Shown: piece after piece, positions 1 through 64,000 of the stretch
Layout of the letters: each line of letters begins with the position of its first letter
Numbering within the stretch: position 1 is the first letter of the stretch
Program-made: the position numbers and the translations under genes
The notes under the pieces: model-generated
What the model was told of the DNA's origin: nothing
The model's database searches: none
Seen by the model: only the letters and a program-made list of their open reading frames with translations
Assembly (NCBI GenBank): GCA_004335835.1
Contig: RWJK01001126.1
Span: 1-64,000 of the forward strand
DNA: 64,000 bases
Source of the DNA: Scenedesmus sp. ARA3
Taxonomy: Eukaryota; Chlorophyta; Chlorophyceae; Sphaeropleales; Scenedesmaceae
Reading direction: 5' to 3'

Positions 1-21
1 CCGGCACTGCCTGCTGGCCGG

Positions 22-63
<42 letters not shown>

Positions 64-2000
64 GGCTGCTGCTGCCGCTCCTGGGCATGCTCCAGGTCCA
101 GCAGCGACTGTGCATTCAGCACAGCATCCAGCCCTGCTGTGTCAATGTCTAGGGCGTCGCCGTGCACCTCAGGGGTGCGCCCAGCGCTTGCAGGACGCAC
201 AGCAGCAGTTGCAGCACCAGCTGTCAAGTCTGGCAGCACGCAGTCTGGTGTGCCTCCCTCGCTGGGTGCTGCTGCTGCCTGGAAGCCAGGCCAGCGACCA
301 TTCTGCTGCTGCTGCTGCTGCTGCTGTTGCTGTTGCTGCTTGGCCTCAGCTTGCTGCATTGATCCTGCTGCAGCTGCAGCTGCCTGCTCAGCCTGCTCAG
401 CCTCTGCCACCACCCTGTCGATCTCTGCCAGCACTGCATCTGCGTCATCATCAGCAGCAGCAGCAGCATGCTGCTGGCAGCCCACCTCAGCCTCGCCAGC
501 AGCAGCACCTGCCGCTGAGCCAGCCACACCGGCTGTGCTGGTGGGAGCAGAGCCGCCACCGCCGCCAGCTGCACCAGTGGCTGTGGCAGCTGTCGCGCCG
601 TCACACCAGCCGCCTAGGCTGGTCGAGCCAGGCTGCGAGCAGGGGCCGCCAGCAGACATGGCCCCACCATCAGCAGCAGCAGCAGCAGGCGACGGCTCTC
701 TGCCTGTGCAGGGCTGCTTGGGCTGCCGCCCGCTGCCAGCTGCTGGCCCAGCCAGGCCTCGCTTGCTGCCAGCTGTTGGTGCAGCCGCGGCCCGCTGCTT
801 GGCACCCTGCTGCTGCTGCTGCTGCTGCTGCTGTTGTTTCATCAGCTCTGCCACGGAGAAGATGCTGCCCACGCCCAGCTCATCCGGCTTCAGCGGCGTC
901 TGCTCCAGCCGGCTGTCCCAGCCGCCGGTGCTGGCGTGCCAAGTACCCCTTGCACTGGCCCCACTGCTGATGATGCTGGGCAGGCCCAGCTGCGCCTCGC
1001 CAGGCAGCACCAGGCCTGAGGCCAGCCGCGGGTACTGCCCCGGCGGGTACTGGAAGCACGGGTAGGAGCCGCCATAGCCGCCGCCGGCGCTGCTGATGCT
1101 GTTGCGCCGCCGGCCAGGCTTGCCGGGTGCTGCGGGCCTGCCTGCAGCAGCAGCAGCAGCCTTGCTGAGGGCTGGCCGCTTGCTGGGTGGCTGCATGCCG
1201 CCCAGCGAACCGCCGCTTGGGGGTCCCATGGCGGTTGATGCCAGCTGGTGGCCTTGCACGCCGTGCATGCTGCCAGCAGCAGCAGGCTGCTGGCTTGGCG
1301 CAGGGCCAAGCCCCTGCTGCTGCAGCTGGCCATGCCCGCGCTTGCTGCTGCCCCGCGCAGCACTGTCAGCTGGGCTGGCAGCAGCGAGCGAGTCAGCCCC
1401 TGTGCTGCTGCTCACCACCGGCTGCTGCTGCTGCTGCCACTGCTGTTGCTGCTGCTGCTGCTGCTTGGAGTGGGCTGCGCTGTGGTGGCTGGCGGGGCTC
1501 TGCAAGCTGCGCACCTCACTGGGGTGCTGCTGCTGCTGCTGCTGCTGGCTGTGCTGCTGTGCAGAACCGCCCGGCTGCTGGCTGTGCTGCTGGCTGTGCT
1601 GCTGGCTGTGCTGCTGGCTGTGCTGCTGCAGTGCCTGTTGGCCCTGCAGGGCCTGCGCACTGAGCTGCTGCCGGGCGGGTGGTTCAACAAGGCATGCCTG
1701 CTGCTGCTGCCGCTGCTGCCGCTGCTGCTGTTGCTGCTGGTGGTATGAGTCACCAAGCCCAGGCTGCTGCTGTTGCTGCTGCTGCTGGTGTTGCTGCTGA
1801 GGGCTGGGGCTAGGAATCCCCGCATCGTCGTACTCGCCATCATCACCAAACCCATCGTCGTCATTGCAGTAGTCCTCATAGCTGCCGTCACCTGCACCAG
1901 CTGCATCACCCTCAGCAGCGCCACCAGCACCACCACGGCCCGCAGGGTCCCCACCAACAGCAGCACTCAAGCTGACATCGCTCGGCAGGCCAGCCACATC

Positions 2001-2037
<37 letters not shown>

Positions 2038-2193
2038 GCCTGCATACCAGGGCAGCAGGCCTCGTCATCCAGCTGCAGCTCCAGCGCGCCTGACACGCCG
2101 CCATCCCCACACGTGGTGCCCTGCCCTGCTGACACGCCCGCTGACATGCCTGCTGACATGCCTGCTGATGCAGCCAGCACGTGCCCCTGCAGG

Positions 2194-2231
<38 letters not shown>

Positions 2232-2509
2232 CAAGGTGCCCGGCCCTGTGCTGGCTGGGGGTGAGGCGCTGGGCACGGAGTCCCTGCTGCCCTCCTGCTC
2301 CAGGATGGACTGCAGCGCAGGCCGCCACTGCAGCGGGCCGCCGCCATCCTGCAGCTGCTGCTGCAGCTGCTGCCTGGTGGGCGGCAGCGCGTGCTGCAGC
2401 TGCAGCTGCCGCGGCTGCAGCACACCCACGCCCGCATCACTGGTGCGGCGCGAGTGCTGCTGCTGCTGCTGCTCCTGTGGCTGCGGCTCACAGTGCCATC
2501 CTTGCTGCT

Positions 2510-2541
<32 letters not shown>

Positions 2542-2718
2542 GTAGCATCTGCAGCGTCTGCCGCCAGCCGCCGGCCCTGCGAGGCGCGTGTGGCACTGCC
2601 GCTGCCGCCGGCAATGACCTGGCACGCCTCACCACGCCCAGCACCATCACCACCTGCTGCTGCGCCACAGCCAGCCGTAGCAGCCAGCCTGTGCCGCTGC
2701 ATTGCAGCTGGCAATCCA

Positions 2719-2752
<34 letters not shown>

Positions 2753-4356
2753 AGCCGCCGCTGGCGCCTCCTCCGCAGCTGACAGAGCTGCAGTGCGAGC
2801 GCAGGTCGCCGGCAGGCGAAGCGGCAGCCTGCAGCGCCGGTGACGCCGCTGCTGAGGTGCCGCCTGCGCTGCTGACCGCAGCAAAGCCAGACAGTGCTGC
2901 TGCTGAGACTGCGGCAGCGCCTCCACTGCAAGGCCCCGCGCTCTGCTGTGCTACTGGCAGCTCATGCAGCACCAGTCTGTTGCCCTGCTGCTGCTGCTGC
3001 TGCTGGTACTGCTGCTGGTAGTGATGCAGGTGCTGCTGCTGGTAGTGGTGTTGTAGCTGCTGTTGCTGTTGCGGCTCTGTGTGCACTGGTGCCGGCAGCC
3101 CTTGCGGCTGGTGATGGTCAAACGCTGCAGACAGAGGGAGCTGCTGGTGGGGCTGGAGCTGCAGCTGTTGATGTGACGCTGGAGGCAGCTGCTGCTGACA
3201 CTGCGACTGCATGCCTGGCCCTACTGCGGCTGGCATCTGCTGCTGCTGCTGCTGCTGCAATGGCAGGTGCTCGTGCCTATCGCCTAGTTGCTGCTGCAAA
3301 GCAGCTGCGGCTGCTGTCGGCCGGGCAGAGTCGCTGGCTGCCTGAGCTAGATTCGTAGCTGCTGCCTGGGTGGCAGCAGGCGCGGCGGCAGCCTGCAAGG
3401 TTTGCAGCAGTGTCAGCAGCTGTGCGGACGGCTGCAGGCCCTGCTGCTGCTGCGCCTGCAGCTGCTGCTGCAGCTGCTGCTGCATGCCCAGGTCAGGCAT
3501 CAGCACCAGCCGCCCGCCCTCAGTGCTGCACAGCAGCGGCAGCTCTATGGTGCTGCCGTCAGCAGCCTGCACTGCAAGCCGCACTGTGGCCTGGCCAGGT
3601 GGTGGGGCAGGAGCTGCCGCTGCTGCTGCTGCTGGCGGGTGCTCAGGACGGCTGCCAAACTGCTGCTGAAATCGTGCCTGCTGAAGGAGTTGGGGCTGGT
3701 CTGTTGCCTGCCCCTGCGGCTGCTGCTCCTGCTGGCCCGCATGACCAGGCTCGCTGTGTCGCTGCTGCTGCTGCTGCAGTTCCTGCTGTGCTTGCTGTGC
3801 TTGCTGCCGGTGCTCTTGATGCTGCTGTTGCTGTGCGAGGCTAGCATCAAAGTGCTGCTGCTGCTGTTGTGGCATCTGCTGCTGTTGCTGCTGCTGTGAT
3901 GGCAGTAGCTGCTGCTGCTGCATCACCATCCCCAGAGATGCTGGCGGTTGCACCTGGCCCACAGCTGCTCCAGCAGGCGCAAAGGGGCTGCCGCCAGCTG
4001 TGCTGGAGTGCATGGCGAGGCTCCAAGCATGCTGCAGCTGCTGCTGCTGCCGCACTTGCTGCTGTTGCTGGGGCCATGCCTGCAATACCTGCTGTGCGGG
4101 TCCTGCGGGCGCGCACTCATGCTGCTGCGGCTGTCGCTGCGTCTGCTGCATGTGCCCGCAGCTGTGCTGAGATGACTGGTGCGACACACACTGCTGCTGC
4201 TCTTGCTGCTGCTGCTGGTAGTGGTGGCGCAGCTGCTGCTGTTGAAGCTGCTCCCGCATAGCACCTCTGTCACCATCGCCGCCGTTGCTGTTGGGCTGCT
4301 GCTGGCTGCTCCATGGGTTGATGCCCCAGGAGCCTGCCTGGTCAGCTATGTGTGGA

Positions 4357-4401
<45 letters not shown>

Positions 4402-6168
4402 GCATGCTGCCCATCACCAGGCTGCTCATCGGTGTGCTGCTCTGGTGCACGCGGCTGCAGGCCAGGCTGAGCGGCAGCCATGGGCATGCCTGTTTGCTGG
4501 TGCTGCTGCTGCTGCTCCTGTCTCGGTAGCAATGATGGATGTTGTACAGCCAGATGCAGCCGCTGCTGGTTGAACTGCAGCTGTTCTGACAAGCCTTGTT
4601 GCGGCTGTTGCTGCTGCATACTATGTGGCGGAAATTGCTGCTGGCCCGCGGCTGCAGCTTCACACCTGCTACCCTGCCATTGCTGTGCGCCAGCGCCCAC
4701 CCAGCTCTGCTGCTGCATATTGTCCTGCAATTGCCTGAGGGGCAACTGCTGCTGCTGCTGCTGCTGCTGCTGCAAGTGACAGCCCTGCTGGCTGTGTGGA
4801 AGCTGCTGTGATTGCAAACCAGGCTGCTGCTGCTGCTGTTGTTGCGTCTCTGCATGAGCTGCGTGCTGGTGGTACTGCAGCTGCTGCTGCCACATGGCGC
4901 CTGTTGATGGCGGCAGCTGACATGCCGGCTGCTGCTGGTGCTGCTGCTGCTGCTGCTGCCGCTTCCAACCAGGAGCAGACCAAGCTGCTGCTTGACCATG
5001 TGCAACGCTCACTGGCAGCTGTGGCGGCTGCTGCTGCTGCTGCCAGGGCCCTTGCTGAGGCTGTTGCAGCACCTGCTGTTGCTGCTGCTGCTGCTGCTGC
5101 ACTCCTGCTGGCTGCTGCTGCTGCTGCTGCTGCTGCTGGCTGCTGCCTGCGCCCTGTGCGAAGTGCAGTTGCCGCGGCTGCAGCTGCTGCTCACCGCCCT
5201 GGCTGGCCTGCTGCTGCAGGCCCTGCAGGCGCGGCGGCGCCTTGGCTGGTGGCGACATCACCTCCGGGGTGATGAGGTGGTACAGGAAGTGCAGCTTGGC
5301 CGGGCAGCCAAAGATCTTGTGCAGGTCACGCAGCTGCACGCGCAGCAGCAGCAGGAGTAATGCAGGCGGGCACATTGTTGACAGGAAGAACAGATGCAAT
5401 AGCACCGCGAAGCAAGCAGCCAGGACAGCTCCCAGCTCCAGCCAGCAGGGCGCCAACATGCCCACCAGCACTAGCCGCAGCCGAGGCACGGCCCTGCTCA
5501 GCAGTTGCTGTGGAACCAACTGCAATTGTCAGAGTACGGTGCGAGTGTGTGTAGGTTATGAACCGCATGAGCACAGGCTGCTGCTGGCATGCAGCCACTG
5601 CTGTGTGCTCACCGGCAGCGTTGGGTCAAAGGTGGGGCCCCAGCTGACTGGCGTGAACTTGAGGTGGCTGTGCACGCGTATGTCGGGGTACAGGATGACC
5701 TGGTGCTGCGAGTCCACGCCCAGGTTGCGCAGGATGATGCTGGCGACCGACAGCACTTGCCGGCTCGTGCTGCAGGTACGGGTCCACAGTGTACACAGCA
5801 TGCAGGCTTGGTGCGGTGAGGGCGTAATGGCATTGTTGCTGGAGCACCCAAGTGATAGGTCCATGCAGCCTCCAGGGGTGTAACATATGCTGCTGCACTC
5901 GATGTGTTGGTCTGCTAAGCTGCTAAACAGCCACACAACGCAGCAGCAGGAGCATGCTGATGCACAGCAGGGTAGCTGGGCAAGCTGGGCAGCCTGGTGA
6001 GGGCCAGGATCCCTACTTCACGGGCTTTGCGGCGCCTCATGCTGCTTACCTGATATCTGTGGCTACCCATTTGTGCCGCTTGCCCATCTGGCTGACTAGC
6101 TTGCGGGTGTTCGAGTCCCTAGCAGCAAGCTGAATCTCCACCTTGACATTCTCCTGCTCTGCCTCCAT
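1..6168 (-). CDS. Giant Gln-rich protein, 5' part (runs off the left edge)
   Basis: Three exons are visible: 6050-6168, 5613-5769 and 5333 down to position 1. Junction phases (2, then 0) agree and donors are GTAAG and GTGAG. The proposed ATG is at 6168; an earlier 5' exon cannot be excluded. The first ~115 residues are ordinary globular sequence, including VLSVASIILRNLGVD, YPDIRVHSHLKF and LRDLHKIFGCPAKLHFLYHL. I do not recognise this fold. The third exon is then open for about 1,777 codons without a stop. It is dominated by Gln runs encoded by CAG, with Ala, Ser and His patches (for example near 27-62, 2001-2036 and 4360-4400). The composition resembles Gln-rich transcriptional or RNA-granule proteins, but that is inference. 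The C-terminus lies outside the window. The frame is supported because every long CTG tract sampled on the + strand falls in the same minus-strand Gln frame. Confidence 0.6.
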
Positions 6169-7812
6169 GTAACAGCTATTTATCGACACAAAGAATACCT
6201 TTGTGTGTGTCGCTGTGGCTCAGGTTGGACAAGTGATGCAACTCGGCTCTGCAACTGAGAGCTATTCAAATCGTTGCCCATGACAAGGCACCCAGAATGT
6301 CTAATTACCTGCCAGGTTATCTAAAAGCTACTTTGGTGATGGAGATAGCAGCAGTGCCTTTGCTATCAGTGAAGTCGCATCAGTCCCCGAGCCCACTGCG
6401 CCCCTGTCTAAATCAAACCACGCGCAAATAGTCCCCAACAAACCACTCGGCACATTCGCCTGCTGTTGCAGCACCCAGCTCACAAGCAGCTGAGCTGGGA
6501 CGAGGGTTTCGGCATTAGTGCAAGTTTGAAATTGGTTGAACTCAGGAGCCTGCAGCACACGTACTATGGTGGCAACATTTTTTTTGTTGCATTTCAAACA
6601 TTGTTTTTGCTTCCACACGGTGTGCCTGTAGATGCAGCAGCCACAGCAGTGATGTGTTGCACTGCACCTACTCCTGCCACATCAAAGGCTTTCACGGGGA
6701 TCAGCTTGTGTTGATGAAGCTTTACTATATCATCATCATCTGGGACAGGTCGTCGTTCAGCTGCAGCACCTTGAAGCACGTCATCTGAGCACTGCTGTCC
6801 TTTGCAAATCAGATGCCAGGTGCAAAGTTTGGCACACGGCAGCTGTCGGACGCAACATCGTGGGCTTTCAGCATCAGCGTGTCCAAACGCTGCCCTGTCA
6901 AAGGTTTAGCGCAGGCCAGATTTGAAGACAGAGCACTGCAGCTGCCGCATGCTGTGGCACGACATGCACGCCATGTGGTTGGCTGAGTCATCAGCGATCC
7001 ACACCTCAAAAGTGGCAGTCAGCATTGCATTTCTGCATCGTAGGCATGACATTGCTCATTGATCATCCACCTCGCACCTGGCACAATTCATGTTGTCCCT
7101 TGCACGCTGAGGTTGCAATCAGGTTGCAATGTCACGGCTGCAGCCGTTGCATATGCGGCACCTCACCTTCAACAGAGTTTGCTGCCACGTTTCATTGGCA
7201 GTCGCTTGATTTCGCAGCGCGACAACAACGTCAGCAACCATAATGCCAGATTCACAAGTTGAATGGCATGTATCATGGCATGCTTTTCAAGATGCTGCAT
7301 GTTTGCCCTGCCCAATCCAAGGTTGGATGCCACATCTGCCTAAAACCGCTGCCGGCACCCAGGATACTGCCTTCAAAAGGCCTTTACACGAAGCGACCCA
7401 CAGATTGATGGCCGAAAACAGCGAACTTCCACAACAGAAGGAACTTACTTACAGGTACATTGCTGTGCCTTTGCAATACCTATGGTGCAGGATCATGCTG
7501 CATCATGCTGCAGAAGGTCATGGTGCAAACCATAGGGAGATGTTGTCCTGATGTTCGACCTCGCTAACACATTGCACGATGCAGTGCTGCCCTGGTGGTT
7601 CCAATGTCAGCAGCCTGGCAGCTATGAAGGCCCACACATCACACCAATGACCAATTCACAATATATCAACGCGAGGCCATATCCATGACCCTTTGCACTC
7701 CTACTGACACTTCTACACCTACTCCCATCAAAAGAATCTGCAAGATACTGAAGGTCAGGCAGACACAATCCAAGCCAGTCATTGGTCGCACCGATTTGCA
7801 GCTGTTCATAGG
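6169..7812. other. Intergenic, no gene recognised
   Basis: This stretch lies upstream of the giant Gln-rich gene and downstream of the glycosyltransferase gene. Short open frames occur on both strands, but none has family-like sequence, splice context or codon use like the neighbours. TTACA at about 7449-7453, which is TGTAA on the minus strand, could be an algal-type polyadenylation signal for the glycosyltransferase gene. Confidence 0.5.
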
Positions 7813-9104
7813 CTAAGCAAGGCTGTGATGATCATTTTGCCATCGCACTGGAGGCCGTGGCAGTGCAGCCTGCAGGTGCTGTGACAAATGGCGTAGTGCC
7901 GCCCTCCTGACCTTGCGTGGCGCGTCGCGAATGCCTTCATAAGCGAGCAGCGGCATCCCAGCAACCGGCATGCAGTCAGTGGAGGCGCAGAGGGCGAAGA
8001 AGTCATCCACGATCTTGATGACGCGCCTCAGGGGGCTGGGTGGCTGCGCATCGCCCAGGTCCGGCTCCTTGGGGTACCTGCCAGCGCAGCACATCAGGTC
8101 ACAGCCAGTGAGCAACAATGCTCATCAGCAGCAAATTGCCGCAAGTGTTGCGCATTGTTTCCAGACAACATGACAATGTACACATGTTGGAAAACTTCAT
8201 CAGCTTGTTAAGAAGCACAGCGCTGTGCGCACCTATTGTGCATTGCCAGGAAGCTGCCTGCCACCCTGCGCCAGTCGCTGTCGTTGATGGCCTTGCGCGT
8301 GTTGAAGCAGCCCGCCCAGTCGTGGTCCCACCAGCCCAGCGGCAAGTCGTACAGCACAGCGCCGGGCGGGCCCGTGTTGTTCACGCGCAGCAGCACGCGG
8401 TGCAGGCAGGTGTTGTAGATGTCGGTGCCTTTGTACATGGGGTGCGCCTGCGCGGCAGGCAGCGGGTGAGGTGAAGGTTTGAATGCCAGATGAGGTCGGA
8501 TACATTGATGATTGTGCCTGAGTTGTGAGTGCAAATGCCGCTAACCACAAGCTCATCTTACACCTGCAGGGTGGCCATACCCTGTGCACAGCAGGCAGGT
8601 GATGGTGCTTGCTTGAGCAGCAGCCGCTGCAGCAGGGTCACATTCAACAGCAGCAACACCCCCATTGCTGTGCAGCAGCTGCTCACCGTCATGTAGCCGG
8701 CAGGCTTGCAGTGCTTGTCCATGACCTCCTGCTGGAAGCGCGGGTGGTCCAGCGGCAGCAGCGTGGCCAGCCGCATGACGCGATGCGTGAGCTCCGACCC
8801 GGGCTGCATGCGCATGACGTGCAGGTTCATCCACCTGCGGGGCAGCAGCAGCAGCAGCAAGCGTGTTGGGATGCAAGCTTGTTGACTTGATGGCCTGGGC
8901 ATGTGCATACATTGCTCGTGGCGCAGCTGCAGGCACGCCTAGTGGATGCATGCATGTTGCTGTGCTGTGCAGGGCTGCTGAGCCAGCAGTGCCGGTCGGC
9001 TGTCGGCAGCCTCACCTCATTACAAACTGGTGGCTGATGTCCAGCAGGTGCGTCACGTCTGAGGCCCAGTAGGGGAGCACCGCGTGCAGCACAGAAGCAA
9101 GTGC

Positions 9105-9147
<43 letters not shown>

Positions 9148-10825
9148 GGGAGCGAGCTACACTAAGGTGTGTAATACCAGCACATCAAGCAGATGCTAGC
9201 ATGGCATGAACCATGCTGTTTGAGTCTCGCGACTGGTGGCAAACAGCGCTTGGCCGCTGGAACCCTATGTGCCAGCAGCCGCGCCGTTTTGTGTCTGCCT
9301 TTACTCAAGGCTGTGGCACTGCCTGCAGCCTGGTAGCTAGCAGGCAGCCATGCATCGCCATATGGTGCAGCTGCCACTGCAGCCATCCCGCCTGCAGCGC
9401 AGCGCGCACCTGTGTACAGCACCACATCATTGTCCATCCAGAAGTCTCCGTACTTGTGCAGCAGCAGGATGCGCACCACGTCAGACCACGCGCCCGCCAT
9501 TGGCATGAAGCTACGCACATAACTGCCGTTGCGGAAGAAGGGGTCACCCTCCCACAGCGTGCCGCGGATCTCCTGCAGCAGCAAACCAGAGGTGTGAGGG
9601 TGCGAGGGTGGATGAGTTTTGATTGGCACTGCTGCAGTGCCTCAGCAATCAACAGCAGCAGCTCCTGCTGCGCGCAAGAGCAGGACCGTGGCTTTGTACA
9701 ACCCTGGATGCACATCAGTTCAGCAGTTGATCCTACTGCACAGTCCTCGCCCTCATGTTGCTGCAGCCGCTTGTCAAAGCGCTGGCCTCCCTGCACCTCA
9801 CCCTGGTGCGCCAAGCTGATGTGGCGTTAAAGCCTAACTTCATGTGCATGCAACAGCAGGAAGTGTTGTGGCACAAACATAATTGATGCAGGGCAGAGCC
9901 CTGCTGCAGCCCCCAAACCACCACCCTCACCTGCTGATAGTCAAACCGCTTGATGGTGATGTGCTCAGCAAATGTGTCAAAGAAGGCCGCCGTTTCATTG
10001 GTGTACACGGCTGCTGGGTCATCCACCCACAGCACCATCCTGGACCTACGCAGGTCCTGCAAGCCCACGGTGAGGCAGTGCACAAACACAGGACATTTGG
10101 GTGGTTGCACTGTGCCACAGTCCCTGGGACGGAGCGAGGCGAGCGGCAGTCCCGCTCTACACCAAGCAAGCCTGCAGAGGTGTGCTGACCCACAGAGGCA
10201 TGCCGCTCGCTGAAGCTGCAGGCACTCTACAGCAGGTGCCTGTGTCTTTTGCAAGCTGCTCCCTCAGCTGCACGCATGGTGCTATAGAGTACGTCACAGC
10301 ACAAGCAAGAAGCAGCCATGCGGCATGCCTAACATCAATCATCACAGCCGGCTGCTGCAGGGCGTGGCGTGTGATCGGCGTGGCATGTTGTCCAGTCCCA
10401 CCTGGGCCATCAGGAAGGCCTTCAAGCTGAGCAGGTTGGCCTGTGCCGCCCCAGGCTTCAGCCCCACCAGGTACTGGTTGTACGTCAAGCGGGACGGGTT
10501 CCTGCAAGGACAAAACAGCATGATGCAGGGCCCCTCAGTAGAGCCAGACTGACAGTCGGCCCTTTCGCATCAGACTATGCTGTGCGCGGCGCTGCAATGT
10601 CCTCCTGGCGAAAGCTTGTGATCTTGGCTGACCATGCAGTTGCAGGCTGCAGCTGGTGGCAGCCGTCCTTGCCAGCAGGATGTAACACTGTGCTGGTGCC
10701 TGCTGATACTCGAGTCATGGCCCATATATGTGTAAGGCAGCCCCTGACTGTCACAGTCTTCAGTGAAGGCACATATCAGGGTCCAGCTGCTGGCTGTGCC
10801 GAATGCTGTAGGTCGCTGCTGCTGC

Positions 10826-10875
<50 letters not shown>

Positions 10876-10925
10876 NNNNNNNNNNNNNNNNNNNNNNNNN
10901 NNNNNNNNNNNNNNNNNNNNNNNNN

Positions 10926-10985
<60 letters not shown>

Positions 10986-12158
10986 AATTGGAAGGCTGCA
11001 TGCCGGGCCACTGGCCGCAGCGCAACTCTGTGATGCAAACAATCGCGTGCAGCATGCGAGGCTTGGAGCGGCAACTACCCCGTGGTGCTCACTTGCACAC
11101 GTTGCGGCTGGGGTCCAGGCAGCTGTAGCAGTTGGAGGCTGCACGCTGCAGCCACGTGCCGGGCACATCCAGGTCACACAGCTGGTACTTGCCCCTGCAT
11201 GTCGGCAAAGGTGCAGCATGGACACCATCATGATGCACAGGCACCAGGAAGCACTGTGCGGCCTGCCAGGTGGTGCATCGCAGATGTCAACAGTGCGTGC
11301 AACTGATCAAGCACGTAAGGCTGCCAGTGCCCGCCAAGCATTGCCACATTAAGTAGTGGTGAGGCCACGGCAGCAGTGCTGGACTGCTGGCACAGCAGGC
11401 CGTGCGCCGCAGCTGCCTCCTTTCAAAGACTTCTTTTAGTTATTCATTGTGGCGTTTGACGCAGGACACCATGCAGCCAGCGGCAACGGGAAACCACTTG
11501 CTGTAGATCCAGCACACTGGCTTTCGGCCAACAAGCTGGGCTGCATCTGTCTCAGCTGTATGAAAAGACAGTTTTTCACATGGAATGCACAACTGCGCAC
11601 CTGCAAGCAATGCTGGTATGTGTTGATTCTGTTTGAATCATTGTCAAGCAGCTGATGTGCTGCACAAGCTGCAGGCTGTCAGTGACAGATAAGCAGATCC
11701 TCGCCGTTATCTCACCAAGCATATTCCTCAGTGACGCTGGATGCCCCTTGTCGAAAAAAGGCACATGATGGATGCTCTTTTTGGCTTGTGTAGCCATCGC
11801 TAGCGTTTGATGGAAGAGCAGCAGAAGCTGCTGCTTTGCCTGGCGGGATCGTTTTGCTCTTTAACGTCACCTTTGCAGGCTCTCGTACGCAATGAAAGCG
11901 CAGCTGGGACCCCACCGACTGCACCAAGAGCACTGCTGCTGTCAACACCCCCAGCAGCAGCAACAGCGTGCGGCAAGTCCGGTGTTCAGACCCTTTGGGA
12001 TCTTTCCGCTGCTTTACGACTTGCAAACCACGATCATCGTTCACCACAGAGACCGCAGCTGCCATGTTGGTTGCGTGAGCAGCGCTATGTGGTTGCTTCT
12101 CAGGCGTGGCCGGCACTTGGTGATGCATGGACGCCGCCTGCTTGGCGGTAAACTTCAA
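7813..12158 (-). CDS. Type II membrane glycosyltransferase, DXD (A4GALT/GT32-like sugar-binding) family
   Basis: Nine exons: 11716-12158, 11093-11194, 10402-10501, 9931-10056, 9410-9572, 9016-9058, 8687-8834, 8233-8447 and 7813-8077. They total 1,605 nt (534 residues plus stop) with every phase matching. Residues ~62-84 form one hydrophobic segment after a basic Ser/His-rich tail, the usual Golgi type II signal anchor. The lumenal part has SDVVRILLLHKYGDFWMDND (residues 287-306). This matches the DXD region of A4GALT/Gly_transf_sug enzymes, with D304-N-D306 as the predicted metal/nucleotide-sugar ligand. A C-terminal block with GWWDHDWAGCFNTR resembles the second conserved region of such enzymes. 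Predicted role: sugar transfer in the Golgi lumen; donor and acceptor are unknown. Intron 2 holds a CTG microsatellite interrupted by an assembly gap. Exon 6 (43 nt) is the least certain, because its acceptor follows a CTG tract by about 50 nt. Confidence 0.82.
9107..9146. repeat. CAG/CTG microsatellite, ~13 units, intronic
   Basis: An uninterrupted triplet run inside intron 5 of the glycosyltransferase gene. On the transcribed sense strand it reads CTG, about 50 nt before the proposed acceptor at 9059. Confidence 0.9.
10828..10983. repeat. CTG microsatellite spanning an assembly gap
   Basis: CTG repeats run from 10828 to 10875 and from 10926 to 10983. A run of 50 N (10876-10925) separates them. 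The tract lies in intron 2 of the glycosyltransferase gene and reads CAG on the sense strand. The round gap size suggests a placeholder, so the true tract length is unknown. Confidence 0.95.
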
Positions 12159-13919
12159 ATCAACGCAGAAATTTTGCTTTCTGGTATACCGTTAATTACG
12201 CTGGAGCATGTAAAGCAGCGGCGACATAACGGTCCAACGATACCTTGGACGGACAGCGCACGTGTGTTATGTCAGCGCTCGCCGGCCTTCGCGGCAGCTT
12301 GAACCTGACGGGCAAGATCTGTAATTTTAAGCTGCTTCATGTCTGCTTATTACATCTTTCTTACGGCACGCAAATATTGTTCATGCATTCGCTTTCCTGC
12401 TGCCAAGGCTTCACAAAAGCTGCAGGTTTCAGGCATTGACTGGCGACTGTGGCTGCCACAGTCCAGCGCGGCGCTGGGGCACATTTAGTGTGTGCTACGC
12501 TGTTGTTTTGATTGCTTTACACCAAGGTGGAGGTATTAGCATGCGTTGCCATTTGAATGCGTGACATGAGTGGTACTAAGCGTTGCAGAAAGTGAGTTGG
12601 GCTTGCATGTCACGTGCAGCATGTGGTCACGGCAGTCGCAAATGCAAAAGGACGAATCTATACAGGAAATGCATGTTTTGATCATAGCTCAACAGCAGAG
12701 ATTATCATATTTATCAACGTCAACCTCCAGGGCCCCTGTTATAAATCACTCAAGCATCTATTGTCACTGCTGCTGCTGCCACCTGCAAACGTTATTGCGT
12801 TGCATGCAGCATATGCCAAACACGCAAAAACACAGACGGCATGTTGTTACAGTCACATGAAGTGATCATCAATGACAGCAGAACAACGGCTTTACCATCA
12901 ATTCGCACCAGTCTTGAATGGCTGCGGGCACTGCCACTGCAGTGTCACCGACTGCAGCACAGGCATCTCAAGGCATCACCTGCCTCTGCAGCACATCATA
13001 CGCCACACATCGTACACACTGGTATTCCTTGATCAGCAGAGCATGCTCAACATGCATTACATGGGCCTGGTGCTTGGCTGCAAGCCGCATTCGAGAGCTG
13101 GAAGCTGCAACCCAGCACCTCTGTGCACTTGCCCAGTAAAGTATGCACCAGAAAACACCATTGCTGTGACAAACACACGGGTACCGTACCTGTTGCTGTG
13201 TGACACAGCATGAAAGACAGCAGGCAAAAGGTGAACACAGGGGTGTATGCATTAGTGTGCCCGTGCTGGAACGCGCTGGACATCGCACCAGCAGTCCACA
13301 GCGAACAAGCTCGCAACACTGTCCAGCCAAGCCTGCGCAGCCAAGGCCAGGCCTTGACATACTATGTGTTAGTAACATGTCCTGTGTTGAGCGCTGCGCT
13401 GCTTCGACTGTGTGCTGGTTGGCATGCCACTGCATGAGACGATGCAAACAGCCAAGAATGTTTCACGATGTCCCGTGCAAAACAAAGCAGCCCATAACAC
13501 AATGTGTCTTCCAAACCCAGTTATGTATATTGCATCGCAACCCGCTAATGTTCATGAGAGCAACAATCAAGTGCCCCTCCGTTCATTGTGGAGTAGTGTA
13601 CACAGCAAACACACCTGCAACACAAGCAGAGCACACACCACAGCCAGTATACAAAACATAGTGTACACACACAACACCCGATACTACTATCACACATGTC
13701 TTGACAAAAGCAATGTGCACAACACAAGTTGCGCTGTGCTGTTTCTTGAGCTGCTGTGAGGACCACTTGTCTTAGTCTGTCAACCCTTGAAACTGACGAA
13801 AACTACCCCCTAACCCCAAGCTGTTGCAGCAGAGGCTGCTGTGAAACAGGTGACAACACAGCAGATCTGAATTACTGACCACAGCATCTAGTTGTGGCCA
13901 AAGCACACTAGCTTGCCCA
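12159..13919. other. Intergenic, no gene recognised
   Basis: This region lies upstream of the glycosyltransferase start and downstream of the S1-like gene stop. It is less GC-rich than the genes and has AC-rich patches near 13600-13690. I see no conserved protein, RNA gene or repeat array in it. Confidence 0.5.
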
Positions 13920-16900
13920 TCAGAAAGAAAGAGCCTGCTCCCAATCTGGCACCGGAGGCTGCAGCCACTGCTGCTCACCATCCCCACCATCATTGCCATT
14001 CACCTGACGCGCTGTGCCAGCAGCAGCCACATCCGTAACAGCAGTAGAGCGCGCAGCAGCAGCTGCCTGGCACTCTGCCTGCCACTGCTCCCGCTCCTCG
14101 GCAGCCTTCCAAGCCAGCGGCCCGCTGCACCACCACTCCTGCTCCTGATCCTGAGACGCCAGAGCCTCACCACGCGCAGCACCACTGCTTGCCACTGCTG
14201 ATGACTCGACCGCTGCCTCGGCCTGCCAGCCGTTTGATGGCGCCTGCCACAGAGCAGCAGCCATGACCGCCATTGCTGGCCGCCCTGTGCCACCCACGCC
14301 AGCTCCAGACAGGTACTCGCGCGATGCAAGCGCCAGCTGGTACAGGCTGTCCGCAATCAACACGCGCGCGGTGCCGTTCTGCGGCTGCACCTGCTTGATG
14401 CGCTGCGCCAGCTGCTGCTGCTGCTGCAGCTCCGCCTGCTGCTGTGCCTGCTGCTGCACCAAGGCCTCCGCCTCAGCAACAGCAGCGGCGGCGGCAGCTG
14501 CTGCTGCAGCGGCTGCCTCGTGCTGAGCCTGCGCCTGCAATGGCAGCAGGTTAAGCAGAGCAGAGTGCAGTACAGTTGTTGGTTTGAGCACTCTCACAAG
14601 CTGGCGCGAGCATGTCTGCTGCTGCTGAATGGCAAGTACAGGTGCAAACAAGCTGCGGCCCCACATGCGTATGCGGGTGCTGCCACAAACGCTACGGCAT
14701 TTCAAGCAACCAATGATGGAAGCAACTGCCCAACCAAAAGGCAACAGCCCATGCCTCCGCCGCACCTGCTGCATCTGCGCCTTCACCAGCTGCGCTTGCT
14801 GCGCTGCCGTAGCGTACACAGCCTGCCTGTCGCGCAGCATGTCTCCTGCAGTCACTTCCAGGTGCGCTGTGCTGAGGTTGACGATGACGCGCCTGCCATC
14901 TTGCTCGCAGCGCAGCAGCATGGCTGTGATGCTCTCTCCTACTGACAGCACATCCTGCAGGCACAGGCAAAACAGCACCACGGCAACACAGGAGCAGGTC
15001 AGCTGCGCGCCACAGCGTATGGACGTCATGCATTGGTTGTCAAATGCGCTTGGCAATTAACGCTGGTGCAGTGCATCTATGATAAGGCGAGGCACACTCA
15101 TCGTGGCTCGACCAAAAAAACAATTCTGCTGTTCAACTCGCTGTTGTAATGTGATATGACGAGATGCAGCAGCAGAGGAAATACCACCACATTGCTGGCC
15201 TCCTGCTGCGAAAGATGCCCCTACACTCGCAGCCCACCCGCTGCACTGCTGCCTTGCCCAGTACGAAGTGCAAACCATGCATAGCAAGACTGAACAACCC
15301 GAAAGCTTTTAGAGCAGCCTAACCTAAAGAGCCCAGGCAAGCCAGCCAACCCCACAGCCCCTGGCTCACTCACTCATGTACGTACTGCTGCCTGGGTCTC
15401 TGACAACCACTTGCTTGTTTACAATACTCACTTGCATGCTGGCAAGCCCTGCGTCACGCTGAACTCATTGCCGCAACCCATGCACAGCAAGCCGATGCTA
15501 CCCCATAAAACATTTCGCAGCAGCCAACCCAACAAGCCAGCCACACTCCAGTCACCCGCCCCACCTGCATGCTGCGGAAGCCCTGGCTGACGCTGAAGTC
15601 ATTGCGGTGCAGCATGGCCCTGAAGCCCCCGAGCTCCAGCCCAGTCATGGCCACCCATGCATAGCTGCGCGCAACCTGCGGCCATAAACAGCACGTGCAC
15701 AGATGCCACACAGGTGTGTGACGCTGAGTAAGCAAAGTTTGCAGCAGCTTGCAGCAGCTGCGGCACGAAGCGTGCCCAATAGGCTAGCAACCGCGGGTGA
15801 TGCTTGCAGGAGGTGACAAGCTGAGGATGGCAGTGTGCATTAACATTAACTGCACGACCGCAAGTGCACAGCATCTACGATTTGCACAGCTGCGTTGCCT
15901 GAGCTGCTCTCACCTCTGTGACTACGCCAGTGATGAGGTCTGCCGGCTGCAGCGCCGCCCGCTGCGCTGCCAGCGCTTCGATGCAGTTGAAGCGTATGCG
16001 GTGCAGGTCTGGCACCACCTCGGCCACAGTCACAGGCAGCTGCCTGCCCACCAGCTCATGCGCACGCTGCAGCAGCAGCAGCAGCAGCAGCTCATCAACA
16101 GCGCAGGAGATGCAACTGACATCGTGCATGCAGATGCCAATGCGGGAGGCACCCAGCTGAGCCAAGGCTGGTGCCTCTCACAGTTTGCATTGCCACGAGG
16201 CATAGTACCAACGGTCCATGCGCTGCACAGCTTGCCACCACAAGGCCCACAACCAGCTGCATAAAGCAGCACCTGGCCTCCCATGGCCTACCTGCTCAGT
16301 GAAGAGGCTGCGCAGGTCCTTGGGCAGCAGGCCTATCGGGATGAAGCCGTCGCCGACACCTGCAGTGCGCACGCCAGGCAGAAGGGTGTGTTTGCAAGAA
16401 GTGCAGGACATTGCATTAACGGCAGGGCACTGCAAGCATACTAGGCTGACAAGGGTACTGACAAAGCTGCTGCTTGCAGATATGGCAGCGCTGCTTGCCA
16501 CACCATCCCACAAGCCTGCGCCAGCCATGTAGGTTGACACCAAGCAAACAATTTCTGCAACTGCCAGCAGCACGCTACGCCTTCTGCCCAACCAGCAAGC
16601 CGCTTTCCTGCAGCCTGCAGCCGCACCTGGGCACGAGGCGTGCAGGCCGTGCGAGTGCACACGCGTGACGCGCGCGGCCAGCACCACGCCGCACTCGCCG
16701 CACAGCTCCGCCACCTGCTGCGCACGCTGGTACATGACAGCATAGTCCACATGGCTGGCTGACAGCAGCGGCGACTGCTGCTCATGCTTCTCTACCTGCG
16801 CGCAGCATGCGGCGGCAAGGGCATTGTGTGGCGAAGGCCATGTGCAAGGCTGCAGGAACACTGCATGCCTGGCATGGCGCTACACGCTGACCTCTGTTAT

Positions 16901-17569
16901 GCAGGCGTGCACTGCTGCTGGCTGTGCAGTGTCATGTACAGCCAGTGTGCGTTGTGCCTGCAAACATGTCGTCTGTGTGCTGAAGGCAGCAACATCAGCA
17001 AGCCGCACCTGGAACTCGCGCACAAGCCCAACCGCAGGCCAGCAGGCCTCCCCCGCCTGGCGGCCCTTGTAGCTGCTGGGCGCGTACGTGTGTGTGCTGT
17101 GCTGCTGGTGCAGCGGGTCTAGCTTGTGCGGCAGGAACCTGCATCAGCAGGGCCAACGGCAGCATATGACACATGTTCGCAGGAACAGACGCTGAGCCAC
17201 GCTGGCAAGCTGAGGCACGATCGCTGCCTGGCATTGCATATTGCTGTTGCAGAGCAGTCAGGATATCACGGGGTGTGAAGGCAGACCAATGTGTCTTGGT
17301 GTTGCTTGCTGCAGTGTTGCCGTGCAGCTTGATGCTTACCCAAAGTTGCCATGCTGCAGCTGCACCCGAGAGCCGTGTCGCCCGGTGCTAACGACCTTCC
17401 CGACAACTTTTTCGCCAGGTTGATAACACGGGGATGAGCTGGGATCATGCCCAGGGGCTGCATGCTGCACAACCCTCACACAGCTGGTGTGGGTGCTGTG
17501 GGTACTTGCTGCAGCCTTGCACGTGGCCAGGGAGCCACATGGGCGTTTGCTGATGGCTGACGCGAGCAT
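13920..17569 (-). CDS. S1-domain RNA-binding protein, plastid ribosomal protein S1 (bS1c)-like
   Basis: Eight exons: 17340-17569, 17009-17138, 16627-16795, 16292-16359, 15914-16066, 15565-15675, 14766-14954 and 13920-14534. They total 1,665 nt (554 residues) in consistent phase. The N-terminal ~48 residues are rich in Ser, Ala, Thr and Arg with few acids, like a chloroplast transit peptide. Three S1-type segments follow: ~52-125 (begins GEKVVGKVVSTGRHGSRVQL), ~126-235 and ~238-335. The last ends in IVNLSTAHLEVTAGDMLRDR, which mirrors the S-T-K-x-L-E-x-x-P-G-D-M-L signature of plastid S1 proteins. Three S1 domains is the usual plastid number. Predicted role: mRNA binding on the plastid small ribosomal subunit. 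Residues ~351-554 are an unusual Ala/Gln/Glu-rich extension with possible coiled coil. The domains are divergent, so a non-ribosomal plastid S1 protein is the main alternative. Confidence 0.75.
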
Positions 17570-18437
17570 GCGATCGCGCTAGCTTGTGCTGCAAGCTTCC
17601 TTCGGTGTGTTCTACAACTTCAACAGACTGAATCTCCGAGATGCTGTTTGGTTAATTAGAGCACCTGTCGGCAACTCAAGCAACACGTAAGCATGTAAAA
17701 GCCACATAAACAACCATGCAAGGGCTGTCAAGGCAACAACAGCAACGATCTTTCGTGTACAGGTCAGCCAGGAGGCTGGTGTCGACAGCGCTAGTCGGCA
17801 CGTATCTCGGGCGAAAAGAGTAGCTAAATTGATTTAGCTTGATTGTCATGTACGTACCTTGACATTCGCTCCCTTTCTCGCTTGTAACATGCTTGTAACA
17901 AGCACGAAGATCTCCCTGCTTCTCAGGCCCACAGCCAGACAATTAAGTCGTAAACGAAGTGGATCTCAACTTTAATTACGCATCGTCACGTCAGGCACTC
18001 AAAAGCTATTCATCGAGGGAACAGCAGGCGGGAGCACCTGCACATCGGCAGCTGTAAGCCTCGTCGTGTCGACTAATACCCCAAAAGGTCGTGTATTGTT
18101 ATTGAGTAATACCTGCGAGAGCTTTTGGCCTTCTGCACAACACCGTGGTGGCAGTGACACTGACTGCATTGCACTCGAAACGACGCCCCGGAAGATCCAT
18201 ACACACGCCTGACGTCCTTCAGGCACGTGAAACGCTGTACGCAATTGGCAGGGGGCCTGCATCGTGCCAGTGCGCACGGTGCAGCCCTGGGATCCTTGGA
18301 TGAGCAGGAGGCATGTACTCCACCCTGGTGAGTAAGCCAATTCACAAGGCAAGTTGAGATCCTTGGCTGTTCGGGTGTCTGTAGGCCACGAGTAAGCGAG
18401 ATGGGATGCTTGGGGCGTTGTTCAGCCAACACGGATT
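17570..18437. other. Divergent intergenic region between S1-like and GATA genes
   Basis: The two genes are transcribed away from each other across about 0.87 kb, which must hold both promoters and the 5' leader of the GATA gene. I see no clear TATA box or conserved motif. An open frame on the minus strand (18073-18495) has no recognisable sequence. Confidence 0.45.
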
Positions 18438-21400
18438 GTGTCCGCTGGTGTATGCCTAGCACGCGCCACACCTCGCTGTTGCTGGCATCCCACATCGACC
18501 ATGGTGCCGTTCCACACTGCGCTAGGGTTCAGCAGTGCCAACCAGAGCCTTGCAAACTCTATGTGTCTCACCAACATGCATAAACACTGCTGCAAGCCCC
18601 GCAGAGCGCTGACATCACACCTGCTCCTGCTGATCTTGCAGGGATCGCAACCCCAGCAGGCACCAGATGCCACTCAGATTGATAGGCATGCAGCAGCACA
18701 GCAGCATGAAAACCAGCCGCCAACACAAACAGAGGTCTCCACAGGCAGTGCATCGCTGGCGGCAGCATCGGGCCTGCTGGCAATTGCAGGCACAGCAGGC
18801 AAGTGCAAGCCAGGTCAGGTGCTGGGCTCCTCAGAGAGTGACGGCACACCACACCCAGAGCACAGCACACCCTCTGCAGGGCCGCCCTCGCCCCACATGC
18901 GCCGGCAGCAGCAGCAGCAGCAAGCGCAGCAGCCGGCTTACCAGCAGTACCAGCAGCAGCCTCTGATGCTCCTGCAGCAGCAGCAGATGCTGCTGCACCT
19001 GCAGGCAGCAGGCATGGGAGCCATGGCGCCAGGCACGTGCATGGTGCAGGGCCAACCGCTGATGAACACAACAGCGCAAGCAGCAAACACGGGGAACATA
19101 TTCTTCCCAGCAGCACAGCAGCAACAGCAGCAGCAGCCGGCCCAGCCGCAGATCATGGCGTACCCACTCATGGGCCCCCCAGGCCATGTGCACATGGGCA
19201 ACGGCACCCCAACAGCAGCAGCAGCAGATGCAGCTGGAGGCGCAGCTGCTGCTGCTGCAGCCTCTGGCAGCCTAGAAGCAGCAGCAGCAGGCAGCGGCAG
19301 CTTGGACGCCAACGGCGGCGCAGCTGCAGCAGGGGTCATCAAGTGTGAGGCTGACGCAGCAGCAGCAGCCGGCCAGGCTGGCCAGGCTGGCTGCAGGCGC
19401 AGCCTGGCGCTGCGGGGGCCGTGCTACCACTGCGGCACCACCATCAGCAGCCAGTGGCGCAGCGGGCCCCCTGACAAGCCGGTGCTGTGCAATGCGTGTG
19501 GGCTGTACTACCGCAAGGTGTCCAGCCTGCCTGACCACACCTGCCAGGTGGCCGGCGCGCTCTCGGTGAGTGCAGTGTGTGGGACCGGGGAAGGGGCTGC
19601 AAAGCAGAAGTAGCATTTGCAGTTGCAGTGCCTCAAGGTGGCGCAGTTGATGCTGCCTTGTGTGTGGCTGGCGTGCTGTGCAAGGAAACTGGCAGCGTGC
19701 GCAAGCATACCGTCACGGCCGTGTAGCAGTAGCAGCTGCTGCTATGTGCCTGCAGTTTCGAAGAACAACATCATCTGGCCCCTGCGGCACAACTTTGTCA
19801 GCCCGCTCATTGCTGTGTACTGCTGCTGCTGCCGTGCTGTGTGCTGCTCCCCTGCCAGGGCCCCTGCGGGCACTGCGGCGCCGAGGAGTCCCCTCAGTGG
19901 CGCAGCGGCCCCCCGGAGCACCCGGTGCTGTGCGACCCCTGCGGCCGCCACTTCCGCAAGACCAAGACCTTACCCAAGCGCAAGCGCCGCAGCCTGGCGC
20001 AGCACTTCTCTGGCTGCCACCACTGCGGCAGCCAGTTCAGCCCGCAGTGGCGCGGCGGGCCGCCAGACAAACCCACGCTGTGCAATGCATGCGGGCTGCA
20101 TTACCGCAAGACGAAAGGGCTGCCGGAGCGGCCGCCGCAGGCTGCGCAGACGCTGATGGACCTGAGCCGGGCAGCGGAGCAGCAGCAGGCTATGGATGAT
20201 GCTGCGAAGGGGCCGGGGTCCGGCACTGAGGGCGAGGCGGATGGCTCGCCAGCAGCAGCAGCAGCAGTGGAGTCTAAGCCAGGGCTGCCCAAGCCTGGCA
20301 AGCCACCGAAGAAGCAGCAGCAGCAGCAGGGCTCACAGGAGCGCAAGCAGCCGCGGCGGCAGGACTCGCGGCTGCGTAAGGAGCAGCAGCCCGAGGAGGT
20401 TGATGATGAGCAGCAGCAGATGCAGGACGAGCAGCAGGACGGCGACCTGCAGCAGCAGCAGGTGTTCTATGGCGGCATTGACGTCGCTGCCGCTGCTGCT
20501 GCCGCGGATGTTGGCGACGTCATGGTTGAGTGCAGCGTGGCGAGCAAGGCGCTGCAGCAGCAGCACTTGGAGTGGCAGGCCGACGGCTGTGCGCTGGACC
20601 CTGCAGCAGCTGCTGCAGCGCCTGTGCCAGCAATGCAGCATGATCCAGCCGCACTCGCACCCGGCAAGTCAGCTGCAGGCAACTTGGCGTCACCCGCCAT
20701 CGCCTCCAAGGCTACAGCAGCAGCAGCAGCAGGGGGTGGCAAAGGCTTGCTGGGTGACCACCATGCTGACCTGGACATGTTGTTAGGTGCTGCTGAGCTG
20801 GCGGCTGAGCTGACAGCAGATGACCTGGTGGGCTTCTCTGCACCCTTCAGTGAGCCGGCAGCGCCAGAGTCACCAGTGGATGAGCTGGCAGCAGCAGCAG
20901 CAGCAGCAGCAGCGGGCGGCGCGCGCAGCGGCAGTAGGCTGGGCATGCCTGGAGGGGACCCCAGTTGCGCTTGCAACGGTGACACAGGTAGGGGCCTGCC
21001 TGTATGTTTGTTTGTGTGCAGCTGCGTGTGTGCTTCAGCGATGGCCAGAGGTCCTGTGACAGCTGTGTCAGCTGCTGTCAGGGTAGACGTACAAGCTGCT
21101 GACTAACCCTGTGCTTCTTTGCTGCACCTGCTGCCTTGCATTTGCAGCTGAGTCGTCCTGCTCAGAGCCGCAGGGCTCAGGCACAGCAGCAGGCGCATCG
21201 CAGGGCGCAGCGCCAGCAGTGACGGGCGGCATTGCTGAGGGCATCCCAGTCATGCCGCAGTACCCCATGGCAGTACACGGCGCACACATGCAGCTGCTGC
21301 AGCAGCAGCAACAGCAGCAGCAGATGCCGGGCATGGCAGCAGCAGCAGCCGGCGGCTGTGCAGGCCCTGCCATGAGCTCTGCATCAGCAGTGCCCGGTGC

Positions 21401-22982
21401 TGCAGCAGCACCAGGAGGCGCAGCAGCAGCAGCAGCTGGTTGGGGTCAGCCGTGCATGCCTCACCAGGGCATGGCTGGCTGGGGCCCCATGGGGTTCAAC
21501 CCTGCTGGGGTTTATGGCATGCCTGGCCCCATGCAGCAGGGCTTTGGCATGCCCTTCACACCAGCAATGGGGCCGCCTGCCATGGGGGCGCCACAGCAGC
21601 AGCAGCCTGAGGTGCAGCAGCCGAGCCAGCAGCTGCAGCCGCAACAGCAGCAGCAGGAGCAGCAGCAGCAGCAGTTGCCGCAGCCGCAGCAGGAGCAGCA
21701 CAAAGAGGAGCAGCAGCAGCAGCAGCAGCCTGCGCAGGGCACGGCCATGCCTGCCTACGACCACCTGCACATGCAGGGCCTGCAGATGGCACCTGTCATC
21801 CACTTCAGCTGGCACTTCCAGCAGCAGCAACAGCAGCAGTACATGCTGCAGCAGCAGCAGATGGAGCAACAAGCTGCAGCCAAAGCAGGCGGGGATGCAG
21901 CAGCAGCATGCCCTGCAGCACCCGCTGCTGTGGGTGCGCCAGCTGGCATGCCTCCTGCAGGCCAGCAGCAGCAGCAGCAGCCAGGCGGCCAGCCGCAGGG
22001 TCCCTTCCAGATGCCTGGAGCCATACCTGGAGGTTTTGCGCCGCCGGGCTTTGCTGCAATGATGCCTGGCTTCGGCCCTATGCCAGCAATGCCGGGCGCT
22101 ATGCCAGGGGCCATGCCGGGCGGAATGCCTGGTGCTATGCCGGGTGCTATGCCAGGGGCCATGCCTGGTGCTATGCCCGGAGCAATGCCTGGTGCTATGC
22201 CGGGTGGCATGCCGGGTGGCATGGCCGGGGCAATGCCGGGCGCCATGCCTGGCATGATGGACCGCAGCTTCCAGGCCTTCCAGCAGCAGTGGCAGCAGTG
22301 GCAGCAGCAGATGATGATGCAGCAGCACATGTTCATGCAGCAACACATGTACTACCAGCAGCAGCTGCACATGCAGCAGCAGCAGCAGCAGCAGGCGGCG
22401 CAGCAGCAGGCTTCGGACCCCCAGCAGCAACTGCAGCAGCAGCCGCACAGTGCGCCCATGCCTCAGCAGCAGGACCAGCTGCAGCTGTCACTAGGTGACC
22501 CAGCAGCTGATGGCGAAGCAGCAGCAGATGCGGACGGCGTCACTGCCATGGCCATTTCACCGGTCAAAGCAACAGCAGAGCAGGCAGCAGCTGCAGCGGC
22601 AGCAAACCTAGAGGAGGCAGCAGCAGCAACTGCACCGGGCGAGCCAGTAGGCGTCTGCAGCATGGCGCCACCACAGGACAACGCAGCTGCAGCAGCCTTT
22701 GCGCAGCCGCAGCAGCAGCAGCAGCAGCCTGCGTCGGGGCCTATGTCTGGGGCTGCCTGGCCGCCTGTCACTGTGCCTGCATCGCTGCCAGGCATTGCTG
22801 GGCAGACGCTGGGCTTTGGCGCACACGCGTACGGCCACATGTGCATGCCGCAGCCAGTGCAGCCAGTTGTGATAGTGGTGTGCAATGACCAGCAGCAGCA
22901 GCAGCAGGGCGCGCAGGCAGGCGCAGCAGGTGCAGCAGGTATGGCTGCGCCTGCCGCTGCAGCTGCTGCGGGCAAGGCTTAG
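18438..22982 (+). CDS. Transcription factor with three GATA zinc fingers and long Gln/Met/Pro-rich tail
   Basis: Exons 18438-19565, 19859-20987 and 21148-22982 join in phase (0, then 1) to 1,363 residues. All three fingers have the plant spacing C-x2-C-x18-C-x2-C. They are C329-C354 ([20 protein letters not shown]), C379-C404 and C429-C454. The basic stretch KRKRR between fingers 2 and 3 is a likely nuclear signal. Each finger keeps the W-R-x-G-P-P core expected to contact GATA sites; the second has CDPC where the others have CNAC. The rest is low complexity: poly-Gln, poly-Ala and a Met-Pro-Gly-Ala repeat at 22081-22256. The start is uncertain. An acceptor-like site ends at ~18642, so residues before GSQPQQAPD could be intron and the true first exon could lie upstream. 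The function as a nuclear DNA-binding regulator is secure; its targets are unknown. Confidence 0.85.
22081..22256 (+). repeat. MPG(A/G) tetrapeptide-coding tandem repeat
   Basis: A 12-bp unit coding Met-Pro-Gly-Ala, with Gly variants, repeats about 14 times within the last exon of the GATA-factor gene. Units differ by synonymous and Ala/Gly changes, which shows the repeat is old enough to diverge while keeping frame. Confidence 0.85.
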
Positions 22983-24985
22983 CATATGCACATGTGAAGC
23001 TGATGCTGCTGCTGAAAGGAGAGATGCGAGACATGAGTGCTGGCTGCTGCTGGTTATGATGATCGTGACGCGCGCTGTAGCACTGCTGCAAGTGGTGCTG
23101 CGCATTCTAGTGCACGCAGTGGCGTGGTGGTGTTAAGACTTCGAACGAGAGCGTGGGTGGTGTGAAGACTTGCACTAGTCGATGCTCGGCGCAGGCAGCA
23201 CTGGGCATGCTGGTGGTTGCCTGCCTGCTGTACAAAGGGGAGGGTGCTTCTGAATCCGTCTGAGTGACTGCTGTCCGTTGCACTTGGGTCTGCGGTGTGC
23301 GCTGAGGGCCTGGCTGTTACTGAGACGTGTGCGTTGGGAGCGGTGGCGTGTTATGACTTGGTGTGATGCCCCAGCTGCATCGGCTGGGGCTGTGCTTTCA
23401 CAGGGCTGTCCATATGCGGCCAGGTTCGAATGCAGCCTCTGCTGCAGCGCGTGGTTCCTTGCTGCACCTCCGCAAGGATTTTCCTGCGCAATCGGCATGA
23501 TGCGTTGGGTGGTTGTGTGAGCTGGCTGCCAGTCACAGCAGCGCGGCGTTTTGGTAGTACTGACATGTCTGCATCCCGCGTGCAGTTGGTGGGCTGTTGT
23601 GTCGTTGGGCTGGCAAGCCAGCATGCAATCTGTCAGTCAACCTCGGACTGCCTGAGGGGGACGCAGTGCTGTGCTGCTGCCTGTTCACCGGCTTTGAACC
23701 ACGCAAAGCGCACCAAATCCTCTGAGAGCTTTAGTCAGCGTCAATGCTCTGATCAGAGCATGCGATTCATTGGTGGGGGTCTGCGCTTTGGGCGGGGTTG
23801 CTGTGGTCCTTGCTGCTGTGGTGCATGGTGTGAGCATGCGGGGGCTTCCAGCATGCATTGCTGTCCGGAACGTTGATCTGGTGTTGATAGTCGGATTGCA
23901 ATTGTGCAGCGATGCGTCAGCAGCCACATGAGTTGTGCCTGCTGGCAGCCAACGCACACACATCATCTTCATTCCACAGGCTGACGCAGCTGTTGCAGCC
24001 AAACATTCCAGGGCTGCTGCAAGTTGGCACGACACAATGGCTCAAGGTGAAGAATTGCGCAGTTCTTCTGCATGCAGTGAGCTGTCTGGCAGCAGGCATT
24101 CCTGTGAGAGCTGAGCACTGAGCCGCCATGGCGATGCGAGCGAGAGAGCGCTTGAGCGTGATGCGAGCTGGCGCAGTTAACAGAGTGATGTGTGTGGACC
24201 ATGATACTGTCATATTCTGTGGTAAAACAGGTGTTGTGAACATGTCAAATGCTTCATACGCTTGTGGTCGGTATGTGCATGCAGCATACTCACAACCTTC
24301 AGCACCCATGAAGCCTTAGGGACAACATTAAATGGGGGCGGCCCGCGCCTCAGAAGACGAGGAAAACAACTCAGGTGCGCTTCAAGTGCAAGCTGCAAAG
24401 CTTTGCGGCAATGTCATGCACAAATGCAATGTTCAGCCATTGGCATGGAAACCTGCGAAACCCCTGCCACACCACCCCAACTGTCATGGAGACAACATGG
24501 ATGCAGCAACCTGCCGGGCGGCGCATCCAGCTGCGGCACATGCAAGGCTTGCTCATCAAATCAAGCGTGCACTGTGCTGCAGAGCCGATGACCCAGAAAG
24601 CTAGTCCGTCAAACAGCAACTTGCCACCAGTGGCGCAACGGTCAGATTTCACACCAATGGCAATTGCACATACACGAGTCAAGTGCAACACACCAAGGAA
24701 CAGCTATTAATGGCAAAATGTTTTGGTTGATGGTCCTGCCATCCTTCACAGTGCGTAATGGTCAAAAAGTAGTTGGAACCGAGTCATACATCACTGCTTC
24801 CATGACCATGCTTCCGTGGCCATGCCAACTGGCTTACGTAAGTATAGTGAGTTGAGCAGTAAGCCCTAGACCTTGCCCTGCAGGCTTAAGCTTGCTGCTG
24901 TTCCAGTGTTCTAGGTCTTTCACCCAGCATTGTCGCAAAACTTAAGCAGTTCAATGTGCCACCCCTGCCCTGGCGGCGCCCGCCA
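22983..24985. other. Convergent intergenic region, no gene recognised
   Basis: The GATA gene and the MYND gene end toward each other across 2 kb. Several short frames exist on both strands but none resembles a protein family or fits the local splice pattern. The region presumably holds both 3' UTRs. Confidence 0.5.
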
Positions 24986-27900
24986 TCAGTGCTGTGCTCG
25001 CTTTGCCTTGTCAGCCTTGGCTGCTGCTGCAGCCTCCTTTTCCTGCTGCACCTGCTTGCACTGCTGCTTGTGGGCCTTCCAGTGCGCCAGCTGCAGCAGC
25101 AAACAGGAGTGCAGAAATGGTGGATGATGGCATTAGCAACATGAGAAGACACTACAGTACAGCCCCAATGCCAGTTCTGCCTGCCTAAGCACTGTTGATG
25201 GATAAGAGCATGTTCAAAATGCTAAACACACCACAGATCAACCCCAGTGTCAGTTTGTGCCTGACCGAGCACTGTTGAGCAGAGCCAGAATCGCATACGC
25301 TGCTACGATCATGGCACAGCAGCTGGTGTAGCAAGCCCAGGCCACCAGCTGCAGGCTGCGCTGCACACAGCGCAACATGCAAACCCCAACGTCGCCACCA
25401 TCCAGGCAGCTGCCAAAAAATCAGCCCACCTGGCAGTCCCTGCCACAGTACGCCAAAAAACACCCTGCGCCAAAAAGCTCCCTGCGCCAAAAAAGTCCCT
25501 GCCGCAGTACGCCAAAAATGTCCCTGCCGCATTACGCCAAAAAAAGCTGCCAAAAATCAGCCCACCTGGCAGTCCCTGCCGCAGTACGCCACACTCTGGC
25601 AGGCCTTGCAGCGCAGCAGCGAGTGGAAGTACTTGCCGCAGTTGCCACAAGGCTTTGGAGGCGGCTCCACAGGGGTCACCGACTGCATGTAGTGGCTGGC
25701 CCGTGCCGGGTGCGGCCGCAGCAGCAGGCCCTCCTCTTGAGGCTGCAGCAGCGCCCGCACATCTGCATTGACGATGGTGACGTCGCCGCTGCTGCTGCTG
25801 CCGCCGCTGCCGCTTGCCTGCTGCTGCGCCTCCTTGCGTGCGGCAGCGATGAGGGTCTGCAGGGAAACATGAGCCATGGCACGCAGGGCGCTCCGGGTGA
25901 GCAAACAGCCCTGAAACTGTACAGAGTGGCACTATAGTAGTACTGCTGTTATGCTGTAGCATGCCTGCTACACAGCAGGCAACTGCTAGCGTGTCCTGCA
26001 GGCTAGTGCATTGCCGGCACAGCCCTACATTACTCAGCCAGCGCACATCAGCTTATGATACACTGACGCGGCTGTCTGCTGCTGTGGGCAGTGGGTCCAG
26101 CCAATCCCCAGCGCACCTTCAAGAATTTCTACGTCTCCGTGTAGTACACTTTCACGCGCGGGGCCACGATGCCGTAGCCGAACCACGCCTTGAGCTGCGC
26201 CTTGGCGCTGACGCTCCAGTGCAGCAACTGCAGGCCCTGCCCAGCCTGGCGGTTCAGCAGCAGCAGCAGCAGCGGCGGCAGCGGTAGCAGCAGCAGATGC
26301 TTGGCAGTGATGCAGGTGTGTATGAGTTTGCTGCAGAGCAATGGCTTGCCATGTATGCTGCATCGGTGCAGGCGACACGCGTCGCTTCGCAGCAGCATAC
26401 ATAAGCTCGTATGCTATGTTAAAACCACACTTGTAAGGCGCTGTGTGCCCAGCAATTGCATTAGGCATAGCATGCAAGTGTCACGGCGTGAGCAAGAGCA
26501 CGGCCCTCCTGCATCGTCTGTGCAGTAGGTGCAGCTGCAGGCATCTACTGTGCATCTACACAGCAGAAGCAGCAGCAGCAGGCCGCACCTTGAAGGGCGT
26601 GCCTCCATCCACCTTGAAGGGCGTGCCTCCATCCACCAGCACCTTGAAGGGCGCGCCTCCATCCACCAGCACCTTGAAGGGCGCGCCTCCATCCACCAGC
26701 ACCTTGAAGGGCGTGCCTCCATCCACCAGCACCCGCAGCACATTCGAGGCGATCAGCAGCTGGTACAGCTCGTCGCCACCGGGGCAGCGCATGGCAGCAG
26801 CAGCGGCTGCGCGGTACATGCCCTGCACAGCTGCGCTGCGGCCCTGCTGCGCCTCCCCTGCCTCTGCCCTGAAGAACAGCGCCATGTGCAGCCAGGCGCT
26901 GATGTCGCAAGGCTCGCGCTGCTGCAGAGGATCAGAGCTGGCTGCCTGCTGCTGCTGCTGCTGGGTGCGTGGCGGCCCCCTGGTGTATGCTTGAGCAAAC
27001 AGGGCTACCAGCTCTGCCTTTTCTACACAGTGGCTGTGGTCCACATCTGGCCGCAGTGGCAGAGCCGGACAGCGGGCAGCAGAACATGGCTGAGCAGCAT
27101 TACGGCGGCAACAAAGCTGGCGCTGCTCAGTTCAACACAGGGAACGCTGCAACAAGGAGTCAGCGCAGATGGCTTGGTGCGCCAGGGGCAGTGGCGGCGC
27201 CGCTGATGGAGGTGTGCCTCTGAACCAGCAGCTAGCCAGGTGTGCTGCTCCTATACCCAGCCGCTACGATACAAGATAAAACATTCGTCTGTGGGACAGC
27301 ACCAGGCTACAGCAGCTGTGCCCTGCAGGCTGCACAGGGGCGCACGGGTGCCTGCCTAGCTGTGTGAGCGCCGTCTTCAGGTCCCTCACGCTCAGGTTCT
27401 GTGCCAGGCTCATCTGCGCCTCCAGCGTGCTGCCCTCAGGCTGCGCCTCTGCTAGCGCTGCCTGCGTGGCCGGGGAGCCCCAATCAACCAGCTGCTGCGA
27501 CGCATTGATTGCAGCCATCGATGCTGCTGCTGTCGCCTTGGGATCCTGCGGAGATGGGTGGTGCGGTGAACAAGCGAGGAGCAGCAGCAGCAGCAGCAGC
27601 AGAGGTGACACGCAGATTGAAACAAGGCGCTTGCACGCTGGCAGCTGCTGCAGGGGCAAGCAGCAGTTTTACTGCTCATGAAGCAGCACACATGCTGACA
27701 GCTTTATGCTTGCGGCTGCAGAGGCAGCCTCAGAACGCTTGACAACCCAGTCAGTGCACCGCGGGATATGGCTCACAGCAGTCACATTGACATCGCCAGG
27801 TACTAGGCCGGCAGCGCAGGCTATGATGGGGTATGTCACGGTTGAGATGCCAGCGCATCCTTTTGTCCACTTGCAAATGCCCACTAGCGGAGGGGGATAC

Positions 27901-29750
27901 TGCTGCTGCTGCTGCAGCTGCTGCTGCTGCCGCTGCTGCTGCTGCTGCTTACCAGCACCACCCCCTGACGTGCTGCTGGCCATGGCCACCATGGCATCAG
28001 CCGCCGCCTGCATCTGCTGCAGCGAGGGTGCATGCCGCTGGTTCTGTGCGGGGCCCTTGCTGACTTGGTACAGCAGGTCCTGCAGGGCAGCAGCAGCAGC
28101 AGCAGCAGTAGTGTTGCTGACACATCTGGTCCTCGGGGGCGCCGTACGCTGCAGCATGGTGCAAGTCAGCTGCATCATGTCTTCTAAAGCAAATGATTGC
28201 AGAACCGTGGCAGACCACCATCTCTCCTTCAAACGTTTCATTTGCTGGGACCACCCAACAATAACATGCAAACCTACACGCGTGACGCGTGGCTACCCCA
28301 CATCCCCGCCCTGCCGCCAGGCGCGCGTTCCATATGCATGCGCACCAACGCATGCTGCGCCGCTCAGGCAGCAGCATGCTGCCCCCTCCCTGACCTGCAT
28401 GAGCCATGCAATCTTCTTCGGGTGCAGGTCGAACTCGCCCAGCAGCTGCGTTGTCATCACCACGTCAGCAGGGATAGCGCCGTGCTCGTCATGGATTGCT
28501 GTCACGCCCCCAGATGCCAGTGCTGCGTTGGCGCTGCCGTCTGCATTGGACAGTGCGCTGGCAAAGTTGCCGGACAGCCGCATCAGCACACGCTGCGCGC
28601 TCTCCGTCACGCCAGCTGCAGCCTTCGCCTGCATCTCGCTGCCTGCAGCAATGCAGGCAGCAGCAGCAGCAGCAGGTCGTGCAGGCATGCATGGTTGGTT
28701 GCGTTGGAGCGGCCCGCAGGCAACACAGGATTGGCATGTATTGCTGCATGCCTGCCGGTGAGCAGCTGGTTGTGCTTGCCTGCTGCTGATGATGATGGTG
28801 CCACCCCACCCCGCCCTGCCCTGGCCCGCCCTGGCTCACTTGTGTCCTGCTGCTGCATCAAGCTCCAGCCCAATGCCACAGCCAGTGCTTCCCCAGCCAT
28901 TCTGCGGCAGCAGCAGCAGCAGCAGTGGTTGTCAACAGCAGCACAGCGCTGCACAGCACACCCGGCACCTTACGCACTTGGTACAAGCGGGCTACTTCAA
29001 GCATGGAGGTTGGGAGGTGTGCATGCTGCAACAGCAACATGGCGGCAGCAGCTGCATGCACTCCAGAGTTGCCAGGTTTTGCTGAACCCCTGAAAAGTAA
29101 TCGCCAGCACTGACAGCATCCTCCTGACAAGCTCCAACAGGCTCCTGGAGCGCCTGACCTCTGGCCACCGGGCCAGCCAGCTGCTGCTATAGTCTGCAAG
29201 CTGTGTGCAGCAGCAACTGCTGGGCATTGCTGGTGCAGGCTGGCGCCACTCACAGCAGGATGTAGTGGGCCGGCTTCAGCCTGCACATCTTTGCGATCCT
29301 GCCGTGGGGCCGAGTGATGCTTGTGAAGTTGGCGCTGTCGCTGCGCGTCTGCTGCACTGCGGTGACCACCTGCAGGGCACATGTGCAGCAGGCAAACGTG
29401 TGCCAGCAACACCGTGAGCCGCGCTCATCACACCTTGGGCCGGCAGCTAGGTAGGGATGCCTGCCACGCCTGCATGTGTCAACACACTCGCAAATTTCAC
29501 GCAAGAGCAGCGCCTCACTGTCGTCCGACATGGCTGTCAGCAGTGCACTTTGCTCTTCAACACTTCTGCTGCAGGTATCCTTGCACAAAGGCACGGCTAC
29601 ACAGTGCTGCTGCTGCTGCTGCAGTGCAGCTCTCACTATGGGCATGAGGTCCGCATCCATGTAGGGCCACCCCACTGCGTTGAAGTTGCCATGCAGCACC
29701 AGCGCCAGGCCCCTGAGGCACGACTGTTGATCGCTCTTGGACAGCAGCAC
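24986..29750 (-). CDS. MYND-type zinc-finger protein (5' end not found; carries an in-frame TAG)
   Basis: Ten exons are recognisable: 29637-29750, 29254-29369, 28840-28901, 28395-28642, 27885-28079, 27356-27545, 26589-27046, 26117-26245, 25566-25856 and 24986-25090. Phases agree throughout. The C-terminus is a MYND finger split by the last intron: CGNCGKYFHSLLRCKACQ, then YCGRDCQ joined to LAHWKAHKQQC, giving the full C-x2-C...C-x2-C...C-x3-C...H-x3-C pattern. MYND fingers usually bind proline-rich partner proteins. Upstream, SVRDLKTALTQL joined to DVDHSHCVEKAELVALF resembles a SAP-like helical module. Oddities are a GC-AG intron after 27356, a 10-residue repeat just before the 26589 donor, and a TAG at 26129-26131 between VKVYYTET and KFLK. 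The TAG makes this either a pseudogene allele, a sequence error or a mis-modelled exon end. The first exon is missing. Confidence 0.6.
25408..25590 (-). repeat. Intronic copies of the MYND exon end and its splice donor
   Basis: A ~45-bp segment at 25546-25590 encodes AYCGRDCQ plus the GTGGG donor of the penultimate exon. It recurs almost exactly at 25408-25453 inside the following intron. Shorter derivatives lie at about 25494-25513 and 25520-25537, separated by runs of A/T. Confidence 0.85.
26587..26730 (-). repeat. 30-bp tandem repeat ending at a splice donor (VLVDGG[T/A]PFK)
   Basis: Four 30-bp units plus one 24-bp unit encode a decapeptide repeat at the end of exon 26589-27046. Each unit contains AAGGTG, so each carries a potential donor. 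The one followed by GTGCGG at 26588 is taken as the real donor because it matches other donors in the window. Confidence 0.85.
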
Positions 29751-31358
29751 CTGCAGCAACACGCACACGCGGGGCGCGTCATGGCAACAGCCAGCGTTGA
29801 AAGAGTGCTCGACATGCCATGGGAGCCTAACAACAGAAGACACGTTGATGAAGATTCTGACTGTTATCTCAGGTCAAATACAGCGGTTGTTACTGGTTGG
29901 CCTACCTTAGCCTCGTTAAATTGCTGGAAAGACAGCAGTTGCTGCAGACAGCAAAAGGCAGCAGCAGCAGCAGCAACAGCAGTATCAGTGAATGCTTCTG
30001 CCGGCGCTTCTGTTACAGATTAACTGGTGTCCTTGGCGCGTGCACGTGCCTGCTTCATCCTCCAAGTGCGTTTTTCGACTGGTGTGGCATCCACCTTCAT
30101 CAGCGGGTCGCTTTCAACGGACGGCCTGATATTCCTGCTTTGCATGCTGTAGAAGCTGTTATGACTTATGAAAAGCGATTGTGCCGATTCGGACCAACCG
30201 CTGACCACACTAAGCGGGTCTGCTACAAAGACTGTGATCAAACCGTTGGATGCTGTGACGTTGGCGACCTTACAGGCAAAGGCAATACTCGCATCACCAA
30301 ACCAACATGTCACTGCATTGCTGTGCAGCGTATGGGCTGCAACGAACTATCGGCTGGGGTTGGGTTTGACCAAGGGCAGCACAGAACCCTGCTCCACATG
30401 GGAACGTTGGCAGTGACTCAATGTCACACAGATTGCGCCACGAGGTGACTGGAACGCACGTGCATGCAACTAGAATTGAATCCAGTATGCGTAGGCAGAG
30501 TGCAGCACAAAACAACGGCAGCAGCTGCACCAGTGGGGCGTGGCGCCAGGCGGGAGTGGCACGCGGGGCACGTCTCCAAAGAGGGGTGCTGTTGGTGGGG
30601 GTCCTGGCCGGATTGAGCGCCAGACTAGAGCTGTAATGTATTGAAATGCTTATCAGCGTTCGTGTTTGCAACTTTTAGTTAATGTCCAGGGGGCCTTGTG
30701 GCTGAGCATGCTCTGTTCAAAGCAAGGCACATAGCCTGCTCCTCCTAGCTTTCCTGCCCAAAGCCAGCAGGGCTGGCCATGCTGACCAGTACGAAACTGA
30801 TGAGAGCACGGAGTATCTTGTTGTTCAACCGACACGGGCGGCATACGAGGATGCAGCACATCTTGAGATCAAGCTTGGTTGCATCCTGGTGCCTGCTGCA
30901 TCTCCTGCAAGCTGCCAATCACTTCAGAGGCAAGCCGCGCTTCCGGCGCCGCATACACAAATACTGATCATTTACGAGCGTCGACAAAGGAATGCACATG
31001 GATGCACTTGCCTAATGCTTCAAACCTGACAAGTATGGGACCTTGTTTGGGCTCGGTGTTTTGGGCTCATTATGCCAGCACATCAGGCACATCAAGGAAC
31101 GATCATTGGTTAATCAGCGAATATCTGAAAGGTACAGCCCTCATTGCTCAGCAGGGATTCGTGTTGTGAATCAGAGAGAGCTGTTTTTCGTTCAGCCTCT
31201 CCGTGTACAGTGTGTTCAATTACTTCTATGTTAAACTAAACGCGTTTGATGCAGATCTAAGTGTTGCGTTGTACGACCAGGGTGCTGCTCTCACCAGCAG
31301 CTGCAGCACAGGCGCACTCACCCAGCGCACCTAGCGCACCTGTGGCAGCAAACAGCGT
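29751..31358. other. Divergent intergenic region; may hide 5' exons of the MYND gene
   Basis: This lies between the first recognised exon of the MYND gene (-) and the B3 gene start (+). The missing 5' end of the MYND gene should be here, but no segment could be tied to it by phase and splice sites. No other gene was recognised. Confidence 0.45.
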
Positions 31359-33748
31359 TTGATGGACTCCTTTCCGCACAGCAACAGGTCGTTTGCTGAT
31401 GAGGGGGCAGTGCCCTCGCCGTTCAACATGAACCTGGAACAACTCAGGGATACAGCACAGGATGCAGACGTGCTGCCTGCCAGCCAGGTCTTACTGGCAA
31501 AAGTGGAGCCTGGAAGGCTAGGCTACAGCTTCCAGCAGCAGCCTCAATGTGTGGACGCCAATATGCAGTCTACAGTGCAGGCCGGCGGCGGTGGCCTGCC
31601 TGTACCACAAGCACAGCAGCAGCAGCAGCAGCAGCAGCAGCTGGTAGCTACACCTGCAGTAACCCAAACGACCGGCACACTGACATCAGAGGCTGCTGCA
31701 GCAGCAGCAGCGCTGAACACTGCAGCGCGCCAGCAGCTGCTGCAGGCAATAGGCGGCATGCAGGGCATGACCCCTGAAGCACAGGCTGCACTGCTGCAGA
31801 TGGTCGCAGGCATGGACACAGTAGACCAACAGCAGCAGCAGCAGCAGCAGCAGTCGGGCAGCCCCATCAAGTCCTCCAGTGCAGTCTCTTCAGGAGCCTT
31901 GCTGCCAATGAGCCAGCAGGGGGCACCAGTGGCAGCAGGATTGCCAGCAGCAGCAGCGGCAGCAGCTGCCCAGCCAGCTGTAGCAGACAGCACGCGGGAT
32001 CTAGCTGACAGCTTGACGGACGCTGACGGCCTGCTGTCAACCGCAGCAGCCGCCAGTGCGTTTGCCGCGCTCTCAGAGACGCGGCACCTGCCAGCATCGC
32101 CTCTGCCGCCGCTGCAAACCTTGGCGCAGCAGCAGGAGGACAGTGATGCAGCGCAGCTGGGCTGGCTGAAAGGGAACCTCAGCTTGCTGCCTGGCAGCCT
32201 GAGGTCGCAGGCCACCTACAAGACACGCGAGCTGGCTGCCGCTGCAGGCGCGGTGCGGCATGGCCCTGCAGGCGCCAACTTGCGGCTTGCAGGAACTATC
32301 TGCCGCAGCAGCAGCGGCAGCCTGGTGGATGCGCTGCTGAGCGAGGCAGCGCGTGTGGAGGGTGGCATGCTGACAGCTGGCCTGCCGCGCAGCGACAGCT
32401 TGCCAGACATGGTGTGTGGGGAGCTGAGCGGGGTGGTGGACCCGGTGCAGGCAGCGCTGGATGCTGCTCTCGCACAAGGCGGCATGAACAGCGTGCGGGA
32501 CTGCCTGAGGGAGATTGCTGCAATGGACAGCACCTTGCTGAAGGTGAGTGCTGGGGAGTTGCCTGAGTGCAGGGCTGCAACAACTATGACAGAAACTGCC
32601 GCCACCTGTGTGTCTGCACAGCTGCACCCGCATGCTGGGCCGAGCATGTGTTTTTGGTCACATTCGAGGGTTATTATGTTGGTTTGAGTTTGAAAAGTGT
32701 GAACTTGGGATTTGGGTCGTGTGATGGAAGGCCGGTGGGAGGTCGTACGAGTCGCGCCGTGAGCCCGGCGCATCCCCATCTCAAAGCGCCGAGGAAGTTG
32801 GCAGTTGACAGAATATCACGTTCATGCACTAGACAGCAATTTGCGAGTGAAATTGACACACGTGCTTGACGTAACGCCGTTCCCAGGCTTTGGGCCAACA
32901 TTGGGCAGCAGTAGTTAATGACTTATGTCCGACATCGCTGATCGGTATCTAGCATCGTTGCAGCCCTAGCTGTAGTAATAAAAACGTTATACTGCCACAA
33001 GGAGCGGGAAGAGGAGGCTGTGGTCAGCCTCTGGCCCATGGCTGCAGTGCTTCAGGTGCCTTCCCTACATCTTTTGGTCCACCAGTCAGCGCCCAGCACT
33101 TACCTTCCACAAGCCAGCTCTCCAAGGCTTCTTTTGTACATTCAAGCTTCCCACGAGCTGATGTGTCATGCAGCGACATTCTGTATGTAATGGCACATCA
33201 TCACCCTTAAATCCTTCCCCTTGTTGCTGTTGTTGCAGGGCCTGGACTCAGCGCTGCCCTTCACCATCTCAGGCCTGGGCTCGCTGCAGCTGTTCATGGA
33301 GGCGCCCTCAGAGCTGCTGGCACTTGGAGCAGACGACGCAGCCCCCAGGGCACCCACACAGCAGCAGGATGGGCAGCAGCAGCAGCAGGCGCAGCAGGTG
33401 CAACCAAAGCAGGAAGTGCAGCATGTGCAGCTGCAGCCACTTGCACAGCCAGGCATGCAGCAGCAGCAGCAGCAGCAGCAGCACCCTCCAATGGGCACGC
33501 CCCGCTCTGTCCCTGTGGTCACCCCCTTCTCAGGGCACAGCCTGTTGCCTGGTGGCGATGCCGTGCACCCCACACGCGTCATCAGCAGCACGCCTGTCAG
33601 CCCACTAGCACCAGCAGCAGCAGCAGCAGCGGCAGCAGCAGCATGTGCTCCTGGCATCACCCTGGGGCCGCGCACACTAGGCAAGCCACCCAGCTTCACC
33701 AGCAGGACCACAGCAGCAATCTTCTCCCACCATGCAGACCCACACCAC

Positions 33749-33784
<36 letters not shown>

Positions 33785-35695
33785 GTGTGCACGGATGTGA
33801 CCAGCAGCGTGTTTGCCACGCACATGGCTTCGGGTACGCTGCAGCCGCCGCTGCTGCTCCACCCTGCAGACACCTTCAACATCCTGCCGGCCCGCAACCA
33901 GGAGCAGCAGCCGCAGCTGCGGCCACGGCTGAGTGCGCTGCGCGCAGCAGCCTTGCAGCGCCGCCTGCTGCAGCCTCCGCAGCAGCAGCAACAGCAGCAG
34001 CAGCAGCAGCAGGCGGCCCCACCTGACCTTGGCGTGTTTGGAATGGCCATGCAAGCAGGATCTACTTTGCAGCCAGGCGCTGCCCAGCAGCAGCAGCAGC
34101 ATCTGATGCCACAATTGCAGATGCAGCAGCAGCAGCAGATCCCACAGCAGCAGCAGCAGCAGCTGCCACCGCAACTAGGTGGCGTGCTTGGTGGGCTGCT
34201 GGGCATGGGTCAGGCGCAGCAGGACACACTGGATGGCCTGCTGGGGCAGGTCAATGCAGAACTGATGCGGGAGGCCGGAGCACGGCAGTACGCAGCACTA
34301 CAGTTTGGCACGCTTGATACGATTGGCACGCCCACGGCGTCGGCAGCAGCAGCGGCAGCAGCAGCAGCAGGCATGAGCTTTGGGCCTGGCCCCATGGGGT
34401 TGCCTGGCGGCATGCAGCAGCACTGGCAGCAGCAGGGCGGGCTGGGTGGTGCTGCCGGCGGGTTTGGTGGTGGTGGTGGTGGTACTGGCTGGCTGAATGG
34501 GCAGTTTGGTGCTACTGCTGGCATGGGGCAGCAGCAGCAGCAGGTGATGATGCCGGGCATGCAAGCAGGCGGGGCAGTTGACAACCGGGAGGTGGTCAGG
34601 TGAGCGTTGCTGGTGATGCTGCGCTACGCTGCAGCTGCCTGGCGCAGCGGTTGAGAAGTATGGCTTACTGGGACAATCGCGTACGGCATGTACAATGCAT
34701 GCTTTTTCGGCAAAGCAGCCATAAGCATGCCACCAGCGAGCAGCGCACCTGTGTTGTGTTTTAGGACACGTCTCCTGCTCGTTTAACAGATGCTGGCAGA
34801 TCTGCGCTGTTTGAATGTGTGCAACCACAGCAACCATGAATGTGTATCTTCGCACCACCCACACGCGCCTCGTATGCTGCATGCCTCCCACACCTGCCTC
34901 ACTACTGCCCCGTTCCCCCTCCCCTCTCCACCGTGCTGCGCCTCAAAACAGGTACTCTCGCGTGATCACCTGCAAGACCTACCTCAAGCGCCTCAACATC
35001 ACGCAGCCCATGGCGGAGCACCTGCTGCCGCACCACGACCTGCACGCGCCGCCGCAGCGCCACGGCAGCGGCGGCTGCAACGCAGCAGACGACGACGCGG
35101 GCGACTCCCCGCGCGGCGGCGGCGGCAGCAGGCCCGGCGGCAGCAGCTACGAGCTGCTGTTCAAGGAAGAGGTCAGCATTGTGGACAGGGAGGGTGGGCG
35201 CTTCAGGGTGCAGTACGAGGGCGTCAGCTGCAACGCGCAGAAGCACCTGCGGCTGACCAGCGGCTGGCGCGACTACATCCGCGCACACAACGTGGAAGTT
35301 GGTGAGTCTGCCGGCAGGCATTGCCTTGCTGCTGTTCAGTGTGGCTGGCCAGCCCTTATGCTGGCACTGGCATGCAGCAAAGAGCAGTGGAGCCAGAAAT
35401 CATAGCTGACGTCACCCGGAGCGACATGCGCGGCGTGACCTGCAGCTAAGCAACGCGTCACAAGTAGTTTGCAGGGCCGCTCAGCGCTTCAGCACCTGAC
35501 TGCTTGCACATGCTGATCAATGCTGCTGCTGCTGCTGCTCCTGCAGGCGACACGGTCGTGTTTGAGCGGCGTGGCGAGGAGCGCCGCGTGCTGTACGTGA
35601 GCCTGGTCAAGGGCGACGGGCCGCCCGCGGCAGACGGGCCGCCGGCCAAGCGCAAGCGCGTGTCGCGCGCGCAGGCGGTGCAGCGCTTGGAGTAG
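31359..35695 (+). CDS. B3-domain transcription factor with long Gln-rich N-terminal region
   Basis: Exons 31359-32543, 33239-34599, 34952-35301 and 35547-35695 total 3,045 nt (1,014 residues) with matching phases. The ATG at 31359 is the first in the open frame. Residues 1-848 are low complexity (Gln, Ala, Met, Gly), with conserved-looking islands such as FTISGLGSLQLFMEAPSELL. The C-terminal ~165 residues hold a B3 DNA-binding domain. It starts SRVITCKTYLKRLNITQPMA and contains a Ser/Gly/Arg insert. It then reads VSIVDREGGRFRVQYEG, LRLTSGWRDYIRAHNVEVGD and TVVFERRGEE. The pattern L-T-x-GW-x-x-(F/Y)-x10-GD-x-VVF is diagnostic of B3. A basic KRKR segment follows as a likely nuclear signal. B3 domains are confined mainly to the green lineage. 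Target genes are unknown. TGTAA near 35874 may be the polyadenylation signal. Confidence 0.85.
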
Positions 35696-38662
35696 GCTGG
35701 CCGGCTAGTTCAGGCCATTGCCTGCTGGCTGCAGCGGGCTGGATGGAGTGAGCCGATGCCTGCTGGATGTGGTCGGCTGGGCTGCAGCAGGCCGGGCTGC
35801 TCTCCTGGACCTGGGCCTGCCTGCGGCCTGGCGCAGCAGGTGCAACGCTTGGCTGAGGCTGCCTGCAGGAGGCTGTAAAGATTGGTGCTGTGCTGGCGCA
35901 GCGGCCGGCGGTGCTGTGGCAGGAGCCAGGCAACAAGCGCCTGCATGTTACAGCTGGTTCCTTTGGTTAGGGTGTAACGCCTGTTTCAGTATGGGGCGCA
36001 TTGCCAGGTGGAAGCACTGTCAGGGGCAGCTGCGCACGAGGGTGCTGGCACACAGGTCATTTGATGCATTGAGGTGGCGCATGCTGGCTCGGTGGGGCGC
36101 TGTGGCATGGAGGCCAGGGTCTGCTGCAGCCAGTGCATCAGGTGCAGGCGGGAGGCGTGGCTGCGTTGCCTGCCGGCTGGGCCAGATGTGTGGCACAGCA
36201 TGGCACTGGTGCTGCAGCTTGGGTCCTCAGCTTTGATATAGTGAAAGCAACATGGCGGGGGAAGGGGAGATTTGCAAGCAGCACAGCATGCAGCAGCTTG
36301 ATCTGCATGCGGGCGGCATGCCGCTGGGGCACTGCACTGGAAGAGTTGGGGAGGCCAGCACAGACAAGCTGGTGGCTGCATGGCAGCTGTCAGGGTGGCT
36401 GCACGTGTTGTGCACCGCGCAGCTCAAAGACTGGTTGATGATCATAGTGGCAGGCTGTGTCAAGGACTCACGCTCAGACCGTGATGTCATCTTTTTCAGC
36501 CGCAAAAGCCTGTCAGCGTGTGTTGCTGCAGCTCTGCTGAGGGGTTGCTGTGGGCGGTGCAGCTCAAGGATGGCAGGTTAGCCAGGCTGGGGCTTCCTAT
36601 ACGGTCTAGAGGGTTGCAGGATCCCGGATTCATTGGGATGGAGGTGTGAGATTGGGGTTGTTGTTTTTCATGCAGTAGAATTATGTTGTATATGTGCTCT
36701 GCTATAGCGACTTGAAATGTGCACCTTGGAATGGCTGCGCTGCACTAGGCTGTGCTGGTGCCGCATGCATTTTACGCGCGCGTGCATACCCGCTCACCAC
36801 TTCCACGCATGTGTGCCGTGCCTCCAAATACTCCACAGCATATGTGTACTCTTTACAAAGCCCTACAGCGAGTGCCGCTAAACCGCAGCGCAGCATTGCT
36901 CCAACCACAAGCAGCAAGTACGTGTTGGCTGTAGCAGACAGATGACAGCAGCGGCTGGCCTGTTTGTTCAGTGCAGGGGTTTTGTTTACAATTGTCATCA
37001 TCATCACCATCAACAAGATCATGTTACCAAGCAAGTCATGGTCGTTTGTGTGTAGTGCAAGGCGTGCTGTTTGTGAGAATTGGCTTTTGTTTTGATTGCC
37101 GGCCAGGAGATTGGCTGATGTATGAACTGCTGTCCAGGGAGTCTGTTCCTTGGTATTGCGTACCTTGTTTGTTGCTTGAAAGGGCCAGCTAATCAGAATT
37201 GGCATCCGCACAGGTGTTGTTGCGCATTGCAAGATGGGTTAGGTAGGGTGTCGATCTGGCAAGGTGCATGCGCCAACAGCTCAGATCTCCCATGTAGGCC
37301 TTGAGGAGGCCAGCAGTGCTGCTGCAGCATCAGGCTTGGTAGCCAGTTGGCCAGTGTTGGACTTTGCGACATAACACATAGAGTTTCAGGCTGGGGTTTC
37401 CAGCAGCTACGGCTAGACTGCCTGTCAGTTTGTGCTGCCGCAGCGGCCCCCATATGCCTGCAGCCGCTGTACAGCATGGAGGAGCACGTCCGTGCATCGA
37501 TTGCATGTGTAGGACACACCAGATGCCATGCTCTACAGCTGTAGGTGCAGTATGTGGCAGTCATTCATGCTAGGCAACCACGAGTGGTGCATGTTGTCGG
37601 CTCCTACTGCCAGATTGCTCACTCCAGAAATGGTGGTAGCTCTGCATGGGTGCATGGGGTGCATGGAATCGGCTGATGTTCAGGCTTGTCGTCTGTAAGC
37701 CATTGGGGGCTGTGTTGCTTGATGCAGCAGCCTACGCAGGCAGCAGCTGACCGGGGTATGGCCTGCATCCCGCTACTGCTGTCTGCACGGCGTGAATCTA
37801 CGCACTGGGCTGTTGAAGACGTGGCCTGCCTGCAGAGGTCGTGCATTGTGTTGTTCGCCTGCAAATGCATGGAGTCACCCCTGCTGGCTTTGCTTGTATT
37901 GGTAGCTGACAAACGCCACTCGTGGTTTGCCGTACCGCACCACGCTGCATCAATGCCAGATTTCCTCTGGTTTTTTGCTTCCCCCTAGGCTGGGACACGT
38001 GTGCCCTTTGCTAGCTAGCTTCAAATGTCAAGCGGCGGCTTCAAGCAGCAACGCACTACTGTACACTCACCACTCGCCGCTTCATGCTCCTTGCTCGCAG
38101 ATTTGCTTACGTGTTGTGCTGGTTGATGATGGTGGAGTACGATGCTAGGGCTGGTGGGCTTGCTGTTGTGTTGAAAAACGTCGTTGCGGACGTGTGTAAG
38201 CATATGCTGCCTGCACAGAGGCTTTGGTGTGCTTCGCTAACGCCTGTCATGCATAGCATCATGGTGTGCCAGTACACCAGGGTGCTGCTACAGTACAGAC
38301 GCATTTGTCCCATTGCTGTTGACGCAAAGTAAAGCATTGCCAAAAGAAGGCCTCTATCTGTAAGTGTCCCCCTGGCCACACTCTTGCAACTGGCGGCTAA
38401 CCCCCCTCAACATCCCCGCGCTCTCTACGTACAACTCACAACGTGGTTACCTTGCATGCACACCCTGAAAATCTAAAATACCTGTAATATCTCACTTAGC
38501 ACACGCAGTCCTTCACCAATGTGTACAACAACGCTGGGTCTAAACGAAATCATGAATGTTAACACGTCAGTTGCGTACACTTGCAATGCAGACACACTGT
38601 GGCACGGTGCAGCCGCCTTTGCCAGACATGGCTTTGAGGCACAGCCTCTACATAATCGCTGG
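35696..38662. other. Convergent intergenic region (3 kb), no gene recognised
   Basis: This is the largest gene-free stretch, between the ends of the B3 gene and the P450-NTPase gene. A 176-codon minus-strand frame at 36702-37232 has no family features. A candidate TGTAA signal for the B3 transcript is near 35874, and another TGTAA lies near 35970. Confidence 0.5.
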
Positions 38663-39830
38663 TTATTTGCCAACGCCAAGCAGCCCCAGCACCTCACCCA
38701 CCCTCGCATGCACGCTGCTGCTCCTCACCACCTCATATGGCACACCCTGCTGATGCATCACCACTTCAAATGCCACCATTAGGTCAGCTGTCGGGGTGAT
38801 CATGCGCACACCATCATCAACAGGCCCGCACTGGCCCGCATCATAAGGCGGCAGCAGCAGCACCACGGAGGTTGCAGCGCCGCAGTTGGACAGCAGCTCC
38901 TGTGTCTCGGGCCGCGCCAGCAGCTGCTGCACCTACGGACAGCATCATCCAGCAACAGAAGACTGCGTTCATTAGGTTTTTGCTGTGGTGTGCTTGACCG
39001 TGCAAAAGACTGCACCATGCAGTACTTTTGTGGCTTGCAGCAGTAGCTTCTAGCCGGCTGATACCCTGGATTGTTTGCCTCCTTTCTGAACTAAGCTATT
39101 GTGATTGCTTCATCAGCACGCAATGAGCCAAAGAGAGCTGCAAACACGTCAGCATACAGGTGTTTTGACCACATCCGCTACACGCATCGCACCTCTGCAG
39201 ACTTGCTGCCCCAGCGCTCTGTCGCATATGCCAGCACATCAATGATGGCCCTGTCTGACAGAACAGGTTTGGCAGCAGCAGATGCAGCGCGCTCACGCTT
39301 CAACTGCTCAGCTGTGATGAGCTGCTGCAGCTGCAGGAACGCTGCGCTGCGCTCTGCCGCGATCAAAGGGTCGGCGGCGCTGCGGCTACACAGCATGAAC
39401 TGCTCACGCCTGATACCATGTGCAGCCATAACATGCCGCGCTGTCTCTGTGATAAGCATCCACTTGTAACCCACTGCTGTTGCTGCTGCCGTGCGTGTGG
39501 CTCCTGCCTGATTGTGCAGTGCTGCAGCCACAGCTGCAGCTGGCGTCTCGCTGCACATGCTGCCATCCTCTGGGCCAGCAGGCGCTGCAGCTGCTGTGCC
39601 ACCTCCAACAGCAGCTGGAGCCAGCGCCTGCAGCAGTGCATTGCACAGTGTGGTTTTGCCTGACCCGTGCGGGCCCACCACATACAGCTTGCGCAGCCCG
39701 CTGCTGCGCCTGCTGCCTCCTGCCAGTGGCACGCAGCTCACATGCAGCGGCAGCGGCTGAACCGGCTGCGCAGCCACCTGCCAGCGTGTCTGCATCTTGC
39801 TTAGCAGGCCTGACTGCGCCGTGCCTGCTG

Positions 39831-39864
<34 letters not shown>

Positions 39865-42837
39865 AGCAAACCTGCCCCACACCTGCTGCCCAATCCCTGC
39901 TGTTGCTGCTGCACTACTGGCTAGCAGCTGGGGCTTGCTGGTGTCCTGCCTGAAGCGCAGCGTGAGCAGCCAGCAGGCCAGCATCACCTTCATCTCCAGC
40001 CACCCAAGCTGCATGCCGACACAGCCCTTGCGGCCATGACCAAACGGCCTGAAGGCGTCGCTTGCATCGCTGCCACAGACAGCTGCTGACACTGCATGCT
40101 CTGCCACAGAGCGAGCTGCCATGGCGCTGGAACGGCTGTTGGCAGCAGGGCAGTGCTGTGAAGTTGCTGTCCCTGCTGCAGTCTGCGGGTAGCTGCCCGC
40201 AAAGTTGGCAGCTGGGTTGAAGCTGTGAGGGTCAGGGAAGACGGTGGGGTCTCTGTGCATGGTTGCTAAACTCACAATGACAGTGTCGCCTGGCTGCAGG
40301 TGCTCTTCTTTGCTGCTGCCTGCTGCTGTTTTGTAGCTGAGGGTCACTGCCTCTGTGGCTTGGCGGATGCTGACTGGCCCCACAGGCTTGAACCTGAGTG
40401 CCTCGCAGAGTGATGCTTGGCACTTGGGCAGCTGTGCGTCATCACCGGCGCTGATGGGCAGGGCTGCAGCGAGCTGCATGTCAGACAGCTGGTGGATGTC
40501 ACCTGTTGTGACCCGGGGAGGGGTGAGGGAGGGTAGTGCGGAGAGGGCAGCATGTGGTGAGCAAGGAGGTTGAAGTAACATGTACATGATACTGGCTGTT
40601 GTTGCTGTGCACGTTGCAGGCTGTCAGCTGCAGGGAATATAACGACCTTTCAGCAGCGCTGATTGTCTTGGCCGTTGGGGGGACTTTTTGTGACTGCTAT
40701 TGGCAGCAAAGCGGCTGCGCAGCGCAGGTCATAAGCAGCTGGTGCAGATGAGGCTCGCCTAGCCGGCCAGCTCACCTACTGCTGCCAGCACCTCTGCCAG
40801 CAGCTGCTGCTCCAGCTGCGGGTCATCTGACAGCTGCACCATCAGGTAGTACAGGCTGATGCTGCTGGTGTCTGTGCCTGCCAGCAGCATCTCAAGAGCC
40901 AGCTGCTGCACTGCCTGCTGACTCAACTTGCCGGCTACCTGGTCAGCCAGCAGCCGGCTGAGGAAGCAAGGCTCTGCTGGGCTAGATGCAGCAGCACCAG
41001 CCGCAGTGGCAGTGGCAGTGCATTGGGGATGCAGTTCATCTAGATTTGGCAGGCTGGTGCTGGTGTGCCGAGCTGCTGCCAGCATGATGAGGTGTGCCGT
41101 GGCATCCTGCAAGGCTTGCACTGCATCCAGATGCTTGCGGTGCTCTGCGGTGTGACTGGTGCGGCGGCAGAGCCAGTCAGGGCGCAGCAGGAAGTAGTCC
41201 CAAGCCTGCAGCAGCAGCAGCAGCAGCGGCAGCATGTGACAAGCGACAAAGACAGCTTGTGCCCTTCAGAATCCCTGCACTTTGCTGCTTGCCAGAGTGT
41301 TGCGCAACACCGCCAGGGCTGGATACTAGACATGCATGCTCAAGGAACTGCACTGACGACGACAGCAACCAACCATCCCTAGCCACCTGAAAAGGCATCA
41401 GGAACCTGCCAAGGCAGCATCGTGACAGTTATATAGAGAGCTTCTCCCACCTTAAAGTAGTCTGCCACCTGGTGCACCACCTTGAGCGCCTCATCCTTGC
41501 CCACTGCGTCAACAGGCAGCCCAAAGGCCAGCGCAGCCGTCACCCGGAAGGTGATGAGCCTCAGGAAATCCCTGCCATCAGGCAGCAGGTCCAGGCTAAG
41601 GCCTGACACCTTTGCTGCCAGCTCAGAGAGCGGCAAAGCTGCCAGCCCAGGAACTGGTGGCAGCTGGGCCGCAGTGGATGATGATGTGGGAGCGCTGGGG
41701 GGTGCTGCCGCTGCTGCTGCGCAGCAGTGCTCTGCCAATGTAAGTTTGAAGGCGGCGACCGTGGTCAGCTTGACATGATTGGCGTTCTTGACTGCAAGTG
41801 CTTGGATGCCTGCGCAACACAACAGCACAGTGGGCAGCACTTTTGTCAGTGACTGCGCGCGGTTTGCAACAAGTGACTAGTGCGCGGATTGCAGCACGTT
41901 TGTTTCTGCCTTTGTGGGGATGCATACCCTGGCTGCTGTTGTGTTGTGCAGAAGGCATATGCGCACTTGTGCGCTCCCTGCCACAGTCCCTACAAACTGC
42001 AAAACTGCAAGCAAGCCTCATGCTCAGCAGATAAGGTGGCCAACATTAAGCAGATGAGCCGCCAGTTGAGAGGCTCGTACCATCAGCAAAGTACTTCCGC
42101 TTCTCCTGCCAGCCTGTGGTGTTGTTGTTCCAGATGATGCCCTCCTCGTGCATGCCCAGCAGCTTGAGGCCGTGCTTTGAGCCCAGGCGGTTGACGAACG
42201 ACTTTGACTTGAACACCTGGGCAGCTACGTCATTCCTGTTGTGCAGCAGCAACGACGGCAGCAGCAGCACATGCACCAGAAGTGCTGGGTAAGTGGTGAG
42301 TAAGCAAGCGCAGCCCGTTACACATAAAAGGACATTGGTGTATCAATCTGATTGAACTGCACATGACAAAACAGCAGCTCCTTACACATTCTCAGTGGCA
42401 CGTCTGACAGCACTTTTCAAGGATGTTTGTGCAGCGCACTCGCTGCAGCAGGGCCCAACTTGCAGCCTGCAGTGTCTGAGCAAGAACCCTTGTTGCTTAT
42501 CCTGTGGAAGCGAAATTCGTGTGTACCTGCCGACAAAAGTGATCTTCCCCCAGTGCAGGCACTGCATGGTGACAACTTTGTTTGGAGATGCTTCCAGCAG
42601 CTGCGCAGACAAGTCTGCGGGGCCGCTGCTGTGCAGGCGCCACGAGCACCACAGTTGCCTGGCGGGGCGGAAGAGCAGTACCATGAACAACAAGATAACA
42701 GCGACTGCAACCAGCAATAGCAGCGTCGCGGTCAGTTCAGAAGCCAGTGCCGGAAACAGCTTATCTGTTTTTGCACCACTGGTGAGTGTTGACGGGTGCA
42801 GATGCTGGAAGCACAGCTGGGACGCATTGGTGGTCAT
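38663..42837 (-). CDS. Cytochrome P450 fused to a C-terminal AAA_28/Ttd14-NadR-like P-loop NTPase
   Basis: Six exons: 42527-42837, 42081-42235, 41451-41809, 40776-41205, 39193-40502 and 38663-38932. They total 2,835 nt (944 residues) with all phases consistent. Residues ~35-60 are a membrane anchor (LTATLLLLVAVAVILLFMVL). P450 landmarks are I-helix AGTDTS (384-389), K-helix E452-A-L-R455 and FPDPHSFNP. The heme loop is FRPFGHGRKGCVG with Cys579 as the axial ligand. The same uninterrupted exon continues through a Ser/Ala/Gln linker. It then enters a second domain with P-loop GPHGSGKT (695-702), SDRAIIDVLAYA and, in the last exon, VVLLLPPYD followed by DDGVR. These fit the AAA_28 family (Ttd14/NadR-like kinases). 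Predicted: an ER-bound monooxygenase with an attached nucleotide-binding module; substrate unknown. The fusion is seen directly, because both domains share exon 39193-40502. Confidence 0.85.
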
Positions 42838-43116
42838 GATGCAGTGGGTTGGACAATGAGATTACGTAAAATGCGTATGTGAGCTGCAGTTTACCAAGAA
42901 GCGCGGCACTTATACATTCGGGAGCGCGGGCTGATCCGTCGTCGACCGTTGATATACAGTTTAGCACAGTTACGGGAGCACGGATAGCAGGGCCCTCGAC
43001 GCTCCTTTACAACAGTCAACGTTGCATTAATAGTTGCCGAAGCTTGTTTACTCTTGCAGCGCAACTTGCAATGTGGAGCACTGCGGTCAGCAACCTGACG
43101 TGGTGAAGCACACAGC
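42838..43116. promoter_or_regulatory. Short divergent intergenic region, likely bidirectional promoter
   Basis: Only 279 bp separate the P450-NTPase ATG (-) from the first proposed RdRP-helicase ATG (+). Both promoters and 5' leaders must lie here unless an upstream RdRP exon exists. No clear TATA box or motif was identified, so the assignment rests on geometry alone. Confidence 0.45.
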
Positions 43117-43268
43117 ATGCAGTTCAGGTTGCTGACACCTGGTGGCAGCCAACAAAGTCACCAGCATGGGCACAATGGCAACTTGATGCGTGTACGGATA
43201 ATGCAGCAACAAACTCACCAGCTTAAAGTCAGTGGCACGGTGGCAGCGGTGCGCAGCGGTCAGGGCCA

Positions 43269-43305
<37 letters not shown>

Positions 43306-45486
43306 CCTGCTGATGCGCATGTCATCAAAGCACAGGCACTTGGGCTGCTGAAAATACAACTGCCTGAAGAAGCTACCCGCAGGTGGCCAGCAATTGTCAT
43401 TGCTGGTGGACTGCGCTGCAGCAGCATCACAGTGGTGAATAGCAACACTCTGCAGCTGGACATAGTCAAGAATGCAGAGGGCAGCGGCAGCGGCGCTGGT
43501 GACCAGATAGCCATCCAAGTCATGGCGCAGCAGCCACTGCAGAAACAGTCCAGCCGGCTGCGGCTGCTGCATGGGCAGCAAAACTTCCTCACCATCAACT
43601 TCAGCCAGCTCTACCATGACAGCTGGGAGCAGGCCCGAGAGGCACATCAGTACATCAAGCAGGTGAGGCGCAGGTGCCAGCGGCAAGAACCTTTCAGGAG
43701 TAGTTATTTGTAGATGTGGCTGAAGGTGGCTCTGGTGTGCCAACTGGTTTGTGTGTTGTCTGGAGCTGTATGCCAGGGTAAGCGTTGCCAACTCACAGCC
43801 AGGCATGCAACCAAGTTGGCCTGGCGATTTGACGATCCACTAAGCCACGTGCACGTCTATGCAAATGCAAACAGAACAACTGCCACCTGATGCGCAGGTG
43901 CTTTCTCAAGGCGTCATCATCAATGGGGAGCACTACTACTTTGTAGGGTCCAGCGCGGGGCAGCTGCGAGAGCACGTGGCGGTGCTGTACCGCTGCAGCT
44001 CACCAGAGCAGGCCTGGCAGCTGCTGCTCAGCTGGGGAGACTTTGGCAGCATTGGGTCGGCTGCCAAGATGTACAAGCGCATCGGCCTGATGTTCTCAGG
44101 TGCACTGGCAGCCTGCACCGCGGTGTCAGTGCACACGGCCATGGTGTTAACCAAGGGCTGCAGTCGGCTTACCATCCTATCTCAGCAGCCAGGCGTGATG
44201 GTTACGCTCTGCTTGCATAAATATGTACAACATTCACCAGCACGACCACGCTTGTCTCAAAGGAAACGCCACACCAACTTTCAGGCTTGTCACTAGCCGC
44301 ACCTGCCTCCTGACATCTACTGTGCTATGTTGCTCTTTATGTGCTCCTTATGTGCTGCTTATGGCCTCTTTGTATGCTTGTCTGCAGGTGTGAGTCCGAT
44401 CAGCCTGACAACAACTGAGCGCAGCAACAGCAGCAGCAGCAACAACGGCAGCGGCGGGCAGCCCACCATCAAGGCAGTGGAGGTGGGGGACATTGAGGCT
44501 GGCGGCTTCACCTTCACTGATGGCTGCGGCATCATCAGCCAGCGCTGCGCGCGGCGCGTCATGGCCAGCAGAGGCAAGATCACCCTGCACGGCAATAACT
44601 ACCTGCCAAGCGTGTACCAGGTGATGAGCTGCGCTGCTGCTGCTGCTGCTGCTGTGGCTGCTGTGGCATATGACATCCTCACACGGTCAATCGACAGACC
44701 ATGGCGCGGCATATGCGTTGCTGCATCCACTGGCTGCAGTTGACTGGTTAGCTGATCTAATGCTGATGAGTGTAGCATGATGTTCGTGGTCATACAGGCA
44801 GTGTTGCTGGAGACCTGCTACAGCTAAGCCTGTCTCCAGGGATGCGTAGTCGCATTCTGCTCATGTTGTTCAAAGTGCTCAGGGCACAGCTGTGTTCAAT
44901 GCCACCTTAACTGCTGAACGTATGCTGCACATTGGCCACCGCTGCCATGCAGATCCGCTACAAAGGCTACAAGGGAGTTGTGCACATTGACACACCAGAT
45001 GGCGCCTACATGGCTGCAGCAGCAACTGCAGCAGGCATGGACCCCGCCACTGTTGCTGACTGCGACCTGCTGCTGCGCAAATCCATGAGCAAGGTTGGGG
45101 GCGTTTCTGACGCAACGCTAGGCCTTGTGGCCGTCAGCCTGCCCTACAAGGTTGGGTTCCTGAACCAGCAGTTTGTGCTGCTGCTGTCAGCGCTGGGCGC
45201 GCCTGATGATGTGCTGCTGCAGCAGCAGGCAGAGTACTTCCGCGAGCTTGACGGCCTGTGCAGCGATGCGTCAGTGGCAACACGTTACCTGCTGATGGAC
45301 GAGAAGGTGAGTGCAGGTGGCTTATCTGCTGTGCAAGCAGCTCCTGGCTGGAAGCAACAAAGTTGCCGCACATCTGCTGCCGACAGCTTCGGCTGCTGCA
45401 GCTAGCACTGCCAGTGCAACTCAAGGGGCTATGCGCTCATGTTGTGCATGTATGAGCAGGAAAATGTAAAGATGTTCCCGCAGGTG

Positions 45487-45529
<43 letters not shown>

Positions 45530-48500
45530 TTCCATACAAGTGATGCATTGGCTGCTCCTGCTGCTGCTGCTGCTGCTGCTCCTATTGTTGCTGCTGCCGA
45601 ATGTCTGTGCATCTTTTGTGCAGTACAAGCAAGCAGAGGCGGTGGCCTGCCTGCCTGATGACTCCAGCCTGCCGCCTGCCGTCATGAGCCACATGCAGCG
45701 CATCTACAGCAGGGAGGTGAGGGCATGCGTTAAAAGCAAGCCAAAACGCGCGAGGCTAGCTGCTGCAGTGGCAGCCGAGTCAGCCGTTGCTCCCAGGCTG
45801 GACGTACCAGGAACCCCAGCACAGCAGCAGAGCGCTTCTAGCCGCAGCAGCAATGCGCGGAACAGCAGCAAAGCCAGCATGGCAGTCAGCGCGCCAAGCA
45901 GCAGCGGTACGGGCATCAGCCGTGCAGTCACTGCACCAAGCAGCAGCAGCAGCAGCAGCAACACAGGCATCAGACGGACAGGCAGCGAGCCATGCAGCAG
46001 CAGCAAGACAGCCCCATCTCCAGCTGACACAGATGACTTGGAGTTGCAGCAGCAGTTGTCGCAGCTACCTGATGTGAGGCTGCGCTTTAGGGTCCCACAG
46101 TCCCGTCTGGCTTTCGGCATACCTGACCCAACCGGGCTGCTGGAATATGGCCAGGCCTTCTTTCAGCCAACAATGGACGGGGCTGCAACAGCTCTGCAAG
46201 GCTTTGCCCTTGTGGTGAGAACTTGGCTGCACAGCACTGCAGCGCACTGCCAGGCATGTTGTCAAGCAATGCCACAAGTTGGCTTCTCTTCGCGGTATTC
46301 ACAGCACATGCACCCTGCTGCTTGCAGTCAAGTTGTCGCGGCAGTTTCAGCCACTGTAGCCTGCATCCAGGCCTGCAGCAAACAGTAACAACACCACCAA
46401 CGCATGTTGTCTCGTCTCTGTTGCTGCAGGCGCGCAGCCCCTCCTACTTCCCTGGAGACTTGCGGGTGCTGCAGCTGCTGGATGTGCCTCAGCTGCGGCA
46501 GCTGCAGGATGTGCTGGTGCTGCCCGTGCAGGGGCCCCGCCCCCATGCCGACGAGTGCTCCGGAGGTGCGCGCAGTGGTGATGATTGCACAAGTCAGGCC
46601 TGCTTGTCAAATTTTAGTTGTACGTTGGACGTGGGTCCTTGTGAGTGCATACTTACGCAGCAGGCATAGCTGCTAGCATTACAAGCCCTGCTGTCAGGCC
46701 ACCTGCTGCTAAAAGTTCAATTTGCATCACATTGCATGCTCACATCCTGAAGTGGGAACATCAATAAAAAGCTATAGTATTTGTAAAGATCCTCGTTACG
46801 TCTTCCCACAAGGCCAAAGATTGCAGCTCTGTGCCTCATTTCTTGCCATCTTCAAGTGGTGTGCGCTGACATGCAGGAGGCGAAACACCACCACGCGCGA
46901 GACACAAGCGCTGCTACACACTCACCTCCTGTGTGTGGCGCTGCTCGCTGCATCTGCGCAGGCGACTACGATGGCGACCAGTTTTTTGTCTGCTGGGACG
47001 AGCGCCTCATCCCCTCCAAGCACCAGCTGCAGCGGCCGCTGGATTACTCAGCAGATGCAGACCCTGCAGCGCCTGCAGCTGCTGCTGTGGACCACCAGGC
47101 CCTCATCGAGTACTTTGCTCAGTATGACCCCTTCATTCTTGGGCGCCTGAACTCGTGAGTGCCTTGCGTTCTTCTGGTGCATCTTTCTTTCCCTGCACCA
47201 ATGATGGCTTCAGCAGACTGCCATTTTGCCGATTGGGCCTTGGTAACAGCTGAGTTGTAGCCTCTGCACCTGATCCCGCCTGTGCTGCTGTCTGCCTGCA
47301 GCTGCTACATGGCCTGGGCAGAGCTGAAAGGTCCCAGCTGCCCTGAGTGTGTCGAGCTGGCAAGGCTGTTCTCAAGGGGTGTGGACTCAGTCAAGTCGGG
47401 CGCTAAGACCGTTATTCCACCGTGGCTCAAACTGCCCAAACCTGCAGCTGCAGCGGCAGCAGCACCAGCAGCACAAGCAGCAGCTACTGCTGCAGCAGTA
47501 ACAGTGCCAAATGTCAGCAGCAGCAGCAGCAGCAGCAGCAGGAGCAGTGCAGCACAGCCTGCATCCATCTGGCTGCAGCTGAAAGAGCGCGCCTCAAGCT
47601 TTGTACGAGCATCGTATCAGCGTTGCCTGTCCGGCAGCAGTAGAAGCAGCAGCGGTGTGTCTGCCATCACCTGCGGGCTGTCTTTCGAAGACATGATGGA
47701 CCTGCTTGACAGCAGGGATGTGGGTGCCACGGAGTTTGACCTGCTGCGGCTGGCTGTCAGCTGGCAGCAGCAGCATGGCGCGTCTGCTGGCGTGGCGCTG
47801 CTGCAACTGGTTGACAACATCGACTTTGCAACGCTGACACCAGAGCAGGTGGGCTGGCAGTATGGTTGGCTGGCAGTAGTGGCGTCATGCACTGGATTCT
47901 AAGCAGGCATGGTTGGCACAGCTAACCGGAAAAGGGTGCTGGTGATGGGTTGCGGCTGCTAGGCAAGACGTACAGTGATCAGTGCCTATTATGTTGCGAC
48001 AAGCTGGAAATGTGCAGAGGTAATTGTGACACATAGATCCAGTCACGCCTTATACTGGATGACTCGGTGCCATGTGTGTGCCTGCAGTGTGAGTATGCCG
48101 TTGCTGCTGGCGTGCCGCATGAGCTGGTGTTCAACGACCTGGTGCGCAGCCAGCTGCTGTCAGGCCACCAGGTCAGCCAGCTGGGAGACGTTGGGCAGCT
48201 GCGCTGGAGGCTGTTTGATGCAGGTGGGCGCTTGCTTATCCATCGGCGGTCTAGCTGCTGTATGCTGAATCTAGTTTGGATGTTGAGCAGCTGCTTTTGT
48301 GGCTGTGCCGTGTGCCATCAGCCAGCAAGTTTACTTGATCATGCAGCAGCTGTATGGCCTGCAAAAGCATGCACAGCTCGCGCTAATCTCCTGCTGTGTT
48401 ATGTAATGCCCGCCTGCAGGCGCTGTGACGAGCGAGCGCAGCTGGCAGCAGCTTTACACTGCTGCCACAAAGTTCACCAAAAAGCTGCTGCTGCTGCAAT

Positions 48501-49899
48501 GTCACGATCCACCTCAGACCATCGCGCTGTACCTGCCGCACCAGTACCCAGGTCAGCCAACGCTATGCTTACCAGAAAGCGTTCACTGCAGATTTGCAGC
48601 TGTATCAGAAGAGTCAGCCAGCATGGAGCTCAAGACATGTTTTGCGCTGCATCAAGGCATTAGCTGCAAATGAAGTGCTTGCTTGTCGGCCCGTGCCTCA
48701 ATTGCAGCCTAAACACTCTGCCCACCAGGCATGGGGTGACTTGATGCATCAGCAGCTGTTGCAGGCAGACGACGTCAGCTGGCAAGACTGGCTGCAGCAC
48801 AGAACAGCGTAACAATCTGTGTGACTGCCCAGCTCCTGCGCCCTTGTTTGTTGTGGCCTCTGCATGACGCTGCTGCTGGCAGGTGATGGTGTTTATCCTT
48901 GTGCTACGCACCGATCTGACGGCCAGCAGCTATCAGCCATCACATGGGCCTTTGGCGTGGATGGCTTCACCAGGAAGCAGTTCCTATCAGGCCAGAATAT
49001 AGACCTTGACAGCAGTGAGCAGCGGCTGCAGATCTACAGGCCACGCAGGCTGCAGCCTGGGCAGGCCCCTGCATTAGATGACCCCAGCAGCAGAGCCAAT
49101 TCATACCTCTGGCTGCGGCTGGTCAGGTCCCCTGTGATGACAGCACGCATGCAGCAGCAGCAGCAGCAGCAGTCTCTGCTGCCAAACCAGAGGAGCAGTC
49201 AGACACAGCAGCAGCAACAGCAGCAGCAGCATAAGCGATCACATAAAGGTGTCTCTTCGCTGCATGCACATCAGTCACTGCACCATGGTCAGCAAGGTAG
49301 GCAGATCTCCCAGCAACAGCAGCAGCAGCAGCAGCAGGAATGGCCTTAGCAACGGCAGCAGGAGCAGCAGCAGAAGCAGTGCTAGCTCTCTGCATCTGAA
49401 CCAGCTGCAGCTCAGTGTAGATGTGCTCAGGTTTGAGCCCACCAAGTCCTTCACACACTACAGCAAGACCACCAAAATCCCAGTCAGCCGCTACGAGCTT
49501 TATGCGGTCAGCTGTGAGCAGTTGCAGCTGCCTTCCCTGGAGCTGCCAGGCACCTGGGAGTCTTTCTATGCTTCACCCACTGGCAGCAGCAGCAGCACAG
49601 CCAGAAGCAGCTGCTGCTTGGTATCAGCTGGTAGGCAGCTGAGCGAGGAGCAGTTAGCTGAGGCAGATCGGCTGCTGCAGCTGCTGCCTGGTGCCTGCAG
49701 CATGATTACACCAGCGGTTGATGCTGCAGTGCAATCAGATGCAGCAGCTAGAGGTCCAAAGCCGGTTGTCAATGCTGCTGTACAGGCTTGGCCTCGCAGC
49801 CCGCTTGGAAGGGGCAAGCCATCACCTGCGGTGGCATCAGCAAATGGTCATGTACACCTGATGCTGGGCGCTAGCCGTACAGCAGCTGCCACTGGGTGT

Positions 49900-49948
<49 letters not shown>

Positions 49949-50566
49949 TCAAGCAGCAACGGCCGCCTCTGTCAACAGCCGAGGCAGCGCGTGCTGTGCA
50001 CAAGCTGCTGCTCTCCTGGGCTGACGGTGACCTGCTGGACGCAGCCGTGGCTCTCTGTGCTGCTGTGAGTTGGCGGCCGTGCACAGTTTGCAGCCAGTGT
50101 GGGCAATGCTAGTTTCATGTTTGATGCTTGTTGGTGACCGACCCTCGTAGCAGCCTTTCATGAAGCTGGGCTGTTTGGCAGATGCTACACCAGGATGTGA
50201 AGTTTACGTGAGCTTCGCAAGATGACTGCATGCATCAGCGGTCCCGATGCTGGGCACATGCTGCAGCACCCTGCACTTCATGCATGCCTGCCAGCTGGAT
50301 GCATTGGCTGCCAGCAACCGCCATCACTGCTCTGCTGCACATCAACACATGTGCAACTTGTCACCATGTTTTTGCGGGTACTATTGTGATGTTGCACGCA
50401 GGTCTGTGGCTGCAGCGATGTGCGTGCAGCAGCAGCAATGCGGCAGCAGTGGCCCTGCACCTGGGCAGCACTGTTCACATGCGCAGCCCGGCTGCATGAT
50501 CAAGGTGCTGCCAACAGGCTGACGCACCTCCTGCTACTGCATCATCATCATCACCATCATCACCAT

Positions 50567-50610
<44 letters not shown>

Positions 50611-53600
50611 CACATCGAGCATCTGCATGAGTGCCGCTGCAGTTGTAACTGAAGCAGTGCGCATTTGCAGCATCACTGGCATCCTGCGCTGCTGTCCTGG
50701 CGTGGTGCTCACCGTGTGGGCATATCTGCTGCAGCAGCAGCAGCAGCAGCCGCTGCCACAGCAGCAGCAGCATGCCGAACAGGGTGCTGCAGATGTGCTC
50801 AGCAGCTGCACAGATGGAGTGCTGCTTGAGCTGGTGCTGGCTGTGATGAGGAGCGCTGGCAGCGCCCCTGAGCTTGCAGGTGAGGCACCCAGTGCTCCAG
50901 CAGGTGCATTCAGCACAGTCGTGCATTCCAATACAACTGAATCTATTGCACAGCATGGCTATCCTTTAAGCATGGCAATTGAACCCACCTGTGCGCCGTG
51001 CACTGCTGGCATGCTTGCTGCAGGCCCCGTTCTGCGGCACCTGCTGGCTAGCCCCTCCTTTGTGTGGTCTCCCGCAAGGGTGGCAGAGCTCATGCAGGCA
51101 GTTGTAACACAGTGTCCCAACAGAGAGCAAGCCGAATGTGTACTGCTCCCTTGCATTGCGGCTGCAGCAGCAGCAGCAGCAGCAGCAGCACAAGCAAGAG
51201 ACAATGTGGTTGCTGCTGCACAGCAGCAGCACACTGCAGCACTGACAGGGACCCCTGCAGCAAGCAGCTACCAGCTACAATTCAGCCATGCACTAACAGT
51301 GGAAATGATGCAGAAGCTGCACAGCAGCTCAACCTCTGCGGCAGATCAACCAGCAACAGCTGGCTTGCACAGCAGCAGCAGCAGCAGCACGGTGCTGCTG
51401 TCTGACCATATATCAGCTGCAGCTGGCAGGCAGGGCATGCAGCCACTAGCGCGGCAGCTGTCGCAGGGTGGGGGCAGGCTTGGTGGGCCGACAGCTGGCG
51501 GCCAAGGCAGTAGATGCAGCGGCATCTTCAATGCCAGGGCTGTGCAGGTCTCCGCTGCCGTCAGCGCCACAGCAGGAGCAGGAGCAGGCGCAGCAGCAGC
51601 AGCAGCAGCTGAAGGAGAAGAAGAGAGAAAGGAAGAAGCAGAAGAAGCGGCAGGAAAAGAAGAAAAAACAAAACAGTTCTGCAGCAGCGAGGAAGCTGCT
51701 GACGCTGCTGTTGAGGTGAAGTTGCAGCTGCATCTGCCTTGCACTGTAACATTCAGCGTGGACGGTGCAGCATCGCAGCTGCAGGTGGGAGACCTGGTGA
51801 GGTTGGCCAGCCAGGCAGCCGATGCAACACAGCTGCTTGACAGCAGGTTCAGCGTGGAAGGTATCGTGGTGCAGCTGGACAGGGGATCAAGCATGGAAGG
51901 TGTGGTGGTTGAGCTGCCATGGCAGCCCGTGGGCCTCACAGATCAGCCGTGGCAGCTGCACTGCCTGGGCAACCTGACGACATACAAGCGCTGCCTTGAG
52001 GGGCTGGCTGCACTGGCTGCGGGGGGCAGTACTTATGCAGCTGCCGTTGGGGCAGCAAGCGCAGCACCTGACCGTGTTCTGCAGCACATCATCACGGCAA
52101 GCTGGCAGTGGCAGCAAGACAGAGGGTGCATGTCTGTTGGTGAAGCAGATGCTGATGCATTAGTGCAGCAGCTGAAGGCATCTGGCGAGCAGGCTGTTGG
52201 GCAAGATGTGGTGCAGTGTGGAGTGAGCGATGCACAGCTGCAGGCGGTGTCAGGTGGGGCGCTGAACGCAGCGCAGGAGGCTGCGGTCAAAGCAGCAGCA
52301 GAGCAGCGGCTGACGCTGATATGGGGCCCTCCAGGAACTGGGAAGGTGGGTCGAGGATCCCTCACAGCTGTATCGGGTGATGCTGAAGCCTGCAGTGGGG
52401 TGTCCATCCTTACAGGCGTCTGCACTGGAGCCTGTAGCCTGCACCGTGAGCTTGCCTGCCTTGGACACCAGCACACCAGGGACTGCAGCGAAATCTGCAT
52501 ACCAAACATGTGCCCTGTGAGTCCTCTATTCAAACAATAATCAAACCGCAGGCAAACGTGCACACACCAGGGATTTCATGACGCGCGGGAAAACTTGTGC
52601 TGCTGCCCGTTGCATGCAGACGCACACCATTGTGCAGCTGCTGCGCGTCATGCTCTGTCAACAGCAGGAAGGCACCCGCAGCAGCCACCCCATCCTGGTG
52701 TGTACTGAGACGCACACAGCGACCGACAACATACTTTCCAAGCTGATTGCATCCAGCAAAACTGCTGGGGCTGCTGCTGCTGCTGCTGGAGGGGAGGCCA
52801 GGCACAGAGCGGCAGGGCTGAGGGTTGAAAAAGAAGAGCTGCTGCGCATCGGGGATGTGGGGAGGGTGACTCCAGAGCTGAGGAGGTACCGTGTGGCAGA
52901 ATATGCACGTTGCCACAACTTACTTTGCATTTTTGGCCTGGGCTCAAGGTCTGCAAGTCTGTTATCTATAACACTCTGGTTTAGAGATGCATTTAAACTC
53001 AGCTGTCATTTGAGGGCAGCTACTTCATGTAAAATGGCGTTACAGTAGTGGGCTGACACGTTTTCAAAATGCACATACTGCGAGTTTCAACTCATCATCA
53101 TCATGCACTTTTGTGGTGCTGCATGTAAGCATCGACTTCCTGATGTCTGTAACATGCCTAATACGGCTGATCATGCGTTGTGGCCAGTACTTTGGCACTC
53201 CGAGACTCCCGCAAGCTACGGCAGGGACGTTGCTTTATATGATGTGTGCTGCCCGCTGCTATTTCATTGCCTGCTGCAGCTGCACGCTTTACGCCCTTGG
53301 TGATAAGCTGACCAACGCAGCTGGCTTCCTGGACATGAAGAAAGTGCGAGCTGAGCTGGCCAGCAAGCGCGTGGTGTTCGCTACTTGCGCTGCTGCTGGC
53401 GCCAGCATCCTGCAGGCAGCAGGCGTCCAGTTCAACACTGTCATTGTGGATGAGGCAACGCAGGTGAGGGTCATCTCATGTTGCAGACGTTCAACCCAAT
53501 GCATCGGCTGCGACACAGAAGCACCAAAGTGGACACTGTTGTGCCATGCCACAGTGTTTGGTGCGGGAACCGCCTACCCTTGTGCATGCAGCAGGATGGA

Positions 53601-55458
53601 TGCAGTGTGCATGGCGGCAGCTGGGAGCATGCCGTATGCAACATATTTTGTGTGCACTCTGACGCTGTCACGACCAACCCCAAAGTGCCCACACTGTGTG
53701 CTGAGCACGTGTGCCTGATTCTGTTGCTGCTTCTGCACGAATATGGCTGTGCGGCAACCTGCCACCTGCAGGTGCTGGAGCCCTGCTGCCTGCTGCCGGT
53801 GCTCCTGGGGCCGGCGCAGCAGCTGGTGCTGGTGGGCGACCACAAGCAACTGGGTCCCTGCGTCAGCGCAGCAACTGAGGGATATGGCTTGAAGGTGAGG
53901 GTGATTCCTCCATGCAAGCAGCATGTGGTGTCCATTTCTGGCATGCAGTGGAGGGAAACTGCGAGTGACAAGCAGTGTTCTCTTAAACCAACTGTTGGAC
54001 TTCAACTCACTTGCTTGAAACGCTATACCCAGACCACACATCACAGCCGTCGCCAAGAAGGAGCAGTAATATGCGCCCTGCTGGCTGCTGTTGTATGCTA
54101 GCAGCGTGTGCTGCTGTAGTTGCACCGTGCCTGTTGAAAGCGCACCCTCTGGCAGTCACGCCTGTGCAGCATTGTGTGCCCTTCACCCTTAGAGGCTCGC
54201 GCACTTGCTGTCTGTACGCGCAGGAGTCATTGTTTGAGCGGCTGCTGGCGTGTGGGGCTGCAGAGCCGCACATGCTGACCACGCAGTACCGCATGCACCC
54301 AGGCATAGCAGCACTGCCCTCAGACTGCTTCTATGGGGGACTGCTGGACACCCACTACAGTAACCAGGTGAGACATGCTGGAAGAGTGTTTCTCAGTTTC
54401 CCGGCACAAGCTTGACACTGTCAATTGCACCTGAACCTGAAAATCAGATCAACATTGGCTGCAGCATCAAAAGGTATCACCTGTGTTGTGCATGTGCCAC
54501 TCTTGCTGTACTGTACAGTCCTGCCCCACACTGGGGCCCTGCCTGCAGCCCGGCATCTCCCTCGTCGATGTCGAGGGCAGGGAAACCGCAGCAGGCTCCA
54601 GCTGGCTCAACAGAGACGAAGCTCAGGCTGTGGCACGAATCCTGCGACAGCTGCTGAGCCCAAAAGGCGATGGCAGCGGCAGCAGCAGCAGCAGTGTACT
54701 GGTGGCCAGAGGCATTGGCATCATCACACCCTACAAAGCCATGGTGCAGGAGTTGTGCAGCGTGATGGCTCGGGTGCCAGGTGCAGGGGAGGTGGAGGTC
54801 AACACAGTGGAAGCATTCCAGGTGCTTCTAGAGCATGTGCATACACTCTGGATGGGACCAATCAATCACCAAAACATTCAATGATGGACATGGTAGCTGC
54901 AACACATGCCGTGTCATTGTTGTGCTGCGTGTGAACCAGCGGGTCATGCCATACCATGGCCGGTCTGTCGACCAGCTGGATCAGCCTGCGGCGGCATTGC
55001 AGCTTGCATCAGCTTGCCTTGCGCAGCCATAACACAAGAACAGGTGCATTATCCTGAAGTGCGCAGTTGCACTGCATGTCAGAAGTTCAAATGGTCAGCA
55101 TGGTGCATTACACATGTAGGGTGACACATGAACAGCAAGATCCATTTGGACCCGTGACAGTATGCCACATGCATACTCATCTATACCTGCATGCATTGGG
55201 CGCTTGCTGCTGCCACCGACGCTGCCGATCTTGCCACTGCAGGGGCGTGAGAAGGACGTTGTCATCTTCTGCTCTGTGCGCTGCAACAGTGGCGGCAGGC
55301 TGGGCTTTGTCGCTGATGCGCGGCGCCTCAATGTGGCCGTCACGCGCGCCAGACATGCGCTGGTGCTGGTCGGCAGCCGCAGGACGCTGGCTGCGGATGA
55401 GCTCTGGGCGCAGTGGGTGTGCAACACCAGCTGCAGGGACCTGAGGCTGGAGAGCTAG
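43117..55458 (+). CDS. RNA-dependent RNA polymerase fused to a UPF1-like SF1 RNA helicase
   Basis: Nineteen exons: 43117-43662, 43898-44099, 44388-44620, 44953-45306, 45624-46214, 46430-46565, 46962-47154, 47302-47848, 48088-48223, 48420-48551, 48883-49133, 49411-50064, 50402-52345, 52620-52885, 53280-53463, 53772-53894, 54224-54367, 54519-54821 and 55243-55458. They total 7,155 nt (2,384 residues); every junction keeps phase. The N-terminal half is a cellular RdRP: GVIINGEHYYFVGSSAGQLR, SLPYKVGFLNQQFVLLLSAL, LLEYGQAFFQPTM and catalytic GDYDGDQFFVCWDERLI (DYDGD at 689-693). The C-terminal half is an SF1 helicase: GPPGTGK-T (1967-1974), DEATQ (2119-2123), VGDHKQLGP, TTQYRMHP, GREKDVVIF and NVAVTRARHALVLVG. 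The halves are joined by a phase-0 intron and a His/Gln linker. Predicted role: double-stranded RNA synthesis and unwinding in RNA silencing. The start, intron 49134-49410 and acceptor 54519 (alternative 54549) are least sure. Two adjacent genes remain possible. Confidence 0.78.
49907..49948 (+). repeat. CAG microsatellite coding poly-Gln, ~14 units
   Basis: An in-frame CAG run in exon 49411-50064 of the RdRP-helicase gene, near the junction between the polymerase and helicase halves. Confidence 0.9.
50402..55458 (+). other. Helicase half of the RdRP-helicase gene
   Basis: This part is listed separately because it could be a gene of its own. Its first exon (50402-52345) opens in phase 0 directly from an acceptor. 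It begins with ordinary sequence and a His9/Gln14 run. An Ala/Glu/Lys block follows near 51600-51680, then a beta-rich segment (LHLPCTVTFSVDGAASQLQV) like the domain before the first RecA fold of UPF1-type helicases. No convincing own start codon or promoter was seen between 50065 and 50401. Confidence 0.6.
50538..50609 (+). repeat. His/Gln-coding repeat at the polymerase-helicase junction
   Basis: CAT/CAC codons for nine His are followed by about fourteen CAG codons for Gln, all in frame in exon 50402-52345. It looks like a flexible, length-variable linker. Confidence 0.85.
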
Positions 55459-57110
55459 CACGCTGGCCTGCTTTACTTGATACACTGTTTGGTTGGGACG
55501 TCAGCAGGTGGTTGCTGCCACTATTCAGCGCTCATCACCGGGTGTGCAGTAACGGTAGTGGAGCATGTGGGCACACGGGCGAGATGCTTGGCAGACCCAT
55601 GAATGGGCCGGATATTTCGACACGGGTAACGCTGTATGCTTTCGAGGTGTTGCAATTTAAAGCAGTGCACTTCACTTTGACAGTGCCAGGCAGGCAGCGT
55701 ACGCTACATTGCTTTACGCAGTACTGCTGCACGCATGCGCGCTGCATGATAAGCAGCAACTGTCTGAACACATTTCGGCATCAACAGCGGCTTACAGTAC
55801 ACCACGAGGGTGCATACATGACAGCCTTCTACCATCAACTTTAGTATCAACTTCAATGTCAGAGACACTCATGAAGCACATAACCAATGCAGGCCCGGCT
55901 CCCAGCATGTCAGGCAGCACATGCCGTAAGGGCCTGCAGGCAATGCACCTGCACAGCAACAGCCGCGTCTGCGTCTGCCGCATCAGCTGCAGCAGCATGC
56001 TTTGCTAGAGTTCCGTTGTTGACGTCACATACGTGCTGGTGGTGCAGCCTGCGGCCGCGAGGCCTTGCCCCGGGGCACTACACTGTACCACATGTCACCA
56101 CACAACCCCTCTGTACCACATGTCACCACACAACCCCTCTGTACCACATGTCACCACACAACCCCTCTGTACCACATGTCACCACACAACCCCTCTGTAC
56201 CGCTGCGGTGGAGGGTGAGGTGCATGAGCAGCACACACGGCCAACCAGGCGACGCACTGAAGTAAGCAGCAGCGGTGGGCAGGCCCGAAGGCTCTGCCGC
56301 ACGAAAAGCTTACATGTACAAATGTACACAAGGATGATGACCACAAGGCTGATCAATAAACCCTACCCATCATCAACGGCATCCCGCAAACACACGTGCT
56401 GCAAGCAACCAACAAGCCCTGACCCTGCTGTCAACATATACCGATACTTGAACAGGGTGCAGCAGCACAGATGCACAGAGCACTGAACACACAACACACT
56501 GCAGATCAGGTAACACAGCAATACTGGCAAGCCGCGCTGATTGCATCTACCTAGCACTACGCTAAATGCATCTGCCTGACGCAGCGTAGCCCTGACCGGC
56601 ATACCCCCCAACCACCGCGCGGTTTGCAGTCTTGAAGCACCACAATGTGACAAACCAGTGACGTCGCAGTTAGTAGCAAATGTGACTACAAGGTTTTCCA
56701 CAACAACGCTGTGCACTGCAAACCCCATTTCCTGAAAAGCGGCACATCTGGCACTTCAACAGGCGTGCTACTGTACTTGTCACGAACTGGCGGCAAGCCT
56801 GCTTGTATATCCACATGCGCAGCAACAGCACGGCAAGCCCACACCTGCTGAAGTGCAGCAGTAACCTACACCCCCTTCATTTATCAATCGAGTGCCAAGG
56901 GCAATGGCCCAAACAGCACGCGCCCACCTTCCCATACCCATCTCTCATACTGGCACTACACACGTCCACCACATGTGACCACACTCATGCATACAGGTTG
57001 CTGCACTCGCAAGCCCCAGCCGCCCAGCAAGCTCCCTGAAAGACATAACCCACTCATCACGCAGTGGACCGCGTCAACCAGCACGCCAACTCACTTCCTC
57101 ATACGACACA
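55459..57110. other. Convergent intergenic region
   Basis: The RdRP-helicase and PAO-like genes end toward each other here. Apart from a 28-bp tandem repeat at 56088-56199, I see no gene or structured element. Confidence 0.5.
56088..56199. repeat. 28-bp tandem repeat, four copies
   Basis: Four head-to-tail copies of a 28-bp unit starting CCACATGTCACCACACAACC, without spacers and essentially identical. It lies between two convergent gene ends. The absence of unique spacers rules out a CRISPR array. Confidence 0.95.
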
Positions 57111-58382
57111 TCAGAAAGCCGGCCGTGTGAACTCGCGGTAGTGGAACAGACCCTCCAACTTCTTTGCAACCACATGCACGCCAGCAGCCGCCAGCCCCAG
57201 CAGCAGCAGCGGCCCAGCCAGCCCAAACAGCTGCCCACCAGCACCCGCCACACCCAGCAGCCAGCCCGGCACAGCAGCAGGCGACAGCGCCGCAGTGGCA
57301 CGCACTGATGCCGCCAGGCATGCGGCTGCAAGTGCGGCGACCGCGGTAACTAGCGCAGCTGCGGCAACGGCCTGTGTCTTGGACAGTGCCGCCTTGCAGT
57401 GGCTGCAGTGCTGCACGTGCTGGCTGTAGCGGTCCATGGCCTGGCGGGGTGTGAGGTTGAGGTTGGCCAGGATAGTGGAGGCACCCTGCAGCAGCAGCAG
57501 CAGCAGAGGCAACACCACCAGCATGTGGGTGGCAAAGCATGGACGGATTTGCGTTACAACGAGGCAAACAACGTGTGCTGCACAGCCCGGCCACCTGGGA
57601 GGCTTGGCGCCAAGCGCATGGACTCTCAGCACATGCTTGGAGGCCAGGCATTTCAATCAACCTCGTTCTGGTTGACAGTCAAGCAGCAACACGTTGTGTT
57701 GCACATGCACCCTCAGGCAGCGCCGCAGCAGCGCACCACACACCTGCATGTGCTCAGGGAAGGGGATGCCGCCGCTTGCGTGGCTCTCCATCCACTTGCG
57801 CATGGCCACAATCGCGGCGTCAGCACGCGTGGGCGTGTAGTAACTCTTGCGCCAGTCGCCGCCCTCGGCAACATACCTGCGCAGCGCAGCACACATGGCA
57901 GCAGCCACGGCACTGTGGATGAGCACAGCTGCCCTGATCAGCACACGACTAGGGTTGCATGACCCACAATGTCACAGAAGCAGCTGACACACTCTGCTCA
58001 TCACACCGCTGCAGCAGCTGGCGTGACTTGAACGCTGCCTGCATTGGGAGGCGATAGCCCATGTGCAAGCTGCCATGGCTGGTAGCCGCCGCCACTGCAC
58101 GTCATTATCTGCCAGCTGTGAGCTGCTGACCCATGATGCTGACACATGGCGACTCATGCATGCTGAGCAGCGCTATCCTTGCTGCTGCTCCCAGGAACAC
58201 ATCATCGCCGGCACTCACTTCTTTGCTGCTGCTCCCAGGAACACATCATCGCCGGCAAAGAACTCAAAGCTGGCAGCAGCAGCAGCAGGCAGCAGCCGGC
58301 AGCAACATCAGGTGCGGACAAGAGCGCCTAGAGCAGCATCTCGGCTTCAACGGCTGATGTAAATATGCCGCTTTACAGGTGT

Positions 58383-58435
<53 letters not shown>

Positions 58436-60883
58436 CATTGCAATGCTGACACCAGCTGCAGCCTGCTTGCGGGCAGCCCGGGCATGGAGAACACAACTGC
58501 AGAGCTTATGCTTGACTTATCCGCTGAGCAGGACCGTACTTGCGGCTGGCTGTCTCAAACAGCTGCTGCTCGTATGTGTTTTTGGTCACAGGCTGGTGAC
58601 TAAGAATACATACGACCAGCAGCTGTTTGATATATATATCATTAATATATAGCGAACAAACAATCATCATCATCATATCATATAATATCATATATAATGT
58701 CATGTAAACGTAAAATCATACATATAATCAATATCAATCATCTAAAATCATCAGCAACTATTTGACATATATGCCCCCAGCGCTGCCCTGCCCCCAGNNN
58801 NNNNNNNNNNNNNNNNNNNNNNNNNNNNNNNNNNNNNNNNNNNNNNNNNTCCCCCTCACCCCAGGATGTGCTTCACCCAGGTGGGCATGGCGTTGGTGAA
58901 GAGGCTGGCGGTCTTCAGCGGCTGCATGTCCCTGTCAGCAACCCAGCTGGTGCCGTGCAGCCTGCGGCAGCAGCAGCAGCAACGCGGCAGCAGTGAGGAA
59001 GCCGTATAAGCTCTATGACCAGAACGCTGTGGCTGGCGCTATACATTTGCTGCATGTGCATATGGTGCTGGCACACGGTGCAGCACAGCAGCAACCCGAA
59101 ACGATCCAGACAGCAGCAAGCTGACAGCACAGCACAGCACGGCACAGCACAGCAAGCCGCACAAGACAGCGCTGGCCAGCCGCAGCCGCACCTGCACCAG
59201 CCGCACCTGCACCAGCCGCACCTGCACCAGCCGCACCTGCACCAGCCGCAGCCTCACCTGCACCAGCCCGGCTTTGTGGGTGCGATGTAGAAGATGAGCC
59301 CGCTCAGCACGTTGGGGTCCTCGCTGCCGGGGCGTGCATCGTCAGCGCCGCGTGACTTGCGCTGCTGCGGGCGCGGCTCAGGGTCGGGGCCGGGCTGCAG
59401 CCTGCGGGAACACATGCCAGTACCAGCAGCAACGGCAGTATGGCAAGCAGCACATGCTGGTTGAGAACTGATCATTGCTGGTTGAGATGGTGCAGAACAA
59501 CTTGCACAAAGAAGCACAGCTATGGGGGTTGGACGCACAGTGTGCATGTATGCGGCTGTGTGCAACCTGCGCTGTTTGCAGCTAGCCGCTTGCGGCCCAT
59601 CTAGCTACATGCACAGCCATGCACAACCAAATTTGCCTGGACCCTGCTGAGCCAGGTCTACCATGCTATGCGCTATGCGCTGTCCGCTGTGTGCTGTGCA
59701 ACCCCGCTCACGTCACGAGTGATGGCGGGTTGAAGTGGATGTAGCTGCCGCGCTTGTGAAGGTCGCTGGGCACCACCTGGTACACAAAGCCTGCGGGGCC
59801 GCGGTCCTCGTGCAGGCGCAGGTCCTGCGTCACAAACTTGGCTGCAGGCACATGAGACAGCAGCAACAGGCAGCAGCATAAGCTCACTGCGTGCACGCGT
59901 GCAGCATGGGTTGCTTGCAAGCCGACAGCTGTGAGCTGTAACATAATCACAAACCTCAGCAGGGAAACACATGCTGCTATTGATGGCTGGTCAAGTGTCC
60001 CAGAGCTGTCACGCCTTTGCTTGCACGGCATGCCACGGCCGCAGCCAACGAAGCACAGCACAAAGAAGCACAGCAGAAAGAAGCACATCACGAAGAAGCA
60101 CAGCACGCAGCGCGGGCCACTCACTTGCATCAAAGCCTGCCACGCCGTGGTGAGCCTGCGCAAACCATGCAGCAGCAGGCAGCATCAGCAACGGACAGCT
60201 CACTGTGACGTATTCATGCACATTACCTGCTTTGCGCCACATGATGGTCACCCAGTCAAGCGCTGAAGTGGCAAGCGTGTGAGGCGATGCATACCGACAT
60301 AGCTGTACTGTGCTGTGCTTTTGCTGTGGTGTTGCGTGCAGTACTGTGCTGTGTTCTCTTGCAAGCTGCCGAGTCAAGTGCTGCTGCTGGTGGTTCAGCA
60401 GCCAGCCAGCAAAGTCCACTCACAAAGTCCACGTGTGTGGGGTCCATCACGTTCTCCACGAAAAAGTCCCAGGAGTAGGGCAGGTCGCGCGTCTACGCGA
60501 GGTGCAGGGCAGGCGGCAGAAGCGAGCGGCAGTCGCAGCAGCATAGCACGAGGCACAGAAGCGCAGCAGGCTGGGAGCACAGCAGGTCGGCAGGCAGCAC
60601 TGAGGCAGGCAGCAACGAGGCACAGCAGGCGCAATGCAACAGGTGGCACGTGCGCCAGCGACAGCCTCATGATGGCTGCGCAGCAGGATAGGCTGCAGAC
60701 CAGTCGCTGCCACTGATGCACGGCCCAGCTGTTCAGCAGCTAACTGTCATAGCTGCCAGCTGCTGGCTTCTCCTACTCATTGCTGCTGCTGCTGCTGCTG
60801 CCAGGCGCTGCCCCTCACCATCCAGCGGCCCTGCAGCGGCACAAGCTTGTCGTCCTGCAGCTGAGGCAGCACAGGCACGGCTG

Positions 60884-60929
<46 letters not shown>

Positions 60930-62612
60930 CGTGTCAAGGAGCATGCTCAGCGAAGTTGCTTGGGTATGTTCCCTGACGTGGCGAGTACCATGCATGCCAA
61001 AGCAGCAGGGCTACAGCTGCCAGGTTGTTAGGTTGCGCGTTGAAACACCGGACGCTGCTAGCAACCACCACTGGTGTAGGTGCTGACTACACAAGCAATA
61101 ACACCTGCTCTCACCAGTCGCTGCAGCGTCTGCTGCTGCTGTTGGCGCAAGGTCTGGCCACACCCACAGCAGGCCGGCACCTTCGGCAGTGGGCAGTGCT
61201 GTGGCGCAGCTGCGCTTGCTGGCACATGCTGTGGCTGCTGAGGTGGCATCGAGTGCCTGGGGGATGGCAGTGCACTTGCCATCACCCTGCGGATGCCGCA
61301 GCAGCAAGCAGCAGCCTAAGTGAGCAGGGAGGCATGGCAAGGCTGCATGCTACCTAAAGCCAAGTCGAGTAGAAGATAGGATTGTGCTGCCACTCATTAG
61401 CTGTACACCTGGCACATAAGTCGTACTGATAACACAGTAACTGGTCAGCTGGGAGTTGAGCCCAGTGGCGAGCATCTGCCAGCTGAACCATCTGCTGTGC
61501 ATGCCATCCAGCCGGCTAGCTGCATCACGCAGCACCTGCTGGACTGCCGCTGTCCCTCCACTCCCCACACATACACACCTGGAAGCGCCAGCCGTGGTAT
61601 GCGCACACGATCTCGCCGCGCTGCTTGTCCACAAGGCCGTCGCTGAGCGTGGCCAGGCGGTGCGGGCAGCGGTCCTCAAAGCAGCGCCACTGGCCCGCTG
61701 CATCCGCCCACAGCACATAGTCCCTGCGGGGGATCGGCATGGCAGGGGGAACAGCCAGGGCACGATAGCGCACCATCATGCCACGCCATGTCTGCGCCGC
61801 TTGTACGAAGCTTGCTGTGATGCAAATGCCTGTAGCAGCCACCTCCACGGGTGCGCTGGCAGAAATACAGGCGACAGGCGCTGCTGGCTGCAGCTGCATC
61901 AGAGGTGCAAGGCACGAACCCTGGCGATGTGCTGCTTGCTGCTACTGCTGCTGCTGCTGCAAGTCGCAGGTGCATGCCTTACTCACTTGCCGAGCAGTGT
62001 GACTTTGTTAGGCTTGGCTGCGTCCAGGTTCTCAACAGCAGCGACAGGGTACCAGGCCTGCGGTTGAGGTGGCAGCAGGCATAGCAGCACGGCATGAGAG
62101 GCTTACGACAGACAGAGGCAGGGACCCGCAACACTGAAGGCTTATGCTGCCCTGTCTTTTCATCCAGCTGTGTCGTGCTGCAGGATCTGGCAAGAGCTGT
62201 GTACTACTTGCAGATAATACAAAGACTGTTGCATATTCTCACCGGCCCTTTGCCGCCAACTGCTGTGGACAAACGCCATGACAAACGCCATGTAGCCGCA
62301 CCAGCTGGAACTGCTGCTGATATGCCAGCTGCAGCTGCCGTAGGCGTTTGCTAGCATGCAGCATGCAGCAGCAGCGCTGCTGCTGCCAGCAGCAGTGCCA
62401 GGCGTGCTACAACACATCATAAGAGAATCCCACTGCCTCTTGTTGCCCACCTTGGTCCAGCTGAACGTGTTTGCTGTGTGGGAGGTCTCTGTTTCTGTTG
62501 TTGGATTCTTATCAGTCACAGGGCTCTCCACCTTGACCTCAGCAATTCTGCACCTCCTCAGCCTCTCATGTGCTGCATGATGCCGCAGCGGCCGCACGCC
62601 TGCATCGTGCAT
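57111..62612 (-). CDS. PAO/TIC55-family Rieske [2Fe-2S] oxygenase (pheophorbide a oxygenase-like)
   Basis: Thirteen exons: 62451-62612, 61987-62057, 61579-61723, 61115-61286, 60819-60880, 60424-60492, 60125-60155, 59712-59841, 59258-59401, 58860-58961, 58219-58269, 57744-57876 and 57111-57485. They total 1,647 nt (548 residues), phases consistent. FSWTKAWYPVAAVENLD opens the core. The Rieske cluster ligands are C97-P-H99 and C118-x2-H121 (CPHR...CAYHGW). The mononuclear iron site is ENVMDPTHVDFAHHG. Near the C-terminus HCSHC matches the C-x2-C found in PAO, PTC52 and TIC55, followed by about two hydrophobic segments for plastid membrane attachment. Length is close to plant PAO. Predicted role: electron-fed oxygenation in chloroplast membranes, possibly chlorophyll breakdown; the exact subfamily cannot be assigned by eye. 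The start at 62612 lacks a clear transit peptide, so a 5' exon probably lies upstream. Confidence 0.83.
58179..58257 (-). repeat. Perfect 35-bp direct repeat flanking a splice donor
   Basis: Two identical 35-bp copies (58179-58213 and 58223-58257) are separated by 9 bp that contain the GTGAG donor of PAO-like exon 58219-58269. The upstream copy in sense encodes AGDDVFLGAAA; the other is intronic. Confidence 0.9.
58384..58434. repeat. CAG microsatellite, 17 units, intronic
   Basis: A pure triplet run in the intron between exons 58860-58961 and 58219-58269 of the PAO-like gene. On the transcribed strand it reads CTG. Confidence 0.95.
58557..58628. repeat. Imperfect inverted repeat, ~33-bp arms and 6-bp loop
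   Basis: The left arm begins AAACAGCTGCTGCTCGTATG and the right arm ends CATACGACCAGCAGCTGTTT. Arms match at about 29 of 33 positions. An AT-rich tract follows, and a degenerate copy of the right-arm end recurs near 58752-58774. It lies in an intron of the PAO-like gene beside an assembly gap. It may be a MITE-like remnant or a hairpin. Confidence 0.75.
58798..58849. other. Assembly gap (run of N)
   Basis: Fifty-two N bases immediately downstream, in the sense of transcription, of the donor of PAO-like exon 58860-58961. The flanking exons join in phase, so no coding exon need be missing. Confidence 0.95.
59186..59266 (-). repeat. 15-bp tandem repeat of a splice-donor sequence
   Basis: Four perfect 15-bp units (59186-59245) plus a variant unit (59246-59266) span the end of PAO-like exon 59258-59401. 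On the sense strand each unit reads CTGGTGCAGGTGCGG, so each has a good potential donor after CAG. Confidence 0.9.
60885..60926. repeat. CAG microsatellite, 14 units, at a 3' splice site
   Basis: On the sense strand this is a CTG run ending 3-4 nt before the acceptor of PAO-like exon 60819-60880. It occupies the place of the polypyrimidine tract. Confidence 0.85.
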
Positions 62613-63100
62613 TTAATCGCAGCAAGTTTATACTGAATTCCTGTGAAAGTGGCTACTGCTTTTGCTCGAACACGGTGAGCGGGATAGCGAAGGTCGCACT
62701 CCTCACCACGGACTCCTGCTCCATGGATGCATCGCACATGCGCAACCTCGGTCACCTTTCCCAAGCCCTTGATCGTTGATGACTGCTGCAGCATCATTTC
62801 GTTTCAGTGCTGCAACGTAACGTTGGCTCCTGGCAGAGAACGCCACTTGTTGATGCTGATGCTGCTGCCTTGGTTGTGCTAACTCCCAAGCCAAAGCAAC
62901 AGTCTCGTAGCTCGTCCACAGCTTTCAGTATCTTCGTGGTAGATGAATTTCATACCAGGCGATCAAAGCATAACCGCACCACCATTTCAAACCCTAGCTT
63001 CTGTGACAACTGACACTTGATGAGTCAGCCAGCAGTGATGTCCAGCATACAAAGCATAGCCTCAGTAGCACGTCTTCATGATGTGTTACGTCAATTGCTG
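62613..63100. other. Tandem intergenic region
   Basis: This lies between the right-edge gene (-) and the proposed PAO-like start (-). A minus-strand frame beginning at 62797 could supply a transit-peptide exon for the PAO-like gene, but no donor/acceptor pair could be fixed. Confidence 0.4.
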
Positions 63101-63900
63101 TCACTGCTGTTGATGCTGCTGCTGCTTGGCTTGGAGCTTGGCTCTCACGCCATCCATCCAGCCCATCGCCCGCAGGGTGACCCTGCCGCCACCAGCATTG
63201 ATGGTCAGGTGCCGCACAGTCCTGCAGTTGCCACTGCTGGAGCTGCAGCTGGATGCTTCCGCAGCGCCACTGTCGCTCGCCTTGCAGCAGCCGCTGCTGC
63301 TGCTGCTGCTTGGCTGGCTGTGGTCTGGCTGCTGGCTGGCGTTTGACTGCATTTGACTGTCTGCCCCAAACTGTGCCACTTCACTCCTGGACTTGTGCAG
63401 CCGGCTGGCATTGAAGCTGCTGCCTGCAGGCTGCCCCAAAGCACTGGGGCTGCCATGTGCCGCCTGCTGCAGCTCCACTGCTGCTGCAGCAGCTGCTGCT
63501 GCCCTGCTGCTGCTGCCGCTGCCGCCGCCCGTCACTCCGTTGAGCGACACCGGGCCTAGCTCACCAGTCACCTGCAGCACAAGCAAACAGCAACGTGCAA
63601 AACTTTGTGTGCAGTCCGGTCAACTGTGATATTGCACCAATGACATCTATAGTGCCGCTGTGTGAAATTATTGCTGCGCCTGTTGCAACCCTGGCCCTGC
63701 TGGCGAGCATAGCACGCTGCTGCCAGGGAGCCCAGCCCACCCCACACGCCTAACTGCTGGCAGCGGCAGCAGGCCCAACCAGCAGCCCACCACCAATGCT
63801 TGCCACCTGCAAACACCGTATGAATGCCGCTGTCGCTGCCGCCCAGTGTGCCCCCAGCTGCTGCTCACCCGCAGGCCCGGGTCCCGGGCAGATGCCTCCG
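63101..63900 (-). CDS. Unrecognised protein, 3' end only (continues past the right edge)
   Basis: The last exon 63101-63571 begins after a CAG acceptor with VTGELGPVSLNGVTGGG. It runs through an Ala/Ser/Gln-rich region and ends in VTLRAMGWMDGVRAKLQAKQ plus a short Gln/His tail and TGA. Upstream candidates in matching phase are 63780-63806 (VASIGGGLL) and an exon ending at 63869 (AEASARDPGLR). The upstream boundary is not determined; position 63900 is only where the visible support stops. No family was recognised. Confidence 0.4.
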
Positions 63901-64000
63901 CTGTGCCTGCCCCTGCCCACCACATCAACCCAAAAGCACACATCAACTTGCATTGCCATGCACTTAGGAAACTGGAGAAGCGCTAGTAACAGCTTATAAC

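What the first reader, a model, noticed from the sequence alone, without database searches (positions are those of the whole stretch)
43117..55458. RNA-dependent RNA polymerase fused to a UPF1-like helicase in one gene
Seen: a complete cellular RdRP core (DYDGD at 689-693) and a complete SF1 helicase motif set (GPPGTGKT, DEATQ, GDHKQLGP, QYRMHP, NVAVTRARHALVLVG) on the same strand. No stop separates them. A canonical phase-0 intron (50065-50401) joins them, and a His/Gln linker sits at the junction. Known: RdRPs and SDE3/UPF1-type helicases cooperate in RNA silencing but are normally separate proteins, and helicase-RdRP fusions described elsewhere use other helicase types. As far as I recall, model chlorophytes such as Chlamydomonas lack a canonical RdRP. 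Inference: a self-contained double-stranded-RNA amplification enzyme.
Basis: partly seen in the sequence, partly recalled or inferred. Interest (0 to 1): 0.9.

Follow-up and report, generated by a model that had tools for sequence, protein, structure and literature searches.

The report
RNA-copying enzyme fused to helicase
A green alga carries one large gene that joins an enzyme copying RNA into double-stranded RNA with an RNA-unwinding motor; the join looks real and is conserved in related algae, but the same kind of fusion was already described in a fungus, so it is an interesting new member of a known kind.

Summary
A 19-exon + strand model (43117-55458, 2417 aa) carries a cellular RdRP (PF05183, 9.1e-98; DYDGD at 689-693) and a complete UPF1-type SF1 helicase (AAA_11, AAA_12), joined by an ordinary 337-bp phase-0 intron. 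The fusion is conserved: all five hits of the first protein search, from Volvox, Gonium, Pleodorina and Chlamydomonas schloesseri, are predicted proteins with both halves in this order, one of them partial. A Trichoderma protein has it too. Between the halves lies a domain without a Pfam match, shared by these algae, Trebouxia, Cymbomonas and Trichoderma (hhalign 1e-21) but not by four other RdRPs tested. The genome also holds an unfused RdRP, Piwi loci on three contigs and a Dicer-like locus. Most likely it makes double-stranded RNA for silencing, with the helicase clearing or selecting templates.

No transcript was available, homology does not cross the joining intron, and the RdRP tree is unresolved. 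New member of a known kind.

The parts
43117..46214 (+). Exons 1-5: N-terminal part and first half of RdRP domain (residues 1-642), exons 43117-43662, 43898-44099, 44388-44620, 44953-45306, 45624-46214
46430..47154 (+). Exons 6-7: RdRP catalytic part; G/GDYDGD split by intron 46566-46961; DYDGD at residues 689-693
47302..50064 (+). Exons 8-12: end of RdRP domain and a conserved middle domain (about residues 860-1200), then a polyQ-rich linker; junction 49127-49274 uncertain
50065..50401 (+). Intron joining the RdRP side to the helicase side; phase 0, 337 bp, GTGAGT...GCAG
50402..52345 (+). Exon 13: linker block (residues about 1375-1485 match the algal relatives, weakly), His/Gln tract, segment before the helicase core (1826-1903), helicase motif I GPPGTGK
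52620..55458 (+). Exons 14-19: rest of UPF1-type SF1 helicase, stop TAG at 55456-55458; exons 52620-52885, 53280-53463, 53772-53894, 54224-54367, 54549-54821, 55243-55458

Best explanation
One gene encodes one large protein: cellular RNA-dependent RNA polymerase, then a conserved middle domain, a partly low-complexity linker, and a UPF1-type superfamily 1 helicase. It most likely makes double-stranded RNA from selected transcripts (transposon or aberrant RNA) for Dicer, with the tethered helicase stripping proteins and structure from the template or freeing product strands so that copying can repeat. It would thus put in one chain what fission yeast does with Rdp1 plus Hrr1. Shown here: the gene model, the domains, the intact motifs and the conservation of the domain order in other predicted proteins. 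Inferred: single transcript in this alga, catalytic activity, role in silencing, division of labour between the halves.
For: Domains and motifs. Closest solved structures: plant RDR2 for the RdRP half (7w84, 7.9e-41), UPF1 for the helicase (2xzo, 2.5e-56). Conserved fusion: 5 of 5 hits; P0009. Middle domain shared with the 5 algal fusion proteins, Trebouxia and Cymbomonas and Trichoderma. Segment before the helicase core shared with the algal fusion proteins. Silencing genes in the same genome: Piwi matches on three contigs, a Dicer-like locus on C1098 with RNase III and Dicer_dimer matches about 4 kb apart on one strand. [quoted passage not shown]
Against: No transcript. The tail of exon 12 (residues 1337-1368) shows no detectable similarity to the algal linker (1011 of 2000 shuffles score as high), so homology is shown on both sides of the joining intron but not across it. 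The match just after the intron is itself weak: 15.4 bits for the best stretch while the whole-sequence score is negative (-14.9, bias 86), and 9 of 2000 shuffles reach it. The RdRP tree does not group the window with the other algal fusions: it sits, with support 41, beside the canonical fungal RdRPs, although no grouping tested is rejected by the AU test. The relatives are gene predictions; the C. schloesseri one carries a cytochrome P450 at its start, which suggests that such models can be over-merged. Trebouxia and Cymbomonas carry the middle domain without a helicase in their models. By recall, UPF1 moves 5'-3' on its strand while an RdRP reads its template 3'-5', so a simple 'helicase ahead of polymerase' picture does not work.
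Confidence: 0.75

Rival explanations
1. Two adjacent genes, RdRP then helicase, merged by gene prediction in all these genomes.
For: No transcript; exon-12 tail not conserved; the first ATG of exon 13 (residue 1381) lies only 12 codons after the acceptor, so a separate helicase start there would keep most of the matching block; C. schloesseri model doubtfully includes a P450; Trebouxia and Cymbomonas RdRP models end without a helicase.
Against: Same order in five algal proteins (one partial) and one fungus; the middle domain on the RdRP side shared by all of them and the segment before the helicase core shared by window and the five algal proteins; ordinary phase-0 intron; FgRdRp5 annotated with the same order in another fungal genome (PMC4515635, passages).
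Confidence: 0.08
2. The fused enzyme is an RNA quality-control or rRNA/mRNA decay factor whose RdRP half is secondary, not a siRNA amplifier.
For: Helicase core is closest to UPF1 and NAM7 among solved structures; the FgRdRp5 authors discuss NMD and rRNA processing (passages of PMC11237814).
Against: RdRP motif intact in the window and in all five algal fusion proteins; FgRdRp5 shares in exonic siRNA biogenesis (abstract); Piwi and Dicer-like loci present in the genome.
Confidence: 0.12
3. The gene is decaying or unexpressed.
For: Low-complexity runs throughout; one uncertain junction at 49127-49274.
Against: The searched motifs of both halves are intact and all 18 modelled introns are GT-AG.
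Confidence: 0.05

Closest known systems
Fusarium graminearum FgRdRp5 (FGSG_09076)
   Same: RdRP followed by a C-terminal helicase and an AAA domain PF13087; on a separate branch and called closer to plant RdRp-like protein (passages of PMC4515635 and PMC11237814). Trichoderma ceciliae P0009, of the same fungal order by recall, matches over RdRP, middle domain and helicase.
   Different: The alga has long polyQ/polyA linkers and many introns.
Fusion proteins of Volvox, Gonium, Pleodorina and Chlamydomonas schloesseri (P0001-P0005, hypothetical proteins)
   Same: Same order, same middle domain, same segment before the helicase core
   Different: DLDGD instead of DYDGD; 31-49 % identical in the aligned segments; no description of the fusion seen in print (listings).
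Dictyostelium, peronosporomycete, Hydra and Nematostella RdRPs with DEAD-box helicase (passages of PMC4791657)
   Same: RdRP and helicase in one chain
   Different: DEAD-box (superfamily 2) helicase at the N-terminus, not superfamily 1 at the C-terminus
Fission yeast RDRC (Rdp1, Hrr1, Cid12) and nematode ZNFX-1 with RdRP (passages of PMC9276528; names partly recalled)
   Same: RdRP working with an SF1 helicase
   Different: Separate proteins; ZNFX1 is only a weaker match to this helicase (9q9z 6.8e-27 against UPF1 2.5e-56)

Membership tests
Cellular RdRP (PF05183) | Pfam profile above cut-off and DxDGD motif | tested here: met
   328.9 bits against 23.8; DYDGD 689-693
UPF1-like SF1 helicase core | AAA_11 plus AAA_12 and the SF1 motifs GPPGTGK, DEATQ, GDHKQLGP, QYRMHP, VAVTRAR | tested here: met
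UPF1 itself | N-terminal CH zinc domain (recalled) | tested here: not met
   No CH-domain family among the 16 Pfam families listed at E up to 1
FgRdRp5-type RdRP with C-terminal SF1 helicase | RdRP first, PF13087 last, one predicted chain | tested here: met
   and PMC11237814 passages
FgRdRp5-type RdRP with C-terminal SF1 helicase | Sequence homology over the middle domain | tested here: inconclusive
   Met against Trichoderma ceciliae P0009 (hhalign 99.4 %, 1e-21); FgRdRp5 itself not available
Dictyostelium/oomycete-type helicase-RdRP | N-terminal DEAD-box helicase with Helicase_C | tested here: not met
   No Helicase_C listed, DEAD only at E 0.036 under its cut-off, helicase C-terminal
One transcript, one polypeptide | cDNA across 50065-50401 | not testable with these tools
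   no transcript collection

The most novel reading that the evidence does not exclude
A separate, old lineage of eukaryotic RdRP, defined by an unnamed middle domain and in several members a C-terminal UPF1-type helicase, survives in green algae and in some fungi (by ancient inheritance with losses, or by transfer between an alga and a fungus). It works as a one-chain version of the RdRP-helicase complex of fission yeast, beside a second, unfused RdRP in the same alga. The RdRP tree neither shows nor rejects a clade of all carriers of the middle domain (AU p 0.605).
Probability: 0.4. Interest if true: 0.65.

Novelty: new member of a known kind. Interest (0 to 1): 0.45.

Why it matters
RdRP-driven amplification of silencing in chlorophyte algae appears little studied, as far as my searches and recall go. 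A conserved RdRP-helicase gene in several algae, in a genome with a second, unfused RdRP, gives a direct target for testing it. The shared, unnamed middle domain ties the algal and fungal fusions together and raises a concrete question of origin. A natural fusion also hints at which helicase type partners the polymerase.

Tried and rejected
Homology across the joining intron: the tail of exon 12 gave nothing. Poly(A) signal TGTAA: uninformative. Common neighbour: the P450 merged into the C. schloesseri model finds no significant match in the window (best tblastn E 0.28, none at the window's P450 at 39178-40623). RdRP tree of 26 sequences (window plus 25 of the 43 proteins listed by the searches): the five algal fusion proteins are separated from everything else with UFBoot 100 (inner branches 94-100), and the canonical fungal RdRPs with three environmental sequences form a clade with UFBoot 100 that excludes the Trichoderma fusion; but the window itself falls beside that fungal clade, with support 41, not with the other fusions. 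Approximately unbiased tests reject none of four alternatives: window plus the five (p 0.206), these plus Trebouxia and Cymbomonas (0.464), window plus the five plus Trichoderma (0.34), all nine carriers of the middle domain (0.605); bootstrap proportion and ELW put the first outside their 95 % sets. So no claim of transfer or of a single fusion event. Helicase core scores do not tell fusion relatives from UPF1 (192.7-215.5 bits against 194.8). A profile of the segment before the helicase core did not find the window when run on whole proteins, probably because of its low-complexity runs, and was redone on the segment without the composition correction. AlphaFold model of the Trebouxia protein is only fair (mean pLDDT 56); Foldseek finds plant RDR2 and QDE-1 and nothing convincing for the middle domain. 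Linker against Trichoderma: not significant (0.024). One search found only 2 of the 5 algal fusions, so the searches miss relatives and their counts are lower bounds.
Full report
Observation. The + strand of 43117-55458 was rebuilt exon by exon. Pfam gives RdRP 9.1e-98, AAA_12 1.1e-47 and AAA_11 6.9e-39 on the spliced protein. The joining intron 50065-50401 looks like the other 17 of the model: 337 bp (others 147-421), GTGAGT donor, GCAG acceptor, phase 0. Two junctions, 49127-49274 and 52886-53279, are my best choice and not proven.

Is the fusion real? A search with the full-length protein, scored on residues 200-1250, returned 5 proteins; only the 7980 candidates sharing most words were scored. 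All five are single predicted proteins with PF05183 and AAA_11, four also with AAA_12; the fifth, from Volvox africanus, is marked partial and ends 134 residues after the start of motif I. They come from Volvox reticuliferus, Gonium pectorale, Pleodorina starrii, Chlamydomonas schloesseri and Volvox africanus. A search scored on residues 591-799 returned 17 proteins from 1942 candidates: three had the same helicase families (P0002, P0004 and Trichoderma ceciliae P0009), one had a DEAD-type helicase (P0041), and 13 listed PF05183 alone or with PF26253; it missed three of the five proteins, so it undercounts. A search with residues 150-1313, which by its length limits cannot see proteins above about 2037 aa, returned 35 proteins from 3451 candidates, of which one (P0009) had helicase families; the closest, Cymbomonas (54 %) and Trebouxia (52 %), are RdRP-only models. 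The Cymbomonas model lacks part of the RdRP core, so at least that one is incomplete.

What lies between the halves? Residues 801-1200 match all five algal fusion proteins (91-117 bits), Cymbomonas (87) and Trebouxia (68) by phmmer; Trichoderma was missed by phmmer and found by BLAST at 2e-4 with composition correction off. A profile of the domain from eight algal sequences matches Trichoderma P0009 597-960 with hhalign probability 99.4 % and E 1e-21; the reversed sequence gives 0.5, and stretches after the core of four other RdRPs (P0019, P0014, P0010, P0041) give 0.17-0.81. No Pfam family in the lists covers it (in Trebouxia one match under its cut-off, E 0.051, touches it). In the AlphaFold model of the Trebouxia protein it is helical (about 731-800, pLDDT 72-77) and then mainly strands (851-930, 65-80), with a dip to about 30 between, in a model of mean 56. 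The segment before the helicase core (1826-1903) matches the five algal proteins (0 of 2000 shuffles reach it; hhalign 96.7 %, 3.9e-10), though not in a whole-protein search. A block in the first part of exon 13 (1375-1485) matches the algal linker weakly (15.4 bits for the stretch, whole-sequence score negative; 9 of 2000 shuffles). The last 32 residues of exon 12 do not match (1011 of 2000).

Relatives. The RdRP half is nearest plant RDR2 among solved structures by sequence, and the Trebouxia model by fold. The helicase core is nearest UPF1, then NAM7, SEN1, SMUBP2, DNA2 and ZNFX1 among named families, with an entry called 5'-3' RNA helicase-like protein (8ftm and others) between NAM7 and SEN1; UPF1's CH domain is absent from the Pfam list. 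In a tree of 26 RdRP cores the canonical fungal RdRPs, with three environmental sequences, form a clade (UFBoot 100) without the Trichoderma fusion. The window falls beside that clade with support 41, not with the other algal fusions; AU tests reject neither window plus the five (0.206) nor a clade of all nine carriers of the middle domain (0.605). The tree therefore does not tell whether the fusion arose once.

Own genome (87.3 Mb, 1567 contigs). Ten RdRP matches fall on C803 (the window, four), C989 (five) and C512 (one, weak). C989 holds an apparently unfused RdRP: among twelve queries it matches P0010, P0041 and Closterium P0042 best, and the window protein not at all at 1e-4. Its catalytic motif reads SGSDL/DGD across an apparent intron, and none of the helicase motifs looked for occurs in the unspliced reading of the 18 kb fetched. 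None of 36 AAA_12 matches lies on C989 or C512. The C512 place gave no tblastn match and was not resolved. The middle domain is found only in the window (4 of 4 matches on C803). Piwi matches lie on C731, C168 and C1327, PAZ on C731 and C1327. RNase III matches lie on C1098 and C1481, Dicer_dimer on C1188 and C1098; the two on C1098 are about 4 kb apart on the same strand. So silencing machinery appears to be present.

Literature. Passages read: V. carteri has one RdRP, one Dicer and two Argonautes, and the word helicase does not occur in the main text (PMC5093975; its supplement was not seen); Coccomyxa has an RdRP (PMC3446292); RDR-like homologs in Chlorophyta (PMC7994812). Passages of PMC4791657, a survey of 90 RDR homologs in 38 species, report DEAD-box fusions at the N-terminus and name no other kind. 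PMC4515635 (passages) and PMC11237814 (abstract and passages) describe FgRdRp5 with a C-terminal helicase and AAA domain, nearer to plant RdRp-like protein, and a role in exonic siRNAs and ascospore discharge. I saw no description of the algal fusion in the listings of searches, of which only the papers named in this report were opened; subscription papers are largely missing from the library.

Mechanism. Shown: gene model, domains, intact motifs, conservation of the order. Inferred: it copies RNA into double strands for Dicer. By recall UPF1 moves 5'-3' and the RdRP reads 3'-5', so the helicase more likely strips or selects the template, or peels the product strand so the template can be copied again, than runs ahead of the polymerase.

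Verdict. A very likely genuine, conserved fusion, the algal counterpart of FgRdRp5 in domain order, of moderate interest because of the shared middle domain, the two RdRP types in one alga and the untested biology.

Noticed in passing
P0041 (eukprot m51a1_g5837, 2647 aa): Dicer-type helicase (161-617), RdRP (1040-1587) and a nucleotidyltransferase match (1764-1804, 9.4e-5) in one predicted protein, resembling all three activities of the fission yeast RDRC in one chain, though with another helicase type.
   Followed up: partly
P0010 (environmental, 1221 aa): RdRP followed by a Zc3h12a-like NYN ribonuclease domain at 1065-1213.
   Followed up: partly
P0004 (Chlamydomonas schloesseri): The predicted fusion protein starts with a cytochrome P450 (PF00067) and lacks the first part of the RdRP; probably a merged or misassembled gene model.
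   Followed up: partly
39178-40623 (-): Open frame with cytochrome P450 C-terminal matches followed by a P-loop AAA_28 match in one frame.
   Followed up: no
18396-21106 (+): GATA zinc fingers in two neighbouring open frames, one or two genes.
   Followed up: no
56083-56201: 28-bp tandem repeat, 4.2 copies, 100 % matches, downstream of the gene.
   Followed up: no
G000 C989:59908-63152 (-): Second, apparently unfused RdRP of the same genome, closer to Closterium, amoeba and environmental RdRPs than to the window's.
   Followed up: yes
3-5528 (-): Open frame of 1842 aa, Gln/Ala-rich, running off the window, no Pfam match at 0.001.
   Followed up: no
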